This document shows, in pieces, positions 1-64,000 of a stretch of 64,000 nucleotides of DNA. The DNA comes from Planctomycetota bacterium. Its GTDB lineage: Bacteria > Planctomycetota > Brocadiia > CAIUPP01. The position numbers and the translations under genes are program-made. Within the stretch, counting starts at the first letter, position 1. Each line of letters begins with the position of its first letter. The stretch spans positions 43,971 through 107,970 of the forward strand of contig JAKJEM010000007.1 in assembly GCA_022705425.1 (NCBI GenBank). Reading direction: 5' to 3'. A model generated the notes under the pieces. It was not told the origin of the DNA and made no database searches. It saw only the letters and a program-made list of their open reading frames with translations.

Positions 1-1188
1 CCGGCGGAAATCGAAGCGCGCGAGCGCACCCGTCGGGGCGAGGCGCGCCCGCCGACGCCCGAGCCGGCCCCGCTGGCCGCGCTCCCGGCACGCTCGGCGG
101 AGAGCTTCGTCGAGGAGGGACGTCCGGGCGGCGCGCGGCTGATTCTCCGGCGGCTGGGCGGAGAGGGCGGCGCGAACCGCGAGGTGTGGATCGCCCTGCC
201 GGGGGTTCTGCTGCATCCCCGCCGCACGGCGGAGGCGCGTGCGCTGTTGGCCGGGGCGCTTGACCGTCTGGCGCGGGGCGGGGGTGTCGGCGACGAGGCG
301 CTGTGGTTCATCCGCGCGGCGGAGCAGTATGTGGATCACTCGCGCGACTGGGAGTTCCTCCGCCAGGCGCTGGCTCCTGCGTGCGAGGCCCTGGCGCAGC
401 GGTGGATCGAGGGCGCGCCGGGCGTGGGCTATCGTCTGGCGCCCGACGGCCTGCTGACCTCCGGGGGCGAGGGTGGTCTGACGTGGATGGACGCCCGTGA
501 CGCCGGACAGGCCGTCACGCCGCGGGCGGGAAAGCCCGTCGAGGTGAACGCGCTGTGGCATCACGCGCTGGGGCTTCTCGAACGCTGGGCCGCCCGGCGC
601 AACCTGCCGGATAAGTCCCGGCACTACGCCGCGTTGCAGGAACTCTGCGGGCGCTCCTTCCGTCAGCGATTCTGGAATGCCGCCGAGGGCTGCCTCTACG
701 ACGTTGTGGACGGCCCCGCCGGCGCGCCGGACGGCGCGATCCGGCCCAACCAGATCTGGGCCGTGGCGCTGCCGACCGACTTGCTCGACCGCCCCCAGGC
801 CGCCGGGACGCTGGCGGTCGTCGAGCGTCGCCTGATGACGCCGATGGGACTGAGGACGCTCTCCATTGAGGACCGGGCCTTTGCGCCTTCGGCGGCGGGA
901 GGCGAGTTCGCCCGGGCGCGCCACCAGGGCGCCGTCCATCCCTGGCTGATGGGCGCCTATGTGGACGCCGTCTTTCGCGTTCACGGACGCACGGCGCGCG
1001 GCTATGCCCGCGCTGAGGCGGCGCTTCAGACTCTCCTGACCGACCATTTGCGCGAGGGCGCTTTCGGCCACGTCGCCGAGTGCTTCGACGGCGCGGCGCC
1101 GCACGCCCCGCGCGGCGCGTCCGCGTCCGCAGCGGCGCTGGGGGAGGTACTTCGCGCCTGCGTCGAGACGCGGGCGGAACGATGGTAG
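1..1188 (+). CDS. Glycogen-debranching-type enzyme (GDE C-terminal, GH133-like), 5' partial
   Basis: The reading frame is open from the first base of the window, so the true start lies to the left; a GTG at 184 is only an internal candidate. The visible ~395 residues match the (alpha/alpha)6-barrel C-terminal domain of amylo-alpha-1,6-glucosidases. It has LTWMDARDAG, then a TPRAGKPVEVNALW segment (family form: TPR-GKPVE-NALW), the F-x-x-RFWN-AEGCLYDVVD block and an IRPNQIWAVALP block. Such proteins remove alpha-1,6 branches from glycogen-like glucans in the cytoplasm. The stop (TAG, 1186-1188) lies just before a GH43-like gene on the same strand, suggesting co-transcription. Substrate assignment is by family only. 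Confidence 0.85.
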   Translation, partial: PAEIEARERTRRGEARPPTPEPAPLAALPARSAESFVEEGRPGGARLILRRLGGEGGANREVWIALPGVLLHPRRTAEARALLAGALDRLARGGGVGDEALWFIRAAEQYVDHSRDWEFLRQALAPACEALAQRWIEGAPGVGYRLAPDGLLTSGGEGGLTWMDARDAGQAVTPRAGKPVEVNALWHHALGLLERWAARRNLPDKSRHYAALQELCGRSFRQRFWNAAEGCLYDVVDGPAGAPDGAIRPNQIWAVALPTDLLDRPQAAGTLAVVERRLMTPMGLRTLSIEDRAFAPSAAGGEFARARHQGAVHPWLMGAYVDAVFRVHGRTARGYARAEAALQTLLTDHLREGAFGHVAECFDGAAPHAPRGASASAAALGEVLRACVETRAERW

Positions 1189-1199
1189 GGGCGGGTCCG

Positions 1200-2102
1200 A
1201 TGCCGATCCAACGCGCGGATATCCAGATTCGCGACCCCTTCATCGTCACGATCCCCGAGGAGCGCCGCTACCTCCTCTTCGGCACAACGGACAAAGACTG
1301 CTGGGAGGGCGGAACAGGTTTTGACGCCTACTCGAGCGCCGACCTGGAAGGTTGGGAAGGCCCCTTCCCGATCTTCCGTCCGCCGCCGGGCTTCTGGGGA
1401 ACGAAGAACTTCTGGGCGCCGGAGGTCCATCGCCATCGCGGTCGCTGGCTCCTGCTGGCCAGCTTCAAGGCGGAGGGGCGTTGCCGCGGCACACAGGCGC
1501 TGGCGGCGGACGCCCCCCTGGGTCCCTACGCGCCCGTCGGCAGGGGACCGCTGACGCCGCCGGAGTGGGAATGCCTGGACGGCACTCTCTTCGTGGACGA
1601 CGCGGGCGCGCCGTGGCTGGTCTTCTGCCATGAATGGGTGCAGACGTCCGACGGCGAGATGTGCGCCGTGCGCCTGCGGGCCGACCTGACGGGGGCCGAA
1701 GGCGACCCGGTTCGCCTCTTCCGGGCCTCCGAGGCGCCCTGGGTGCGGCCGATTCGGAACACGCGATGGGGGATCGAACGCGGCTACGTCACCGACGGTC
1801 CCTTCCTCCACCGCACAGCGGGCGGAGCCGTGCTGATGCTGTGGTCGAGCTTCGGCGCGGAGGGCTACGCCATCGGCGTGGCGCGTTCTGCCACGGGAAG
1901 GGTGACCGGGCCATGGACGCAGGAGGACACGCCGCTCTACGGACGGGATGGCGGGCACGGGATGCTCTTCCGCGCGCTGGACGGACGCCTCATGCTGACG
2001 ATCCATGCGCCGAATCGAACGCCGCAGGAGCGCCCGATCTTCATCGAGGTCGCGGAACGGGGCGGCACGCTGAAACTCGCGGAGGGGCGCTCCCCGCGCT
2101 GA
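1200..2102 (+). CDS. Glycoside hydrolase family 43-like protein
   Basis: A 300-residue protein with the five-bladed beta-propeller signature of GH43-type enzymes. It has an early RDPFIV segment (catalytic base Asp region), FWAPEVH, ECLDGTLF, a VTDGPFLH segment and GGHGMLF near the end. No signal peptide is visible, so it is probably cytoplasmic and acts on imported oligosaccharides such as arabino- or xylo-oligosaccharides; the substrate is not readable. ATG 1200 is preferred because GGGGCGGG precedes it. ATG 1182 is in frame and would overlap the upstream stop. The photolyase gene begins 11 bases downstream, so the three genes may share a transcript. Confidence 0.82.
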   Translation: MPIQRADIQIRDPFIVTIPEERRYLLFGTTDKDCWEGGTGFDAYSSADLEGWEGPFPIFRPPPGFWGTKNFWAPEVHRHRGRWLLLASFKAEGRCRGTQALAADAPLGPYAPVGRGPLTPPEWECLDGTLFVDDAGAPWLVFCHEWVQTSDGEMCAVRLRADLTGAEGDPVRLFRASEAPWVRPIRNTRWGIERGYVTDGPFLHRTAGGAVLMLWSSFGAEGYAIGVARSATGRVTGPWTQEDTPLYGRDGGHGMLFRALDGRLMLTIHAPNRTPQERPIFIEVAERGGTLKLAEGRSPR

Positions 2103-2113
2103 AAGGGACAAAG

Positions 2114-3460
2114 ATGATCCAGCCCGAACGCGTGCATCCGATGAATGACGCGCCCGAGCGCGACGGGGAGTACGTGCTCTACTGGATGCAGGCCTCTCAG
2201 CGCGCGGAGTGCAACCACGCGCTCGAGTACGCCGTGCGCCGGGCCGATGCGCTGGGCAAGCCGGTGCTGGCCTGCTTCGGGCTGATGCCGGCCTATCCCG
2301 GCGCCAACGCGCGGCATTACCGCTTCATGCTCGAAGGTCTCCGCGAGACGGCGGCGACGTTGCGGCGGCGGGAGATCGGTTTCGTGCTGCGCCGGGAGGA
2401 CCCGCCCGGTTGCGCGGCGCGCCTGGCGAAACGGGCCTGTCTGCTGGTGATGGACGCCGGCTACCTGCGCCATCAGCGCGAATGGCGGCGGCGCGCGGCC
2501 GATGCCGCCGGGTGCGCGGCCGTCACGGTCGAAAGCGACCTGGTCGTGCCCGTGGAAACGGCGTCGCCGAAGGAGGAGTACATGGCGGCGACCTTTCGTC
2601 CGAAGCTGCGCCGGGCGCTGGGGCGCTTCCTGACGCCGTTGTCCGAGCGCGCCCCGCGCGTCCGCTGGCGCGGCAGGGAACCGGAAGGTCTCGATCCCGA
2701 CGACGTGCCGGGGCTGCTCGGCGCGCTACACGCCGATGAATCGGTCCCCCCGGCGGCGGGATGGCGCGGCGGCGCGGCGGAGGCGGCCCGACGCCTGCGC
2801 GAGTTCCTGGCGCGGGGACTGGCGCGCTTTGCGGACGAACGTAACGACCCGAACGCCGACGCCGTCTCCGGCATGAGCCCCTATCTGCACTTCGGACAGG
2901 TCTCCCCCCTGGCGATTGCCCTCGCGGTGCGCCGGGCGGGCGGGCCCAACGCCGACGCCTACCTCGAAGAACTCCTCGTGCGCCGCGAGTTGAGCGCGAA
3001 CTTCGTCTGGCACAACGCGGACTACGACCGGTACGAGGGGCTTCCGGACTGGTGCCGCAAGAGCCTTGCCGCACATGTCCGCGACGCGCGCCCGTACCTC
3101 TATTCGGAGGAGGCGCTCGACCGCGCCGAGACGCACGACCCCTTCTGGAATGCGGCCCAGCGCGAGATGCGGACGACCGGGAAGATGCACGGCTACATGC
3201 GGATGTACTGGGGGAAGAAGATTCTGGAGTGGACGCGCCGCCCGGAGGAGGCCTTTCGGATCGCGTTGCGCCTCAACGACCGTTACGAACTCGACGGACG
3301 CGATCCGAATGGGTATGCGGGGGTGGCCTGGTGCTTCGGAAAGCACGACCGCCCGTGGACGGGGCGCAAGGTCTTCGGGAATGTGCGCTACATGAACGAC
3401 GCGGGGCTGCGGCGGAAGTTCGATGCGGAAGCCTATGCGCGGCGCTTCGCCGAAGGCTGA
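2114..3460 (+). CDS. Class II CPD photolyase
   Basis: A 448-residue cytoplasmic flavoprotein that would split cyclobutane pyrimidine dimers using light. Class II features include YVLYWMQASQRAECNHALEY at the N-terminus, the HFGQVSPLAIAL segment, the RRELSANF block, and the C-terminal WTGRKVFGNVRYMNDAGLRR stretch, which class II enzymes share and class I enzymes lack. The length is normal for the family. The start at 2114 follows an AAAGGGA ribosome site. The gap to the upstream GH43-like gene is 11 bases, an unexpected neighbour for a repair gene. The downstream gene is convergent. Confidence 0.93.
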   Translation: MIQPERVHPMNDAPERDGEYVLYWMQASQRAECNHALEYAVRRADALGKPVLACFGLMPAYPGANARHYRFMLEGLRETAATLRRREIGFVLRREDPPGCAARLAKRACLLVMDAGYLRHQREWRRRAADAAGCAAVTVESDLVVPVETASPKEEYMAATFRPKLRRALGRFLTPLSERAPRVRWRGREPEGLDPDDVPGLLGALHADESVPPAAGWRGGAAEAARRLREFLARGLARFADERNDPNADAVSGMSPYLHFGQVSPLAIALAVRRAGGPNADAYLEELLVRRELSANFVWHNADYDRYEGLPDWCRKSLAAHVRDARPYLYSEEALDRAETHDPFWNAAQREMRTTGKMHGYMRMYWGKKILEWTRRPEEAFRIALRLNDRYELDGRDPNGYAGVAWCFGKHDRPWTGRKVFGNVRYMNDAGLRRKFDAEAYARRFAEG

Positions 3461-3486
3461 CGCGACATCGGCGCGCGCGGAGGGCG

Positions 3487-4596
3487 TCAGTCCACGTCCA
3501 GCCCGGCGGCTCGGTCGAAGTAGTTCCACACCACCTGGCTCGTGGCCGAGGAGATGGTGAGGTTGTCCACGTCCTTGTTGGTCGCCGGCCAGTTGGTGAA
3601 ATCGCGGATCCGGTTCTCGCCGTCGTCGTACCACTTGCCGTGCCCGTCGCCGTAGATCACGCTGTACCCGGCGCCGTGGTGCTGCCGGACCATGCCGCCG
3701 TTCGGGAAGGGCGTCAGGTCGTCCGTGCCGTCGCCGTTGGTGTCAAGCGGGGGAGCGTTGTCGAAGCTGTCGGCGGCGAAGGCGCGGTCCTTCAGCGCGC
3801 GCCGCGTCTTGAAGACCGGGGCCATGAAGTCCACCCGGGCCAAGTCCTTCCCGGTCGTTCCGGCGGTCTTGAGAGCGACCTGGTCGCCTCGCGCTCCGCC
3901 GGCGAAGTAGTAGGGGGTGGCCCGATAGGCGTAGCTGGAGAGCACGCCCATGACCTTCTTGCCGCTTGTGGTGGTCGTGCCGATGGCGGCGCTCATGGCG
4001 GCGCCGTCGCCGCGCGTAAAGGTCTTTGCCGGGTTGCCGCCCATGATCTTCCAGATGGGCGCCTCGAAGTTGTAGGCCGCGGCGCCGAAGTAGGTCGTAG
4101 CGCGCGTGCGCATCGAGGGGCAGTTGAGTACGCGCGGGTCGGGCAGCGCATCGCGGGTGATCAGGATTCCCAACCCCACCGGCAGCAGGTTCGGGTCGGG
4201 GGTGTTCAGGTCGCTCAGATTCGGCACGTTGCCGGGAGTCGTGTCATCGAAGTATTCGAAGCCATAGCCCACCGTCATGTGCCGGGCATAGCCACGGTGG
4301 CCCGTATAGACGTTGTAAAGCGAATCGGGGGGGAACTTGCGCCGGACTTCGCAGATCTGCCCGCCGTAGTCGGCCCAGCTCGGCAGATAGTCCTCGCTCG
4401 AGTTGCAGTAGATCGCCAGCGACTTGCCGATCTGGTCGAGATTGCTGGCGCAGTTGGTGCGGCGGCTCTGCTCGCGCGCCGAACCGATGGCGGGCAGGAT
4501 CAGCGCGGCCAGCACGCCGATGATGGCCATGACGACGAGCATCTCGACGAGCGTGAATGCGGACGGCCGGCGCGAATACAGGGCGTAGGTGGGCAT
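3487..4596 (-). CDS. Pseudopilin-like protein 1 (prepilin N-terminal motif, H-X9-DG)
   Basis: A 369-residue protein with a short basic leader, the prepilin peptidase site and hydrophobic helix (SAFTLVEMLVVMAIIGVLAA), then a large extracytoplasmic domain. Near the C-terminus it has H-GAGYSVIYG-DG, the H-X9-DG motif of prepilin-processing-associated proteins, and it ends ...AAGLDVD. By family it should be cut after the Gly/Ala-Phe boundary and assembled by a type II secretion or type IV pilus-like machine; its partner or cargo is unknown. The start at 4596 is chosen over 4614 because AGGAAGGA precedes it at good spacing, whereas 4614 has none. It has its own promoter (4650-4679). Confidence 0.88.
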   Translation of the reverse strand: MPTYALYSRRPSAFTLVEMLVVMAIIGVLAALILPAIGSAREQSRRTNCASNLDQIGKSLAIYCNSSEDYLPSWADYGGQICEVRRKFPPDSLYNVYTGHRGYARHMTVGYGFEYFDDTTPGNVPNLSDLNTPDPNLLPVGLGILITRDALPDPRVLNCPSMRTRATTYFGAAAYNFEAPIWKIMGGNPAKTFTRGDGAAMSAAIGTTTTSGKKVMGVLSSYAYRATPYYFAGGARGDQVALKTAGTTGKDLARVDFMAPVFKTRRALKDRAFAADSFDNAPPLDTNGDGTDDLTPFPNGGMVRQHHGAGYSVIYGDGHGKWYDDGENRIRDFTNWPATNKDVDNLTISSATSQVVWNYFDRAAGLDVD

Positions 4597-4649
4597 CCGG
4601 AAGTCCTTCCTCATGAGGGAAACAATATCGCCGCCCGCTCTTCACTGTA

Positions 4650-4679
4650 ATCATAGGCGCGTCCAGGGGGTTGAGTCAA
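4650..4679 (-). promoter_or_regulatory. Promoter of pseudopilin 1 (TTGACT-18-TATGAT)
   Basis: On the minus strand TTGACT (4679-4674) and TATGAT (4655-4650) are separated by 18 bases, about 50 bases upstream of the chosen start at 4596. It lies just beyond the end of the GH84-like gene, so the pseudopilin would be transcribed independently. Confidence 0.6.
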
Positions 4680-4702
4680 GGAAGCGGTGGCGGCGATGGG
4701 CG

Positions 4703-7636
4703 TCATTTCACTCGCAGGTGGCCCAACTGGGTCGGTTCCTGCACCCCCCACCAGCGCGGGACGTAGCTCCACAGCGCGCGTCCGTGCCACACCTGCAAAC
4801 CCATGACGTCGCCGGCCCCGGGAGCGACCCCCAGCGCCGCGAGCGGAATGGCGATCTCCGCCGTCCACTCCTCCGGCCCGGCTCGCACGGACGTCGTCCA
4901 GCCGGAGTCCCAGTCGAGTCCCGTGGGCCCGGCCGCCGGACCGATTGGGAAGTAGCCGTCGAAACGGTCGCCGTTCGCGGCCAGCCGGAAATCGTAAATC
5001 TCCCGGTGCGTGTGCCGAGGGTCAATCAGCACGCGGATGAACTCGGCGGCCGGGCCGCGGAGATCGTCTCGGGGCGGACGGTCGCCCGGAGCGACCTTGC
5101 CGGCGACGCGCAGCGCGATGTAGAGGCAACGCTCGTCGCGCAGACAGCGAAAGCGCGCTTGCCGGTCGGGCGGCATGAGGGTTCCGGCGCCGCTGAGGAC
5201 GAAATCGCTCGCCTCGGGGGCCCGCGCCCAGACCTCTTCATCGGGCGCGCCGTCCACCGCGATGGGGCCGACGGCGGCCGGGCATTCGATTTCCCTGAAC
5301 GCGTGGCGCGCAATCAGGTCGCGGCGGGTCACAGCCAGATGGTTCCAGGCCGGCCCCGCCTGGTCCGTGACGTTGAAGGCGAAACCGGCCAGGGGGTTGA
5401 CGGGCGCGGCCAGCGGATATGCGCCGAGGTGGACGGCCGCCCTGACCGGGCGCGGCGGGTTGCGGGGCGGCGCCTGGGACTGGAGCCGTCCGTCCACATA
5501 GAAACGATGGAACGCGCCGTCGAACGTGGCGGCAAGATGATGCCATTGATCGTCATCCACCTTCACCCGCGCTCCGGTTCCGCCGTGCAAATACGGCAGG
5601 CCCCCGTCGCCGTGGGCGACCAGAAGGCCCTGGCGTTCATCCGGCTTCCCGCCGGCGCGGGAGAGAATCAGGGCATATTTTCCCGCCGGCCTGAGCTTGA
5701 CCCAGGCCATGAGGGTGAAGGTCTCGGACGCGAGCGCCTCGGCGTATGGCGTCGTGACGCACCCGCCGGAGGGCGGCAGGGACAACGCCCCGCCGAAGAC
5801 GCCGCCCCCGGCAAGGACCGCCGCGCTGTCGAGGCGTCCGTCATGTCCCCGTCCCGTCAGGTCGCGGGCCGTCGTGCCGCCCGCCTCGTCGAAGAGCCAG
5901 GCCGCGAGGAAGTCGGCGCGTGCGAGCGCGCCGCCGGCGTCCGGTTCGGCGGGCAGCGCGGGATAGAGCGCGCCCAGCCCCTCCTTCATCACGCGAGCGA
6001 TTTCGCCGGCGCTCAGAGCGCGGCGGCAGACGGCCGCTTCGTCAATCAGTCCGTGCGCGGGATGCTCGAAGCGTCCGGCGGTCAGGCGCGGCAGGGTCAG
6101 ACGCCCTTCGAGGCCGGCATCAGGGCGGTCTCGCAGTTCTTCGATCAGCCGCCCGCCGCGCGCCAGCTCGCCCTCGATGCGCGCCAGGACCTCGGCGCGG
6201 GTACGGTCTTCCGGGCCGGGCAGGGCATACTCGATCGAGGCAACCATGTCGTACACCTTGCGCCAGTTCTGGAAGCCGGCAAACTCGCGGCAGGCGAGCA
6301 GGAGACTGCGCTGCGGGTCGTAGGCTTCGGGGTTCCAGGCCCAATCGAGACGCGTGGCGCGTGTGGTGGCCGTGCCGCGCTCGGGCGAAATACCGATGGC
6401 GACGTCGGCCAGGGCCGGATCGCGCGCCGGGACCGGGCCCAGGTCCAGGTCGCGCAGGTGGTTGTCGTAGATCAGCGCCTTGCGTCGCGCACCGTAGAGG
6501 CGCGAATAGCGTGCCACGTCCGCAGCGGGGATCGGGCCGCTGGTGACCTCGGGGCCGCAGAGCATCAGGCCGCAGTCCTCGGGCAGCCCGCCGACGGCGC
6601 GGAGCTTGCCGGCGGAGGTCTCATAATCCGCCAGAGTCCAGTAGGGCACCGGGCAGAAGTAGAGCGTGGCCTTCGGGTCGGCCTCCTTCACGGCGGCGTA
6701 CACCTGCCGAAGCAGATGGGCGAGCGCGGCATGGTAATCGCCGTGGAAGAGCTTCGCGCTCTCGGCGGCGAGTTCCTCCTTCTGGTCGTCCACGTGGACG
6801 CAGTAGTCGCGTGCGCCGGCGGCGCGCGCGGTCTGCACCCAGTTCAGCGCGCGTGTCACCCCGGCGGGCGAGGCGTCCAGAAGGCCGGCGACGGTCCGTC
6901 CCTCGCGCATTTCCGACACGCTCGGAAGGAACGCGGCCACGTACCAGTCGGCGAAGTGCCTTTGCGCGGCGGGAAGGTCGCGGGCGATCTCGTAGCAGAA
7001 GTTCCCCTTCAACGCCCACTCCCAGGCCCCGCTGGGGCGCTTGGAGCCGCGCGCGGGAAAGGCCGGCCAGTCCAGAATCTCCGCCTCGCGGACGTGAACC
7101 CGTCCATCCTTGACCCACGTCAACTGGCGAAGGGTCTGAATCGCGTAGTAGGCCCCCTGGCCGGTGGAGGCGGCAATGAGGATGACGTTGCGCCGGGCGG
7201 CGGGGTCCCAGCGAACGGAGAGGATGTACCCCTGGTCGTTGTTCGGAAGCTGCCGGAGGCTGTCGAAGGAGTGGGGCCCTGCGCGGAGGCCTTCCGCCAG
7301 CGCGGGGAACCGGTCCGGGTGGCCGACCAGCGCCAGCGTGTCGGCCTCGGCGGAGGCGAGCGCGTCCGCCGGCGTCAGAGACTTCGGCGCGTCCTTGATC
7401 TGGAGGAGTTCGGCGAGCTGGGGGCCTCCGGCGCGGAGGTCGTCCCAGGCCGGAACGCACAGCGCCACGCGGCCCACGGCGATCATCCCGTCCCCCATCC
7501 GCGCCCGGCGCGGGGTCGGGATCACCGCCAACTCGACGTCGCCGGGCATCACGTCGGGCACAATCTCGGCCACCGGCGTTGGTGGCGGCGCTCCGAGGAC
7601 GAGGCCGACTGTCAGGGTGAGTTGGTGGAGAAGCAT
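4703..7636 (-). CDS. Secreted GH84-like protein with LamG and CBM9-like domains
   Basis: A 977-residue exported protein. The first ~20 residues are a hydrophobic signal-like segment ending near GAPPPTPV. Residues ~30-190 resemble the GH20b/zincin-like domain that precedes GH84 barrels (GAYYAIQTLRQL near 161-172, DWPAFPARG near 189-197). The barrel carries an Asp-Asp pair (CVHVDDQ, D283-D284) where GH84 beta-N-acetylglucosaminidases have their catalytic pair, and the DWAWNPEAYDP block. Residues ~620-770 form a LamG-like beta-sandwich (TFTLMAWVKL, HHLAATFDG, FYVDGRL). The last ~190 look like a CBM9-type sugar-binding module (GAPDEEVWARA, WTAEIAIPLAALG). ATG 7636 has AAGGA upstream. Substrate is unproven. 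Confidence 0.8.
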   Translation of the reverse strand: MLLHQLTLTVGLVLGAPPPTPVAEIVPDVMPGDVELAVIPTPRRARMGDGMIAVGRVALCVPAWDDLRAGGPQLAELLQIKDAPKSLTPADALASAEADTLALVGHPDRFPALAEGLRAGPHSFDSLRQLPNNDQGYILSVRWDPAARRNVILIAASTGQGAYYAIQTLRQLTWVKDGRVHVREAEILDWPAFPARGSKRPSGAWEWALKGNFCYEIARDLPAAQRHFADWYVAAFLPSVSEMREGRTVAGLLDASPAGVTRALNWVQTARAAGARDYCVHVDDQKEELAAESAKLFHGDYHAALAHLLRQVYAAVKEADPKATLYFCPVPYWTLADYETSAGKLRAVGGLPEDCGLMLCGPEVTSGPIPAADVARYSRLYGARRKALIYDNHLRDLDLGPVPARDPALADVAIGISPERGTATTRATRLDWAWNPEAYDPQRSLLLACREFAGFQNWRKVYDMVASIEYALPGPEDRTRAEVLARIEGELARGGRLIEELRDRPDAGLEGRLTLPRLTAGRFEHPAHGLIDEAAVCRRALSAGEIARVMKEGLGALYPALPAEPDAGGALARADFLAAWLFDEAGGTTARDLTGRGHDGRLDSAAVLAGGGVFGGALSLPPSGGCVTTPYAEALASETFTLMAWVKLRPAGKYALILSRAGGKPDERQGLLVAHGDGGLPYLHGGTGARVKVDDDQWHHLAATFDGAFHRFYVDGRLQSQAPPRNPPRPVRAAVHLGAYPLAAPVNPLAGFAFNVTDQAGPAWNHLAVTRRDLIARHAFREIECPAAVGPIAVDGAPDEEVWARAPEASDFVLSGAGTLMPPDRQARFRCLRDERCLYIALRVAGKVAPGDRPPRDDLRGPAAEFIRVLIDPRHTHREIYDFRLAANGDRFDGYFPIGPAAGPTGLDWDSGWTTSVRAGPEEWTAEIAIPLAALGVAPGAGDVMGLQVWHGRALWSYVPRWWGVQEPTQLGHLRVK

Positions 7637-7686
7637 CGGGGGTCTTCCTTTCTGGAGCTGGAGGCGCGTTAAGAGCGGCGCGGCCC

Positions 7687-7715
7687 TTGACACATCCGGG
7701 GCGCGAGCATATAGT
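7687..7715 (+). promoter_or_regulatory. Promoter of pseudopilin 2 (TTGACA-17-TATAGT)
   Basis: A perfect -35 TTGACA (7687-7692) and TATAGT (7710-7715) with a 17-base spacer, about 70 bases before the start at 7785. It lies in the 148-base divergent gap shared with the GH84-like gene on the other strand. Confidence 0.8.
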
Positions 7716-7784
7716 AACAAATAGCATAGGCTAACGCACGCCGCTTTTCCGACCGCTCCGAAGAGAGAAGGAAGGAGGCGCAAC

Positions 7785-9182
7785 ATGGGGACGCACGCGC
7801 GACGCCGCGTCGGGGCCTTCACGTTGATCGAATTGCTGGTGGTGATCGCCATCATCGCCATCCTGGCGGCGATGCTCCTGCCCGCCCTGGCCAGCGCGCG
7901 CGAAAAGGCGCGGCGCTCCGCCTGCATGAACAACCTGACACAGTTCTCCAGGGCGCTGGCCTCTTACACCGCCGACTACGGCGACTACTTCCCGTGCACG
8001 CCGGGGGTAGGACACATGGCGCTGCCGGGACGCATCCTCTCGAACGCCTACGGCTACACCTACACCGCCCCGGCGGGGGGCGTCGAGCAAACCGCCCGAA
8101 GCGCCGAGGTCGTCCACACGCAGTCCTCCTTCGACGTCAACAACTACGCGCGCTTCTACTTCTACGCGGAAAGCTTCCACGGCGTCATCGCCCACTCCGG
8201 CTACCAGCGCGGGACCGCCGCCGCGCAGTGGGCCGCCGGCAAGCTGAACGGCATCCCCACCGGGGCGGGCATGTTGCTTGTCGGGGGCTACATGCCGGAC
8301 CTGCGCGCCTATTACTGCCCCACCGCCCAGACCATGGACTTCGACGCCGGTCGTTATGCCGCCGTGGTAAACCTGACGAACACCTGGGCGAATTCACTCT
8401 ATCTTCAGACCAGCGCCGCCGACCCCCGGAAGCTCGGCGGCACGGACGCCGCCGCGCTGCTTTCCGGCGACTGGTCCTGGAACAAGTGCAACGACGCCGC
8501 CGGCGGCTCCTATCCCGCCACGCGGAGCAAGGTCATTGCGTGCAGCTACGCCTACCGCAGCCAGCCCGTCATGGGGCCGGTCTGCGGGACGCAACACCAC
8601 AAGGACCGATACGGCGCCAACGGGTGGGTCGCCAACATGCAGTATAACGGCAGCACCGGCGCCACGACGGTCGGCCCCCCCTACCCCAACGGCGAAGCGC
8701 CGCAGCGCATGTGGGACAACGGCTCCTGCATCACCAACGGCGGGTTCTATGGTTCGAGCGCGTACGTGGACCAGGCGCAGCGCGACGGCGCGGCGCTGCT
8801 GGACTGGCCGTGGCCCAACACCTTCCGCAAGACGACCAAGCTGCTGGGCGAGCGCACGCTGATGGTGGACCGCTGGGGCAAGTGCAACACCAACAACGTC
8901 AATCCCTGGATCCAGGACCCCTACCCCGGCGACGGCATCCTGGGCCATCAAGACGGCTATAACACCCTCTACGGCGACGGCAGCGCCCGCTGGGTCGGCG
9001 ACGCGGACCAGACCTTCATCTGGCGCGCGCACGCCGCGACGGGCAGCTACCAGATCAACGCCAGCAATGCGCACATCTGGATCTATCCCGGCGTGACCGA
9101 GTGGCGGCTCTTCGACCGCGCCGCCGGCCTCGATACGCGCACGACGATCTACCAGGTCTTCGACAACCCGAACACGTACTGA
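7785..9182 (+). CDS. Pseudopilin-like protein 2 (H-X9-DG)
   Basis: A 465-residue protein: basic leader [11 protein letters not shown], prepilin motif FTLIELLVV and helix, then the [13 protein letters not shown] segment seen with little change in three of the other four pseudopilins here. The C-terminal domain has [12 protein letters not shown] (H-X9-DG) and ends in a [11 protein letters not shown] tail. The ribosome site GAAGGAGG is six bases from the ATG. The large globular domain between these ends is Cys-containing and rich in Trp, Tyr and Gly. Single-gene unit with its own strong promoter; it is convergent with the second GH84-like gene. Role in secretion or surface assembly is inferred from the N-terminus only. 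Confidence 0.9.
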
Positions 9183-9232
9183 CCCCTGCGGCTTCCGCCC
9201 CCGGGCGGTGACGCCGGGAAGGACGCGCCCGG

Positions 9233-11524
9233 TTACTCGAAGGCGACCTCGGCGAACATGACGGCGCGGGCGTAGGCGTCGGCAGTGAGGCACCACGTGA
9301 CGCCGTACACAAGCGCGTTCTGGGCGGGGTCGGGCTTGAACTCGCTCCGCGCAACGAGCATCCCCCACTTCGTTCCCGGCACGGCAACGGCGCCCAGGTA
9401 CTCGAAGGGAATGGCGAGTTCATAGACGTAGCGGTCGGCGGCCTTGGTGACGGCGTGGCGCACGCGGTCGGCGGCGGCGGCGTTGCGGCTGCTGTTGACG
9501 AAGATGTTGTTGCTCTTCAGGTAGAAGGAGCGCTCGGCGGTGGCCTTGTCGAGGTTGGTGTCGAAGAAGACCTGAAGATTGTCGCTGCGCCAGGAGTTGT
9601 CGGGGGTCTCGACGAAGTCGCGCCCGGGGCGCAGGGGACACTCGACCGCCAGATAGAGGTGGCGCGCGTCGTAGCCGACATGGGCCCGCGTGCCGGCGGG
9701 GTCTGGGTCGCCCTTCTGGAAGAGGAAGAAGGTGTCCACGCGGGCGGCCCTGCGCCAGGCGGGATCGTCGAGTCCGCGTCCGATGGCGGGAGCTTCGATC
9801 TGCGGGATCCGGTACTGGCGGAAGCTGGCGTTGCGGACCTTGCGCCAGTATTCCCCGCGCACCTGCGCAAGGTAGTGATCAAGGTCGGCCAGGAGCCGCC
9901 GGTCGCGCAGGGAGGGGCGAGCCCGGTCGAGGAGGGCTTGCAGGCGGGCCGTCTCGGCGTCGAAGGCGCGGGAGACCTCTTCGGGGGTCATCTTCTCGCT
10001 GCCGGGGACGGGCATCTCGCGGTCGGGGTTTCCGAGCCAGCGCGACGCGAAGGGCGCAACGAACTGCGTCATCGGTTCGTAGGCCTGCGGCCCGGCGTGC
10101 TCCAGGAGCGCGCGGGAAATCGAACGGCGCGGGTCGTACGCAGCGCTGTTCCAGGCGTAGTCGGCGGCGGTCAGGCAGGCCACCTGGGCGACGGCGTAGC
10201 CGTCCACGCGGCTGGTGATGTGCTCCGGGGAGAGCATGAAGATGTCTATCTCCGTCGCGAGGTCCGGCGCGCGCCCGCGCACGGGGCCGAACTCGAGATG
10301 CCACGCGCTGTTGGCGGAGCCGGGCCAGTTGTCGTAGAAGAGGCCGTTGCGCAGGCCGAAGGGGGCGGCGAACTCGCGCGCCTGCCGGGCGGTGGCCTCG
10401 GCGGCGACGAGGGTGGGGCCGACCCACTGCATCTTGACGGCGGGGTTGAGTCCGGCCTCGCGCAGCGCGCGCGCGTCGGCCTCGCGCCCGGCCAGATGGC
10501 TCGAGGCATACCGCTGATGGCAGAGGTAGAGGTCCAGCCCCTTCTCCTTGCGCTGCAAGGCGTCGTACACGGCGTTAATGAAGGCGGCCTGCGCCTTGGG
10601 ATAGGCGTCATAGCGGGCGGCGGTCTCGGGGGTCAGTTCGCTGCGCTGGTCGTCGAAGCTGAGGGCAAACAGGCGGAAGCCGGCGTCGTACCATTCCTCG
10701 TACATCGTCCGGACGCGCGTCACGCCGGCCTCGGTGGCGTCCAGCACGTGACCGGGGTTGTAGCTGATGATCGGGTGCAGGAAGCGCGCCCGGAAGACAG
10801 AGAGCGTCTTGGCGGCATCGGCGCGGGCGGCGTCCTTCTCGGGGCCGTCCGGCAGCAGCGGGTACCGCTGCCAGCGTCCCTCGCGCGAGAAGAGCCACAC
10901 CAGGTTCATCTTCCAGGCGGGCATCCACTGCGGCCAGCCGACCTGGCGTTTGATGCCGCGATAGCGGAAGGCGGGCCAGTCGCGGACGACCATCTCGGGC
11001 AGAGTCCAGCCCTCGGCGTGCGCTCGGAGAATCTGCCGGAGGGACTGGACGGCGTAGAAGTCCCCCGCTTCTGTCCGGCCGGAGAGGATGATGCGGGGGC
11101 GGCCGGCAGCGTCGCGTCCGACGGCCAGGAGATAGGCTTCGGGGCTGTCGGCCTCGGGCGGGAGAGCCAGGCGCGCTTCGTCCAGCGCGCGCGCAACGGC
11201 CCGGTTCTCCAAGGGCGACCCGACCAGGATGCATCCGGCAGCCTCGGGCAAGGGCGCGTCGGCGTCGCGCGCCACGCGGACGACGGACAGCTTATCGCCG
11301 AAGAGACCGGCCAACTCGGAGGCTACCGTGGGCCACGCGTGACTTGCCGGCAGGAGAGCCGTCAGCCCGCGCGCCGGCAGACGGACGTCGCCGGGGCCGA
11401 ACTCGATGCGTTGGGGTTCTGGAATGATCGGGTGTCGCGCCAGGTCCGCGAGGGGGAGCATCTCTTCTCCTTGGGCCGTTGCCAGGAAGACCAGTCCGCA
11501 CAGCGCCGGAATCCATCGGTTCAT
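9233..11524 (-). CDS. Secreted GH84-like beta-N-acetylglucosaminidase-type protein
   Basis: A 763-residue exported protein with a clear signal peptide (MNRWIPALCGLVFLATAQG). Residues ~35-180 match the GH20b/zincin-like domain (IIPEPQRIEF, FYAVQSLRQIL). The barrel begins at DWPAFRYRGIKRQVG and has FALSFDDQRSEL, whose D291-D292 corresponds to the GH84 catalytic Asp pair, though the next residue is Gln rather than the usual Ile/Val. DYAWNSAAYDPRRS follows, a GH84 hallmark. The last ~190 residues form a CBM9-like sugar-binding domain (GLDDPAWRRAARVDTFFLF, YELAIPFEYLGA). It is a paralogue of the 4703-7636 gene without the LamG domain. The target may be an N-acetylhexosamine glycan; exact activity unknown. 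Confidence 0.82.
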   Translation of the reverse strand: MNRWIPALCGLVFLATAQGEEMLPLADLARHPIIPEPQRIEFGPGDVRLPARGLTALLPASHAWPTVASELAGLFGDKLSVVRVARDADAPLPEAAGCILVGSPLENRAVARALDEARLALPPEADSPEAYLLAVGRDAAGRPRIILSGRTEAGDFYAVQSLRQILRAHAEGWTLPEMVVRDWPAFRYRGIKRQVGWPQWMPAWKMNLVWLFSREGRWQRYPLLPDGPEKDAARADAAKTLSVFRARFLHPIISYNPGHVLDATEAGVTRVRTMYEEWYDAGFRLFALSFDDQRSELTPETAARYDAYPKAQAAFINAVYDALQRKEKGLDLYLCHQRYASSHLAGREADARALREAGLNPAVKMQWVGPTLVAAEATARQAREFAAPFGLRNGLFYDNWPGSANSAWHLEFGPVRGRAPDLATEIDIFMLSPEHITSRVDGYAVAQVACLTAADYAWNSAAYDPRRSISRALLEHAGPQAYEPMTQFVAPFASRWLGNPDREMPVPGSEKMTPEEVSRAFDAETARLQALLDRARPSLRDRRLLADLDHYLAQVRGEYWRKVRNASFRQYRIPQIEAPAIGRGLDDPAWRRAARVDTFFLFQKGDPDPAGTRAHVGYDARHLYLAVECPLRPGRDFVETPDNSWRSDNLQVFFDTNLDKATAERSFYLKSNNIFVNSSRNAAAADRVRHAVTKAADRYVYELAIPFEYLGAVAVPGTKWGMLVARSEFKPDPAQNALVYGVTWCLTADAYARAVMFAEVAFE

Positions 11525-11580
11525 GCCGTTTCTCCGGGAGGAAGGGACGTCTTGCCGCCTTGCGGGCCGGGACGCAGGCG

Positions 11581-11586
11581 ATTATA
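11581..11586 (-). promoter_or_regulatory. Candidate -10 box (TATAAT) of the second GH84-like gene
   Basis: A perfect TATAAT on the minus strand, 57 bases upstream of ATG 11524. No convincing -35 is seen at 16-18 bases, so the promoter may need an activator. Confidence 0.4.
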
Positions 11587-11693
11587 CCTTGCAGGCGCGC
11601 GGGATGCACTCCCCCCGATCGCTCCCGCGCGTCTCCTCCCTTCCGCCCCCCAGGAGAGCCGCCGAACCGCTTCGAGGATTCTTCGGCGGGGGG

Positions 11694-11722
11694 TTGACGC
11701 GGACCGGAAGAGCGCCTAGAAT
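11694..11722 (+). promoter_or_regulatory. Promoter of pseudopilin 3 (TTGACG-17-TAGAAT)
   Basis: TTGACG (11694-11699) and TAGAAT (11717-11722) with a 17-base spacer, about 60 bases before ATG 11781. The transcribed leader shares TAGGCTA with that of pseudopilin 2 (7727-7733 and 11733-11739) at almost the same distance from the -10 box. Confidence 0.7.
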
Positions 11723-11780
11723 GCATATACACTAGGCTATTCTGCCCGCCGTTCTACCCTCTTTGTTGAGGAGTGCGACC

Positions 11781-13088
11781 ATGGTGAGGCGCTGTCTGCG
11801 AGCATTCACGCTCATCGAGCTGCTGGTCGTCATCGCCATCATCGCCATCCTGGCGGCCATGCTCCTGCCCGCGCTGGCGAGCGCGCGGGAAAAGGCGCGG
11901 CGCAGCTCCTGCTTGAACAACCTCAACCAGATGGGCAAGGCGATCGAGAGCTACCTGGGCGACTACGGGCAGTACTATCCTTGCAGCCCGGCCTGGGGGG
12001 CGGTGACGGGCGGGGCCGGGAGCCAGTACGAGTACAAGCCCGACGGCGCCGGCGTGACGCGGTCCGGCGGCGATACCCGAATCACCCTCTGGTTCAACAA
12101 CGATTACAGCGGAGCCCAGAACCAGGAGTATGTCCACGGCGTCTTTGCGCGGGGGCGCAAACTCCTGGGGACGGCCGCCGCCTGGGCGTCGGGACAGGTG
12201 AACGCCGCCCCGGTGGGCGTCGGGATGCTCGTCTCGGCGGGCTATCTGCCCAGCTTCCAGGTCTTCTACTGCCCCACCGGCAGCGTGATGGACGGCGACA
12301 TACGGATTCCCAATACCGGCCACCGCCGCTACTTCAAGGGCACCACCGTGCAGGGGAACAACAACTGGATCTTCACGAACATCAATCACGGAAAGGACCT
12401 GGGCGGCTATGACGCTCTATCGCTGCTTTTCGGCGACTGGAGCCGCATCCCGAACGCCGGGACGTACGCCAACCCGAACGTCGCCTCCGATGGTTACGGC
12501 CGCGCCATCGCCGGCTCCTACGCCTACCGGAATCAGCCGACGATGCTGACCGGCGTTGCGAGCTGTCCTTACGGTCGGTGGGACAACGGCGACTATGCCT
12601 ACCAGGACACGCAGACCCTCGGACGCTACAACTCGGCCAAGGGGCCGGGCGTTGTCCGGTACAAGGAAGAGAACCCCACCTGCGCGCGCAAGACCAGCAA
12701 GCTCATAGGCGACCGCGCCCTGTTGAGCGACCGCTTCGGCGCCCCGGCGCGCACGAATAGTGCCGCCCAGCGGGCGGAAATCTTCCCCGGCGACGGCGCC
12801 CTGGCTCACCTCGAAGGGTACAACGTCCTCTTCGGCGACCAGCACGCCGCCTGGCTGGGCGACCCCGAGCAACGCATGGCCTGGGCCGACCAGACCGGTT
12901 TCCCCTACGGCAAGGACGTCCTGGGCAGCGGCACGCAGTGGAGCGAAGTGGTCGGCACGAACAACCAGTTCACCGCCGTCAGCAACGGTATCCGGTGGTG
13001 GCTTCGCTTCGACCAGATGGCCGGCGTTGACGCGGACGTGCCGATGAAGTACGGCTTCACGATCAACGCCTCGGGCTGGTGGGAATGA
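11781..13088 (+). CDS. Pseudopilin-like protein 3 (altered H-X9-DG)
   Basis: A 435-residue protein: MVRRCLRA leader, FTLIELLVV prepilin motif, the shared [14 protein letters not shown] segment, then [25 protein letters not shown]. The C-terminal motif reads [12 protein letters not shown], so the usual Gly of DG is Gln. ATG 11781 is preferred over the upstream TTG (11763) because TTGAGGAG lies just before it. Monocistronic with its own promoter and convergent with the GH63-like gene 13 bases downstream. The ectodomain aligns by eye with pseudopilin 2 in several blocks (VGMLV--GYLP--Q-FYCPT and SLLFGDWS versus ALLSGDWS), so these two are closer relatives. Confidence 0.88.
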
Positions 13089-13101
13089 GCGGGCGCGCCG
13101 G

Positions 13102-14346
13102 TCACTCGAAGAGCGGATCGAGCGGCCAGCGCTCCGCCCGCACCTCCTCGTGCAGCGTGTCGGCCAGCAGGTTCCAACTGGCGAAGTGGCGGCAGTAGAG
13201 GGGCGCGCCGGTATCGCCGTCGAAGTTCTCCGCGAAGGATCCGACCTGCCGGAGGGAGTTCGCCAGGACCCGGACCGCGCGCCCGGCGACATCGCGCGCG
13301 GCGCGGGGGCAATCGTAGTGCCGCAGCGCGTGCGCCATGAAGTAGCAGAGCGGAATCCACACGGGCCCCTGCCAGTTCGAGTTCGTCATCCGGTCGTGCG
13401 GGCCGTAGCGCGGCGGGTTGCCCCAGACGGCGTTGTTGTAGTACTCGCTGGCGCGCGAGAGACTGCGGATGCCCCAGGGGCTGAGGAAGTGCTCGGGGTT
13501 GAGGACGTAGCGCTCGATCATCCGGCGCGCGCGGTCGGGCGGAGCGATGCGGGCATAAAGCGGGATCAGGTTCGAGCAGCTCTGAAAGGCGAAGCGCCCC
13601 ACCGTGTCCACGAAGGCGTCCCCCAGGCTGAACCGGCTCCGCCCGGCGCAGAGGTCGTAGGCGGCGTAGGAGCCGGCCTCCTCGTTCCAGAGCAGGGCGT
13701 TCACCGCCCGCGCCAGGGTGCGGGCCCGCGCGCGGAAGGTGCGCTGCCGCGCCCCCTCCCCGGCCAGGGCGGCCAGCCGGGCGCCGGCCAGATACTCGAG
13801 GCACATCCAGGCGTTCACGTCCGCCGGGACGATCGTGTCCGGCGGGTGGAAGGTCGTCGCCGCATCGTTGTCGAAACCGCTCATGTAGGCCAGCGGCCAA
13901 CGGAAGAGCCCGTGCGGCGCGCGCCAGCGCTCCTCATAGTACTGAAGCAGGCGGAGCAGCCCCGGAAAGGTCTCGCGCGCCCAGGCCGTGTCGCCGGTCC
14001 AATGGACGTACAGAAAGGCCGATTGCGTCAGGAAGGGCTGCGCGTGGAAGGGCGGGCGCACGTGGCTTGGACCGTGCGCGGCCGAGACGGTGCTCGGGGT
14101 GAACCCGGAGGGCGTCTGATGGTGGAGCAGGTTCTCGACCAGGTACCGCAGGTACTCCGGACGTCCCCCGGCGGCGAAGCGAAGGCTCATGTGGAAGTGG
14201 TCCCAGCAGTACACCGTCTCCGGATAGAACTTGCCGAAGGAGGGAACGAGAAAGGGGCGGATCAGGTGTCCGCGCGGCGGCTGTTCCACGCGGGGCATGA
14301 TCTCGCGAATGTGGTTGCGGACGGCGCACAGGTCGGATATTGACAT
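13102..14346 (-). CDS. GH63/MGH1-like alpha-glycosidase
   Basis: A 414-residue protein with the (alpha/alpha)6 fold signature of GH63/mannosylglycerate-hydrolase-like and trehalase-like enzymes. It has YCWDHFHMSL near residue 50, MSGFDND, a VPADVNAWMCLE helix, LLWNEEAGSYAAYD, the WGIRSLS segment, NSNWQGPVWIP, and the C-terminal GSFAENFDGDTGAP block with the likely catalytic acid region. No signal peptide, so it is probably cytoplasmic. ATG 14346 has GGAGG ten bases upstream; a longer reading to 14433 lacks this. It is transcribed divergently from a uroporphyrinogen-decarboxylase-like gene. Substrate unknown. Confidence 0.8.
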   Translation of the reverse strand: MSISDLCAVRNHIREIMPRVEQPPRGHLIRPFLVPSFGKFYPETVYCWDHFHMSLRFAAGGRPEYLRYLVENLLHHQTPSGFTPSTVSAAHGPSHVRPPFHAQPFLTQSAFLYVHWTGDTAWARETFPGLLRLLQYYEERWRAPHGLFRWPLAYMSGFDNDAATTFHPPDTIVPADVNAWMCLEYLAGARLAALAGEGARQRTFRARARTLARAVNALLWNEEAGSYAAYDLCAGRSRFSLGDAFVDTVGRFAFQSCSNLIPLYARIAPPDRARRMIERYVLNPEHFLSPWGIRSLSRASEYYNNAVWGNPPRYGPHDRMTNSNWQGPVWIPLCYFMAHALRHYDCPRAARDVAGRAVRVLANSLRQVGSFAENFDGDTGAPLYCRHFASWNLLADTLHEEVRAERWPLDPLFE

Positions 14347-14361
14347 GCGGTGAAGCCTCCA

Positions 14362-14390
14362 TTGACGCCCCCGGCGGCCATCGGTATAGT
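14362..14390 (+). promoter_or_regulatory. Promoter of the URO-D-like gene (TTGACG-17-TATAGT)
   Basis: TTGACG (14362-14367) and TATAGT (14385-14390), 17-base spacer. The predicted start near 14397 gives an untranslated leader of about 110 bases before ATG 14506. It faces the opposite-strand promoter at 14404-14433. Confidence 0.65.
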
Positions 14391-14403
14391 GCAATCGCGC
14401 GGT

Positions 14404-14433
14404 ACTGTACAGCCGCCTCTTGCGCGGTGTCAA
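14404..14433 (-). promoter_or_regulatory. Promoter of the GH63-like gene (TTGACA-18-TACAGT)
   Basis: On the minus strand TTGACA (14433-14428) and TACAGT (14409-14404) with 18 bases between. Both this and the plus-strand promoter would start near 14397, reading through each other. The 8-base palindrome CTGTACAG (14405-14412) covers its -10 box. Confidence 0.6.
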
Positions 14434-14505
14434 TCAGACGCGGTCGGGGCGGCGAAGCGCGAAAACCGCCGCCTTCACGCGCGCGACACGGGAGACCGAT
14501 CGGCC

Positions 14506-15594
14506 ATGCCCATCAACCGAAAGCAAGTCGTGGCCGACGCTCTGCGCCATCGCGAGACGGCGCATCTGCCCTACACCCTGCGCCTGGGCAGTTTTGTGGA
14601 CGGCGACGACGTCGAGCGGCGGCTCGACGCCTGGTACGGGGGACGGCGCTGGCGCGAGGCGTTGCGCAACTATATCGCGTTCTGCCCCGGCGCCGACGAC
14701 GGCAAGCTCCACCCCAGTCCCGACGGGCTCCAGCGAGACGCTTACGGCGCGCTCTGGCGCATGGACCGCCGGCCCTTCCATCTGGAGGATGCGCCGCTGA
14801 AGTCGCCGTCGCTGCGCGGCTGGCGTCTCCCCGACGCCGACCGGCTCTTTCCCGCCGGATGGGAGCGTGCGGCGCGCGCCTTCCTGCGCGAGAACGGCGA
14901 CACCTTCAACGTGGTCACCATCGGATTCGGTCTCTTCGAGCGGGCCTGGGCGCTGCGCGGTTTCGAGAACTTCCTGATGGACGTTGCCGCCGAGCCGGCC
15001 TTCGCCGCCGACCTGATCGCCGCACTGACGGAGCACCAGTTGCAGCTGCTCGATCGCGTCCTCGAACTGCCGGTGGACGGGATGATGTTCAGCGACGACT
15101 GGGGCGCGCAGCAGGGAACACTCCTCCACCCCGACCGCTGGCGCGCGCTCATCAAACCGAATGCCGCGCGCCTCTACGCCCGCGCCCGCGCCGGGGGCAA
15201 GTTCACCCTGTCGCATTGCTGCGGCTCCGTGGTGGACATCCTCCCCGACGTCATCGAGATCGGCCTCGACGCCCTGGAATCGGTGCAGCCGGAGGCGCGC
15301 GGAATGAACCCCTATGCGTTGAAGGACCGTTTCGGCGATCGGCTGACCTTCTGGGGCGGACTAGGGTCGCAGAGCCTTGTGCCGCACGGCACACCGGGAG
15401 AAGTGCGCGCCGAGGTCCGCCGGCTGGCGGCGCACATGCGCCGGGGCGGAGGGTTCATCCTGTCCACGGCCAAGCCCCTTCAGCCCGAGACGCCGGTCGA
15501 GAACGCCGTGGCGCTCCTCGAGGAGTTCATCGCCCTGGGCGGAGGGGCTCCCGCGCCGCGGGCGCGCGTCTCCGTCGGGAAGAGCGCGCGATGA
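14506..15594 (+). CDS. Uroporphyrinogen decarboxylase-like (URO-D superfamily) protein
   Basis: A 362-residue cytoplasmic protein of the URO-D superfamily: MMFSDDWGAQQG (equivalent of the substrate-side Asp segment), a LSHCCGSVVDILPDVIEIG block matching the HSCG motif, LTFWGGLGSQ and a GGGFILSTAKPLQPETP tail. In Lentisphaerota and Planctomycetota, such paralogues lie beside carbohydrate genes and resemble the methyltransferase branch (MtaA/CmuA-like) more than true HemE. A heme role is unlikely here, since the heme-type genes of the window are far away. ATG 14506 is chosen over in-frame 14350 because GGGAG precedes it and the promoter lies between them. Confidence 0.78.
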   Translation: MPINRKQVVADALRHRETAHLPYTLRLGSFVDGDDVERRLDAWYGGRRWREALRNYIAFCPGADDGKLHPSPDGLQRDAYGALWRMDRRPFHLEDAPLKSPSLRGWRLPDADRLFPAGWERAARAFLRENGDTFNVVTIGFGLFERAWALRGFENFLMDVAAEPAFAADLIAALTEHQLQLLDRVLELPVDGMMFSDDWGAQQGTLLHPDRWRALIKPNAARLYARARAGGKFTLSHCCGSVVDILPDVIEIGLDALESVQPEARGMNPYALKDRFGDRLTFWGGLGSQSLVPHGTPGEVRAEVRRLAAHMRRGGGFILSTAKPLQPETPVENAVALLEEFIALGGGAPAPRARVSVGKSAR

Positions 15595-15658
15595 CCGGGG
15601 ACCTTCCTCGTCCGGCAGGGGCGCAACGGCTCGCGCGCGCGCGCCGGGACTCGCGGCC

Positions 15659-16597
15659 ATGACCGTCTCCCACCGCGCCGAGCTCTGGCTCGGGCGCCTC
15701 CTCTGCGTGGCGGCGGCCGTCCTGTGGTCCAGCGCCGGCCTCTTCATCAAGCGTCTCACGGACCCCGCCGGGGCCGCGTGGTCGGGCTGGCAGGTGGCGG
15801 GAATGCGTTCGCTGATCGCCGGAATCACCCTGCTGGCGCTGGCGCGCCTCTTCGGCCGCCCCGCGAACGACGCCCCCGCCGCCCCTCCAGCGCGCGCGGC
15901 TCTCCTCGACCACCGGAACTGGGTCCTCGGCCTTGTTTACGGCCCCACCCTGCTGACGTATGTGCTCGCGCAGACCTACACCACCACGGCCAACGCCATC
16001 TTCCTCCAGTACACCGCGCCGCTCTACATCCTGTTTCTGTCGGCCTGGTTGCTGCGCGAGAGGCCCGGCATCGGCGACTACCTGACGCTGCCCGCCCTGC
16101 TGGCGGGGATCATCCTGATCCTCTCGGCGGAGCTGACCTTTCGGGAAGGCGCCTTCGGCAACGTCATGGCGTTGATCTCCGGGGTGGGCTATGCCTTCGT
16201 CATCCTGCTCCTGCGCAAGTGGCGCGACGGAAGTCCGCTGGCCGGGATCGCCGCAGGCAATTTCCTTCTGGCGGCGGTGGGGATCGGCGTCGCGTGCGCC
16301 GGACCGCAGGGTCTCGTGCGCCCCGATGCCGCCGCGTGGACGCAGATCGCCTGGCTGGGCGTCTTCCAGATCGGCCTGGCCTACTTCCTCTTCCAGGCGG
16401 CGCTGAAGAGGATCACGGCGGTTGAAGCGGCGCTGCTGACGCTGATCGAGCCGGTCCTGTGTCCGCTGTGGGCGTGGTTGTTCGCGGACGACCGCCCCCC
16501 GTCCGGTTCGCTGATCGGCGGCGCGATCATCCTGGGCGGCCTGATCGTTCACACCCTGTGGAAGGCGCAGATGGAAAAGCGCGACACCGGGAGTTAG
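15659..16597 (+). CDS. EamA/DMT-family transporter
   Basis: A 312-residue inner-membrane protein with about ten hydrophobic helices in two EamA halves. The first opens with AAAVLWSSAGLFIKRLTDP and includes TYVLAQTYTTTANAIFLQY. The second runs through ISGVGYAFVILLLRKW and ends AALLTLIEPVLCPLWAWLF, the typical EamA end motif. These drug/metabolite exporters move small organic compounds; the substrate cannot be read. It lies 64 bases after the URO-D-like gene on the same strand and 98 bases before the rhamnosidase gene, so all three could be one unit. Confidence 0.88.
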   Translation: MTVSHRAELWLGRLLCVAAAVLWSSAGLFIKRLTDPAGAAWSGWQVAGMRSLIAGITLLALARLFGRPANDAPAAPPARAALLDHRNWVLGLVYGPTLLTYVLAQTYTTTANAIFLQYTAPLYILFLSAWLLRERPGIGDYLTLPALLAGIILILSAELTFREGAFGNVMALISGVGYAFVILLLRKWRDGSPLAGIAAGNFLLAAVGIGVACAGPQGLVRPDAAAWTQIAWLGVFQIGLAYFLFQAALKRITAVEAALLTLIEPVLCPLWAWLFADDRPPSGSLIGGAIILGGLIVHTLWKAQMEKRDTGS

Positions 16598-16695
16598 GAT
16601 GACCGGCGACGTCGCTTGCATCTTCGCCGCCCAACGTCCGTGCCGGGCGGGCGGCAGAGGCCGCCGGGGTTTCAGCATTCGGGAAAGGTTCCTCC

Positions 16696-19689
16696 ATGAA
16701 GACGTCTCTCTTTTCGGACGCGGCGCGTTGGATATGGGCGGACTCGAAGAAGGCGCGGCCCTTCAACACCTTTGTCGCCTTCCGGCGGACGGTGAGGGTG
16801 CGGGAGACCGCACGCGCCGCCGTGTTGCGGATCACCGCCGACGCGCGCTATGAGCTGTACGTCAACGGATGCTGGATCGGACACGGGCCGGCGCGGTCGT
16901 GGCCGTCGCCGTGGCCGGTGGACACCTACGACCTGCGCGGCGCGTTGCGCGCGGGCGAAAACGTCATCGCCGTCCTGGTGCAGGATATCGCCATCGAGAC
17001 CTTTCAGTACGTCCTGGGGAAGCCGGGACTTCTGGCGGAGCTGGCATGGACCGACGCCGGCGGTCCGCAGCGCGCGGCCACGAACCGGACCTGGCGCGCC
17101 GTGGTCAATGAAGCGTATCTCTGGCCCGTGCCGCGCATCAGCGTACAACAGGCCTGGGAGGAGCAGTACGACGCGCGCGATCCCGTCTGCGGCGACGGGC
17201 GCTGGCGAGACACCGGCTACGACGACCGCGACTGGCCCCCGGCGGTCGAGACGCGCTCCGCCGGCGCCGCGCCCCACGAGTTCTTCGAGCCGCGTGACAT
17301 CCCCATGCTCTCGCGCCGGCCCGTCGCGCCCGAGCGCATCCTGGATGTCGAGGCCGTCAGCGTCCCGCGCCGGACCTGGTCGTTGGACCTTCGCCGCGCC
17401 TTCAATCCCGGCAACCTCAGCGCGGACGTCTTCCGTGGCCGGCTGCTGCTGGCCGGCGGAATCTTCAGTCCTTGCGCGCAGGCCGTCGAGTTCGCCGCCA
17501 CGCGCGCGGGGTGGGGAGCGCGCGAATGGAAGCTCAACGGCGCGCCGCTGGTCTTTGACGACTACGGCCGCCAGAAGACGGACTCCGGCGTGGCGCACGC
17601 CCGTCTGAAGAAGGGCTGGAACCCGCTGCTGTTGAAGATGCCGTCGCGCACGCACGGGCTGGCGGTGACGCTGAGCCTGTGGGCGGCCCGGCCCGTCGAG
17701 TTCCGCGCGATGCCCGAGGGCCCGGCGGGCGCCTGCCCCTGGCTGACGATCGGTCCCTTTTCCGACGCGCCGCATCCGTCAGATGCCAGCTCGCCGGTCA
17801 TCCATCCACAGGCCGTCCACCCGGAGGCCACCGCCGAACGGCATGACGCCATCTGGGCGCGGGGCGCGCTGACCGCAGCGGACGCCAGGGCGCCCTTCGT
17901 CCGGCCCGTCACGCGCGACATGGTCGCGCCGGCGGACATCTTCGTTCTGGCGGCCGGCGAGCGCGTTCTGCCCGGCGCAGCGCCCCGCCTCGAAGAGCCG
18001 CAGGCGCTCATCCACGAGGGTCCCGAGTGGAGCCTCCTGCGCCCGCCCGCCAAGGGCGATGCGCGCATCCTCCTCGATTTCGGCGACGAACTCGTCGGCT
18101 ATCACGAGTTCGAGGTGGACGCCGGCCCCGACGGCGCAGGGACGATCCTGGACTTCCACAACTTCGAGTTCATCCAGCGCGACGGGCGCATCAACCTGGC
18201 CGAGGGGATGAACAACACCTTCCGTTACGTCTGCCGCGCCGGCGTCCAGCGCTACCGCACCTTCGTGCGGCGCGGGTTCCGCTATTCCTGGCTCAGCGTG
18301 CGCAACCAGCGCGGTCCGCTGCGCCTGCGCGGACTGCGCGTCCTGGACAGCACCTACCCCGCCCTGTCGCAGGGCGATTTCCGCTGCTCGGACGCCGTGC
18401 TGGAACGCATCTGGCACGTCGGGGCGCGCTCCGTGCGCGTCTGCAGCGAAGACACCTACACCGATTGCCCCACCTACGAGCAGACGCTCTGGGTCGGCGA
18501 CGCGCGCAACGAGGCCCTGGTGGACCTGGTGGTCAACGGCGACCCGCGCCTCAGCCGGCGCTGCTGGATGCTCTCGGCCCGCAGCCTTCAGCGCTCGCCC
18601 CTGGTCGAGAGCCACGTCCCCAGCGGCTGGCCGGTCATCCTGCCGGCGTGGACCTTCCTGTGGATGCGCTGGGCGGAGGAGCACTACCGCCTCACCGGCG
18701 ACCGCGCGACGGCGGAGGAGATGCTCCCCTGGCTCGACCGCAACGCCGGCGGCATCGAGAAACACCTCGACGCGCGCGGTCTCTTCGTCATCCGCGCGTG
18801 GAATATGTTCGACTGGGCGCCGATGGCCACGCCGACGGACGGCGTTGTGACGCATCAGAATTGCCTGGCCGTGCTCGGGCTGCGGCAGAGCGCGCAACTG
18901 GCCCGCGCGCTGGGCCGCGCCGCAATGGCCCGCCGATGGGAGGCGCTGGCCGACCGCATCGCGCGCGCCGTCAACGAGCGGCTGTGGGACCCGCGCAAGG
19001 GAGCGTATCTCGACGCCCTGCTGGCCGATGGCGCGCCCAGCCCCGTCTTCAGCCAGCAGACGCAGACGGCCGCGTACATCAGCGCGGTGGCGCGCGGCGA
19101 ACGCGCCCGGCGCTGCCGGCGCATCATCTCCAAGGCGCCCAGGGGCTTCGTCACCGCCGGCAGCCCCTTCTTCATGTTCTTCCTGCTCGAAGCGCTCGAA
19201 GGGGAAGGCCGCCGTGACGAGCTGATCGAGACCGTCCGGCGCTACTGGGGGCCGCAGATCGAGGAGGGCGCGACGACCTTCTACGAAATGTACCACCCGC
19301 AGGCCAAGCGCAAGACGCGCAGCCATTGCCACGGCTGGTCCGCCGCGCCGACGTTCTTCCTGACGCAGCACGCGCTGGGGGTGCAGCCGCTGACGCCGGG
19401 CTACGCCACGGTGCGCGTGGCGCCCCGGCCCGAGCGGATGACCTGGGCCAGGGGCCGCGTGCCCACTCCGCGCGGCGTCGTCGAGGTCCACTGGCGCAAG
19501 GAGAAGGGCCGCTTCGCGCTCGACCTGACGCTGCCCCCGAATACGCCGGCGCGGATCGAACTGCCGGCGGCGGGCCGGGCGACGATGGAGGGACCGGGCC
19601 GCGGCGCCATCCGCCGGCTTCCGTCGCCGCGAGGCGAGACGCATTTCTCGCTCAAGGGCGGCGACGTGCGCATGACCATCGAGGCGTGA
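16696..19689 (+). CDS. Alpha-L-rhamnosidase-like protein (GH78)
   Basis: A 997-residue protein without a clear signal peptide. The N-terminal ~170 residues form a jelly-roll domain of the Bac_rhamnosid_N type (YELYVNGCWIGHGPA). The region at 400-560 matches the concanavalin-like domain (LLDFGDELVGYHEFEVD, GFRYSWLSV). The (alpha/alpha)6 barrel carries TDCPTYEQTLWVGDARNE, where D602 and E606 sit at the positions of the general-acid motif D-x-x-x-E of GH78, although the usual DCPxRxE form is altered to DCPTYEQ. A C-terminal beta-sandwich follows HCHGWSAAPTFFL. It would remove terminal rhamnose from plant-type glycans or pectin fragments. Confidence 0.85.
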   Translation: MKTSLFSDAARWIWADSKKARPFNTFVAFRRTVRVRETARAAVLRITADARYELYVNGCWIGHGPARSWPSPWPVDTYDLRGALRAGENVIAVLVQDIAIETFQYVLGKPGLLAELAWTDAGGPQRAATNRTWRAVVNEAYLWPVPRISVQQAWEEQYDARDPVCGDGRWRDTGYDDRDWPPAVETRSAGAAPHEFFEPRDIPMLSRRPVAPERILDVEAVSVPRRTWSLDLRRAFNPGNLSADVFRGRLLLAGGIFSPCAQAVEFAATRAGWGAREWKLNGAPLVFDDYGRQKTDSGVAHARLKKGWNPLLLKMPSRTHGLAVTLSLWAARPVEFRAMPEGPAGACPWLTIGPFSDAPHPSDASSPVIHPQAVHPEATAERHDAIWARGALTAADARAPFVRPVTRDMVAPADIFVLAAGERVLPGAAPRLEEPQALIHEGPEWSLLRPPAKGDARILLDFGDELVGYHEFEVDAGPDGAGTILDFHNFEFIQRDGRINLAEGMNNTFRYVCRAGVQRYRTFVRRGFRYSWLSVRNQRGPLRLRGLRVLDSTYPALSQGDFRCSDAVLERIWHVGARSVRVCSEDTYTDCPTYEQTLWVGDARNEALVDLVVNGDPRLSRRCWMLSARSLQRSPLVESHVPSGWPVILPAWTFLWMRWAEEHYRLTGDRATAEEMLPWLDRNAGGIEKHLDARGLFVIRAWNMFDWAPMATPTDGVVTHQNCLAVLGLRQSAQLARALGRAAMARRWEALADRIARAVNERLWDPRKGAYLDALLADGAPSPVFSQQTQTAAYISAVARGERARRCRRIISKAPRGFVTAGSPFFMFFLLEALEGEGRRDELIETVRRYWGPQIEEGATTFYEMYHPQAKRKTRSHCHGWSAAPTFFLTQHALGVQPLTPGYATVRVAPRPERMTWARGRVPTPRGVVEVHWRKEKGRFALDLTLPPNTPARIELPAAGRATMEGPGRGAIRRLPSPRGETHFSLKGGDVRMTIEA

Positions 19690-19722
19690 ACCGCCCGGCA
19701 TCGCCCGGACGCCGGGACCGGC

Positions 19723-20310
19723 TCAGCCCCGGCCCGCGTCGTCCTCCTCGGACTTCTGGTAGTACGTGCCGATGATCGCCAGGATGACGACGATAACGGC
19801 GATGAGCAGCGGATGCCCCGCCGCGAAGCTCTCCGCCGGCTTCGGCTGGAACTGGTACCAGAGCAGCAGCCCGCCGTTGACGACCATTGTGGCGCCGATG
19901 AGGGACAGTCCGACGGTGATCATGGGCCGCCAGAGGTAGAGCGCCAGGACGCCGCCGATCGCCGCCGCCAGGCACAGGGCGAAGAGGAACATGGCCTTCG
20001 AGCTAAACTGCCCCTGCGCGGCGAGGATGGGCAGCACGCCGGTGAACCCGCCGACGAAGAAGGCCCCGACCTTTTCGAGGAGTACGGCCAGGATGGCGCC
20101 GGCCACGCCGAGGATGAGCGCCGGGATGAGCGCCGGCAGACCCATCGCCGCGCCCAACGCCAGCCCCGCCACCGCCCCCAGCAAGGCGCCGACGACCGCC
20201 AGCGCCACGCGATAGATGCGCCAGCCCAGGAACATCAGCGTCAGCCCGATGCCGATGAGGATCAGCCCCAGGATGAAGGGCGGAACGGACTTCAGTTCGG
20301 CGGCGATCAT
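19723..20310 (-). CDS. Integral membrane protein, TMEM198/DUF4203-like
   Basis: A 195-residue protein with about seven hydrophobic helices: ILGLILIGIGLTLMFLGW, a Gly/Ala-rich pair (VVGALLGAVAGLALGAAMGL), LIPALILGVAGAILAVLL, further helices, and a charged tail (YYQKSEEDDAGRG). The Gly-rich helix packing resembles TMEM198/DUF4203 proteins. Function unknown. GGAGAAGCC precedes ATG 20310. It follows the RNR gene by 39 bases on the same strand and is the last gene of that cluster. Confidence 0.7.
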   Translation of the reverse strand: MIAAELKSVPPFILGLILIGIGLTLMFLGWRIYRVALAVVGALLGAVAGLALGAAMGLPALIPALILGVAGAILAVLLEKVGAFFVGGFTGVLPILAAQGQFSSKAMFLFALCLAAAIGGVLALYLWRPMITVGLSLIGATMVVNGGLLLWYQFQPKPAESFAAGHPLLIAVIVVILAIIGTYYQKSEEDDAGRG

Positions 20311-20349
20311 GGCTTCTCCGTGCGCGGGCGTCGTCAGGGCGCGGCGCGG

Positions 20350-22443
20350 CTATCCGGGACAGCGGCGGCAATTGCCGTCGCGGGGGTCGCAGCTTTCGGC
20401 GTTGATCTGCGGCAGTTTCTCGGCGGCGGGTGCGCCGGCGCGGAGGACTTCGGACTCCTTGGAGCCCTCGCGGTACACGGTGATCCCCTTGCAGCCGAGT
20501 TCATAGGCCAGCAGGTAGGCGCGGCGTACGTCCTCGATGGTGGCGGAGCGCGGCAGGTTGACGGTCTTCGACACGCCGTTGTCCGTGTGGCGCTGGAAGG
20601 CCGCCTGCATCCGGACATGCCACTCCGGGGCGATGTCGCGCGCCGTGACGAAGACGCGGCGCAGGCGCTCTGAAAGCTGCGCGCAGTCTCGGATCGTCCC
20701 ATGCTTCCCGCAGCCGGAGAAGACGTCCTCGATATCCACCCCCGCCTCCCGGCAGCGGCGCGCGAACTCCGAATGCGTCTCGAAGAGGGCCGCCCCCTCG
20801 GCCATCGTGCGCCAGTAGCGCAGGGCGAAGACCGGCTCAATGCCGCTGGAGACGCCGGCGATCAGGCCGATCGTGCCGGTGGGGGCCACGGTGGTCACCG
20901 TGGCGTTGCGCAAGGGGGGGTGTCCCTGCTTCTTCCAGTCGCTGCGGTCGAAGAGGGGAAAGGCGCCGCGCCGCGCGGCCAGGGCCGTCGAGGCGGCGCG
21001 CGCCCGCCGGTGGATAAAGGCCATGACCTCCTCCGCCGCGCGCAAGCCCGCCTCCGAATCGTACGGCACGTCCATCCGACATAGCGCGTCGGCAAAGCCC
21101 ATCACGCCGAGGCCGATCTTGCGGCTCGCCAGCGTGGCGGCGGCAATCTCGGGGATCGGGTGGCGGTTGGCGTCAATCACGTCGTCCAGGAAGCGGACGG
21201 CGTCGTCCACCACGCGGCTGAGGCGTTCGTAGTCGAAGCCCGCGCCGCAAACGAAGCGGGTAAGGTTGATGCTGCCGAGATTGCACGATTCGTAGGGCAG
21301 CAACGGCTCCTCGCCGCAGGGGTTGGTGGCCTCGATGGCGGCGACGTCGCGCAGGGGATTGGCGGCGTTGATGGTGTCGAGAAAGATTACCCCCGGGTCG
21401 CCGCACTGCCAGGCGGCGGAGCAGAGCATCTCGAAGACCTCGCGGGCGGGGCGGCGGTCCGTCGCGCGTCCGGTGCGCGGGTTGACGAACGCGTGGGGGG
21501 CGTCGTCGCGGACGGCGCGCATGAAGGCGTCGCCGACGGCAACGGAGATGTTGAAGTTGGTCAGAACGCCGGGGCGGGTCTTGGCGAGGATGAACTCGAG
21601 GACGTCGGGGTGGTCCACCGACAGGATGGCCATGTTCGCGCCGCGCCGACGGCCTCCCTGTCGGATGACGTCGGTGGCCTTGTCGAAGACCTCGATGAAG
21701 GAGATCGGCCCGCTGGCGACGCCGCCGGTGGACTTGACGACGTCGCCGGCGGGCCGGAGCCGGGAGAAGTTGAAGCCGGTGCCGCCGCCGGACTGGTGGA
21801 TGAAGGCCATGTGGCGCAGGGCGCTGAAGATGCCGTCCATCGAGTCCTCGACGGGCAGCACAAAACAGGCGGCCAACTGGCCCAGATCCGTCCCCGCGTT
21901 CATCAGGGTGGGGGAGTTGGGCAGGAAATCGAGGGAGGCCATCAGGTCATAGAAACGCGCGGCGGAGGCCCGCGCGGCGGCGGGGCCTTCGTGCCGCTCC
22001 TCGGCGGCGGCCACCGCCTCGGCCACGCGCCGGAAGAGGCCGGCCGGCGTTTCGCAGACGTGTCCGTCCTCGTCGCGGCGGAGGTAGCGCTTTTCGAGGA
22101 CGCGGATGGCGTTCAGGGAGAGCTTGAGATCGTCGTGAACGCCCAGGGCCGACTTCGTCTCGCGCAGGGCGCGGTGCTGGAAGCGATGGAGGATGTAGGC
22201 CTTGGCGAGGTCGAGGTCTCCGTCTTCGACCAGGACGCGCTCGACGGCGTCCTGCGCCAGTTCGACGGTGGGCGGACGTCCGGCGGCCTCCAGGAGCGCC
22301 ACGACGCGGGCCGTCAGGCGTTCGGCGCGGGGGGCGTCCTCGCGCCCGAGGGCGCGCATGGCCGCGCGGATGGCCCGCGCGATCCGCCCCGCGTCAAAGG
22401 GCTCGAAGGCGCCGTCGCGTTTGCGGATGCGTTCGAGAGGCAT
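20350..22443 (-). CDS. nrdJ: Class II (adenosylcobalamin-dependent) ribonucleoside-diphosphate reductase
   Basis: A 697-residue cytoplasmic enzyme making deoxyribonucleotides. The N-terminal ~90 residues are an ATP-cone (IRKRDGAFEPFDAGRIARAI). The catalytic barrel has FLPNSPTLMNAG, the glycine-rich HQSGGGTGFNFSRLRPAGD, the NPCGEEPLLPYESCNLGSINL finger-loop region carrying the thiyl-radical Cys, and VAPTGTIGLIAGVSSGIEP. The C-terminus ends NCRRCPG, the CxxC pair that accepts electrons from thioredoxin. The single-subunit layout and lack of a neighbouring small subunit or NrdG activase indicate the B12-dependent class. AGGAAGGG precedes ATG 22443. The flavoprotein gene ends nine bases upstream. 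Confidence 0.93.
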   Translation of the reverse strand: MPLERIRKRDGAFEPFDAGRIARAIRAAMRALGREDAPRAERLTARVVALLEAAGRPPTVELAQDAVERVLVEDGDLDLAKAYILHRFQHRALRETKSALGVHDDLKLSLNAIRVLEKRYLRRDEDGHVCETPAGLFRRVAEAVAAAEERHEGPAAARASAARFYDLMASLDFLPNSPTLMNAGTDLGQLAACFVLPVEDSMDGIFSALRHMAFIHQSGGGTGFNFSRLRPAGDVVKSTGGVASGPISFIEVFDKATDVIRQGGRRRGANMAILSVDHPDVLEFILAKTRPGVLTNFNISVAVGDAFMRAVRDDAPHAFVNPRTGRATDRRPAREVFEMLCSAAWQCGDPGVIFLDTINAANPLRDVAAIEATNPCGEEPLLPYESCNLGSINLTRFVCGAGFDYERLSRVVDDAVRFLDDVIDANRHPIPEIAAATLASRKIGLGVMGFADALCRMDVPYDSEAGLRAAEEVMAFIHRRARAASTALAARRGAFPLFDRSDWKKQGHPPLRNATVTTVAPTGTIGLIAGVSSGIEPVFALRYWRTMAEGAALFETHSEFARRCREAGVDIEDVFSGCGKHGTIRDCAQLSERLRRVFVTARDIAPEWHVRMQAAFQRHTDNGVSKTVNLPRSATIEDVRRAYLLAYELGCKGITVYREGSKESEVLRAGAPAAEKLPQINAESCDPRDGNCRRCPG

Positions 22444-22452
22444 CGGCCCTTC

Positions 22453-23022
22453 CTATCGGACCAGCGCCGCGCCGCACGCGCGCGCCTTGCGAAGGGCGGC
22501 GCGGTTCGCGCGGATGGCCCCCTTTTCCCAGGCCGTGGCGTGGACGAAGGCCACCGGGACCTTCAGATAGGTGAACATGTCGTTGAACGCGCCGATGGCG
22601 TTGCCGCAGCCGGCCGCGAAGGGGTCGTCCGCTCCGTACGTCAGGCAGACCAGCGCGCGCGTCATCTTCCAGCGCGGCTGCTTCGGGTTGGTGAAGGGAT
22701 AGAAGCGGTCCATGAGGAGCTTCGTGTAGCCGGACATGGTGAAGAAGTAGATGGGACTGGCCAGGACCAGGCGGTCGCACTCGCGCAGGAGGGGATAGAG
22801 CCTGGCCATGTCGTCGTTGAGGGCGCACATCTTCCGGACGGAGTGCTGGCAGGCGTCGCAGCCGGTGCAGGGGCGGATGTCGAAGTCGCAGAGGTAGAGT
22901 TTTCCGACGCGCGCGCCGGCCTTCTCCGCTCCGGCGAGGGCGGCGTCGCAGAGCAGGTCGCAGTTCCCGCGGCGGCGGGCGCTGCCGACGAGCGCCAGGA
23001 CGAGCGGCTTGCGTGCGGACAT
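22453..23022 (-). CDS. Flavodoxin-fold NAD(P)H-dependent oxidoreductase
   Basis: A 189-residue cytoplasmic flavoprotein of the FMN-reductase/iron-sulfur-flavoprotein family. The FMN phosphate loop is GSARRRGNCDLLCDAAL near residue 13, followed by CTGCDACQHSVRKMC (four cysteines, as in families that bind a cluster or use a redox Cys), MARLYPLLRECDRLVLASPIYFF, and the helix KLLMDRFYPF. ATG 23022 has GGGGAGG upstream. Its position directly before nrdJ hints at an electron-transfer role there, but that is only context. Confidence 0.8.
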   Translation of the reverse strand: MSARKPLVLALVGSARRRGNCDLLCDAALAGAEKAGARVGKLYLCDFDIRPCTGCDACQHSVRKMCALNDDMARLYPLLRECDRLVLASPIYFFTMSGYTKLLMDRFYPFTNPKQPRWKMTRALVCLTYGADDPFAAGCGNAIGAFNDMFTYLKVPVAFVHATAWEKGAIRANRAALRKARACGAALVR

Positions 23023-23070
23023 GGGGCATCCTCCCCTGTCTTCCGGGCGGCGTCGGAATAGCCGGCGTCG

Positions 23071-24384
23071 TTACTTCGCGCCCTGCAAGTCCATGGCGCC
23101 CTGGAAGATCAGCTCAAAGACCTCCGCGATGTTCTCCTTCTCGACGCAACTGAAGGCCACCCGCAGGTCGTACTCGGCCGTGGCGATCGTGCCGACCCCG
23201 TACGCGTCGAGCAGGTGCTTGCGCAGCGCCTCGGCGGCGACCTTCTTCAGCCGCAGGCACATGAAATAACCGCTGTTGAAGGGGTACATCTCCCAGGCGG
23301 CGGCGTACTTGGGGTCGGCCAGCACACGCTTGACCTCGTCGGCCCGGGCGCGCATCAGCTCGCGCTTGGCGGCGCGCTCCTCGAAGAAGGTCGGCGACTT
23401 CAACGCGCGCAGGACCGCCTGCTGCGAGAGCATGGCGCAGTTGCTCATCACGCCGCGGATCTCGCCGCATACCTTCTTCTCGAGCGCGTCATAGAGAGGG
23501 CTGTCGGCGCGGCCGCCGCCGGCGGAGAAGCTCAGGAACCCCACGCGCAACCCCCAGACGAAGACCTCCTTGGTGGCGGCGTCGCACTTGACCGCCAGCA
23601 GGCGCGGGTGCGCCCCGGCCAGCAGGCTGAAGACCGACTCCGTCGCCGCGTCGGCATCGTAGAAGAGGCTGTAGTATGCGTCGTCGGCGACGGCCACGAT
23701 ACGCGTGCCGGCTTCGGCGGCGGCGATGAGCGCCTGCGCCACTCCGAGCGCCTCCGGACGGGTCAGCGAGTAGCCCGTCGGGTTGTTCGGGAAGTTCAGC
23801 AGGACGATGACCTTGCTCTTGCCGACAGCGGCCTTGGCCAGGGCGGCGCGGAAGCCGGCCACGTTGAAGCCCCCCCGGTCGTAGAAGGGATAGGTCACGA
23901 CCTGGGCGCCGCGCCGGATGCAGTACGTCAGCCGGTAGTTCCCCCAGATCTGGTCGGGCAGCAGCAGCGGATCGCCCGCCTCGCAGAAGAGATCGGCGAC
24001 GATGCTCAGGCCGTGCGTCAGGCCGTTGGTGACGATCGGCAGCCCCATCGGCTTTGCGGCGAGGGAGGGATTGTCCTTGAGCGTCTTGGCCTTCCAGACG
24101 GCGCGGAGTTCCGGCAGGCCCGCCGGCCCGGCGTAGGGCAGCGCCTCGTCGGGCGTGAAGCCCGGCAGGTGCTTCATCAGGCTCGGCAGGGACATGTGCT
24201 TCCCCTGCTCGGTAGCCACGCCGAGCGTGGCGTTGAAGCGCTTGGCCTTCACCTTGGCCTCGGCGCTCTGGGTCAGGATGCCCTTGGGGAAGTACATTTC
24301 CCTTCCGAGGCCCGACAACATCTCCAGGACCTCGGGGTTCTCTTTGCGGATGATCTCGTTGAGTTCCGTCGCCAGCGGGTTCAT
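23071..24384 (-). CDS. PLP-dependent aminotransferase, class I/II fold
   Basis: A 437-residue cytoplasmic enzyme. It has the YAGPAGLPELRAVW helix, a TNGLTHGLSIVADLF region, LNFPNNPTGYSLTRPE (the conserved NPTG), VADDAYYSLFYD (Asp and Tyr that hold PLP), and a Lys-containing VKCDAATKEVFVWGLRVGF block where K of ATKE is the likely Schiff-base lysine and R of GLR binds phosphate. ATG 24384 is preferred over 24420 because GAGGAG lies nine bases before it. The substrate is unknown; it is related to aspartate/aromatic-type enzymes. It is the first gene of the minus-strand cluster. Confidence 0.82.
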   Translation of the reverse strand: MNPLATELNEIIRKENPEVLEMLSGLGREMYFPKGILTQSAEAKVKAKRFNATLGVATEQGKHMSLPSLMKHLPGFTPDEALPYAGPAGLPELRAVWKAKTLKDNPSLAAKPMGLPIVTNGLTHGLSIVADLFCEAGDPLLLPDQIWGNYRLTYCIRRGAQVVTYPFYDRGGFNVAGFRAALAKAAVGKSKVIVLLNFPNNPTGYSLTRPEALGVAQALIAAAEAGTRIVAVADDAYYSLFYDADAATESVFSLLAGAHPRLLAVKCDAATKEVFVWGLRVGFLSFSAGGGRADSPLYDALEKKVCGEIRGVMSNCAMLSQQAVLRALKSPTFFEERAAKRELMRARADEVKRVLADPKYAAAWEMYPFNSGYFMCLRLKKVAAEALRKHLLDAYGVGTIATAEYDLRVAFSCVEKENIAEVFELIFQGAMDLQGAK

Positions 24385-24441
24385 CCCTGGGCTCTCCTCA
24401 AGTGGCTCCATGGTGGACATCGTCCGTCCGATGTGCGGCGC

Positions 24442-24470
24442 AGTGTATCAGAAAATGCGGCGGTTTTCAC
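24442..24470 (-). promoter_or_regulatory. Candidate promoter of the aminotransferase-RNR cluster (GTGAAA-17-TACACT)
   Basis: On the minus strand GTGAAA (24470-24465) and TACACT (24447-24442) with 17 bases between, about 60 bases upstream of ATG 24384. The match to consensus is moderate. Confidence 0.45.
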
Positions 24471-24531
24471 CTCCGCGTCGCGGCTTGGCGCCGTTCAAGA
24501 GCCGCGCAGAGCGATCTGAGGAAGAAAGGAC

Positions 24532-24560
24532 TTGAAGTAGGAAGGATTCGCCCCTATACT
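24532..24560 (+). promoter_or_regulatory. Promoter of pseudopilin 4 (TTGAAG-17-TATACT)
   Basis: TTGAAG (24532-24537) and TATACT (24555-24560), 17-base spacer, about 50 bases before ATG 24612. Confidence 0.7.
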
Positions 24561-24611
24561 TTGATAGTGGAATCCTCGGGAAGGAGTGTTTCCTAAGAAG
24601 GAGGTTGTGCC

Positions 24612-25904
24612 ATGCGCGCGCAACGTTGGCTCGGGGCCTTTACGCTCATCGAGTTGCTGGTTGTGATCGCCATCATCGCGATCCTGGCGGCGATGCTGCT
24701 GCCCGCGCTGGCGAGCGCGAGAGAGAAGTCGCGCCGTTCGGCGTGCGTCAACAACTTCAACCAGATCGGCAAGGCCCTTGCCATGTACACCGGCGACTAT
24801 GGCGGGTACTTGCCGTCGGGTCACTCATGGTATCAGCCGCAGACAGTGATCGCCGCAAACAACCCGCGTTCGTCCGGTTTTGGACAGCTCTGGCAGTGCG
24901 GACACGGGGAGACGATCGAGGCGGGCTATGTGTATTCCAACACCGGCGGCAAGATTGACTCGATGCAGTTGATTGCCAACGGCTGTTTCGACTCGGCCAG
25001 CGGCAACTCCCAGTATCCCGGCACGGTCGGTTCCGACGGCCGCCGCACGGCAACGTGCGGTTCCGCCGCTGCGCCGTACAATCTTGGGTGGCTGCTGTTC
25101 TGCGGCTATCTGGCGGATGCGCGCTCGTACTATTGTCCGAGCCAGGGCGACACGCGCTTCGGCGTTGTCGGCGCGAACAACAGCCGTTATCCGTGGGGCC
25201 AGACCTATCACAAGAACTGTGCGCCGCGTGACTGGCAGTCCGCCGGTGGATTCGACGCCGCCACGCTGACGCACGGCAAGTGGTCGCATGTGGCGCAGTA
25301 TCCTTCGCCCGCCTGGCTGGGCAGCATGACCGACTACGGCGTGTACAGCCACTACGACTATCGCTCCGCCATGAACGGCTGGAACGGCCAGGTCCGCGGT
25401 TACGCGGCGTACGACTACACCAACATCCCGGTCTGGTATGTCCGCCCCGTGATCAAGATGAAGATCAAGGAGCCGCGCTTTGTAACGGACAAGCGGCTCG
25501 GCGAGCGCGCCGTTGTCAGCGACGGTTTCGCCAAGAGCTTCAGCGGGCCTTACGGCGACATGCAGAAGTACGGCGCGATGCCTTGGCTCTGTCCCGGTCA
25601 GGGTTTCGGACATCACCAGGACGGCTACAACGTTCTTTTCGGCGACGGGCACAGCGCGTGGTACGGCGACCCCGACCAGCGGATCATCTACTGGTGGGGG
25701 CCGGGCTGGATCTGGCAGGACGGTCGAAACAGCAGCTACCTCGGCTATGACACCAACGGGCTCGACGGCGCATCGAACTCCGGCAACTTCGACGAAATGT
25801 GCTATCAGAACGCCGGCAAGCACGGCGCCAATGCCGTCTTCCATCAGTTCGACAAGCAGAACGGGATTGACGTCAACGGCACGGAGGCGTGGGGCGACAA
25901 CTGA
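24612..25904 (+). CDS. Pseudopilin-like protein 4 (H-X9-DG)
   Basis: A 430-residue protein with leader MRAQRWLGA, prepilin motif FTLIELLVV, the shared [14 protein letters not shown] segment and [25 protein letters not shown]. The C-terminal domain has [12 protein letters not shown] and a [14 protein letters not shown] end. It is closely similar to the next gene across the whole length ([39 protein letters not shown]), so the pair is a recent tandem duplication. The ribosome site GAAGGAGG precedes ATG. Separate promoter at 24532-24560. Confidence 0.9.
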
Positions 25905-25986
25905 GCCGGGCCGGCGATGGTCGAATGACCGGCGCGCACCTGTCGGAGGGGGGCCTTGTGCGTGGAACAGAAGAGCCGGGTATCGC

Positions 25987-26015
25987 TTGCCCCGACGCCG
26001 TCCATCGTCTATGCT
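25987..26015 (+). promoter_or_regulatory. Promoter of pseudopilin 5 (TTGCCC-17-TATGCT)
   Basis: TTGCCC (25987-25992) and TATGCT (26010-26015) with a 17-base spacer, in the 154-base gap between the tandem pseudopilin genes. The pair therefore probably does not rely on one transcript. Confidence 0.55.
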
Positions 26016-26058
26016 GCAAGTATTCCTTGGGGGCGTGCTCGTTGAAGGAGGACTTGAG

Positions 26059-27354
26059 ATGAGACCTTGCCGTTTCCCGTGGCTGAGCGCCTTTACGCTC
26101 ATCGAGTTGCTGGTTGTGATCGCCATCATCGCGATTCTGGCGGCGATGCTGCTGCCCGCGCTGGCGAGCGCGAGAGAGAAGTCGCGCCGTTCCAACTGCA
26201 TGAACAACCTGAAACAGATCGGCACGTCGCTGGAAATGTACTACGGCGATTATGCCGGGTATGTGCCGTCGGGGCACTCGTGGTTCCAGTGGTATCCAGT
26301 GGCAACGCCGACCGACCGGGGCAACCGCTTCGGCCAGACCTGGACATGCGAACACGGCAAGACCATTGAAGCCGGGTACATCAAGGGGTCCTATAACGCC
26401 CGGGTGGACTCGATGCGCGTACTGGGCGCCGGTTGCTTTGACGCGGGGTCCACCGGCGAAAAGAGCGTGCCTTCGTGCGGGCTGAAGTCCGCCCCCTACA
26501 ATCTGGGCTGGCTGCTGTATTGCGGCTATCTGCCCGACGCGCAGAGCTACTACTGCCCCAGCCAGATGGGCACGCGCATGTTGACCGCGGAAGGATCCGG
26601 GGAAGGCCGCTATCCCTGGAACCAATCGCACGCGAGCAACTCGAACTGCCTCCTGGCGGACTGGCTGAAGGCCGGCGGCAAAGACAAGACAACGTTGACG
26701 CACGGTGGATGGACCAGCGTCGTGGATCGCAGCGAGACCTTCGCCAATTACTCCATGTACAGCGACTACGCCTACCGCAATGCGATGAACGGCTACAACC
26801 TGGCCATTGACCAGCCGAACAACGGCACCTTGGCCGCGGTGCAGAACGCAACGGTGTGGTACGTCCGTCCGCGCATCAAGGTCAAGCCGAAACAGCCGCG
26901 ATTCGTCACCGACAAAGTGCTGGGCGGGCGCGCCATCGTGTCGGACGGTTTCAGCAAGTCCTTTGCCGGCCCCTACGGCGACATGGCGAAGTACGGCTCT
27001 TCACCGTGGCTCTGCCCCGGCCAGGGTTTTGCGCATCACCGCGACGGTTACAACGTCCTCTACGGCGACCACCACGCCGCCTGGTTCGGAGACGCTGAAG
27101 AGAAGATCATCTACTGGTGGGACACCACGTTCGTCTGGACCGACGGGCGCGGCAACAGCTCGCTGGGCTACGACGCCGCCCACCTCGACGGCGGCTCCAG
27201 CGCCGTGGACGCAAGCGGGCAGGGCTTCTACATGGCCCCGGCCAAGCACGCCGCTAACCTCGTCTTCCACCAGTTCGACAAGGCGGCCGGCATTGACGTG
27301 GGCGCCTCGGAAACCTGCAACCTCGGCCACGGGACGACGGTGACGCACGACTGA
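26059..27354 (+). CDS. Pseudopilin-like protein 5 (altered H-X9-DG)
   Basis: A 431-residue tandem paralogue of the preceding gene. Leader [11 protein letters not shown], then [23 protein letters not shown] and [25 protein letters not shown]. The C-terminal motif reads [12 protein letters not shown], so the Gly of DG is His. The end is [14 protein letters not shown] followed by a short extra tail. ATG 26059 has GAAGGAGG upstream; the frame is open further left but that part overlaps the previous gene and has no site. A strong hairpin terminator follows. Confidence 0.88.
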
Positions 27355-27373
27355 GCCGGACAGGCGGAGCAGA

Positions 27374-27410
27374 ACCACGGGCGGGTGACGAACCCGCCCG
27401 TGGTCTTTAA
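27374..27410 (+). terminator. Rho-independent-like terminator after pseudopilin 5
   Basis: A perfect 13-base stem (27374-27386 with 27392-27404), loop GACGA, followed by CTTTAA. It separates the pseudopilin from the convergent PL26-like gene and could stop transcription in both directions. Confidence 0.75.
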
Positions 27411-27441
27411 CTCCCGCGGCAACGGCGTTGGTCGTATTCCG

Positions 27442-30400
27442 TCACTTCATCCGTTCAATCGTCAACCGGTCCACCGCCCACTGCTGGATGCGCCCGATCG
27501 AGGCGGCGGGGTCCAGGGCGATGCGCAACGTGATGACTCCCTGGGGCGCGGACACGGGGAAGAGCGTCGCCTCGCGGGCGGAGACGGAGACGTTGTCCGC
27601 CGCCGGTTTGCCCTGCGCCCAGACATCGCACTTGACGCCCGCGCTGGAGATGGGGGAGTGGCTGAGTTTGAGCGCCACGCGATAGTCGCCCGGCGGGACG
27701 TCGAAGCGCAGGACGTTGTCGTACATGCAGCCGCCGCGCCCTTCGTTGAACTCGGCCATGCTGTCCCAGCCGTAGCGGAAGGCTGTCGCCAGGTCCATGG
27801 GCACGGGCGGCGTCTCCGGCGGGGCGGGCAGGCGCGCCACGGAGAGCGTCCGCAGGATCAGCTTGCCCGGCGTCTTCGTGGGCTGGAGGGAATACGGGCG
27901 CGTGGCCAGGCGCAGTTCGATGACGCCCCGGCTCGCTTCGGCCGGGAAACGTGTACGAAGACCCAACGTCGGCTGTGAGGCCAGCGCCAGCCGCCCCCCG
28001 GCGGTCAGATTCAGCAGGGCGGCGTTCCCCTGGCCGTGGCCGAGGATCTCCAGCTCATACCAGCCGTCCTCGGGAACGGCCACGCGAAGGGTGTGGAGGC
28101 TGTAGTCGCCGGGCAGGGCGCAGGCCGAGCCCTGGTCTTCGATGTTCTTCGGGGTCACCCAGCCGCTCTTGCCCGCCTCGGCGGCCGTGTCGGCGCCGAT
28201 GACCTCTGCCGCAGGGCCGGCCTTGTTCTTGCCGCCGAAGAGCAGCGTCTTGACGGGCTTGAGCGGCGAGGGACCCTCGGCCACGGCGGTGACGGCCCAA
28301 AGCAGGACGGCGCGGTTCGGGTCGGACCCGGAGAACTCGATCGAGGCGATCTTGCGTCCGCCGGTGTCGAGGGCGAAGGCGCACACCCCCCCGGAGGGCG
28401 GCCAGCCGCTGTCGTTCGGCACGCCGATGACGTAGGGGGCCTGCTCGTTCGGATAGCCGTAGATGCAGGCGGAGGCGTTGACGCGGTTGACGAGGGGAAC
28501 CTCCTGCGGCGGCGCGTCTTCATAGAGGATGCGGTAGCGCCCGACCTCGGTGTTCGCCAGGAGGTGGACGACGGAGCTGGCGCCGGGGTCCTGGGGATAG
28601 CGGAAGGCCCACACGTGGCCGAGGAAGAGCAGGCGATGGGCCTTGAACCCGACGGGTATCGTGACTTTTTCTCCGGCCTTCAGGGCGATGACGTTGCGCC
28701 CGTTGTTGACGCGCGGGTCCACGGCGTCGAAGGGCGCCGCGCCCCAGAGGAAGGTCGGCGGGTTGGGGGAACGGCTGCGGGTGACGGGCGCCTCGAAGAG
28801 GTAGTTGGGGAAGATGCTCCAGTTGGTCAGGGGCAGTTCGCCGGGCTTGATCTTCCGCGTGATGTTCTGATCGGCCTTGTGATCGGGTTCGCCGGAGCCG
28901 CAGAAGACGGCCTTGCCGCCGACGCGGCCCAGGGTGCGCGCGAGGTAGTCCGTCTGCTCGCCGGGCTTGGGCCAGGGCAGTCCCTGCCCGGTGCGCATGT
29001 CGCCGAAGGCGTCTTCATTCATCAACGGGCGCAGGTTGAGGGGCCGGTAGTGCCGGTCCGGCGGCAGGGCGGCAGGCGCGGGAACGGCGGGGGGCTTCGC
29101 GGGGGAGCGGTCGTCGTATTGCGCGTCGTAGAGCGCCGCCATGAAGTGCGGCCAGCCCAGCGTATCGGTCGTGCGGCCGGTGTTGAAGGTGTCCTTCTTC
29201 AGCTCCTTCCACTCGTCGGCGAGGGGGCCCTTGCGGCGGTTCCAGCCGTTGCCCCACACGCCCGGCGCCAGGAAGGGGCCGGTGTCGCGCGTCAGGTAGT
29301 AGCGCAGGGCGTTATACGGGGTGAAGGTACCGAGGGAGGAGGGGCCCATGGCAAAGGGCGTGTCCACGATGATCCGGGCCATGGCGGGGCTGTCGGTGAC
29401 GCGATAGACCAGGGGGAAGGAGGCGCCAAGGTAGTTGTGGCTTTCGCTGACGGACGGGCCGCCCCAGGGTGCGGGGTTGGCCTCGATGACGCGGATCCAG
29501 GCTTCGAGGTGACGGCGCATCTCCGGGTCGGCGGTCATCTCGTAGGCGCGGGCGATATTCGTGATCTTGTTCCACGTGCCACGGTGCTTGGCATAGCGGA
29601 TGGTGCCGCCCTGCCCGGTGGCCTCCTGGAAGTAGCGGAAGGGGATCTGGGCATACATGGAGAAGCCGGCGACGGTGAGGGCCGCGTCGCGCGCGCGCCG
29701 GTCGCCCGTAGCGTAGAAGAGGTCCACCATCCCGTCGTTGTACGTCTGCTGGTCAATCAGCCAGTCGCTCCAATGGAGGATGCTGTGGCGGTGGCCGGCC
29801 CCGACCCAGGCGGGGTCGGTGTTGAAGTGGCAGGTATCCACGTCGGCGCGGTGCGCGGCGTAGGCGGCGGCGAACTTGAAGTCGGCATAGCGTCCGGTGC
29901 GGAAGTACTGCAGGAAGGCGTCGTGATCGTTGTTGTACTCCCCGTTGAGCCAGCCGTAGCGGCCCTGGAGCTTGCCCCAGGGGCCGAGGGCCTCAACGGG
30001 GTAGTCCTTCTCATTCGCCTTGCGGGGGTCGTAGTAGGTCTGCATGTCGCCGTAGTCGAAGATTCCCCAGAGGTGGGACCACTCATTCTGGTGGCGATAG
30101 ACCCAGTCCATGAAGGCGGTGAAGAGGCCCTCCATGCGGGGGAAGTTCTGCGGGTCGTGCGGTTGCATGCGGCCGAAGGCCTCTGTTTCCCAGCAGTACC
30201 ACTGCGGGGTGACATAGGGCTGGACGGGGTCGGAGGCGGCCGCGCCGAGCGCCGCCGCTCGGGCGGGGTCGAAGGCGCCGGCGTGGAAATCGTAGAGCAG
30301 TTCGTGGGTCTTCGCCACGCCCAGGGCGTTGCAGCGGTTCGGCCAGTTCTTGTAGCGTTCCCAGTCGCTGTCCTGCCCGACCATCCACTTGTTGTAAACG

Positions 30401-31803
30401 CCGGGGAACTTTTCCTTGAAGAGGGCGACGTCGGGATACATCACCTCATTCGGCTGGCGGAGGTCCATATAGGACTTCTGGCCGCCACCGAAGAACTCGT
30501 ACTTCGTGGGGCGCTTGTGGGCGGGCCAGATGTAGGCCCAGGTGTCGTTGCCGGACAGGCGCAGTTCCTTGGGGAAGAGCTTCTCCATGTCGCGGAAGAC
30601 GATGGTGAGCCCGGCCTTCGGGCCGCTCAGGTTGGCAAAGCGCTCGCAGGCCGGGAGCTTTTCGAGAACCGTGCCCCCCTGGTACTGCCCCATCAGCGGC
30701 GCCGGATCGCCGCCGGCTTCGGGCTTGAGCGCGGGCATCGGACCGCCCCTCTCGAAGAGGACGCTGTCCCAGTGCTCCTGCACAAGGTAGAAGTCCTCCT
30801 GCGGGCCGCCGTCCTTGCGCAGGGCGGGGGCGGCCCCGAAGGCGTATCGCGGAGCCTCGCCGGCGACGACGGGGAGCTTGATGCCGATGGACCGGACGCG
30901 GATGTCGAGCGGATCTTCGGTGTTGATGAAGGTGTGATAGACGCGGAGGGTGGCGCTGCCGGCGTAGGCGCGGACGCGCAGGACGTACTGCCAGGCGCGC
31001 GGGGCGACGAAGCTCCACGGGTCCATGCCCGCCGCGGCGCGATGCCAGCCTTTGAAGCAGATTTCCACGCAGTTCGGCCCGGCGGCCTCGATTTCCACCG
31101 TCTCCGGCTTGGCGTCGAGCGCGGCCCAATACTCCTGCGCGCCGCGCGACTTGTGCCACAGGTCCACGAAGAGCCCGCGCAACTCGCCGCGGGCCGGCGC
31201 GGCGACGATGCGCTCCTCCTCGGAATACTTCCCGTCGCTGTTCGCGTCGAGCCAGGCCTCATGGATGAAGACATTCTTGCGCTTCAGCATCGTGAACTTG
31301 AGCTTGCCGGTATCCACGGTGATCGTCTCGTCGTCCTGCGCCACGCGCAGAGGCGTCTCGCCGGGGCGGCGCGAAACGCCCTGCCCGAAGTGCAGTGCGT
31401 AAGCCTTCTTCTCCCCGGCCTTCAGGTCCAGGGTGAAATCGAGGAGCGCCCACTTGATCGAGCCGTCGGGCCACCATGCGGCCGACTCGACCTGGAGGGG
31501 CCGCTCGCGCCCGGATTCGTCCTCCAGGCGCACCGCCGCCGTATCGCGCAGCGCGCCGCGCGGGATCGGTACGCCGCAGCGCACCGGCTCATGGCGTCGC
31601 TCGACGCCCGCCGGCTCCGCCAGGTGAAGGGGAATCTTCCAGCGCCCCGGCGCCGTCTGGTGGTTCTCGACGGGCAACGGCGTCCAGAGCGGCTCCGGCG
31701 CGGCGGCCGGCGCATGCGCCTGGGCCCATGCGGCCCCGGCAAAGGCGGCCGCGCCCGCCAGCGCGCTCAGCGCTCGCACGCGGAAGGATCGGTGGGGGAT
31801 CAT
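27442..31803 (-). CDS. Large secreted protein with PcRGLX/YetA-like (PL26-type) N-terminus
   Basis: A 1453-residue exported protein; signal peptide ends near AFAGAAWAQA. Residues ~40-140 look like the RIFT-barrel domain of exo-rhamnogalacturonan-lyase/YetA proteins (EPVRCGVPIPRGAL, WWPDGSIKWALLDFTLDL). A large (alpha/alpha)-barrel region follows with blocks such as GEYNNDHDAFLQYFRTGRY, CHFNTDPAWVGAGHRHSILHWSDW and SESHNYLGASFPLVYRV. The last ~500 residues contain beta-sandwich-like segments (GWYELEILGHGQGNAAL, DYRVALKLSHSP) that look like carbohydrate-binding modules. PL26/YetA proteins are near 860 residues, so the C-terminal part is extra. ATG 31803 has GGGAG upstream. Pectin-type substrate is inferred. 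Confidence 0.72.
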   Translation of the reverse strand: MIPHRSFRVRALSALAGAAAFAGAAWAQAHAPAAAPEPLWTPLPVENHQTAPGRWKIPLHLAEPAGVERRHEPVRCGVPIPRGALRDTAAVRLEDESGRERPLQVESAAWWPDGSIKWALLDFTLDLKAGEKKAYALHFGQGVSRRPGETPLRVAQDDETITVDTGKLKFTMLKRKNVFIHEAWLDANSDGKYSEEERIVAAPARGELRGLFVDLWHKSRGAQEYWAALDAKPETVEIEAAGPNCVEICFKGWHRAAAGMDPWSFVAPRAWQYVLRVRAYAGSATLRVYHTFINTEDPLDIRVRSIGIKLPVVAGEAPRYAFGAAPALRKDGGPQEDFYLVQEHWDSVLFERGGPMPALKPEAGGDPAPLMGQYQGGTVLEKLPACERFANLSGPKAGLTIVFRDMEKLFPKELRLSGNDTWAYIWPAHKRPTKYEFFGGGQKSYMDLRQPNEVMYPDVALFKEKFPGVYNKWMVGQDSDWERYKNWPNRCNALGVAKTHELLYDFHAGAFDPARAAALGAAASDPVQPYVTPQWYCWETEAFGRMQPHDPQNFPRMEGLFTAFMDWVYRHQNEWSHLWGIFDYGDMQTYYDPRKANEKDYPVEALGPWGKLQGRYGWLNGEYNNDHDAFLQYFRTGRYADFKFAAAYAAHRADVDTCHFNTDPAWVGAGHRHSILHWSDWLIDQQTYNDGMVDLFYATGDRRARDAALTVAGFSMYAQIPFRYFQEATGQGGTIRYAKHRGTWNKITNIARAYEMTADPEMRRHLEAWIRVIEANPAPWGGPSVSESHNYLGASFPLVYRVTDSPAMARIIVDTPFAMGPSSLGTFTPYNALRYYLTRDTGPFLAPGVWGNGWNRRKGPLADEWKELKKDTFNTGRTTDTLGWPHFMAALYDAQYDDRSPAKPPAVPAPAALPPDRHYRPLNLRPLMNEDAFGDMRTGQGLPWPKPGEQTDYLARTLGRVGGKAVFCGSGEPDHKADQNITRKIKPGELPLTNWSIFPNYLFEAPVTRSRSPNPPTFLWGAAPFDAVDPRVNNGRNVIALKAGEKVTIPVGFKAHRLLFLGHVWAFRYPQDPGASSVVHLLANTEVGRYRILYEDAPPQEVPLVNRVNASACIYGYPNEQAPYVIGVPNDSGWPPSGGVCAFALDTGGRKIASIEFSGSDPNRAVLLWAVTAVAEGPSPLKPVKTLLFGGKNKAGPAAEVIGADTAAEAGKSGWVTPKNIEDQGSACALPGDYSLHTLRVAVPEDGWYELEILGHGQGNAALLNLTAGGRLALASQPTLGLRTRFPAEASRGVIELRLATRPYSLQPTKTPGKLILRTLSVARLPAPPETPPVPMDLATAFRYGWDSMAEFNEGRGGCMYDNVLRFDVPPGDYRVALKLSHSPISSAGVKCDVWAQGKPAADNVSVSAREATLFPVSAPQGVITLRIALDPAASIGRIQQWAVDRLTIERMK

Positions 31804-31958
31804 GTCGGCACTCCCAGTTCTGTCTGCGCCTCGGGCCGGCGGCAGAGCCCGGAGGTCGAAATCGTCGCGACGGCCCCTCTCCCGCCGTGGCGCAACGGCC
31901 GCACGGGAGCACCTTATCACCAACGCGCGGGGCAGGCAAGGGGATTTGCGTTGGCCTC

Positions 31959-31986
31959 TTGACGCGCGACCGCCATGTCGTATGAT
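31959..31986 (+). promoter_or_regulatory. Promoter of the CE7-like esterase (TTGACG-16-TATGAT)
   Basis: TTGACG (31959-31964) and TATGAT (31981-31986), 16-base spacer, 38 bases before ATG 32024, in the divergent gap shared with the PL26-like gene. Confidence 0.65.
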
Positions 31987-32023
31987 AGGCCCCACGCGCA
32001 ACCCTGTCAGGAAAGGACCTGTC

Positions 32024-33007
32024 ATGCCGCTGGTGGATATGCCGCTGGAACGATTGAAGGCGTACACGGGCCGCAATCCGCGTCCGGAGGACTTCGACGC
32101 TTACTGGGAGCGCGCGCTGGCCGAGATGCGCGCGGTGAAGCCGAAGGTCGAGTTGAAGCCGGCGGAGTTCCAGACGGCCTTCGCGGAGTGCTTCGACCTG
32201 TGGTTCACCGGGGTGCGCGGCGCGCGCATCCACGCCCGCTACCTCCGCCCCCGCCACCGCCGGGGGCGTTGCCCCGCCGTGCTCCAGTTCCACGGCTACT
32301 CCGGAAACTGCGGCCATTGGACGGACAAGCTCGGCTACGCCGCCGCCGGGTTCTGCGTGGCGGCGCTCGACTGCCGCGGCCAGGGCGGCCTTTCCGAGGA
32401 CACCGGCGGCGTGCGCGGAAACACCCTGCGCGGACACATCATCCGAGGCCTTGACGATGCGCCCGACAACCTCCTCTTCCGGCACATCTTTCTCGACACC
32501 GCGCAACTGGCGCGGATCGTGATGGGCCTGCCCGAAGTAGACGCCGCCCGCGTCGGCGCCATGGGCGGGTCGCAGGGCGGCGGGCTGACGCTGGCCTGCG
32601 CCGCGCTCGAACCGCGCCTCCGGATCGCCGCGCCGGTCTTTCCCTTCCTGTGCGACTATCAGCGCGTCTGGGAAATGGACCTGGCCAAAGACGCCTACGA
32701 GGAGCTGCGTCTCTTCTTCCGGGCCTTCGACCCCCTCCACCGGCGCGAAACGGAAATCTTCACCCGGCTCGGCTACATTGACGCGCAGCACCTCGCCCCG
32801 CGCATCCGGGCGAAGGTGATGATGACCGTGGGGCTGATGGACACCATCTGCCCGCCCTCCACCCAGTTCGCCGCGTACAACAAGATCACCGCACCGAAGG
32901 AACTGGTGATCTACCCCGACTTCGGGCATGAGATGCTTCCGGAGATTCCGGACCGGCAGTACCTCTGGATGATGGAGATGCTGAAACCCGCGCGCGGCGG
33001 GCGGTGA
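32024..33007 (+). CDS. Acetylxylan esterase / cephalosporin-C deacetylase-like (CE7)
   Basis: A 327-residue alpha/beta-hydrolase of the AXE1/CE7 family. Visible marks are an LQFHGYSG oxyanion-hole segment, ALDCRGQGGLSED (the family RGQG), the nucleophile elbow GAMGGSQGGGLTLACAALEP with the catalytic Ser, VGLMDTICPPST (catalytic Asp) and a YPDFGHEM end (catalytic His). It removes acetyl groups from short xylo-oligosaccharides or similar sugars in the cytoplasm. ATG 32024 has GGAAAGGA upstream. It is divergent from the PL26-like gene, fitting a shared plant-polysaccharide role. Confidence 0.9.
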   Translation: MPLVDMPLERLKAYTGRNPRPEDFDAYWERALAEMRAVKPKVELKPAEFQTAFAECFDLWFTGVRGARIHARYLRPRHRRGRCPAVLQFHGYSGNCGHWTDKLGYAAAGFCVAALDCRGQGGLSEDTGGVRGNTLRGHIIRGLDDAPDNLLFRHIFLDTAQLARIVMGLPEVDAARVGAMGGSQGGGLTLACAALEPRLRIAAPVFPFLCDYQRVWEMDLAKDAYEELRLFFRAFDPLHRRETEIFTRLGYIDAQHLAPRIRAKVMMTVGLMDTICPPSTQFAAYNKITAPKELVIYPDFGHEMLPEIPDRQYLWMMEMLKPARGGR

Positions 33008-33064
33008 ACGCGCGGCAAAGGACGGCGCGGGAGATGCGGACGGCGTTGCGGGCGCCTGTGGCCC

Positions 33065-36159
<3,095 letters not shown>

Positions 36160-36163
<4 letters not shown>

Positions 36164-37185
36164 AGTTCGCCGTCGGCTACCAACCGGAGGAGGCCGGGGG
36201 CTTTGTCGCCCTGGCGCGCGACTACCGCGAGCACGTGGCGGAGGTGTACTTCGCGTGGGTGGGCGCGGCCTCGGGCCGGGCGGCTGTCGGCGTCCAACGC
36301 GGGGCGACGGATTGGGGCGCCCAGGCGCGCCTGGAAGAGGACCTGGCGGCCCTGCGCGGCATGGGGATCAGACTCGACCTTCTCTTCAACGCGAACTGCT
36401 ACGGCGCGCGCGCCGTCAGTCGCAGCCTGGAGAACGAAGTGATCTCCGTCCTGGCGCGGATCGAGGACGCGGTCGGCGGCGCGGACGTCGTCACCACCAC
36501 CTCCCTGGCAGTGGCGCGGACCGTGCGCCGCCACTTCCCGCGCGTCGAGGTGCGCGCCTCGGTGAACATGCGCATCGGCACGCCGCAGGCCATGGAGTAC
36601 GTCGCAGGGCTCTTCGACAGCTACCACGTCCAGCGCGACGTCCAGCGCGACCTGGCGCACATCCGCCGGTTGAAGGCCTGGGCCGACGCCCGCGGCAAGA
36701 CGCTGTACATGCTTGCCAACAGCGGCTGCCTCCACGGCTGCCCTGGGCAAACCTTTCACGACAACATGGTGGCGCACGACCGCGAGATAGACGAGATGAA
36801 GAACATCGAGGGCTGGACGCCGCACGTCTGCTGGAACCTGCTGCGCGACCCCGCGCAGCGCGTCGCCGTTCTGCAGGGCACGTGGATTCGCCCGGAGGAC
36901 CTCCATCGCTACGACGACCTCTTCCCCGTGGTCAAACTGGCCACGCGGATGCACGACCACCCGCGAATGGTGCTCCACGCCTATGCGAACCGTCGCCATG
37001 ACGGCAACCTGCTCGACCTTCTGGAGCCCGGCTTTGCGCCGGCCTTTGCGCCGGAGATCATCGCGAACGACCGCTTCCCCCCCGACTGGTTCGAGCGGAC
37101 CTCGACGTGCGGCCGGCGCTGCGAAAGTTGCCGCTATTGCGGCGACGCCCTGGCAAGGACACGGCAACGCATGGACGGGGAGTGA
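36160..37185 (+). CDS. Peptidase U32-like TIM-barrel protein
   Basis: A 341-residue protein resembling U32 family proteins: LLFNANCYGARA, then TTTSLAVARTVRRHFP, SVNMRIGTPQAMEYV and the NSGCLHGCPGQTFHDN block, which corresponds to the Cys/His region of U32 proteins. The C-terminus has CGRRCESCRYCG, a cysteine cluster able to hold an Fe-S cluster, as U32-type hydroxylases do. Bacterial U32 relatives now include tRNA and ubiquinone hydroxylation factors, so true peptidase activity should not be assumed. GGGAGGAAGG precedes ATG 36160, which overlaps the IclR stop. Confidence 0.7.
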
Positions 37186-37218
37186 CGGTACAGTCTTCTA
37201 TATAGGAAAGGCGCTGCC

Positions 37219-38229
37219 ATGCTGACCGCTGCGGAAGTGAAAAAACAGGCGCGCGCGCTGGGCGCGGACGCCGTGGCCATCGGCTCGACGGACCGCTGGG
37301 AGGGCGCGCCGATCCAGATGGACCCGCGCCAGATCATGCCCGAGGCGAAGTCCGTGGTCGCCATGGCCTTCCGCGTCATGCGCGGCAGCCTGCGCGGCAT
37401 CGAGGAGGGCACCTTCTTCAGCAACTACTCCGCCATGGGCTACGGCGGATTGACCTATCTCTACATGCCCCTCGTCGTCATCAACCTCTCCAAGTTCATC
37501 GAGGACGCCGGCTACGAGGCCTTCCCGATGGGGCACCAGAGCGATTGGCGGGCGGTGGACAACGTGGGGCGTCCGCGCGAGAACTACAGCCGCCCCGTCG
37601 CGCCCGGACGCGCCGCGCCGGACGTCATGGTCCATCTCCGCATCGCCGCCTACCTCTGCGGACTGGGGGAGATCGGCTACAGCAAGGTCTTCCTCACCCC
37701 GCAGTTCGGCCCGCGTCAGCGCATCGGGCTGGTGATCACAGAGGCGGAACTGGAGCCCGACCCGATCATGAAGCCCGGCACGCTGTGCAACCGCTGCATG
37801 GCCTGCGTCAAGGACTGCCCCGGCAACGCCATCAGCCGCGACAAGACCGTCAAGGTGCGCCTCGGCGGCTATGACGTGGAGTGGGGGGATCTCGACTGCG
37901 CCGCCTGCGACGTCGCCTTCCGCGGCGGCGCGCTCACCGACGAACCACTGACGCCCGAACAGGCCTACATGGAGCCGAAGAACGGACGGAACGTGGCCCC
38001 CGCGCCCTGGACGCCCTTTGCCCACAAGCCGAAGAACGTCTACAACACCGGCCAGGCCGTCTGCGGCGGGCGCGGCTGCCTGCGCGCCTGCATGATCAGC
38101 CTCGAGAAGCGCGGCGTTCTCGAAAACAGATTCCATTCCGCCTTCCGCCGCCGCGAGCCCTGGAGCGTGGACTGGCGCGCCGACCGCGCGACGCCGGCGA
38201 GCGCCGCAGAGGCCAAAGAGCCCGACTGA
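37219..38229 (+). CDS. QueG-like 4Fe-4S double-cluster protein
   Basis: A 336-residue protein related to epoxyqueuosine reductase and reductive-dehalogenase-type proteins. It has a GEIGYSKVFLTPQFGPRQRIGLVIT segment (the QueG-like cobalamin/substrate domain), then CNRCMACVKDCPGNAI (C190, C193, C196, C200) and a further Cys group (CGGRGCLRACM) giving a probable second cluster. True QueG catalytic residues are not clear, so a tRNA role is not claimed. It lies 33 bases after the U32-like gene, which makes the trio a probable operon under the IclR regulator. Confidence 0.75.
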   Translation: MLTAAEVKKQARALGADAVAIGSTDRWEGAPIQMDPRQIMPEAKSVVAMAFRVMRGSLRGIEEGTFFSNYSAMGYGGLTYLYMPLVVINLSKFIEDAGYEAFPMGHQSDWRAVDNVGRPRENYSRPVAPGRAAPDVMVHLRIAAYLCGLGEIGYSKVFLTPQFGPRQRIGLVITEAELEPDPIMKPGTLCNRCMACVKDCPGNAISRDKTVKVRLGGYDVEWGDLDCAACDVAFRGGALTDEPLTPEQAYMEPKNGRNVAPAPWTPFAHKPKNVYNTGQAVCGGRGCLRACMISLEKRGVLENRFHSAFRRREPWSVDWRADRATPASAAEAKEPD

Positions 38230-38388
38230 TCGCCTTCGGGAAGACAATGTCGGCGTGCGGCCGAGCGCCTTCAGGCGCCGGGGCTGAGGAAGCGCCCCTT
38301 GACCGTCCTCGCCGCGCGGTGATAAGGTGGTGACAGGAAGCCGGGCGTTCGCCCGGTCGGCCGCCGCCCCTCCCGATGGGTCCCGGAC

Positions 38389-39951
38389 ATGAGACCGCTC
38401 ATTGCCGTCCTCGCCACGCTCCTGCTGACGGCCCTTGCCGCGCCCCTCTCCGCCCTGCCGGTGGCCGGCGCCTATCCCTCGCGGAACAACGCCCTCGCCG
38501 CGCCCAGCGACCTGGAGCGCGAGGCGCTGGAACTCCTCCAGCGCGAGCGACGCCGCGCGGGGAACTTCCTGTTGGAGTGGGACCCCCTCCTCTCCGCCGT
38601 GGCGCGCGAGCATTCCCAGGACATGGCCGATCACAACTACGTCGAATACGTCTCCCCCCGCCTCGGCACGATCGAATACCGCATGCATCGCGCCGGGGTC
38701 TCCAGCGCCAACAACCGCAGCGTCATCTACCGCATCGGGGCCATGTCGGCCTTCGCGGCGGAAATCAAGCGCCAGCCCGTCGGCGCGGAGTCGGCCACGC
38801 ATGTCGGCATCGGCGTCGTCTCGAAGGGCGTGCTCCCGCGCGAGTTGTACATCACCATCCTGCTGCGCGAGAAACGTTCGACCCTCGAACCCTTCCCCAC
38901 CCTGCCCCTGCCGGGCCGCGCCTACCGGCTGGCCGGCGAACTGGACCCCGGCTTCTCGAAGCCGATGCTCGTCGTCACCACCCCCGACGGACGCGTGCGG
39001 GAGGAGAAGATCCCGCTGGGGCCGGGTAACCGCTTCGACACCACGGTGTCCTTCGACGCTGGGAACGGGAAATACGACGTGGAGATCACGGCGGAAGGCC
39101 GCCTGGGACCGGCGGTGCTCGACCTGATGCGCTGCTACGTCGGGACGCCCTACCCCGAGCCGGACACGACGGACCGCGCGGTGAAGACCCCCTCGAACCT
39201 GCGCCTGGCGGAGCGGATGATCTTCGACATGGTCAACCGCTCGCGGGCGGAGGCCGGCCTGGCCCCGCTGGAATACGATGATGCGCTGGCCGCCGTGGCG
39301 CGCGGACACAGCGCCGACATGCGCGCGAACCGCTTCTTCGCCCACGTGTCGCCGACCCACGGCGACCTGACCGACCGCATGAAGCGCGCGGGGATCAAGG
39401 GCCGGCGCTTCACGGAGAACATCGCCGCGAACGCCGACCTGGGTTCGGCGCACCGCGGCCTCATGGACAGCCCCGGCCACCGCAAGAACATCCTCGACCC
39501 GGAGGCCACGCGCCTCGGCGTCGGCATCGTCCTGGGGGAGGAGAAGCAGCTCTTCATCACCGAGAACTTCATGCAGGACTTCCTGGCGCACGACCCGGCA
39601 ACGGTGGCGGACGACTTCCTGCGCTCGGTCACCGCGGCGCGCGCCGCGCGGGGAATCCCGGCCCTGTCGCGCGACGCCACGCTCGACCGGATCGCGCGCG
39701 AGAACTCGGAGGCGATGTCGCGCGTCGGCAAGCTGACGCATGAGACCGCCCGCTCCGAGATGCAGAAGACGCGCCTGAACGTCCGCTTCGTTCAGATCGG
39801 CATCCTGCAGAGCATCGACCCGCCCAAGGCCGAGCAACTGGCCGAAACGCTCAAGGGCAAGTACTCCCTCGTCGGCGTCGGCGTCACCCAAAGCCAGGCC
39901 GCCGACGGCGAACGGATGCTCTGGACGACGGTGCTGATGGGCGAGAAATAG
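38389..39951 (+). CDS. Secreted protein with three CAP (SCP/PR1) domains
   Basis: A 520-residue exported protein with a signal peptide ending near LSALPVAGA. It has a degenerate CAP domain at ~40-165 (LLQRERRRAGN, AREHSQDMADHNYVEYVSP), a beta-sandwich linker at ~175-245, a fuller CAP domain at ~265-395 (MVNRSRAEAGLAPLEYDDAL, GHSADMRANRFFAHVSPTHG, SPGHRKNILDP) and a third degenerate one at ~405-515 (AARAARGIPALSRD, ENSEAMSRVGKLTHET). The middle domain keeps the two His and the acidic residues of the CAP cavity. Such domains bind sterols or other lipids or have unknown surface roles. No partner gene is adjacent. Confidence 0.8.
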   Translation: MRPLIAVLATLLLTALAAPLSALPVAGAYPSRNNALAAPSDLEREALELLQRERRRAGNFLLEWDPLLSAVAREHSQDMADHNYVEYVSPRLGTIEYRMHRAGVSSANNRSVIYRIGAMSAFAAEIKRQPVGAESATHVGIGVVSKGVLPRELYITILLREKRSTLEPFPTLPLPGRAYRLAGELDPGFSKPMLVVTTPDGRVREEKIPLGPGNRFDTTVSFDAGNGKYDVEITAEGRLGPAVLDLMRCYVGTPYPEPDTTDRAVKTPSNLRLAERMIFDMVNRSRAEAGLAPLEYDDALAAVARGHSADMRANRFFAHVSPTHGDLTDRMKRAGIKGRRFTENIAANADLGSAHRGLMDSPGHRKNILDPEATRLGVGIVLGEEKQLFITENFMQDFLAHDPATVADDFLRSVTAARAARGIPALSRDATLDRIARENSEAMSRVGKLTHETARSEMQKTRLNVRFVQIGILQSIDPPKAEQLAETLKGKYSLVGVGVTQSQAADGERMLWTTVLMGEK

Positions 39952-40114
39952 GCCGGCGACATTGCCGCGGTTCAGCCCGGCCCATTCACGAACCGCGTCG
40001 GTTCCTGAATAAGCCCGGTCGGGCGGCGACTCACGCCGCTTCGTCCGGGCCGCCCGTCAAGGCCGCCGGCGAGGACAGGATGAGGAAGAGGTGATATGAG
40101 TCGTGTGACCACTG

Positions 40115-40130
40115 GATGCCCATAGGCATC
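40115..40130 (+). repeat. Short inverted repeat before the nuclease-helicase gene
   Basis: GATGCC (40115-40120), loop CATA, GGCATC (40125-40130): a 6-base perfect stem about 30 bases upstream of ATG 40161. It could be an operator for the isolated gene that follows. Confidence 0.35.
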
Positions 40131-40160
40131 GCCGTGTGGGCCGAATGATCGGGAGACCGA

Positions 40161-42167
40161 ATGAGCAGCGGAGTGATGGTGTGTCTCGATGAGTTGGCCA
40201 AAGGGGATCGGGCGCAATTGCTGGGACGGTTGACCAGCGCTCTTGCCAAGCTCAACTTTGACGTGCAAAGGACTGCTCAGACGCGCTCGTGGGAAAACGA
40301 ACTGGCATTTCTTCAGCAGGTCGCGCAAACCCTCATTCAGCACGACAGGGCCTTCGCAACGTGGCATCTGCTGCTCGAGTACGAGATTCCGCGTCGCCAG
40401 AAACGTCCGGACGGCATCCTTCTCGACAGCGACATCATCTTCGTCATTGAGTTCAAGCTTGGTGAGTCAAGAGGCAGTGCGGGCGAGCGCTGGCAGGCGG
40501 AGGAATACGCACTGGACCTTCGTGATTTTCATGCGGGCAGCAACGAGAGAACCATCGTCCCAATACTATGCGTGGCACGGCAGTCGAACCAGGAACCTCT
40601 TCCAGTGAGCAATCGCGCGCGAAGAGTCTGGCCCGTCAGCTCATGCAGCACGCAGTCCCTCGCGGAGCATATCATTGATCTCTACACGCGGGCCCACGAC
40701 CGTGCGGGTCGGACCATCGACCCGCACGCATGGCATGGGGCGCCATACCGACCAACGCTGACCATCATCGAGGCAGCGGAACAGCTGTTCGAAAATCACA
40801 ACGTTCAGGAGATCTCGCATAGCTATGCAAGCAACCTGACCGAAACAACAGACGCTCTCGTAGAGCATGTGCGGGAAGCCCAGCGACTGCGCGAGCGACG
40901 CATTTGCTTTGTCACCGGCGTTCCTGGTGCCGGAAAGACCCTGACCGGTTTGAATGCCGTCCATGACCCCGCCCTTCGAAAGGAAGGCCGTCCGCCGGCC
41001 GTCTTTCTTTCGGGTAACGGCCCTTTGGTGAAGGTCATTCGGGCGGCGCTGGTCCGCAATGCCCAACGGCAAGGGGCATCGCGAAGGGACGCGTCGCACC
41101 GTGTCGGAGCGTTCATTCAGAATGTTCATGCCTTCTTGCGACACTACACGGCGCACCAGAGCGAGCTGCCGTTGGAGCATGTTGTGGTGTTCGATGAAGC
41201 CCAGCGCGCATGGAACATGGAGAAGATGCTGAAGGTACACCAGATCAGTTTATCCGAGCCCGCCCTTGTCCTCGATGTCATGGAGCGTTGCCGTGAGTGG
41301 TGTGTGTTGATCGCGTTGGTCGGCGGTGGGCAGGAAATCCACGAAGGCGAGGCCGGCTTGGCGGAGTGGGGGCGTACCCTTTCTAGGCGGACGCAGCCGT
41401 GGGTAGTGGTCGCGCCTGACGAAGCCCTGATGGGGGGGAGTAGCGTTTCAGGTCATCGGCTGTTTGCGGATGGCGCTACCCAACAGGTTGCCGTGCAACG
41501 AGATGGGCGGCTGCACCTGGACGTTTCAACGCGTTCCTGGCGCGCACACCGCTTCAATGAATGGGTCAACCGCGTGCTGTCTGTTCAGCCTGTCGAAGCG
41601 CACGGTCTTGTGGCGAGTTTTGGCGAGTTCCCGGTGGTCCGGACTCGCAGCCTTGCTCAAGCGCGGGACTGGTTGCGCGCGCATAGTCGGCTCGAGGAAA
41701 AGCGACGTTGCGGTCTCGTGGCAAGTTCTGGTGCCCTAAGACTCAGAGCATACGGCATAGAGCTCTCAACAGCGTTCCGTCGCGGCTATTCCTTCGAGGA
41801 GTGGTTTCTTGCACCCCCGGAGGATGTGCGCTCAAGTTTTCAGCTCGAAGTGGCAGGCACGGAGTTCGAAGTGCAGGGACTTGAGTTGGACTGGGTCGGG
41901 TTGTGTTGGGGGAACGACCTCCACATTAGCGCGACCAAACAATGGGAATTCAGGCGTTTCACGGGGAAACGGTGGACCCATGTTCGAGATGACGCAAAGA
42001 AGCAGTTCATGCTGAACAAGTATCGTGTCCTTCTGACACGCGCGCGGCAGGGCGTGGTGCTTTGGGTGCCGTCGGGCATGGCGGAGGACCCCACCCTTGA
42101 TCCACGCGAGTTTGACGCGGTATACGAGTATCTGGGAGAGTGCGGAGTACCGGAGTTGCTGCCCTGA
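40161..42167 (+). CDS. Nuclease-helicase protein: PD-(D/E)XK-like N-terminus plus DUF2075 (SLFN group-3-type) helicase
   Basis: A 668-residue cytoplasmic protein. Residues ~45-130 carry RPDGILL and VIEFKLG (D84, E97, K99), the D...ExK core of PD-(D/E)XK nucleases. The helicase part has Walker A GVPGAGKT (253-260), Walker B VVVFDEAQ (DEAQ at 345-348) and a C-terminal NKYRVLLTRARQGVVLWVP motif VI, as in DUF2075/Schlafen group-3-like SF1 proteins. Members occur in phage-defence and mobile regions. G+C is visibly lower than in neighbours (TTT, AAT and GAA codons are common) and it is flanked by unusual non-coding DNA, suggesting transfer. ATG 40161 has GGGAG. Function is unproven. Confidence 0.75.
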   Translation: MSSGVMVCLDELAKGDRAQLLGRLTSALAKLNFDVQRTAQTRSWENELAFLQQVAQTLIQHDRAFATWHLLLEYEIPRRQKRPDGILLDSDIIFVIEFKLGESRGSAGERWQAEEYALDLRDFHAGSNERTIVPILCVARQSNQEPLPVSNRARRVWPVSSCSTQSLAEHIIDLYTRAHDRAGRTIDPHAWHGAPYRPTLTIIEAAEQLFENHNVQEISHSYASNLTETTDALVEHVREAQRLRERRICFVTGVPGAGKTLTGLNAVHDPALRKEGRPPAVFLSGNGPLVKVIRAALVRNAQRQGASRRDASHRVGAFIQNVHAFLRHYTAHQSELPLEHVVVFDEAQRAWNMEKMLKVHQISLSEPALVLDVMERCREWCVLIALVGGGQEIHEGEAGLAEWGRTLSRRTQPWVVVAPDEALMGGSSVSGHRLFADGATQQVAVQRDGRLHLDVSTRSWRAHRFNEWVNRVLSVQPVEAHGLVASFGEFPVVRTRSLAQARDWLRAHSRLEEKRRCGLVASSGALRLRAYGIELSTAFRRGYSFEEWFLAPPEDVRSSFQLEVAGTEFEVQGLELDWVGLCWGNDLHISATKQWEFRRFTGKRWTHVRDDAKKQFMLNKYRVLLTRARQGVVLWVPSGMAEDPTLDPREFDAVYEYLGECGVPELLP

Positions 42168-42653
42168 AGTTTCGGGAGTGGGTATTCTGTGACTTTCGGG
42201 TGACTCCTGGGACAAGAAGACCCATTCTGCTTGACGATGCCATCGAGAGAGCGTCGGGTTTCGGGGTGAGTGGAATGGCGCGGGGTGTCTTCTGAGGCGG
42301 CGCGTCGGCACTGCCGGGCGCGTTGGCAGGGGCCGAGGACATCGCGCCGGTGTGGTCTTGGTATTCAGTGGTATTCAGGGGACATAAGATCTATAGCGAG
42401 GGTTCAGGGTTCTAAACAAGACACGGGACATAAGACCTATGTGAGCCTGCCCGAAGGCCCATTACCCCTATCATCCATCAGCGCAAGCGGTTCTGACAAG
42501 TCACCCGTTGTCCCAAGTCGCGGAGGGTTCGTGATCGCAGTTGCGTTCCCTCCACCCCGATACACCATCGAGCGGCGTAAGCTCGCCGTGCAGACGCCCG
42601 GCAAACGCTATGTGCGTCCGGGGACGTTGCAGCGATAGCCCGTCGCGCAGCCC
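42168..42653. other. 486-base non-coding stretch with short repeats
   Basis: No credible gene is seen; open frames here lack sites and family-like sequence. It holds two tandem pairs: TGGTATTCAG at 42359-42368 and 42369-42378, and GGGACATAAGATCTAT (42379-42394) versus GGGACATAAGACCTAT (42425-42440), 15 of 16 bases alike. G+C is lower than in the flanking genes up to ~42530. It could be the remains of a mobile or REP-like element. Confidence 0.5.
42379..42440 (+). repeat. Imperfect 16-base direct repeat, 46-base period
   Basis: The two copies (42379-42394, 42425-42440) differ at one base. They follow a tandem 10-base repeat. This pattern resembles short extragenic repeats linked to RAYT-type transposases, but no transposase is visible. 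Confidence 0.5.
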
Positions 42654-43910
42654 CTATGCTCCGGTCAGCGCGCTTCGCACGCCGTCCACCAGCCGGGCGA
42701 CCTCTGCCTCGCCGTGCGCCGCAGAGAGGAAGCAGGCCTCCAATGGCGAGGGGGCGAGCAGCACCCCCGCACCCAGCAGCCGCGCGAAGCACCGCTGAAA
42801 GCGCCGGCGGTCGGTGGCGCGCGCGGAGGACGCATCCGTGACGGGCCTCGCGGTGAAGAAGAGCGAGAACATGGAGCCCACCCGGTTGACCTGAAGGGCC
42901 GCCCCGGTCTCCCCTGCGGCGTCGCGCAGGTCCCGCTCCAGCCGCGCGCCGAGCGCCTCGAGGGCAGCCCACGGATCCAGCGCGAGGAGCGTTTCGATGG
43001 CCGCCAGTCCCGCCGCCACGACCACGGGATTCCCCGCCATCGTGCCGGCGTGGTACACGTCCCCCTCCGGCGCCAGGCGCGCCATGATCTCGCGCCGCCC
43101 GCCCACGGCCCCCGCCGGCAGTCCGCCACCGATGATCTTCCCGAAGATCGTCAGGTCGGGCCGAACGCCGTACCGTTCCTGGGCGCCGCCGCGCGCCACG
43201 CGGAAGCCGGTGATGACCTCGTCGAAGATCAACAGCGCGCCGAAACGGTCGCACAGGAGACGCAGTTCCTCCAGGAAGCCCGGCTGCGGCGGAACGACGC
43301 CGATATTGCCGAGGACAAGCTCGACCAGGGCGCAGGCCGGCGGGCCTCCGGGGGTGTCGAAGAAGGCCCGCGCGGAGGATGGGTCGTTGAAGCGCCCGAC
43401 GCGCAACGCCCCGGACAAGGCGGGCAGAAGCCCGGCGCTGGAGGTCAGGCCGGAACCGGGGCCGCCGAGCAGCGCGTCGCCGTGCCCGTGATAGGCGCCG
43501 TCGAACAGGAGGACGGCCTCCCGCCCGGTGCACGCGCGCGCCAGCCGCAGGGCCGTCATGGCAGCCTCAGTGCCCGAGGTGGTCATGCGAAGACGCTCCA
43601 CCGACGGGACGGCCTCCCGGATGAGCCGTGCCAGGCGGACCTCCCCCTCCGTGGTCAGCCCGAAGGCACTTCCGGCAGCCGCGGCGCGCCGCACGGCCTC
43701 CGTCACGGCGGGGTGGGCATGGCCGAGAATCACGGCGCCCCAGGCCATCAGGAAGTCGGCGTAGCGGCGGCCCTCCGTGTCCGTGATCCACGCGCCCTGC
43801 GCGCTGCGCGCGATGAGCGGGGGCGTCCCGGTGCTGCGGAAGGAGCGCGCGGGGCTGTTGACGCCGCCGGCCAGGACCTCCTGCGCCTCCGCCGTCAGGT
43901 CTCGATCCAT
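42654..43910 (-). CDS. hemL: Glutamate-1-semialdehyde 2,1-aminomutase
   Basis: A 418-residue PLP enzyme that turns glutamate-1-semialdehyde into 5-aminolevulinate. Marks include GGVNSPARSF, the TTSGTEAAMTALRLARA helix, FDGAYHGHGD, LLIFDEVITGFRV (Asp that holds PLP) and TIFGKIIGGGLPAGA with K258 as the Schiff-base lysine. MAGNPV and a normal C-terminus complete it. It overlaps hemB by 16 bases (43895-43910), so translation is probably coupled. It is the last gene of the sulfur/siroheme set and supplies the substrate for HemB directly upstream. Confidence 0.95.
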   Translation of the reverse strand: MDRDLTAEAQEVLAGGVNSPARSFRSTGTPPLIARSAQGAWITDTEGRRYADFLMAWGAVILGHAHPAVTEAVRRAAAAGSAFGLTTEGEVRLARLIREAVPSVERLRMTTSGTEAAMTALRLARACTGREAVLLFDGAYHGHGDALLGGPGSGLTSSAGLLPALSGALRVGRFNDPSSARAFFDTPGGPPACALVELVLGNIGVVPPQPGFLEELRLLCDRFGALLIFDEVITGFRVARGGAQERYGVRPDLTIFGKIIGGGLPAGAVGGRREIMARLAPEGDVYHAGTMAGNPVVVAAGLAAIETLLALDPWAALEALGARLERDLRDAAGETGAALQVNRVGSMFSLFFTARPVTDASSARATDRRRFQRCFARLLGAGVLLAPSPLEACFLSAAHGEAEVARLVDGVRSALTGA

Positions 43911-44866
43911 CGGGCGACCTCCTCGGCGTAGTAGGTGATGACGGCGTCGGCCCCGGCGCGCTTGATAGCCGTCACCGCTTCGAGGACGGCCGGGCGCTCG
44001 GCAAAGGCCCCGGCCTGCGCCGCGCGCTTGAGCATGGCGTATTCGCCGCTGACCTGGTAGGCCATCAGCGGCAGGCGCGTCGCCTCGCGCAGCCGCGCCA
44101 GGATATCCAGGCAGGGCAGGGCCGGCTTCACCATCAGCCAGTCCGCCCCCTCGGCTTCATCCAGAAGGGCGTCGCGCAGCGCGGCGCGCCCGTTGGCCGG
44201 GTCAAGCTGATACGCCTGCCGGTCGCCGGACTGCGGGGCGGAGTGCGCCGCGTCGCGAAAGGGTCCGTAGAAGACGGAAGCGAACTTCGCCGCGTAGGCC
44301 AGGACGGCCGTTTCGGCGAAGCCGGCCTGATCGAGCGCGCCGCGCACAGCGGCAACCTGACCGTCCATCATCGCCGAGGGCGCCACCACGTCCGCCCCGG
44401 CGGCGGCGTGTGCTGCGGCCATGGCGCCGAGCGCCTTCAGCGTGGGGTCGTTCGCCACCGCCCCGGCGCCATCGAGGAGGCCGCAATGTCCGTGGCGGGT
44501 CCAGGCGCAGAGACATACGTCGGTGATGACGGGCAGATGCGGCGCGGCTTGCTTCACGGCGCGTACCGCGCGCGGAACAAGGCCCTCCGGGTCGGCGGCG
44601 ACGCGCCCGTCGGCGTCCTTGTCGCCGGCCTCCGGCACGCCGAAGATCAGGAGCGCGCCGACCTTCAATGCCGCCGCGCGCGCGGCCAGCAGGTCGCACG
44701 ACATCCGCTCGACGCCGGGCAGGGCCGCCACCGCCTCGCGCCGGTTCGCGCCCTCGACCACAAAGACGGGCAGGACCAGATCCTTCGGCGAGAGGGTCGT
44801 CTCGCGCGCCAGGCGGCGGAGTCCCTCCGTCCGGCGGAGCCGTCTCGATCTCGATGCCGGAAACAT
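43895..44866 (-). CDS. hemB: Porphobilinogen synthase
   Basis: A 323-residue cytoplasmic enzyme joining two 5-aminolevulinates into porphobilinogen. It has RRTEGLRRLARETTLSPKDL at the start, a zinc-type cysteine cluster in TDVCLCAWTRHGHCG (C118, C120, C128), the YAAKFASVFYGPFRDAAHSAP block (K194) and WLMVKPALPCLDIL with the second active-site lysine K247. ATG 44866 follows the upstream stop by one base (TAG-T-ATG) and has GGAGGGAGG upstream. Placed between the uroporphyrinogen-forming fusion genes and hemL. Confidence 0.96.
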   Translation of the reverse strand: MFPASRSRRLRRTEGLRRLARETTLSPKDLVLPVFVVEGANRREAVAALPGVERMSCDLLAARAAALKVGALLIFGVPEAGDKDADGRVAADPEGLVPRAVRAVKQAAPHLPVITDVCLCAWTRHGHCGLLDGAGAVANDPTLKALGAMAAAHAAAGADVVAPSAMMDGQVAAVRGALDQAGFAETAVLAYAAKFASVFYGPFRDAAHSAPQSGDRQAYQLDPANGRAALRDALLDEAEGADWLMVKPALPCLDILARLREATRLPLMAYQVSGEYAMLKRAAQAGAFAERPAVLEAVTAIKRAGADAVITYYAEEVARWIET

Positions 44867-44867
44867 A

Positions 44868-46286
44868 CTATCCTCCCTCCTGAGCCGCCTGTCCGGGCGC
44901 CTCGACGATACGCGCGCCCGCAACGCCGGCGGCGTCCAACGTGCGCCGGGTGGCTTGGCCGATGCACCACGCCTCCCGCGCAAACGCCCCCTCCCCGTAA
45001 GCCGCGCTGAAGGCGCGCACGCCGGAGGGGCTGAGAAAGAAGACGACGTCGTGCCCAGGCAGGGGGCGGCCCAGCGCGGGGTTGGGAACCACGCGATGCA
45101 GCGCGAGGCGGACGACCTCCGCCCCCTCCTGGAGCAACCTCGACTCGAGGTCGCGCGGGGCGTGAGTGCCCTGCACCAGCAGGATGCGCCGGCCCTTCAT
45201 TGCGCCCACGGCGGCCAGAATCCCCTCCGAGCCGCCGGGCTGTCCCGTCGCGTCGGCCCGCAGTCCATAGTCCCGCAAACGAAGGGCCGTTCCGCCGCCG
45301 GCCGCGATGATCCGCGCCCCCGCCAGCGCGCGCGCGTCCGCGCACGCCCCTTCGATGGCGGCCATCAAGGAGACGACGCCGACCCGGCTGGTGAAGATGA
45401 CGTCCTGGAAGCGCCCCGCGCGCAGTCCGGCGACGACACCCGGCGCGCGCGCAAGGCCCGCAGGATCGGGTTCGACGACCAGTGCGGGCCAATGCAGGAT
45501 GCGCCCCAGCGCGCGGAAGTTCGTCGGATCAAGCCCGGTGAAGAGGATCGTCGGGCGATGCCCCTCGCCAATGCGGTCCTCCGCCGCCCGCCCCACGACC
45601 AGCAGCGCGGGAGAGGACGCCCCGACCGCGCGAGCGGCGGACGCGATTCCTTCCAGCCGGGCGCGCGTCTCGCGTTCCCATGGCAGGCCGGCACGTTCGA
45701 TCAGCGCGCAGGGGGTCTGCGGGGGCCATCCCTCCGCCTGAAGGCGCGTCGTGGCATTTTCGATCGCGCCGACGGCCATGAAGAGCACCAGGGTGTCGGC
45801 GCGCGGAAAGGAGGCCGCCTGCACGCCGCCGGACTCGACCGCCGTGGCAAAGGCGAAGGACCGCGCGCGCCCGCGCCGCGTCAGCGCCAGTCCCGCCCCC
45901 GCAGGCCCGGCCAGACCGGCGCTGATGCCGGGGATCACCTCGCAGGGCGTGCTGCGCGCCGCCAGGAAGTCCGCCTCCTCGAAGCCGCGCCCGAAGACGA
46001 AGGGATCGCCGCTCTTGACGCGCGCGACGGTCCGGCCCTCGGCGGCGAGACGGGCCAGGCGTTCGTTGATCGCCCCCTGTTCGGCGTCGTGACGCCGGGG
46101 AAGGCGAATGACCTCCTTGCCCGCCAGGGAGAGGCCCGCGTCGTCGAAGAAGTCCTCGGGGAGCAGGTCGTCCACCAGGAGGATTTCGGCCTCGCGCAGC
46201 GCGCGAAGAGCGCGCAGGGTCAGCAGATCCGCCGCGCCCGGTCCCGCGCCGATCAGATAGACCTTTCCGGACTGCGGCGCGCTCAT
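44868..46286 (-). CDS. Fused uroporphyrinogen-III C-methyltransferase / uroporphyrinogen-III synthase
   Basis: A 472-residue two-domain protein. Residues 1-~240 are a CobA/SUMT methyltransferase: VYLIGAGPGAADLLTLRA, ARVKSGDPFVFGRG (usual form KGGDPF; here Lys-Ser-Gly), EVIPGISAGLAGPAGAGLALT and a LVLFMAVG segment. It adds two SAM methyl groups to give precorrin-2. Residues ~245-465 are a HemD-type uroporphyrinogen-III synthase (LFTGLDPTNF, VIFTSRVGVVSLMAAI, GRRILLVQG, VVFFLSPSGVRAF, CIGQATRRTLDAAGV). CobA-HemD fusions are known in several phyla. The ATGA overlap with the SirC-HemA-HemC gene suggests coupled translation. Confidence 0.92.
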   Translation of the reverse strand: MSAPQSGKVYLIGAGPGAADLLTLRALRALREAEILLVDDLLPEDFFDDAGLSLAGKEVIRLPRRHDAEQGAINERLARLAAEGRTVARVKSGDPFVFGRGFEEADFLAARSTPCEVIPGISAGLAGPAGAGLALTRRGRARSFAFATAVESGGVQAASFPRADTLVLFMAVGAIENATTRLQAEGWPPQTPCALIERAGLPWERETRARLEGIASAARAVGASSPALLVVGRAAEDRIGEGHRPTILFTGLDPTNFRALGRILHWPALVVEPDPAGLARAPGVVAGLRAGRFQDVIFTSRVGVVSLMAAIEGACADARALAGARIIAAGGGTALRLRDYGLRADATGQPGGSEGILAAVGAMKGRRILLVQGTHAPRDLESRLLQEGAEVVRLALHRVVPNPALGRPLPGHDVVFFLSPSGVRAFSAAYGEGAFAREAWCIGQATRRTLDAAGVAGARIVEAPGQAAQEGG

Positions 46287-48334
46287 GGACGGGCTCTCCC
46301 AAGATCCAGGGGGGCGAGGCCTTCGAGGAGATCGGCTCGGTCGCGGCGGACCACCAACGCCAGCGCCCCCTGGGCGGGCTCAGGCGGAAACTCCTGCGGC
46401 GAAAAGACTTGCGCAATCCGGCCTTCAAGCCGGAGGCGCAGCAGTCCGGCCGCGGCCAGGATGAGTCCATCGTAAGCGCCCTCATCGAGCCGGCGAATCC
46501 GGTCGGGGACGTTGCCGCGGATATCCGTCGGGACAAGATCGGGGCGCAGTTCGCGCAGACGCTGCGCGCGGCGCACGGAGGACGTGCCGATCCGCGCGCC
46601 GGGGGGCAGTGTGTCGAGTCCGCCGCCGCCGCGCGTGACCAGGCACTCCCACGGCGCAAAGGACGGCGTCTGCGCAGCGACGACCAGGTCCTCGCCGAAT
46701 TGGCGGGGCAGATCCTTGGCACTGTGGAGCCCGGCGTCCACCACGCCGCTCCGGACGGCCTCGTCAATGTCGCGCGTGAAAAAGTCCTCCGCCGTCACCG
46801 CCGGGAGGGGGGTTGCCTTGTCGCGGTCGCCGGGTGCGTCGAGCGCGACGAACTCGACGGCGGTCTCCGGCTGAAGGGCCGCAAGGAAGCCGCGCATCTC
46901 CGCGACCTGGGCCATCGAAAGAGCGCTGCGTCGCGCGCCGACCCGCAGCGCAGGCGGCAGCCCGGCAACCGGGCCCGCCCCGGCGACCCATCGGAGCGTC
47001 TCCGCAAAGGCCGCCCGTTCAGCGGCGGCCAGCCGCGCCGCTTCGGAGGGGATCGGCGGGCCGTCGGCAAAGGATTCGAGGCCTTCATAGGCCGCGCACC
47101 GGGGACGGAGCGCCGCGTTGACGTCGGCAAGGTCCAGGACCGGGGCCGAGGGAGGCAGTGCAAAGACAAGATCGTCCGCCTCCGCCGGCGTCAGGCGTCC
47201 GCCGAGCACGGCCGCCGATACCCCGCGCGCGCCCTCGCGCAGCCGGCGCCACGGCAGGACGCGCCAGCCGCGCGACGCACACCAGGGAATCTCCGCCCGG
47301 TGCGAGAAGGGAATCGCCTCCGCCCCGCCGGCAGCCAGCCGGTCGGCCACGGCGGCGTTCAGTCGTCCGCAACCCAGCAACGCCACACGGCATCCGCGCA
47401 GACCCCCAAGGCGTAGCTCCAGCCGCGTCACGACCGCCGCCGCCCAACTCCGGTCGGCGCCGAGGCCGCTGGCGAGCCGCACGGCGGCCTGCGCCCGGAG
47501 CGCCGCCGCGACCAGGCCCGACAGCCCCGGACTCAGCCGCCGCCGCTGCCGGACCAGGGCCTCGCGGAGCTGCTCGGCCACGTCCGCTTCGCCCCGCAGA
47601 GGCGAATCGAGTCCCACGGCGACGCGCACCAGGTGATGAAAGACCGCCGGACCGACCTGGTCGGGGCGCGGCATTTCGGCGCTGGACTCCGCCGGGTTCT
47701 CGCGCAGAGCATAGGTCTCACGGCGACGGCACGTGACCAGGAGAAAGGGAGGGTACTCCGCCTCCGGCGCGGCGGAATGGGGACAGGGCGCTTCCGCCCC
47801 TTCCTCGGCGGGCGCGCGGAAGAGCGCCGGGACCGGGGGCGCAGGGCGCGCATCCAGAACCTGCGCGATCCGGTCGCGCAGCGAGCGAGACCGCGCGCAA
47901 CGGCGTCCGTCGGAGTGAACGGCCACCGTGAGGCCGTCGCGGCGATGGATGGCGGGGAAGATGACCGACGATGAGCGGCCCGAGGAGGCAATGCAGAAGA
48001 GCAACCCTCGCGCGGAGGCCTCCTGCCCGATTTGCAGGTTGAGCGCGGCGTTGTCGGTGGCCGCGACCACCAGCCGAATGCCGTCGAGGTGGTCGGCGGC
48101 ATAGCGCGCGCGACGCCACCGGAACGCGCCGTTCCGAGCCGCCTGCGCGGCGGCCGGGCCGAGTTCGGGAGAGACCAGCGTCACCCGCGCGCCGGCCGAC
48201 GCGAGCGTGGCGGCCTTGCGGGCGCCGACTCGCCCCCCTCCGACGACGAGGCATTCCCAGCCGGTCAGGTCCAGTCCCAGGGGCAGGTAGTGCCGCGCGC
48301 CGCCGGGCTCGGGGGTCGGCGCTACTGAAGCCAT
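46283..48334 (-). CDS. Three-part fusion: SirC/Met8-type dehydrogenase - short glutamyl-tRNA reductase - HemC without its cofactor domain
   Basis: A 683-residue protein. Residues 1-~165 are a precorrin-2 dehydrogenase (VVGGGRVGARKA at 30-41; AATDNA with D94 at the CysG/Met8 catalytic Asp position). Residues ~195-455 are a glutamyl-tRNA reductase: LLVTCRRRETYAL keeps the catalytic Cys (C202; family TCNRxE), GLDSPLRGEADVAEQL matches GLDSMVxGE, and VALLGCGRLNAAVA binds NADPH; the first ~40 residues and most of the dimer helix are missing. Residues ~463-683 are HemC domains 1-2 (LHSAKDLP with D541; GTSSVRRAQRL; DIRGNV; PAQGALAL) and the protein then ends, with no domain 3 or dipyrromethane Cys. 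ATGA overlaps lie at both ends. Confidence 0.88.
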   Translation of the reverse strand: MASVAPTPEPGGARHYLPLGLDLTGWECLVVGGGRVGARKAATLASAGARVTLVSPELGPAAAQAARNGAFRWRRARYAADHLDGIRLVVAATDNAALNLQIGQEASARGLLFCIASSGRSSSVIFPAIHRRDGLTVAVHSDGRRCARSRSLRDRIAQVLDARPAPPVPALFRAPAEEGAEAPCPHSAAPEAEYPPFLLVTCRRRETYALRENPAESSAEMPRPDQVGPAVFHHLVRVAVGLDSPLRGEADVAEQLREALVRQRRRLSPGLSGLVAAALRAQAAVRLASGLGADRSWAAAVVTRLELRLGGLRGCRVALLGCGRLNAAVADRLAAGGAEAIPFSHRAEIPWCASRGWRVLPWRRLREGARGVSAAVLGGRLTPAEADDLVFALPPSAPVLDLADVNAALRPRCAAYEGLESFADGPPIPSEAARLAAAERAAFAETLRWVAGAGPVAGLPPALRVGARRSALSMAQVAEMRGFLAALQPETAVEFVALDAPGDRDKATPLPAVTAEDFFTRDIDEAVRSGVVDAGLHSAKDLPRQFGEDLVVAAQTPSFAPWECLVTRGGGGLDTLPPGARIGTSSVRRAQRLRELRPDLVPTDIRGNVPDRIRRLDEGAYDGLILAAAGLLRLRLEGRIAQVFSPQEFPPEPAQGALALVVRRDRADLLEGLAPLDLGRARP

Positions 48335-49764
48335 CAGAGCGCCCACCCTTCGACGCGGCCGATCTCCGCCGGCAACTCCTCCGTCCGCGTGAGCGCCCAA
48401 TCGGCGAAGGAAAGGTCCTCCTGTCCGACGCGCGACCGGTACCGTTCCGCCAGCATCCGCACAACGCCGGGGATGACCGCCGCGTCTATGCCGGGATGGA
48501 TCTCGCGCGCGAGGCGGGCGTCCCGTCCACCGCCGCCCCCGACCAGAAGCCGGAAGCAGGGGCGTCGCGCTCCGGCAATCGTACGGACGCACCCGGCCAG
48601 GCCGATGGCCCCCACCGAGGACTGGGCGCACCCGTTGGGGCAACCCGACACGGCCACCAGGCCGCCGAAGTCGCTCCCCAAGGCGCGGTCCATCGCGGCG
48701 ACCGGCTCGTGAGTGTCCACGATCGCCCGGCCGCACCAGGCCGAACCGGGGCAGGCGACAATCGCCGGCGCGCCCTCCCGCGCGGCCAACGCCGGCGGCA
48801 GTGTCAGGCCGTTTCCACCGAAGAGAAACAGGTCATGCTCGAATCCGACGCGAAGACTCGCACCGGCCTTCTCCACCGCGCGCCCCAGCTCAAGGGCGTC
48901 GAGGATCGCGATATTTCCGAGACGCGGGCGCAGGCGGACCTGTCGGGGCGAAGCGCCCGTGACGCGCCGCAGGGGCGGCGCCGGATCACCTCGCGCCACC
49001 CGCTCTTCGTCGAAGAGCGCCGTCAGGCGCGCGACGAACTCCGCATCGCCCAGCCGTTCGCGGACGTGGCGCAGGCGCGCGCGTCCCCGGTTGACGCGGT
49101 CCCCCTCGGCATTGAAGAGGCGCAGCGCCGCACGCGCCAGGGGCGCGACCTCTGCGGCGGCGAAGACGCGTTCGAGGGCGAGGCCCGTCGCGGGGCGCGG
49201 GCCGAGCGAGCCCGCCACGACGGCCGCGAAGCCGCCTTCCGTCCGGGCGATCAGGCCCAAGTCGTTGATCCAGGGGAGGGCGCAGGCCTTCGGGCACGCC
49301 GAGAGACTCACTTTGAACTTCCGCGGCAGCGCGCGGATCATCGCCATCCCCTCGGCGGCGCGCGTGATGGCCTCCGCCGCCGGGGCCACGTCCACCGTGC
49401 CCTCGCAGAGGGCATTGCCGGGGCAGAGGGTTACGTTGCGCAAGGTGTCGCCGCAGGCGCGCACCGTGCTGAGCCCTGCGGCGTAGAGGTCGCGCTGCAA
49501 GGCGGGGATGCGCTCCGGCGGCACGCCGTGGATTTCGATGTCCTGCCGCGTGGTCAGGTGCAGGGGGTAGCCCGGCGCATGGCGAGCGGAGGCCTCCGCC
49601 ACCGCCCGCCACTGCGCCGCCGAGATGACCCCTCCGGGAATGCGGACGCGCTGCATGAACAACCCGCTCTGCCGCTGCGGATAGAGCCCCAGCAACCGCG
49701 CCTGAGCCCCTTCCGAGGGCAGGGCGTCGCAGGGAAAACGAATCGTTCCGCCGGAATCGCTCAC
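48334..49764 (-). CDS. Sulfite (or nitrite) reductase, siroheme [4Fe-4S] type
   Basis: A 476-residue cytoplasmic enzyme of the siroheme reductase family. The first half has LHLTTRQDIEIHG (siroheme-binding Arg), GDTLRNVTLCPG and LPRKFKVSLSACPKAC. The second half has ACPGSAWCGRAIVDT and VSGCPNGCAQSSVGAIGL, giving C338, C344, C375 and C379 in the CX5C...CX3C cluster pattern. The first half also holds a CX5C (114-120) and a CX3C (157-161) set. GTG 49764 is chosen as start because AGGGAGG lies just before it. The APS reductase upstream and the siroheme genes downstream favour sulfite as substrate; nitrite cannot be excluded. Confidence 0.9.
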   Translation of the reverse strand: MSDSGGTIRFPCDALPSEGAQARLLGLYPQRQSGLFMQRVRIPGGVISAAQWRAVAEASARHAPGYPLHLTTRQDIEIHGVPPERIPALQRDLYAAGLSTVRACGDTLRNVTLCPGNALCEGTVDVAPAAEAITRAAEGMAMIRALPRKFKVSLSACPKACALPWINDLGLIARTEGGFAAVVAGSLGPRPATGLALERVFAAAEVAPLARAALRLFNAEGDRVNRGRARLRHVRERLGDAEFVARLTALFDEERVARGDPAPPLRRVTGASPRQVRLRPRLGNIAILDALELGRAVEKAGASLRVGFEHDLFLFGGNGLTLPPALAAREGAPAIVACPGSAWCGRAIVDTHEPVAAMDRALGSDFGGLVAVSGCPNGCAQSSVGAIGLAGCVRTIAGARRPCFRLLVGGGGGRDARLAREIHPGIDAAVIPGVVRMLAERYRSRVGQEDLSFADWALTRTEELPAEIGRVEGWAL

Positions 49765-49810
49765 CGCATCCTCCCTGACCCGCGCCCTGCCCGCACGCCG
49801 TGGATTCCCG

Positions 49811-50545
49811 TCACAGCCGCACCGGCGCGCCGACACCGCCGGACACCTTGAGCGGGCGGGTATGGATGCCGCATTCGCCGCCGCACTTGCTGGTGCCGAT
49901 CCATCGCCCGGCGCGCTCGTCGGGACCGTTGGCAATCCGCGTGCACGGCGAGCATCCTAGCGACCGGTAGCCTTCCTTGTAAAGGGGATTGACGGGAACC
50001 TCGTAGCAGGCCAGGTACTGCCAGACCTCGCGCTCGTACCAGATGAGGATCGGGTTGAGCTTGAGGAGTCCGGCGTCGCGCTCCTCAACCTCCTGGAAAT
50101 CCGTTCGCGTGCGACCCTCGGTGCAGCGCAGGCCGGTCACCCAGCACGCTACGCCCATTTCCTCGATGGCGCGCCGCGTCGGCTGAACCTTCAGAGCGTC
50201 GCAGCAACGGTCCGGGTCCGTGGCGTAGAGGCGGTCGGGGATCGGTTCGTCGTTGCGGAAGACGCGCGTCTCGGGGTAGCGTTCCACAAGACGGCGCATG
50301 AAGGCCACCGTCTCCGGCGGCTTGAAGCGCGTCGTCACCACGAACCCGCGAATCGCGGGGCTGACCCGCTTGGCCAGGTCCCAGACGACGCAGGAATCCT
50401 TCCCCAGGCTGTTCGCCACCACGAGCCCGTCGCCGTACTCCCGGTGGGCGTCGCGGATCAGCTCCAGCGAGCGCTCCACCTTCTGCCTGAAGTTCAACCC
50501 GTCCACCAACGACTTCACGTCCACTTCCGCCCGCGCGACAGGCAT
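49811..50545 (-). CDS. cysH: Assimilatory APS reductase (CysH type, [4Fe-4S])
   Basis: A 244-residue cytoplasmic enzyme reducing adenylylsulfate to sulfite. It has the SLGKDS P-loop (46-51), CCDALKVQP (C114-C115), YRSLGCSPCT (C198, C201) and the catalytic KCGGECGIH (C225). The CC...CxxC set ligates an iron-sulfur cluster, which marks the APS-reducing branch rather than the PAPS branch, so no APS kinase would be needed. AAGGAGA precedes ATG 50545. Next gene in the set: sulfite reductase, 46 bases downstream. Confidence 0.95.
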   Translation of the reverse strand: MPVARAEVDVKSLVDGLNFRQKVERSLELIRDAHREYGDGLVVANSLGKDSCVVWDLAKRVSPAIRGFVVTTRFKPPETVAFMRRLVERYPETRVFRNDEPIPDRLYATDPDRCCDALKVQPTRRAIEEMGVACWVTGLRCTEGRTRTDFQEVEERDAGLLKLNPILIWYEREVWQYLACYEVPVNPLYKEGYRSLGCSPCTRIANGPDERAGRWIGTSKCGGECGIHTRPLKVSGGVGAPVRL

Positions 50546-50560
50546 CTCCGGTCTCCTTGT

Positions 50561-50878
50561 CTAGATCTCGTAATCCGTGTCGGCCACGGTGAACTCGCGT
50601 TCCTGCAGGAACTGGCGAATGATCTTGTGATCCTCCTCGCTCAAGTCCGGCCGCACCACATAGTGCGACAGGGGGTGACGGATTCGCCCCCATTCGACCC
50701 GCTCCCACAGGCGCTCGTGCCAGTAGTACATCACCAGGCGAATGCCGTGGAAGAGCAGGGTTATTCCCGTCGTGGCGGCCAGGTCGCGCGTGAAGGCATA
50801 ACTGATGGCGCCGAGGATGACGACCCCGGCTATGCGCCAGGTGAGCGACTTGGCAATGGAGCGTCTTCGGGTGTCCAC
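50561..50878 (-). CDS. DUF2061 membrane protein
   Basis: A 105-residue protein with KSLTWRIAGVVILGAISYAFTRDLAATTGITLLFHGIRLVMYYWHERLWERV, the DUF2061 core: two membrane helices, basic start and the family's YYxHERLW signature. DUF2061 genes are often linked to, or fused with, sulfate-assimilation proteins, and here it lies 15 bases before cysH. Start is GTG 50878 with AGGTGA upstream. A role in sulfate uptake or sensing is possible but not shown. Confidence 0.85.
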   Translation of the reverse strand: MDTRRRSIAKSLTWRIAGVVILGAISYAFTRDLAATTGITLLFHGIRLVMYYWHERLWERVEWGRIRHPLSHYVVRPDLSEEDHKIIRQFLQEREFTVADTDYEI

Positions 50879-50962
50879 GGGTCACCTATACACGAGCATA
50901 GACATCGTATATCTGGGCGGCATCATAGTACGGAGGATCTTCGCTCTGTGGGGATTCCCGGC

Positions 50963-51202
50963 CTACCAGGGGATGTCGCGCGAGGGAAGCCAGGGATCTG
51001 GGGATGGCGGAGCGACGGGCTTGGGCGGGGGACGGATCGGGATGGGCGGGTCTTTGAACGCGTACCTCAGGAGGGCCTCTGCAACGGATATCGCCAAGGA
51101 AAGATAGGTCTCCTGAGTGGCCCACCAGGCGATGGCAAAGACGACGGCGGCATGTACGAACTCATCGAACGCCCGCCGCGCGACATGCTGTATTGCAGCC
51201 AT
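50963..51202 (-). CDS. Small DUF2061-like membrane protein with proline-rich tail
   Basis: A 79-residue protein. One or two hydrophobic helices (FDEFVHAAVVFAIAWWATQETYLSLAISVAEALLRYAF) align loosely with DUF2061 proteins such as the next gene, but the HER motif is missing. The C-terminus is proline-rich (KDPPIPIRPPPKPVAPPSP). ATG 51202 is favoured over longer in-frame ATGs (51217, 51253) because GGAAGGG precedes it by six bases. It is the first gene after the sulfur-set promoter. Coding status is likely but not certain. Confidence 0.55.
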   Translation of the reverse strand: MAAIQHVARRAFDEFVHAAVVFAIAWWATQETYLSLAISVAEALLRYAFKDPPIPIRPPPKPVAPPSPDPWLPSRDIPW

Positions 51203-51291
51203 CTCTAACCCTTCCATGCTCCCCAGACCCGTGACCTTCCACTGCCGTTTCATCTGCGCGCACCATCAGTTCGGCATAACCTACCGGAGTC

Positions 51292-51314
51292 CTCGTGATT
51301 ATACATAACACGAG
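51292..51314 (-). promoter_or_regulatory. Inverted repeat over the -10 box of the sulfur set promoter
   Basis: CTCGTG (51292-51297) and CACGAG (51309-51314), an 11-base centre containing the TATAAT box. A bound dimer would block the promoter. Confidence 0.5.
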
Positions 51315-51326
51315 CGTAGATGTCAA
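51298..51326 (-). promoter_or_regulatory. Perfect-consensus promoter (TTGACA-17-TATAAT) of the sulfur/siroheme set
   Basis: On the minus strand TTGACA (51326-51321) and TATAAT (51303-51298) with exactly 17 bases between, about 95 bases before the first start codon. Such a perfect match normally needs a repressor, and the overlapping inverted repeat offers a site for one. Confidence 0.8.
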
Positions 51327-51474
51327 GTATAATCTTCGAGAAAAGTCGTTGGGGGCCGAGCCACCGGACAGGGAGACACGAAACGGACTTGGTCCGGCAC
51401 GACTGGGCGGCGCGTGGGCCGCTTCAGCCAGCCCGGTCTCATCACAAACCGACACGGTTCACAAACGAGCCGGG

Positions 51475-51912
51475 TCAGCGACGTGCGGGGGCTTTGCGGG
51501 GAGAGGAAGGGGCGATACGTCGCCTGGGCGCGGCCTGCCCTTCCGGTCGCGACGCGGGCCGGAGCGGGATGGCGAACAGGGCGACGTCGTCGCGCTCGGT
51601 CCAACCGACGCGACCCCAGAAGGCCTTGCCGCCGGTGTTGGCTCGAGAGACGAAGCAGAGGCACCGCTCCAAGCCGGCGCGGCGAAGGGACTCCAGGCCT
51701 CGCCGGACAAGTCGGTCCCCGAGTCCACGCCCGCGCCAGGCGGGGGCGACGGTCAGGTGATAGAGATAGCCGCGGCGCGCGTCGTGGCCGCACAGGACGG
51801 TACCGGCGAGACTCGCGCCGTCGCCCGCGGCGGCGTCCCGGATTTGGCATTCGCGGGCCGGGGCTATACAATCTGGCCGCCGGCTCTCCCGCGCGGGGAG
51901 CGCCGGGTTCAA
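51475..51912 (-). pseudogene. 5'-truncated GNAT acetyltransferase
   Basis: The protein matches the second half of GNAT N-acetyltransferases well: GTVLCGHDARRGYLYHLTV, APAWRGRGLGDRLVRRG (acetyl-CoA R/QxxGxG/A loop), LCFVSRANTGGKAFWGRVGW. The usual first ~50 residues (beta1 to alpha2) are absent, the frame is closed by a stop at 51934-51936, and there is no ATG (only TTG 51912). The missing part would lie where the protease gene and its promoter now stand. It is a probable remnant, although a short active form cannot be excluded. Confidence 0.6.
51844..51872 (+). promoter_or_regulatory. Promoter of the M16 protease gene (TTGGCA-17-TACAAT)
   Basis: TTGGCA (51844-51849) and TACAAT (51867-51872), 17-base spacer, about 60 bases before ATG 51936. 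It lies inside the truncated GNAT frame on the other strand. Confidence 0.6.
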
Positions 51913-51935
51913 GGAATTCCCGGGAGAGGTGCGTC

Positions 51936-54920
51936 ATGTCTTCGCGTGTTCCGATGGCGGGTGATGTGTTGCATGGTTTTGCCGTTCAGGCGGCGGTCCC
52001 GGTTCCGGCGCTCAGGGGGACGGCCTTTCTGGCGGAGCACGCGCGCTCGGGGGCGCGGGTGCTCCACTTGGCCAACGCCGATTCGGAGAACCTCTTCTCG
52101 GTGTCCTTTCCGACGCCGCCGGCGGACGATACGGGGCTGCCGCACATCATGGAGCACGCGGCGCTGGGCGGGTCGCGCCGCTTTCCGGTGAAGGAGCCCT
52201 TCTTCGAGATGGTCAAGATGAGCATGGCCACCTTCATCAACGCGATGACGGCATCGGACCACACGATGTACCCGGTGTCGAGCAATGTCCGGCGGGACCT
52301 GTTCAACCTGGCGGAGGTCTATTTCGACGCGGTCTTCCATCCGGAGTTGAAGGAACAGACCTTCCAGCGCGAGGGCTGGCACTGGGCGCTGGAACGCCCC
52401 GAGGACCCCTCTTCGGCCTTGCAGGTCAAGGGAATCGTGTACAGCGAGATGAAGGGGGTGTACTCGACGCCGGACGGGTTGCTGTGGCGGCACTGCCAGC
52501 ACGGGTTGTTCCCGGACACGCCGCTGGGGCGCGATTCGGGGGGAGACCCGGCGGCCATCCCGCAGTTGACGTACGAGCAGTTACTGGCATTTCACCGGCG
52601 GTTCTACCATCCGTCGAACGCGCACTTCTTCCTTTACGGCGACATCCCGACGGCGGACTACCTCGCCTTCCTGGACGAACGGCTGGCAGGGTTCGAGCGG
52701 ACGGCGGCGGCGGCGGCGTGTCCGCGCCAGCGGCGCTGGGACAAACCGCGCCGCGCGCAGCTTCCCTATCCGGTGGGGGCGGGAGAGTCCCCGGCAGGCA
52801 AGAGCTACCTCGCCATCGCATGGGCGCTGGGCGAGGCGGCGGACGCGGAAGAACTGACGGCGTGGGAGGTGATCTCCTCGCTGCTGCTGGGCCATGAAGC
52901 GGCGCCGCTGAAGAAGGCGATCATTGACTCGAAGCTGGGCGCGGACCTGTTGCCCTCGGGATCGTACGAGATCGGCCCGGAGCGGGTCTTCTTCGTGGGG
53001 TTGAAGGGAAGCGAGGCGGAGCGCGGCGAGGCGCTGCTGGCACTGGTGCGGCGGACGCTGGCGGAAACGGCGGAGCGCGGGATCACGCCGGAGCGGGTGG
53101 ACCGGGCGCTGCAGCAGTTGGCATACCGCCACCTGGAGATTGCGCCGCTGTTCCCCCTGCGGGTGATGGAGAGCGTCAATCAGGCGTGGCTCTGCGGAAA
53201 GGAGCCGACGCTGCTGCTGCAGATGGGCGAGCATCTGGCGGCGTGCCGGAGACGGTACGACGCGGACGCGGCGTTCTTCTCGCGGCGGATTCGCACGGGG
53301 CTGCTGGAGAACGCGCACCGGCTGGAGCTGGCCCTGGTTCCCGACGCGACAATGGCGGCGCGCGAGGAGGCGGCCTTTGCGGAGGCGATGCGCGCGCGCA
53401 AGGCGCAGTTCAGCGCGGCGGCGCTGGCGGAGATCGGGCGGAACGCGGCCGAGATCGAGCGTCTTAACAGCGAGCCGAATCCCCCCGAAGCCCTGGCGAC
53501 GCTGCCGCAGTTGCAGGTGAAGGACCTGCCGCCGACGCCGCGGCACATTCCGACGACCGCGGAACGGGTGGGCGACGGGTTGACGCTGCTGCGCAATGAC
53601 GTCTTCAGCAACGGCGTGTGCTATCTGGACATTGACGTGGCGCTGGACGATCTGCCGGAGGAGTTGTATCCCCTGGTGCCGCATTACGAGGGGGCCTTCG
53701 CCAAGCTGGGGGCGGCGGGCCAGCCCTTCACGCGCGTAGCGGAGCGGCGGGCGGCCTCCACGGGCGGGCTTCGCGCGAGCTTTGCCATCCTGTCGCACGC
53801 GCTGTCGGCCGATGACCGTTCGCCACGGCTGCGCTTCAGCCTCAAGACGCTCGACGACCGGATGGAGGAGGCGTTGTCGGTGCTTCGGGACCTGGTCTTT
53901 GGCCTGGACCCGCGCGACGACGCGCGCGAGCGCGACGTGTTGCGCCAATACCACGCAGCCACGCGGGCGCGGCTGCTCAACGGCGGCACAGCCCCGGCCA
54001 CAGCGCACGCGCGGCGGGGGCTGACGCCGGAGGGCCACGTGAGGCACGTGATGGATGGACTCCCCGCGCTGGAGCGCGCCACGCGGCTGGCGGAGGAGTA
54101 CGCCCGGCGCGGGCCCGATCTGCTGGCGGGGATCGAACGCATACGGGACCTGGCGCTGCGGCGGGGGCGCTGGACGGCCTCCTTCACCGGGTCCGACAAG
54201 GCGGGCGAGCGGGTGCGACGCGCCCTGGGCGACTGGGCGCAGGCGCTGCATCCGGCAACGCCCGGCGGAGGAAAGGGCGTGCCCTTCCCGGGACGCAAGC
54301 CGCCAACGCGCGAAGGACTGGCGGCGCCGATCCAGGTGGCACACTGCGCGCGGGTGATGCCCGCGCCGCACCGGTCGCACCCGGACGCGCCGCTGCTGCG
54401 GATCGGGGCGCACCTGGCGCGGTTCGACTACTTCCTGACGGAGATTCGCCTGAAGGGGAGCGCCTACGGGGCGTGGTGCGTGTACGACGGCGGCGGCGGC
54501 ACCTTCGAGATGGGGTCCTTCTCCGATCCGAAGCCGGGCCGCACGGTGCAGGTCTTCGAGGGCTTCGGGGAGTTCTTGCGCCGGGTCGAGTGGACGCAGA
54601 CGGACGTGGACCGGGCGATTATCGGCGCGCTGAAGGAGGCGGAGCAGCCGATCCGCCCCGGCGACGCGACGCACACGGCGCTCGACCGGTTCCTTGCGGG
54701 AGAGACGCGGGAAGTCCGCGAGGCGCGCTACGCGGCGGCGCTGCGAGCCACGCCGCGCGAGGTGAAGCGGGCGCTCCTGGAACAGTGGGAGCGGAACGCG
54801 GCGGAATCGCGCGTCTGCGTTCTGGCGAGCCGCGAGGCGATCGAATCGGCCAACCGCGAGCTGTGCGGACGCGAGTTGGCGGTCGAGGAGATCCGGTTCC
54901 TCGATACACCCAAGGGATGA
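51936..54920 (+). CDS. M16C (PreP/Cym1-like) zinc metalloprotease
   Basis: A 994-residue protease, the usual length for presequence-protease-type M16C enzymes that form one chain of four domains. The inverted zinc site is HIMEH (H70, E73, H74). Nearby are the MTASDHTMYPVSS segment and the SEMKGVYSTPD helix that supplies the third ligand region (Glu). Also typical are LTYEQLLAFHRRFYHPSNAHFFLYGDI and LKGSAYGAWCVYDGGGGTFEMGSFSDPK near the end. It degrades peptides of moderate length in a closed chamber. No signal peptide is visible, so it is probably cytoplasmic. GGGAGAGG precedes ATG 51936. Confidence 0.92.
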   Translation: MSSRVPMAGDVLHGFAVQAAVPVPALRGTAFLAEHARSGARVLHLANADSENLFSVSFPTPPADDTGLPHIMEHAALGGSRRFPVKEPFFEMVKMSMATFINAMTASDHTMYPVSSNVRRDLFNLAEVYFDAVFHPELKEQTFQREGWHWALERPEDPSSALQVKGIVYSEMKGVYSTPDGLLWRHCQHGLFPDTPLGRDSGGDPAAIPQLTYEQLLAFHRRFYHPSNAHFFLYGDIPTADYLAFLDERLAGFERTAAAAACPRQRRWDKPRRAQLPYPVGAGESPAGKSYLAIAWALGEAADAEELTAWEVISSLLLGHEAAPLKKAIIDSKLGADLLPSGSYEIGPERVFFVGLKGSEAERGEALLALVRRTLAETAERGITPERVDRALQQLAYRHLEIAPLFPLRVMESVNQAWLCGKEPTLLLQMGEHLAACRRRYDADAAFFSRRIRTGLLENAHRLELALVPDATMAAREEAAFAEAMRARKAQFSAAALAEIGRNAAEIERLNSEPNPPEALATLPQLQVKDLPPTPRHIPTTAERVGDGLTLLRNDVFSNGVCYLDIDVALDDLPEELYPLVPHYEGAFAKLGAAGQPFTRVAERRAASTGGLRASFAILSHALSADDRSPRLRFSLKTLDDRMEEALSVLRDLVFGLDPRDDARERDVLRQYHAATRARLLNGGTAPATAHARRGLTPEGHVRHVMDGLPALERATRLAEEYARRGPDLLAGIERIRDLALRRGRWTASFTGSDKAGERVRRALGDWAQALHPATPGGGKGVPFPGRKPPTREGLAAPIQVAHCARVMPAPHRSHPDAPLLRIGAHLARFDYFLTEIRLKGSAYGAWCVYDGGGGTFEMGSFSDPKPGRTVQVFEGFGEFLRRVEWTQTDVDRAIIGALKEAEQPIRPGDATHTALDRFLAGETREVREARYAAALRATPREVKRALLEQWERNAAESRVCVLASREAIESANRELCGRELAVEEIRFLDTPKG

Positions 54921-55004
54921 GCGGGCGCCGCGCGATGAACGGCGTACGCCGCCGGACGCGCGGCATCATCGCATCGAGGTCGTTCTTCGCCCTTCGCCAT
55001 GCGC

Positions 55005-55685
55005 CTACTTGCGTTTTGAGGCACCGTCCAGGCGTCCCGCCTGCGGGGTAAGATCCTCACGACGGTGGGAGAACTGGGTCTCGGGAATGACGGTGGACTT
55101 GAGACCGCGCGCGCGGCATTCCCAGGACAGGCGGATGGGGTCGCGGTCGTTGGCGGCCAGGCTCTGCCCCTGAAAGTATTCAACAACGATGCGATGGCGT
55201 CCGGCCTTGAGTTTCTTCGAAACCGAACGGATAGCGTCCGGGGCGTTCTCCGAACAGGGCCGCCAGTCGTCTATGAGCTTCTCGCCGTCAATGAAGAGGC
55301 GGCAGCCGTCGTCGGCGAAGACGTAGAACTTGTAAAGGAACTCCGCATCGGGAGTCTCGGCGGCGGGGATGGTGAGATAGCCCTGCCAGCGCACGGAGAA
55401 CCAGCCGCGGGTAATGAAAAGGTGGCTGATCAGAGGCTCGACGCGGGTGTACTTGTACTGGCGGAAGGTGTGGTCGGCGGAGGCCACGTTCGGCACGGAA
55501 ACGCCATCGGGCCACTGGCCGCCCCAGTAGTCCTCGTCGCGGTAGTAGTGAGCGGCGAGGCCGGGAGCGTAGCCTTCGGCGTCGTAAACGGGCGTTGGGG
55601 CGGGAGCGGTCTGGGCCTCGGCGGGCAGCGCCTGAACGAACAGGGCGAGGGCGACGGCCGCGGCGGCAAGCAGTACCCTGGACAT
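55005..55685 (-). CDS. Secreted PA14-domain protein
   Basis: A 226-residue exported protein: signal peptide MSRVLLAAAAVALALFVQAL ending near AEAQ, then one PA14 domain filling most of the chain (GLAAHYYRDEDYWGG, FSVRWQGYLTIPAAE, YKFYVFADDGCRLFIDGEKLIDDW, LKAGRHRIVVEYFQ). PA14 domains bind glycans in many secreted enzymes and adhesins. The basic tail (DGASKRK) is short. GCAGGAGG lies before ATG 55685. Third gene after the cyclase, 62 bases from the small membrane protein. Confidence 0.85.
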   Translation of the reverse strand: MSRVLLAAAAVALALFVQALPAEAQTAPAPTPVYDAEGYAPGLAAHYYRDEDYWGGQWPDGVSVPNVASADHTFRQYKYTRVEPLISHLFITRGWFSVRWQGYLTIPAAETPDAEFLYKFYVFADDGCRLFIDGEKLIDDWRPCSENAPDAIRSVSKKLKAGRHRIVVEYFQGQSLAANDRDPIRLSWECRARGLKSTVIPETQFSHRREDLTPQAGRLDGASKRK

Positions 55686-55747
55686 GGCGGGACCTCCTGC
55701 ATTCTGAGAAAATGGATACAAAGACGGCGAGTTGAAGTGCGGGGTTG

Positions 55748-56152
55748 TCATCGGGTCTTGGGAGCGGGGCGCGCGCGACGCGGGGGGCCCTCCTCGGGGA
55801 ATGGGTCCACGACAAGCTGCCGGGCGCCGGACTTGGGATCCTTCTGGAACTTGACGCCGCTGAAGTCGCGCAGGACGGTCTTCGGAGGAGCGCGGCGAAA
55901 CATTTCGGCGGCGGGGGGATGCGGCGCGGGATCGCGCGAGGGGTTCGTCACCTCGACGGCGACGATCGGAAGGGGGCACTCCTGCGGCTCGGGTACGAAC
56001 GCCGGAACGGGCGCAACGGGGGCCGCGGGCGACGCACTCGGGGCCAGCCGGTCGCGCAGGACGAGCAGCAGCGCTCCCCCGGCAAGGGCGCCGAAAACGC
56101 CCGCCAAAAGGTAGTCGCGCCACGGTTCGGCCACGGGTTCAGGGCCTCGCAA
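55748..56152 (-). CDS. Hypothetical membrane-anchored proline-rich protein
   Basis: About 128-134 residues, start unsure (GTG 56134 with GCGAGG upstream, or TTG 56152). One N-terminal helix (DYLLAGVFGALAGGALLLVL) anchors a proline- and alanine-rich outer part with one conserved-looking stretch, VLRDFSGVKFQKDPKSGARQLVVD. No family is recognised. It lies between the diguanylate cyclase and the PA14 gene on the same strand and is probably co-transcribed. Confidence 0.5.
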   Translation of the reverse strand: MRGPEPVAEPWRDYLLAGVFGALAGGALLLVLRDRLAPSASPAAPVAPVPAFVPEPQECPLPIVAVEVTNPSRDPAPHPPAAEMFRRAPPKTVLRDFSGVKFQKDPKSGARQLVVDPFPEEGPPRRARPAPKTR

Positions 56153-56167
56153 ACAGAAATGCGCGCC

Positions 56168-56971
56168 TCAGATGCACACGCGGTTGCCGCCGGCCTGCTT
56201 GGCGCGATACATGGCGCGGTCGGCGGCGGTAATGAGGTTCTCTTTGTCCTGCGTATCGTAAGGATAGGTGGCAACGCCCATGCTGGCGCGGATGTAGTCC
56301 ACCTTTCGGCCATCGCAGTCGAAGACGTGCGCCTCGATGCGCGCCCGGATGCGCTCGGAAACGATCTGAGCCTCGTCGCGGTTGGTATTGGGGAGGAGGA
56401 GAAGGAACTCATCGCCGCCCATGCGCCCGACCAGGTCCGTCGTGCGGGCGCTGACGCGAAGGATGGCGCCGAGTTCGCTCAGGACGAAGTTGCCGGCCTT
56501 GTGACCGCACTCGTCATTGACGCGCTTGAAGCTGTCCATGTCCATGTACACGAGGGAAAGCATCGTACCGAACCGGCGGGCGATGCGGATCTCCTCCTCG
56601 ATGCGACGGTCGAGATAGCGATAGTTGTAGACATTGGTCAGCGCGTCCACGAAGGTCATCTGCTCGATCTTGCGGCGGGAGGTCATGGTCGTCTGCCGGA
56701 GGCAGAGCCACTGAACGCCGCAGAGGAGGATGGCGCCGCCCATGATGGTGCAAAGGCCGACCGTCTGGAGCTTCTTCATCCAGGGGTCGGTGAGCTTCTC
56801 GGGGAAGAGCATCTGGGAGATGACGTAGGCGGCCAGAAGCATCGTCAGGACGTTGCTGAGGATGAAAACGAGCTTGAACCGTTGGTAGATCTCGTCAAGT
56901 TCCTTGAGTTCGACGACGAGCTTGGAGCGGCCCCTTTCGGGCTCCGGAGACTTGGCCTCGGCGTTCTCCAA
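56168..56971 (-). CDS. Membrane-bound diguanylate cyclase (GGDEF)
   Basis: A 267-residue inner-membrane protein making cyclic di-GMP. A short acidic coil-like start (ELKELDEIYQRF) is followed by two helices (~34-55 and ~70-90), then a GGDEF domain at ~100-267 with DALTNVYNYRYLDRR, FKRVNDECGHKAGN and the active loop GRMGGDEFLLLL (GGDEF at 185-189). RTTD five residues before it is a complete inhibitory I-site. The start is taken as TTG 56971, because AGGAGGG lies before it and the promoter at 57021-57049 overlaps any earlier start. Confidence 0.88.
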   Translation of the reverse strand: MENAEAKSPEPERGRSKLVVELKELDEIYQRFKLVFILSNVLTMLLAAYVISQMLFPEKLTDPWMKKLQTVGLCTIMGGAILLCGVQWLCLRQTTMTSRRKIEQMTFVDALTNVYNYRYLDRRIEEEIRIARRFGTMLSLVYMDMDSFKRVNDECGHKAGNFVLSELGAILRVSARTTDLVGRMGGDEFLLLLPNTNRDEAQIVSERIRARIEAHVFDCDGRKVDYIRASMGVATYPYDTQDKENLITAADRAMYRAKQAGGNRVCI

Positions 56972-57020
56972 CGGGAGCGTCCCTCCTGCTAAGCCGGTCG
57001 GACCATCCCTCTTTGAGTAA

Positions 57021-57049
57021 AGGATAGTGTCTTCGGCGCAGGAATGCAA
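57021..57049 (-). promoter_or_regulatory. Promoter of the diguanylate cyclase (TTGCAT-17-TATCCT)
   Basis: On the minus strand TTGCAT (57049-57044) and TATCCT (57026-57021), 17-base spacer. Transcription from here starts near 57013, which excludes start codons upstream of that point. Confidence 0.55.
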
Positions 57050-57144
57050 GACGGAGTCCCGGCGCGGTTGACGCCGGTGGAGGACTATGATACTTTCACC
57101 TCAACCGCATGGAACGGCGCGTCCAGCGCCGTCCGAACTCGCCC

Positions 57145-57235
<91 letters not shown>

Positions 57236-57526
57236 CCTGTCGCCGAGTGCAGGCTTTCCATTGTCACTATTGGGCAAAGTGGGTGTCCTGCAATACTCCT
57301 CTTACGTCCGGTGGTCTTGAGATATCCCAACGCTTCCCGCCGCCTCCGTGTCGGAGTACACCTGGGACGATACCTGAGCTGACGAGCTGGAAAAGGGGCG
57401 ACGAAGGGGCAGATGAGGCCGTCCGGGGGAGGGGGGGACACCGGTCCTGGCCCGACCTCTGCCCGGGCAACGTCCCGAACGACGCCGCCCCGAGGGTCGC
57501 CGGACCTTCGGAGTGACAACGTCCGC

Positions 57527-59368
57527 TCAGGCAGTCCGGCCGCTGTCCGTTGATGCCCAGCGCACGTCGAGTCGGGAGCAGCCCTCCGGCACCACGGCCA
57601 GGAGCCAGTCGCGACCGAACTCGCGGACTTGGCGATGCCCGGTCGGGGCGCCGTTGCACTGTGCGGCGGCGGGCCGCCCCTCGGGCAGCGGGAGGCGGAC
57701 GGTCATGCCGCCCTTGTGTCGGCAGTCACAGGCGACGGTCAGGCCCGAATCCGATAGCTCCGGGGCGCCGACCGTCGAGGCGTGGCGCGCGTCCCACCAT
57801 TCCGCCATCATCCGGTTGTTGAAGTGCGCCACCGTGGCTCCGAGGTAGCCGATATAGCGCAGGAGTTCGCGCAGCGCGTCGCGGCAGGATTCGGAGTTCA
57901 CCAGGTAGTACGGGTGATAGAAGAGGTTGACGGCCAGGTGGTAGCGGACGGCCAGGCCGACGATGAAGTGGATCTCCTCGAAGGCGCGCGTGTCCGGGTC
58001 GCGCCGCACGGAGGTGCTGGTGCGATGGCCGATCTCGTAGCCCACGATCGGCTGCTCCATGAAGTCGATCCGCGCGTTGCCGCCGCGCCAGTCGTCCCAG
58101 AAATAGAAGGGATAGCTGGTGCCGAAGCCGAAGGCGAAACTGGCGCTGTTGCGGAAGTGGCAGTCGTTGGGGACGCACTTGCCGGCGAAGCCGTTGTCGG
58201 CGCGGGCACCCGCGTCGCGCATCCACTTGGCCGGCTCGGTCCAGCCCTTCCAGCGCACGCAGTGGTTGACGGAGACGACGGGGCGGTAGCCGAAGCGTTC
58301 GAGGAACTTGTCGCTCTGGAACCGGTAATGCTCCGGCTTCATCGTGAAGCCGTCGTGCTCGTAGAGGTGGTAGTAGGCGCTGACCTCGGTGCCGAGGGAG
58401 CGGATGTAGGCGTGCTCCTCTTTCGTCATCGGGTGCAGGTCGCTCTCCAGGTTCGTCTGATAAGGGATGCCGAGTTCGTGCATGAACTCGGCGGCCTTGA
58501 TGCTCAGTTCGACCGGTCCGCGGTATTCGTCGCCGCCGTAGTAGAGCACCGCATCGGCCACGCGGCCGTCCCTGGGCGGGACGGGGCAGATGAAGGCGTG
58601 CGGCTTGACGGCAACGAGGTTGCGCAGGAGCCAGCAGAGTTCGTCGGCGTAGGGGACGAGCTTCGAGTTCTGGCCGAGGATGGACATGTCGTGCGCGCGC
58701 GGGTACTTGCCGTCTTCGGGGTGGTCCGGCGCGGGCCGGCCCTGGTGCATCAGCCAGACCGTCTTGGGCAGGTCAAAGGCGAAGTACGCGGCGTGGCCCT
58801 TGCCGAAGGCGTTCCAGGCGATGACGGGCAGGCAAAGAAGCTTCTGGTTGACGTCGTACAGCACGCCGAGTTCGGTGGCGCCGGCGAGGCGGGCGATGGC
58901 GATGTCGGAGACGACGGGGATTCGCTGATGGAGGTGCAGCATGTGGTGCACCTCGCGCGTCAGCGCGTGGGAGCGTAGTTCGACGTAGCCGTTGATGGCC
59001 CAGTCGTCGGCGCCCTGCTGGATCTTCGTCGGAGCGGTGTAGCCTTCCTTCATCGCCTGCGGCGCCAGCGACTCGATGCCGAAGACGCGGTCAAGCCCCT
59101 CGGTGGCGAAGCCGATGAGCGCGCCGCCGGCCTCGACCCATGCCGTCACCGCCTCGCGGGCGGCGGGGGAAAGGCGCCGGCCGCTGCACGCGCCGATGAG
59201 CAGGGTCTCGACGCCGGCGAGGCCGCCGCGCTCCACCTCGCCCGTGGACAACGCGCGGCCGCGCAGGCCGAGCAACTCGAAGATCTCCGCGATGTAAGCG
59301 TCCCAGTAGTTCATCCTCCGGGCGTTGAATTCCTGGCGGTGACGGTCATCAAAGAGATAGGCGAGCAT
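57527..59368 (-). CDS. Amidotransferase-fold plus polysaccharide-deacetylase-like protein A
   Basis: A 613-residue protein without signal peptide. The first ~230 residues resemble a glutamine-amidotransferase/ThuA-like fold (VETLLIGACSGRRLSPAAREAVTAWVEAGGALIGFA, GKGHAAYFAFDLPKTVWLMHQG). Residues ~275-560 resemble a NodB-like barrel (DAVLYYGGDEYRGPVELSIKAAEFMHELGIPYQTNL, FGYRPVVSVNHCVRWKGW), and the C-terminus is a small beta domain. It has the same layout as the 60645-62381 gene. Catalytic metal residues are not evident, so enzymatic activity is uncertain. ATG 59368 has AAAGGA. It is the last gene of the minus-strand operon. Confidence 0.6.
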   Translation of the reverse strand: MLAYLFDDRHRQEFNARRMNYWDAYIAEIFELLGLRGRALSTGEVERGGLAGVETLLIGACSGRRLSPAAREAVTAWVEAGGALIGFATEGLDRVFGIESLAPQAMKEGYTAPTKIQQGADDWAINGYVELRSHALTREVHHMLHLHQRIPVVSDIAIARLAGATELGVLYDVNQKLLCLPVIAWNAFGKGHAAYFAFDLPKTVWLMHQGRPAPDHPEDGKYPRAHDMSILGQNSKLVPYADELCWLLRNLVAVKPHAFICPVPPRDGRVADAVLYYGGDEYRGPVELSIKAAEFMHELGIPYQTNLESDLHPMTKEEHAYIRSLGTEVSAYYHLYEHDGFTMKPEHYRFQSDKFLERFGYRPVVSVNHCVRWKGWTEPAKWMRDAGARADNGFAGKCVPNDCHFRNSASFAFGFGTSYPFYFWDDWRGGNARIDFMEQPIVGYEIGHRTSTSVRRDPDTRAFEEIHFIVGLAVRYHLAVNLFYHPYYLVNSESCRDALRELLRYIGYLGATVAHFNNRMMAEWWDARHASTVGAPELSDSGLTVACDCRHKGGMTVRLPLPEGRPAAAQCNGAPTGHRQVREFGRDWLLAVVPEGCSRLDVRWASTDSGRTA

Positions 59369-59407
59369 GGTCGTTCCTTTCAAAGGACGGGATGTTCAGC
59401 CATTCCT

Positions 59408-60634
59408 TCATCGCGGGCTCCTTCCCTTCGCCCGATTCGGGCCGGGCCGGAAATCCGGCACGTCCAATGTTGCGCCGCCCTGCTCGGCGGACTGCGCGGC
59501 GAGGATGCACGGCGCGGCGGTGTCGGCCGCTTGATAGACGTCAATGTCCGGCGACGCGCCGTCGAGGAGACAGCGAACGAAGTCGTAGAGCGGGCCGAAG
59601 TCCATCCCCCCGTGCCCCGTCGCGGCGGCGGCCTTGGCCAAGGGGTCCTGTGCCGGATCGGCCGGACGCTGCCAGGTCTCGCGGACGCGCGGAACGCGGT
59701 ACTCGTGATTGTTCAGTACGGGCCGATCGAAGACATAGGAGAACCCTGTTTCGTCCGATCCACGCCGGGTCTCAACCTCGCCCTTTGTGCCGAAGAGGTG
59801 GTACCAGTGCGTCTCGCTGATGGGGCTGGAGAAGGAACCGGCGAAGCGCAGGATGGCGGCCTTGGCGGTGTGCATCAGGGCCACCTCCATGTCGGGCATG
59901 GGGTGCTCCTCGAACTGGCCGGGGAAGGGCGCCTCGCGCAGGCGTTTGCTCGGGCTGCCGGTGGAGAAACAGGCGACCTTGACCACGCGGTCGTCCAGCA
60001 CCTTCAGGAGCGGGCTCATCTCGTGCGGGCCGTACAGGATGGGGTGGGGGATGGTCCACATGCGGGTCTTGACCCGCTTGTCCGTCCGGGCGGCCTGCTC
60101 CCAGGTGAGGAGCTCGCCGGTTTCCGAATGACGCCAATAGCGGTCGGCGGCCATGGGGTGAATGTAGTGCCCCTCGGCGAAAAGGATGGAACCGAGCGCG
60201 CCCTCCTGCACCATCTGCCGCCAGCGGCACATGACGTAGCTGTGGCGGACCTGCTCGCCCAGGTAGTAGAGCCGCCCGGTGCGCTCCGACGCCAGTACCA
60301 CACGCCAGCAGTCCTGCAGGGTTAAACCGAGCGGCACCTCGGAGAAGGCGGGGAACCCGGCCTCCATCACTTCGACGGAAAGCCCGGCCTGGTACTCGGG
60401 CTCGGTGACCACGAGAACGGCGTCGAAGCCGCCATCGGCGAGCATGCGCCGGTGGTCGGTGTATTCGCGGATGGCGGCGTCGGCCGCTTCCGCTTTGAGG
60501 ACGCCGACGCGCGGGGCGACTTTGTCGCAGAGGGCGACCAGCCGGGCGCGCGGAATGGCTCTGGCCGTGCGCACGAACGCAGGGGCGCGCCGCCCGCAGC
60601 CGATCATGGCCAGGCGAAGACAGGTATCGGTCAT
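59408..60634 (-). CDS. Gfo/Idh/MocA-family oxidoreductase
   Basis: A 408-residue cytoplasmic NAD(P)-dependent enzyme. The Rossmann fold is LAMIGCGRRAPAFVRTA; VLVVTEPEYQAG and AFSEVPLGLTLQDC follow, where EVP takes the place of the usual EKP (Lys to Val), removing a conserved catalytic lysine. The C-terminal domain has a LLKVLDDRVVKVACFSTG region and SFSSPISETHWYHLFGTKGEVE. ATG 60634 has GAGGAGAAGAGG before it. It lies 10 bases after the deacetylase-like gene. Members oxidise or rearrange sugars and inositols; the substrate is unknown. Confidence 0.85.
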   Translation of the reverse strand: MTDTCLRLAMIGCGRRAPAFVRTARAIPRARLVALCDKVAPRVGVLKAEAADAAIREYTDHRRMLADGGFDAVLVVTEPEYQAGLSVEVMEAGFPAFSEVPLGLTLQDCWRVVLASERTGRLYYLGEQVRHSYVMCRWRQMVQEGALGSILFAEGHYIHPMAADRYWRHSETGELLTWEQAARTDKRVKTRMWTIPHPILYGPHEMSPLLKVLDDRVVKVACFSTGSPSKRLREAPFPGQFEEHPMPDMEVALMHTAKAAILRFAGSFSSPISETHWYHLFGTKGEVETRRGSDETGFSYVFDRPVLNNHEYRVPRVRETWQRPADPAQDPLAKAAAATGHGGMDFGPLYDFVRCLLDGASPDIDVYQAADTAAPCILAAQSAEQGGATLDVPDFRPGPNRAKGRSPR

Positions 60635-60644
60635 CCTCTTCTCC

Positions 60645-62381
60645 TCAGGAATAGACGATGGACATGCGCCTCTCTGAACCGGGGGACAGGTCCAGAACGC
60701 ACGCCAGTTGCTCGATGCCCTCCAGCCGGACGCTGCGCCATGACGGATTCGGCGACGGACGGCGTCCATTGACTGCCGCGGGCAGGAGGAGGGTCAGTCC
60801 TGCGATCGGGCGCTCTGTCCGAAGGCCGAAGGCCAGTTCGCCACGGGCTTCGTTCCACGCCAGGTCCGTGAACTCCACCGAACGCCGGGCGTCGTTGAAC
60901 GCCACCCATTCGCTGCCGCCGACGAACGGGACGCCCCGCCTTGCCAGGTGCTCCGCCACCGCGCGGATCCAGGGCGTGGAATCCTTCGGCCCCGGCCGCA
61001 CGTACACCGGGTGGAAGCAGGGATGGTACACGGCGTGCCAGCGGTCCACCGCGTCGTCAATCTGCCGCAGGGACAGCGCCGCGCATTCCGCCACCGTCAT
61101 GGCGGGCATCAGCGTCTTCTCGGTGTACCAGCCGTCCTCCATGCTCACCGTCGCCTGCTCATAGACTTCGATGATCTCGCCGGTCTCATCCATGAACCGC
61201 ACGGGCAGACCGCTGCCGTTGAGGTACCCGTATTGCAGTCCCGGGCCGCAGCAGAAGTTGGCGTCGAGGCGGATGCCGTTGCGCAGGAGTTCGCGCGCAT
61301 GCGTCACCCATCCCGGCCAGATGACGTTGTGCCCGCGGTGGGCCAGCGGTTGGAAGCCGTATCGCGCGCGGAAGTCCGTCGTTTCCTGCGCCACCGCGCG
61401 CGCGCAGTCCGCTTCGGTCGGCGTTCTGCCGGCGAAGGGGTGCGGGCCGGCATCGTGCCCGCGCGCCCGGAGCGCGGCCATTCGTTCCGGCGCGATGGCG
61501 GCGTACTGCTGCGGCATGAGGTAGATGGTGAACCGGCCCCCCGCCGTCTCCACCGTTGATATGACCTTCTCAAAGTCCTCCGCGCTCATGCTGTCGCTGT
61601 CGCCATCGAGGAAGGCCACGGACGGCGCGGCGTTCGGGTAGTGCCACAGACGCGGCAGCGGGGCCGGACACAGGCGGCGGATCAGTCGGACAAGCAGGTC
61701 GCCGTACAGGTCCGCCTGCGGGACGCTCTTCAGGCGCTCGTCGAAGAACCTGAAGAAGAGATCGTCGGGCTTGAAGGCGCCGTCTGCGTTGGGGTCGGGA
61801 TTCGGGCCGTCGCCGGCGTTGAGGCGCCGGCCCTGATGAAAGAGAACCGTGCAGAGCGCAAGGTCGAACGCGAACGCCGCGGCCTGCCCTTTCCCTGCGG
61901 CGTGCAGCGTCACGGCCGGGTAACCAGTCCGCACGCCGCGCTGTCCCCCGAGCCAGGCGACACCCTCCGCGCCCGCCGGTTCGTAGAGATCGGCCACTCC
62001 GTGGAACTGAAGGCTGTCTGCGCCTATCCGCGATGCCAGCGGGTGCGCCGGGTCAAAGGCAACGTACATCTCCGCGCAGGTCTTGACGGCGCTCTTCGTG
62101 GGTCTCAGGCCGAAGAGGGCCGCCATTTCAGGCGGCGGACGCGAGGCAATCAACCGTCCGCCGTCGCGCACCCATTCTTCGACTCGCGCCCGGCAGACCT
62201 CGGGCAAGGGCGCGTTCTCGAGGAGGATGAGCCTCCAGCCCGCCAGGTCCGTCGGCGCCTCGGCCAGGTCGCGGTACTCCCACGCGGCAAGTCCCTCCGA
62301 GGCGAGAATCTCCCGGAGGTAGCCCGAGAAGGGGTTCGGACCCCCGCGCTGACCAAGGACCAGGATGGGTTGAGCGGACAT
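60645..62381 (-). CDS. Amidotransferase-fold plus polysaccharide-deacetylase-like protein B
   Basis: A 578-residue protein, a paralogue in layout of the 57527-59368 gene. The first ~230 residues are amidotransferase-like (WRLILLENAPLPEVCRARVEEWVRDGGRLIA, GKGQAAAFAFDLALCTVLFHQG). A NodB-like domain at ~245-480 has VAFLDGDSDSMS (Asp pair), RMAALRARGHDAGPHPF and PLAHRGHNVIW. The second His of the usual HxxxH is Gly here, so the metal site is altered. The beta-rich C-terminus runs to RRMSIVYS. Its ATG (62381) directly follows the TGA of the transglutaminase-like gene. Function unknown. Confidence 0.65.
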   Translation of the reverse strand: MSAQPILVLGQRGGPNPFSGYLREILASEGLAAWEYRDLAEAPTDLAGWRLILLENAPLPEVCRARVEEWVRDGGRLIASRPPPEMAALFGLRPTKSAVKTCAEMYVAFDPAHPLASRIGADSLQFHGVADLYEPAGAEGVAWLGGQRGVRTGYPAVTLHAAGKGQAAAFAFDLALCTVLFHQGRRLNAGDGPNPDPNADGAFKPDDLFFRFFDERLKSVPQADLYGDLLVRLIRRLCPAPLPRLWHYPNAAPSVAFLDGDSDSMSAEDFEKVISTVETAGGRFTIYLMPQQYAAIAPERMAALRARGHDAGPHPFAGRTPTEADCARAVAQETTDFRARYGFQPLAHRGHNVIWPGWVTHARELLRNGIRLDANFCCGPGLQYGYLNGSGLPVRFMDETGEIIEVYEQATVSMEDGWYTEKTLMPAMTVAECAALSLRQIDDAVDRWHAVYHPCFHPVYVRPGPKDSTPWIRAVAEHLARRGVPFVGGSEWVAFNDARRSVEFTDLAWNEARGELAFGLRTERPIAGLTLLLPAAVNGRRPSPNPSWRSVRLEGIEQLACVLDLSPGSERRMSIVYS

Positions 62382-63263
62382 TCAGCCTCCTGCGACGCCC
62401 GGCGTCGGCGGCTGATAGAACTCGCGCAGGTACTCGGCGCGTGAGTAGAAGGCAAAATCCCTCTCATACAGGCGCGCGGCCTTTCTCATGCGGCTCGGCG
62501 TGCCGGTGATGCACCACTTGCCGCCCGCACGTATGACCGGGACCATCATGATGCGCTTGTACCACCGGCGCAGGCATGCCTCATTGCAGAAGGTCGTCTC
62601 CATGAACAGCCCGTAGTCGTAGCCGTTCTCCTCGAAACAGCCGACGGCGATGCCGGTGGCCGCGGAGAGTCGCTCGAAGGTGTAGTCCCCGGTCTGCGAC
62701 GCCTCGGAGAACTCCACCAGGGACAGGCGGCGTCGGCCCCGCCGGAACAGCATCTTCACGTCCGGATCCACCAGCGTCCATCGTCCGTCGAGCCAGGCCT
62801 CGATCAGGACATGGCCGTTGTCGTAGGTATTCAGCGCCTCCAGCGTCTTGCCGTGGACGACGCGCGCGGGGATGCCCTGTCTGGTGAGGATGTCCACGGT
62901 CAGCGTCGCCACGGAGCCGCAGGTGATGATCACCTTCTCGCGCAACGCCAGGGTCTCCCAGTCGGTCCGAGGCCGGGCATGATCGCGGCTGCCGTGGGAG
63001 GCGATCCAGGCGATGCCCGAGAGCAGCGCGAGGGGGTCCTTGCGGTAGATGATGCGCTGCTGGTTTCCGACGCCGGGGTTCAGGAAGCGGTACAGCCCCT
63101 CGCTATGCAGCCTGTAGGTCTTGCCGTGAACCGTGTAGCGGCCGGGCGGCAGGACGAGCTGTGCCGGCAGAGGCCGCCCGCGCCCGCCGACGGGACCGAT
63201 GGGACGAGATTCGATGCCGTTGAGGTGGAAGGCCAGGGGCGCGTTGGTCAGCGTTGCGGTCAT
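62382..63263 (-). CDS. Transglutaminase-like (cysteine-protease-fold) protein
   Basis: A 293-residue cytoplasmic protein. VIITCGSVATLTVDILTRQG (C115), NGHVLIEAWLDGRWTLVDPD (H151, D167) form the Cys-His-Asp triad of the transglutaminase-like fold. The first ~60 residues are a small beta domain (PAQLVLPPGRYTVHGKTYRL). Such proteins may be transglutaminases or peptide/amide hydrolases. ATG 63263 has GGGAG eight bases upstream. Followed with no gap by the deacetylase-like gene B. Confidence 0.7.
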   Translation of the reverse strand: MTATLTNAPLAFHLNGIESRPIGPVGGRGRPLPAQLVLPPGRYTVHGKTYRLHSEGLYRFLNPGVGNQQRIIYRKDPLALLSGIAWIASHGSRDHARPRTDWETLALREKVIITCGSVATLTVDILTRQGIPARVVHGKTLEALNTYDNGHVLIEAWLDGRWTLVDPDVKMLFRRGRRRLSLVEFSEASQTGDYTFERLSAATGIAVGCFEENGYDYGLFMETTFCNEACLRRWYKRIMMVPVIRAGGKWCITGTPSRMRKAARLYERDFAFYSRAEYLREFYQPPTPGVAGG

Positions 63264-63306
63264 GCGTGAATCTCCCATTTCCGGCGGTGCTTCTGAATGC
63301 GTGCCG

Positions 63307-64000
63307 TCATGCCGGCGCCCCCGGCTTGAATGCGGCGAGATGTTGCCGTAGCGTCTCAAAGGTACACCAACTGGTCCTTCGGGGGAACGGCGGCACGCCG
63401 GTCTGCCGGAAGAGGGCCGCGTGCTTCCGATTCAGACAGCCGCGCGCGTTGACGAACTGCCCCCAGGTACCGTCGCCCCAGCGGACCTCACGCTGATCGG
63501 GGCTCATGTTCCGCACCGTGTATTCCGGCGGGAAGTAACGGAGGAAGGGGGGGTAGCTGTTGAGCCAGGTGCCGGTCGTCAGTTCGGTCGCGCCGTGCCG
63601 CGCTTCGGCATCGGCCATGAGGGCGAGCAGGCATCCGCGCAGATAGTCTGGATCGTCGAAGATGCTCCGGGGCTGCAGGGGGTTGTCAATGTGGAAGCCG
63701 ACACGCGTCGGGGTTTCGTTCGTCGGCGGGTCGTAACTGAGAGCGCCCATCGCACCGTGGGGCTTGACCACGCAGGTGGCGAAAGTCGCGCGCGCCTTGG
63801 CCTCGAGTGCGTCGCGGAAGATGGCAAAGCCGCCTTCCTCGAAACGGCGGGCGTCGGCGTCGCCGGACGTGGCGGCGTGCAGCGCCAGCAGCGGCTCGAT
63901 CCGGGCGCGGCAGGCGGGCGTGGCGTAGTCCGCCTCCGTGGCGGGGCCCGCCGGCTTGGCGGGCAGCGCCGCGATGCGCCAGAGCTGGGTCCGCTCGCGC
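63307..64000 (-). CDS. Unknown protein, 5' partial
   Basis: The frame is open to the right end of the window, so the start is outside; ~230 C-terminal residues are seen. No family is recognised. Blocks likely to be conserved are GALSYDPPTNETPTRVGFHIDN, PRSIFDDPDYLRGCLLALMAD, TGTWLNSYPPFLRYFPPEY and WGDGTWGQFVNARG. The composition is soluble, with an enzyme-like mix of His, Asp and Trp. It is the first visible gene of the minus-strand operon; the transglutaminase-like gene begins 43 bases downstream. Confidence 0.65.
   Translation of the reverse strand, partial: RERTQLWRIAALPAKPAGPATEADYATPACRARIEPLLALHAATSGDADARRFEEGGFAIFRDALEAKARATFATCVVKPHGAMGALSYDPPTNETPTRVGFHIDNPLQPRSIFDDPDYLRGCLLALMADAEARHGATELTTGTWLNSYPPFLRYFPPEYTVRNMSPDQREVRWGDGTWGQFVNARGCLNRKHAALFRQTGVPPFPRRTSWCTFETLRQHLAAFKPGAPA

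Follow-up and report, generated by a model that had tools for sequence, protein, structure and literature searches.

Hydroxymethylbilane synthase (HMBS; porphobilinogen deaminase, HemC) is the step that builds the tetrapyrrole chain of heme, chlorophyll, B12, and siroheme. The enzyme makes its own primer, which is covalently held by domain 3 and is regarded as essential. In normal HMBS the primer, a dipyrromethane, is carried on C242 of domain 3 (PMC3945110, PMC7242693), and the domain 3 cysteine that bears it is essential, human Cys261 being intolerant of mutation (PMC10577081). E. coli HMBS is an unfused protein, whereas the HemC described here sits behind SirC and GluTR modules in a single chain.

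Two known systems come near to this arrangement. A plasmid of Peptoclostridium acidaminophilum (L070) carries hemA-sirC-hemC-cobA/hemD-hemB-hemL, the same genes in nearly the same order as the operon reported below, but there the genes are separate (HemC of 304 amino acids, HemA of 420 amino acids) and here they are fused. Moreover, a short HemC appears to have a precedent in the NCBIfam profile NF002202 (PRK01066), which we take to be a chlamydial short HemC; the profile has 241 positions and ends just past the domain 1-2 body with no room for domain 3, as the fusions do. The literature that we covered held no description of a SirC-GluTR-HemC fusion or of an HMBS lacking domain 3.

The fusion chain and its modules

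A fusion gene at 46283..48334 on the minus strand of the window (the whole 64,000-nucleotide stretch of Planctomycetota DNA that was analyzed) encodes a chain of 683 amino acids, as defined by ORF translation, Pfam, and a structure model; the coordinates include the stop codon, and all other features given below lie on the same strand. Both ends of the gene are fixed because neighboring genes overlap each: the stop of an upstream siroheme sulfite/nitrite reductase-like gene (48334..49935; PF01077 and PF03460) overlaps the fusion start in TGATG, and the fusion end overlaps in ATGA the downstream gene for a 472-amino-acid CobA-HemD fusion (44868..46286; PF00590 and PF02602). Pfam placed NAD_binding_7 at residues 21-128, GlutR_N at 197-286 (profile positions 40-148 of 151), and Porphobil_deam at 463-669 (positions 1-205 of 207) and matched neither Porphobil_deamC nor GlutR_dimer on the chain. 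An earlier note on this DNA had read the chain as SirC, a shortened GluTR, and HemC domains 1 and 2 with C202 and D541 kept, and both Pfam and alignment bear this out. An AlphaFold model of the whole fusion, built with a 27-sequence alignment, had a mean pLDDT of 82.5, and most blocks of the HemC module exceeded 90. Six further genomes from the phylum, spread over three classes, carry full-length homologues with 35-47% identity: G016 (47% identity), G006, and G010 belong to the same class as the genome of the window (G000), and G084, G169, and G374 lie elsewhere in the phylum.

The SirC (precorrin-2 dehydrogenase) module occupies residues 16-166 (47837..48289) and was assigned by PF13241 and by CysG-like fold matches; the NAD-binding Rossmann module of PF13241 is present in 7/7 fusions. 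With positions assigned from a CysG sequence, the D104 position, which is the DAPK loop aspartate of the bifunctional Met8p/CysG-B, is Ser in all seven fusions, as it is in the monofunctional SirC of Bacillus megaterium (PMC7018833). Unlike that protein, the module is fused, lacks the helical C-terminal part, and has Cys at the P133 position in every fusion (Cys146 here; codon at 47897..47899). The shortened glutamyl-tRNA reductase (GluTR) module (residues 197-453; 46976..47746) was identified by a partial PF05201 match and by profile matches to GluTR 1gpj and 4n7r. It comprises the catalytic domain minus its N-terminal part, followed by the NADPH domain, and the dimerization domain PF00745 is absent (0/7). 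The TC(N/R)RxE motif is present with the catalytic nucleophile C202 (codon at 47729..47731), which is one of four cysteines invariant in the seven chains along with C28, C114, and C146. A genome profile search found no other GluTR N-terminal domain in G000.

The HemC module is made up of just domains 1 and 2 (residues 463-683; 46286..46948) and scored 188.9 bits against positions 1-205 of the 207 in PF01379 and 199.9 bits against TIGR00212, which is above the cutoff of 164. Foldseek aligned it with E. coli HMBS 1ypn over 218 columns at a root mean square deviation of 1.4 Å, covering the domain 1-2 body only, and across 1PDA and 1YPN the shared fold spans 218 columns at about 1.4 to 2.6 Å and 35% identity. 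The catalytic Asp, Lys, and arginine set of the E. coli enzyme is kept, including Asp541 (E. coli D84 by alignment; codon at 46712..46714). When the seven fusion modules were compared with 35 normal HemC modules, using an E. coli sequence that matches the PDB chain over residues 5-219, the pyrrole-binding or -activating residues R11, D46, F62, K83, D84, S129, R131, R132, R149, R155, R176, and Q198 (E. coli numbering) were invariant in 7/7 fusions, as were Q19, H80, and T127. S13 is Gly in G374. What the E. coli enzyme has and the fusion modules lack is domain 3 with its primer cysteine C242, R101, and the K59/GG lid. R101 is invariant in the 35 normal modules and is Ser, Thr, or Ala in all seven fusions, and its human equivalent, R116, forms a salt bridge with E250 of domain 3 (PMC10577081). 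Moreover, the active-site lid motif GGKGLF has become xxxDFF, with loss of K59. On the alignment, the changes in the fusion modules fall where domain 3 or the lid would be faced.

Loss of domain 3 and conservation of the fusion operon

Domain 3 is missing from the protein and from the genome. The earlier note had ended the chain directly after the QGAL segment; in fact another 26 or so residues follow, spanning the final strand and helix of domain 1 (E658-663 and H667-676 in the AlphaFold model), up to the terminus LAPLDLGRARP. The domain 1/3 hinge of E. coli HMBS is at residues 218-221 (PMC3945110), and because the chain completes domain 1 and stops at this hinge, we conclude that domain 3 was removed cleanly. 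All homologues terminate no more than a few residues away from this point, which is marked by the motif L.PLDLG. PF03900, the profile of HemC domain 3, had no match at an E value of ≤10 in any of the six reading frames of G000 (4.35 Mb in 288 contigs, 92% complete), and likewise none in six-frame searches of all seven fusion genomes. Positive-control genomes gave the expected matches in the same profile searches. The HemC module was the single PF01379 match in a search of the whole G000 genome, which thus has no second HemC. Among 75 genomes of the class, lack of domain 3 alongside a complete HemC body was confined to the four fusion genomes, and PF03900 was present in every other HemC-bearing genome that had more than a gene fragment; G049, of the same class, has HemC only as a 24-position fragment. 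These searches uphold what the earlier note saw locally, that no domain 3 precedes the overlapping next gene, and they answer its call to look in related genomes: the ending is the same in 6/6 homologues, and a separate domain 3 occurs in none of the fusion genomes. A domain 3 hidden within CobA-HemD was considered and rejected, as two domains fill that chain, and one elsewhere in the genome was rejected on the six-frame result.

The fusions form a single lineage. In a tree of 43 HemC bodies, the seven fusion modules were one clade (100/100) on a long stem, separate from all domain-3-bearing HemCs, including that of E. coli, in a tree in which several branches are long; within the clade, G016 was sister to G006 plus G010 (82/91). 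Searches of all available genomes of two further classes gave no fusions beyond those already known, and a scan of viral contigs found no relative of the fusion. A scan of genome contigs returned two alphaproteobacterial HemC matches only and no fusion, and in a tblastn search of plasmids no record reached 80% coverage of the fusion, the matches listed being to the HemC module only. A plausible intermediate toward the three-module fusion is found in G207, which encodes a SirC-GluTR fusion (L064, 482 amino acids) next to CobA-HemD. Like the three-module chain, it has no GluTR dimerization domain and has Cys at the P133 position of its SirC module; it differs in having no HemC module, and HemC in G207 is a separate gene elsewhere that includes domain 3. 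Substitution rates indicate that the three-module fusion is under purifying selection: for G084 versus G169, dN/dS was 0.19-0.23 over the full chain and 0.26-0.30 over the HemC module alone, and the G006/G010 pair was saturated.

The operon in the window runs hemL, hemB, cobA-hemD, the fusion, the siroheme sulfite/nitrite reductase gene, and a PAPS reductase gene. hemL (glutamate-1-semialdehyde aminomutase; 42654..43910) was assigned by PF00202 and operon position, and hemB (porphobilinogen synthase; 43895..44866) by PF00490 with a start chosen by hand, the mechanical ORF being 43895-44983. The PAPS/APS reductase gene lies at 49811..50545 (PF01507), and a DUF2061 membrane protein gene, called by Pfam, lies at 50561..50878. 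In G374, a putative DUF2061-like ORF of 111 amino acids abuts the fusion (L063 6363-6698). The neighborhoods of the homologues, for which some or all translations were judged by eye, are similar in content. The fusion is accompanied by hemL, hemB, cobA-hemD, and a PAPS reductase-like gene in G016; by cobA-hemD, hemB, hemL, and a sulfhydrylase-like gene in G084; and by genes for PAPS reductase, sulfite reductase, CobA-HemD, HemB, and methionine/cysteine synthesis in G374. In G006 and G010 a cysteine synthase-like gene is directly upstream of the fusion. None of the seven fusion genomes, all of which are drafts, gave a HemE match above the cutoff or a CbiX match. From this context we infer that the pathway is dedicated to siroheme and serves assimilatory sulfate reduction. 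The whole route from glutamyl-tRNA to sirohydrochlorin would be packed into four proteins, an arrangement of use for engineering.

How the primer might be held

How an HMBS might work without domain 3 depends on whether the module is active and on where a primer could reside. Very probably, given its sequence and context, the fusion HemC module is a real, active HMBS that does without domain 3, and we consider it likely, if a little less so, that the lineage makes HMB with domains 1 and 2 only, using either a new cleft cysteine or no covalent primer. The fusion would be a trifunctional siroheme-pathway enzyme that performs the GluTR, HMBS, and precorrin-2 dehydrogenase steps and works with HemL, HemB, and CobA-HemD of the same operon. 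Its domain 1-2 body would bind, activate, and couple porphobilinogen at D541 in an arginine-lined cleft, and the dipyrromethane primer would be kept inside that cleft and not on a domain 3 loop. The primer thioether would most likely form on a gained cysteine, namely, Cys564 here and a position 45 Cys in G016, G006, and G010. We give this reading, in which an active HMBS keeps the primer within the domain 1-2 cleft, most likely on a gained cysteine, a probability of roughly 0.45. Set against the options of the earlier note, the preferred choice is that the primer would be held elsewhere in the module itself. One limit on this explanation is that seven sequences in one clade represent few independent events.

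Cys occurs at E. coli position 107 in 6/7 fusions and at position 45 in 3/7, the latter on the branch of G016, G006, and G010; at least one of the two is present in every fusion, and neither is present in the 35 normal HemC modules (0/35). In G000 the sole cysteine of the HemC module is at position 107 (Cys564; codon at 46643..46645), and in G016, which has Ala at position 107, the sole cysteine is at position 45. Each position adjoins an active-site acid. Position 107 is next to D106, the equivalent of human D121, which pairs with R149/R150, and position 45 is next to D46, the equivalent of human D61, which pairs with R26/K27 (PMC10577081). A gained cysteine beside an active-site acid is thus the best lead for a putative relocated anchor, and were the module active, the odds that dipyrromethane is anchored there would be about even. 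A C-terminal cysteine was rejected as the anchor, being present only in G006 and G010.

The main rival to a cysteine anchor is an active HMBS that uses a dipyrromethane, HMB, or porphobilinogen bound non-covalently in the arginine cleft of domains 1 and 2 as a dissociable or renewable starter, possibly trapped by a neighboring module. All of the pyrrole-binding residues of domains 1 and 2 are kept, the altered lid suggests an altered cleft, and no single cysteine is invariant across the seven HemC modules. Moreover, position 107 is Val or Ala in normal HemCs and lies in a strand, its side chain is probably buried, and Cys107 may therefore be a conservative substitution in the core. A non-covalent starter nonetheless leaves a new cysteine next to the active site in 7/7 fusions unexplained, and we know of no HMBS that uses one; we regard it as possible but less probable than the reading with the primer in the cleft on a gained cysteine. 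It is improbable that the primer is held in trans, by a SirC or GluTR cysteine, a dimer partner, or an unrecognized protein. With two further modules in the chain, a loop from one of them could reach over the cleft, and those modules contain the four cysteines that are invariant in the seven chains, but C202 is the GluTR nucleophile, and SirC Cys146 was rejected as the primer site since G207 has it too yet keeps its domain-3 HemC separate. The earlier note's suggestion of CobA-HemD or a second protein is likewise without support, as the fusion genomes lack PF03900, CobA-HemD has no spare domain, and no unknown gene is common to the fusion operons.

The HemC module could instead be inactive, whether regulatory or vestigial, with uroporphyrinogen III imported or made otherwise. 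A domain regarded as essential is gone, and shortening has also affected the SirC and GluTR modules. The module is, however, the sole HemC, is encoded with hemL, hemB, and cobA-hemD in one operon, has invariant catalytic residues, and has been kept across a deep clade with a dN/dS near 0.2. Inactivity, an option raised by the earlier note, is unlikely because of the catalytic residues, the purifying selection, and the operon context. An error of assembly, sequencing, or gene prediction that hides a true domain 3 has a negligible chance, even though the seven assemblies are drafts of hundreds of contigs each. The earlier note had named such an error near position 46310, or homologues with a normal domain 3, as what would refute its reading; sequencing error is ruled out because seven assemblies share the ending, the ATGA overlap and the six-frame searches of each genome leave no place for domain 3, and the six homologous genomes lack PF03900.

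If the fusion HemC is active, the domain 3 anchor, universal in textbooks, would be dispensable. A conserved, single-copy enzyme without domain 3 makes the roles of the covalent anchor and of domain 3 testable, and likewise whether initiation, counting, and release of the chain are possible in their absence. If NF002202 is chlamydial, HemC without domain 3 is not unique to the fusion clade. The earlier note had missed this profile. The fusions align to positions 20-234 of its 241 and score 151-170 bits, below the curated cutoff of 251, and they score 199-211 bits on the general HemC profile. Normal HemC bodies score 110-151 bits on NF002202 and 254-292 bits on the general profile. Thus, in a comparison made through the profile only, the fusions fit NF002202 relatively better than normal HemCs do.

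Residue variants in the SirC and GluTR modules

The SirC module carries the same two substitutions in all seven fusions, as numbered on the CysG sequence. The position of CysG P133 is occupied by Cys (Cys146 in the window, codon 47897-47899), and that of CysG D104 is occupied by Ser (Ser117, codon 47984-47986). In the GluTR module of genome G169 (locus L062, 7032-9170), Gln replaces the His before the LLRV motif (HQLLRV), and its close relative G084 reads HHLLRV at the same site.

Shortened GluTR and HemC modules

As to the shortened GluTR module (window 46976-47746), NCBIfam includes NF001909, a short GluTR profile of 338 positions that parallels the short HemC profile NF002202. Both profiles may be chlamydial, and loss of the same two domains, of GluTR and of HemC, may therefore have occurred repeatedly. 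In genome G207, a SirC-GluTR fusion of 482 residues (locus L064, 2467-3915) lacks both the GluTR dimerization domain and HemC. It adjoins CobA-HemD (3912-5669), the methylase domain of which is preceded by an extra N-terminal stretch of ~98 residues.

Pathway distribution and neighboring genes

HemC had no match in G001, the sole other genome examined from the family of the window's genome, and thus the pathway is patchily distributed. As for the siroheme ferrochelatase, CbiX had no match in any of the seven draft assemblies encoding the fusion. A Schlafen group 3-type helicase protein (668 residues; window 40161-42167) adjoins the operon, and the window also encodes a PreP-like M16C metallopeptidase (51921-54920).
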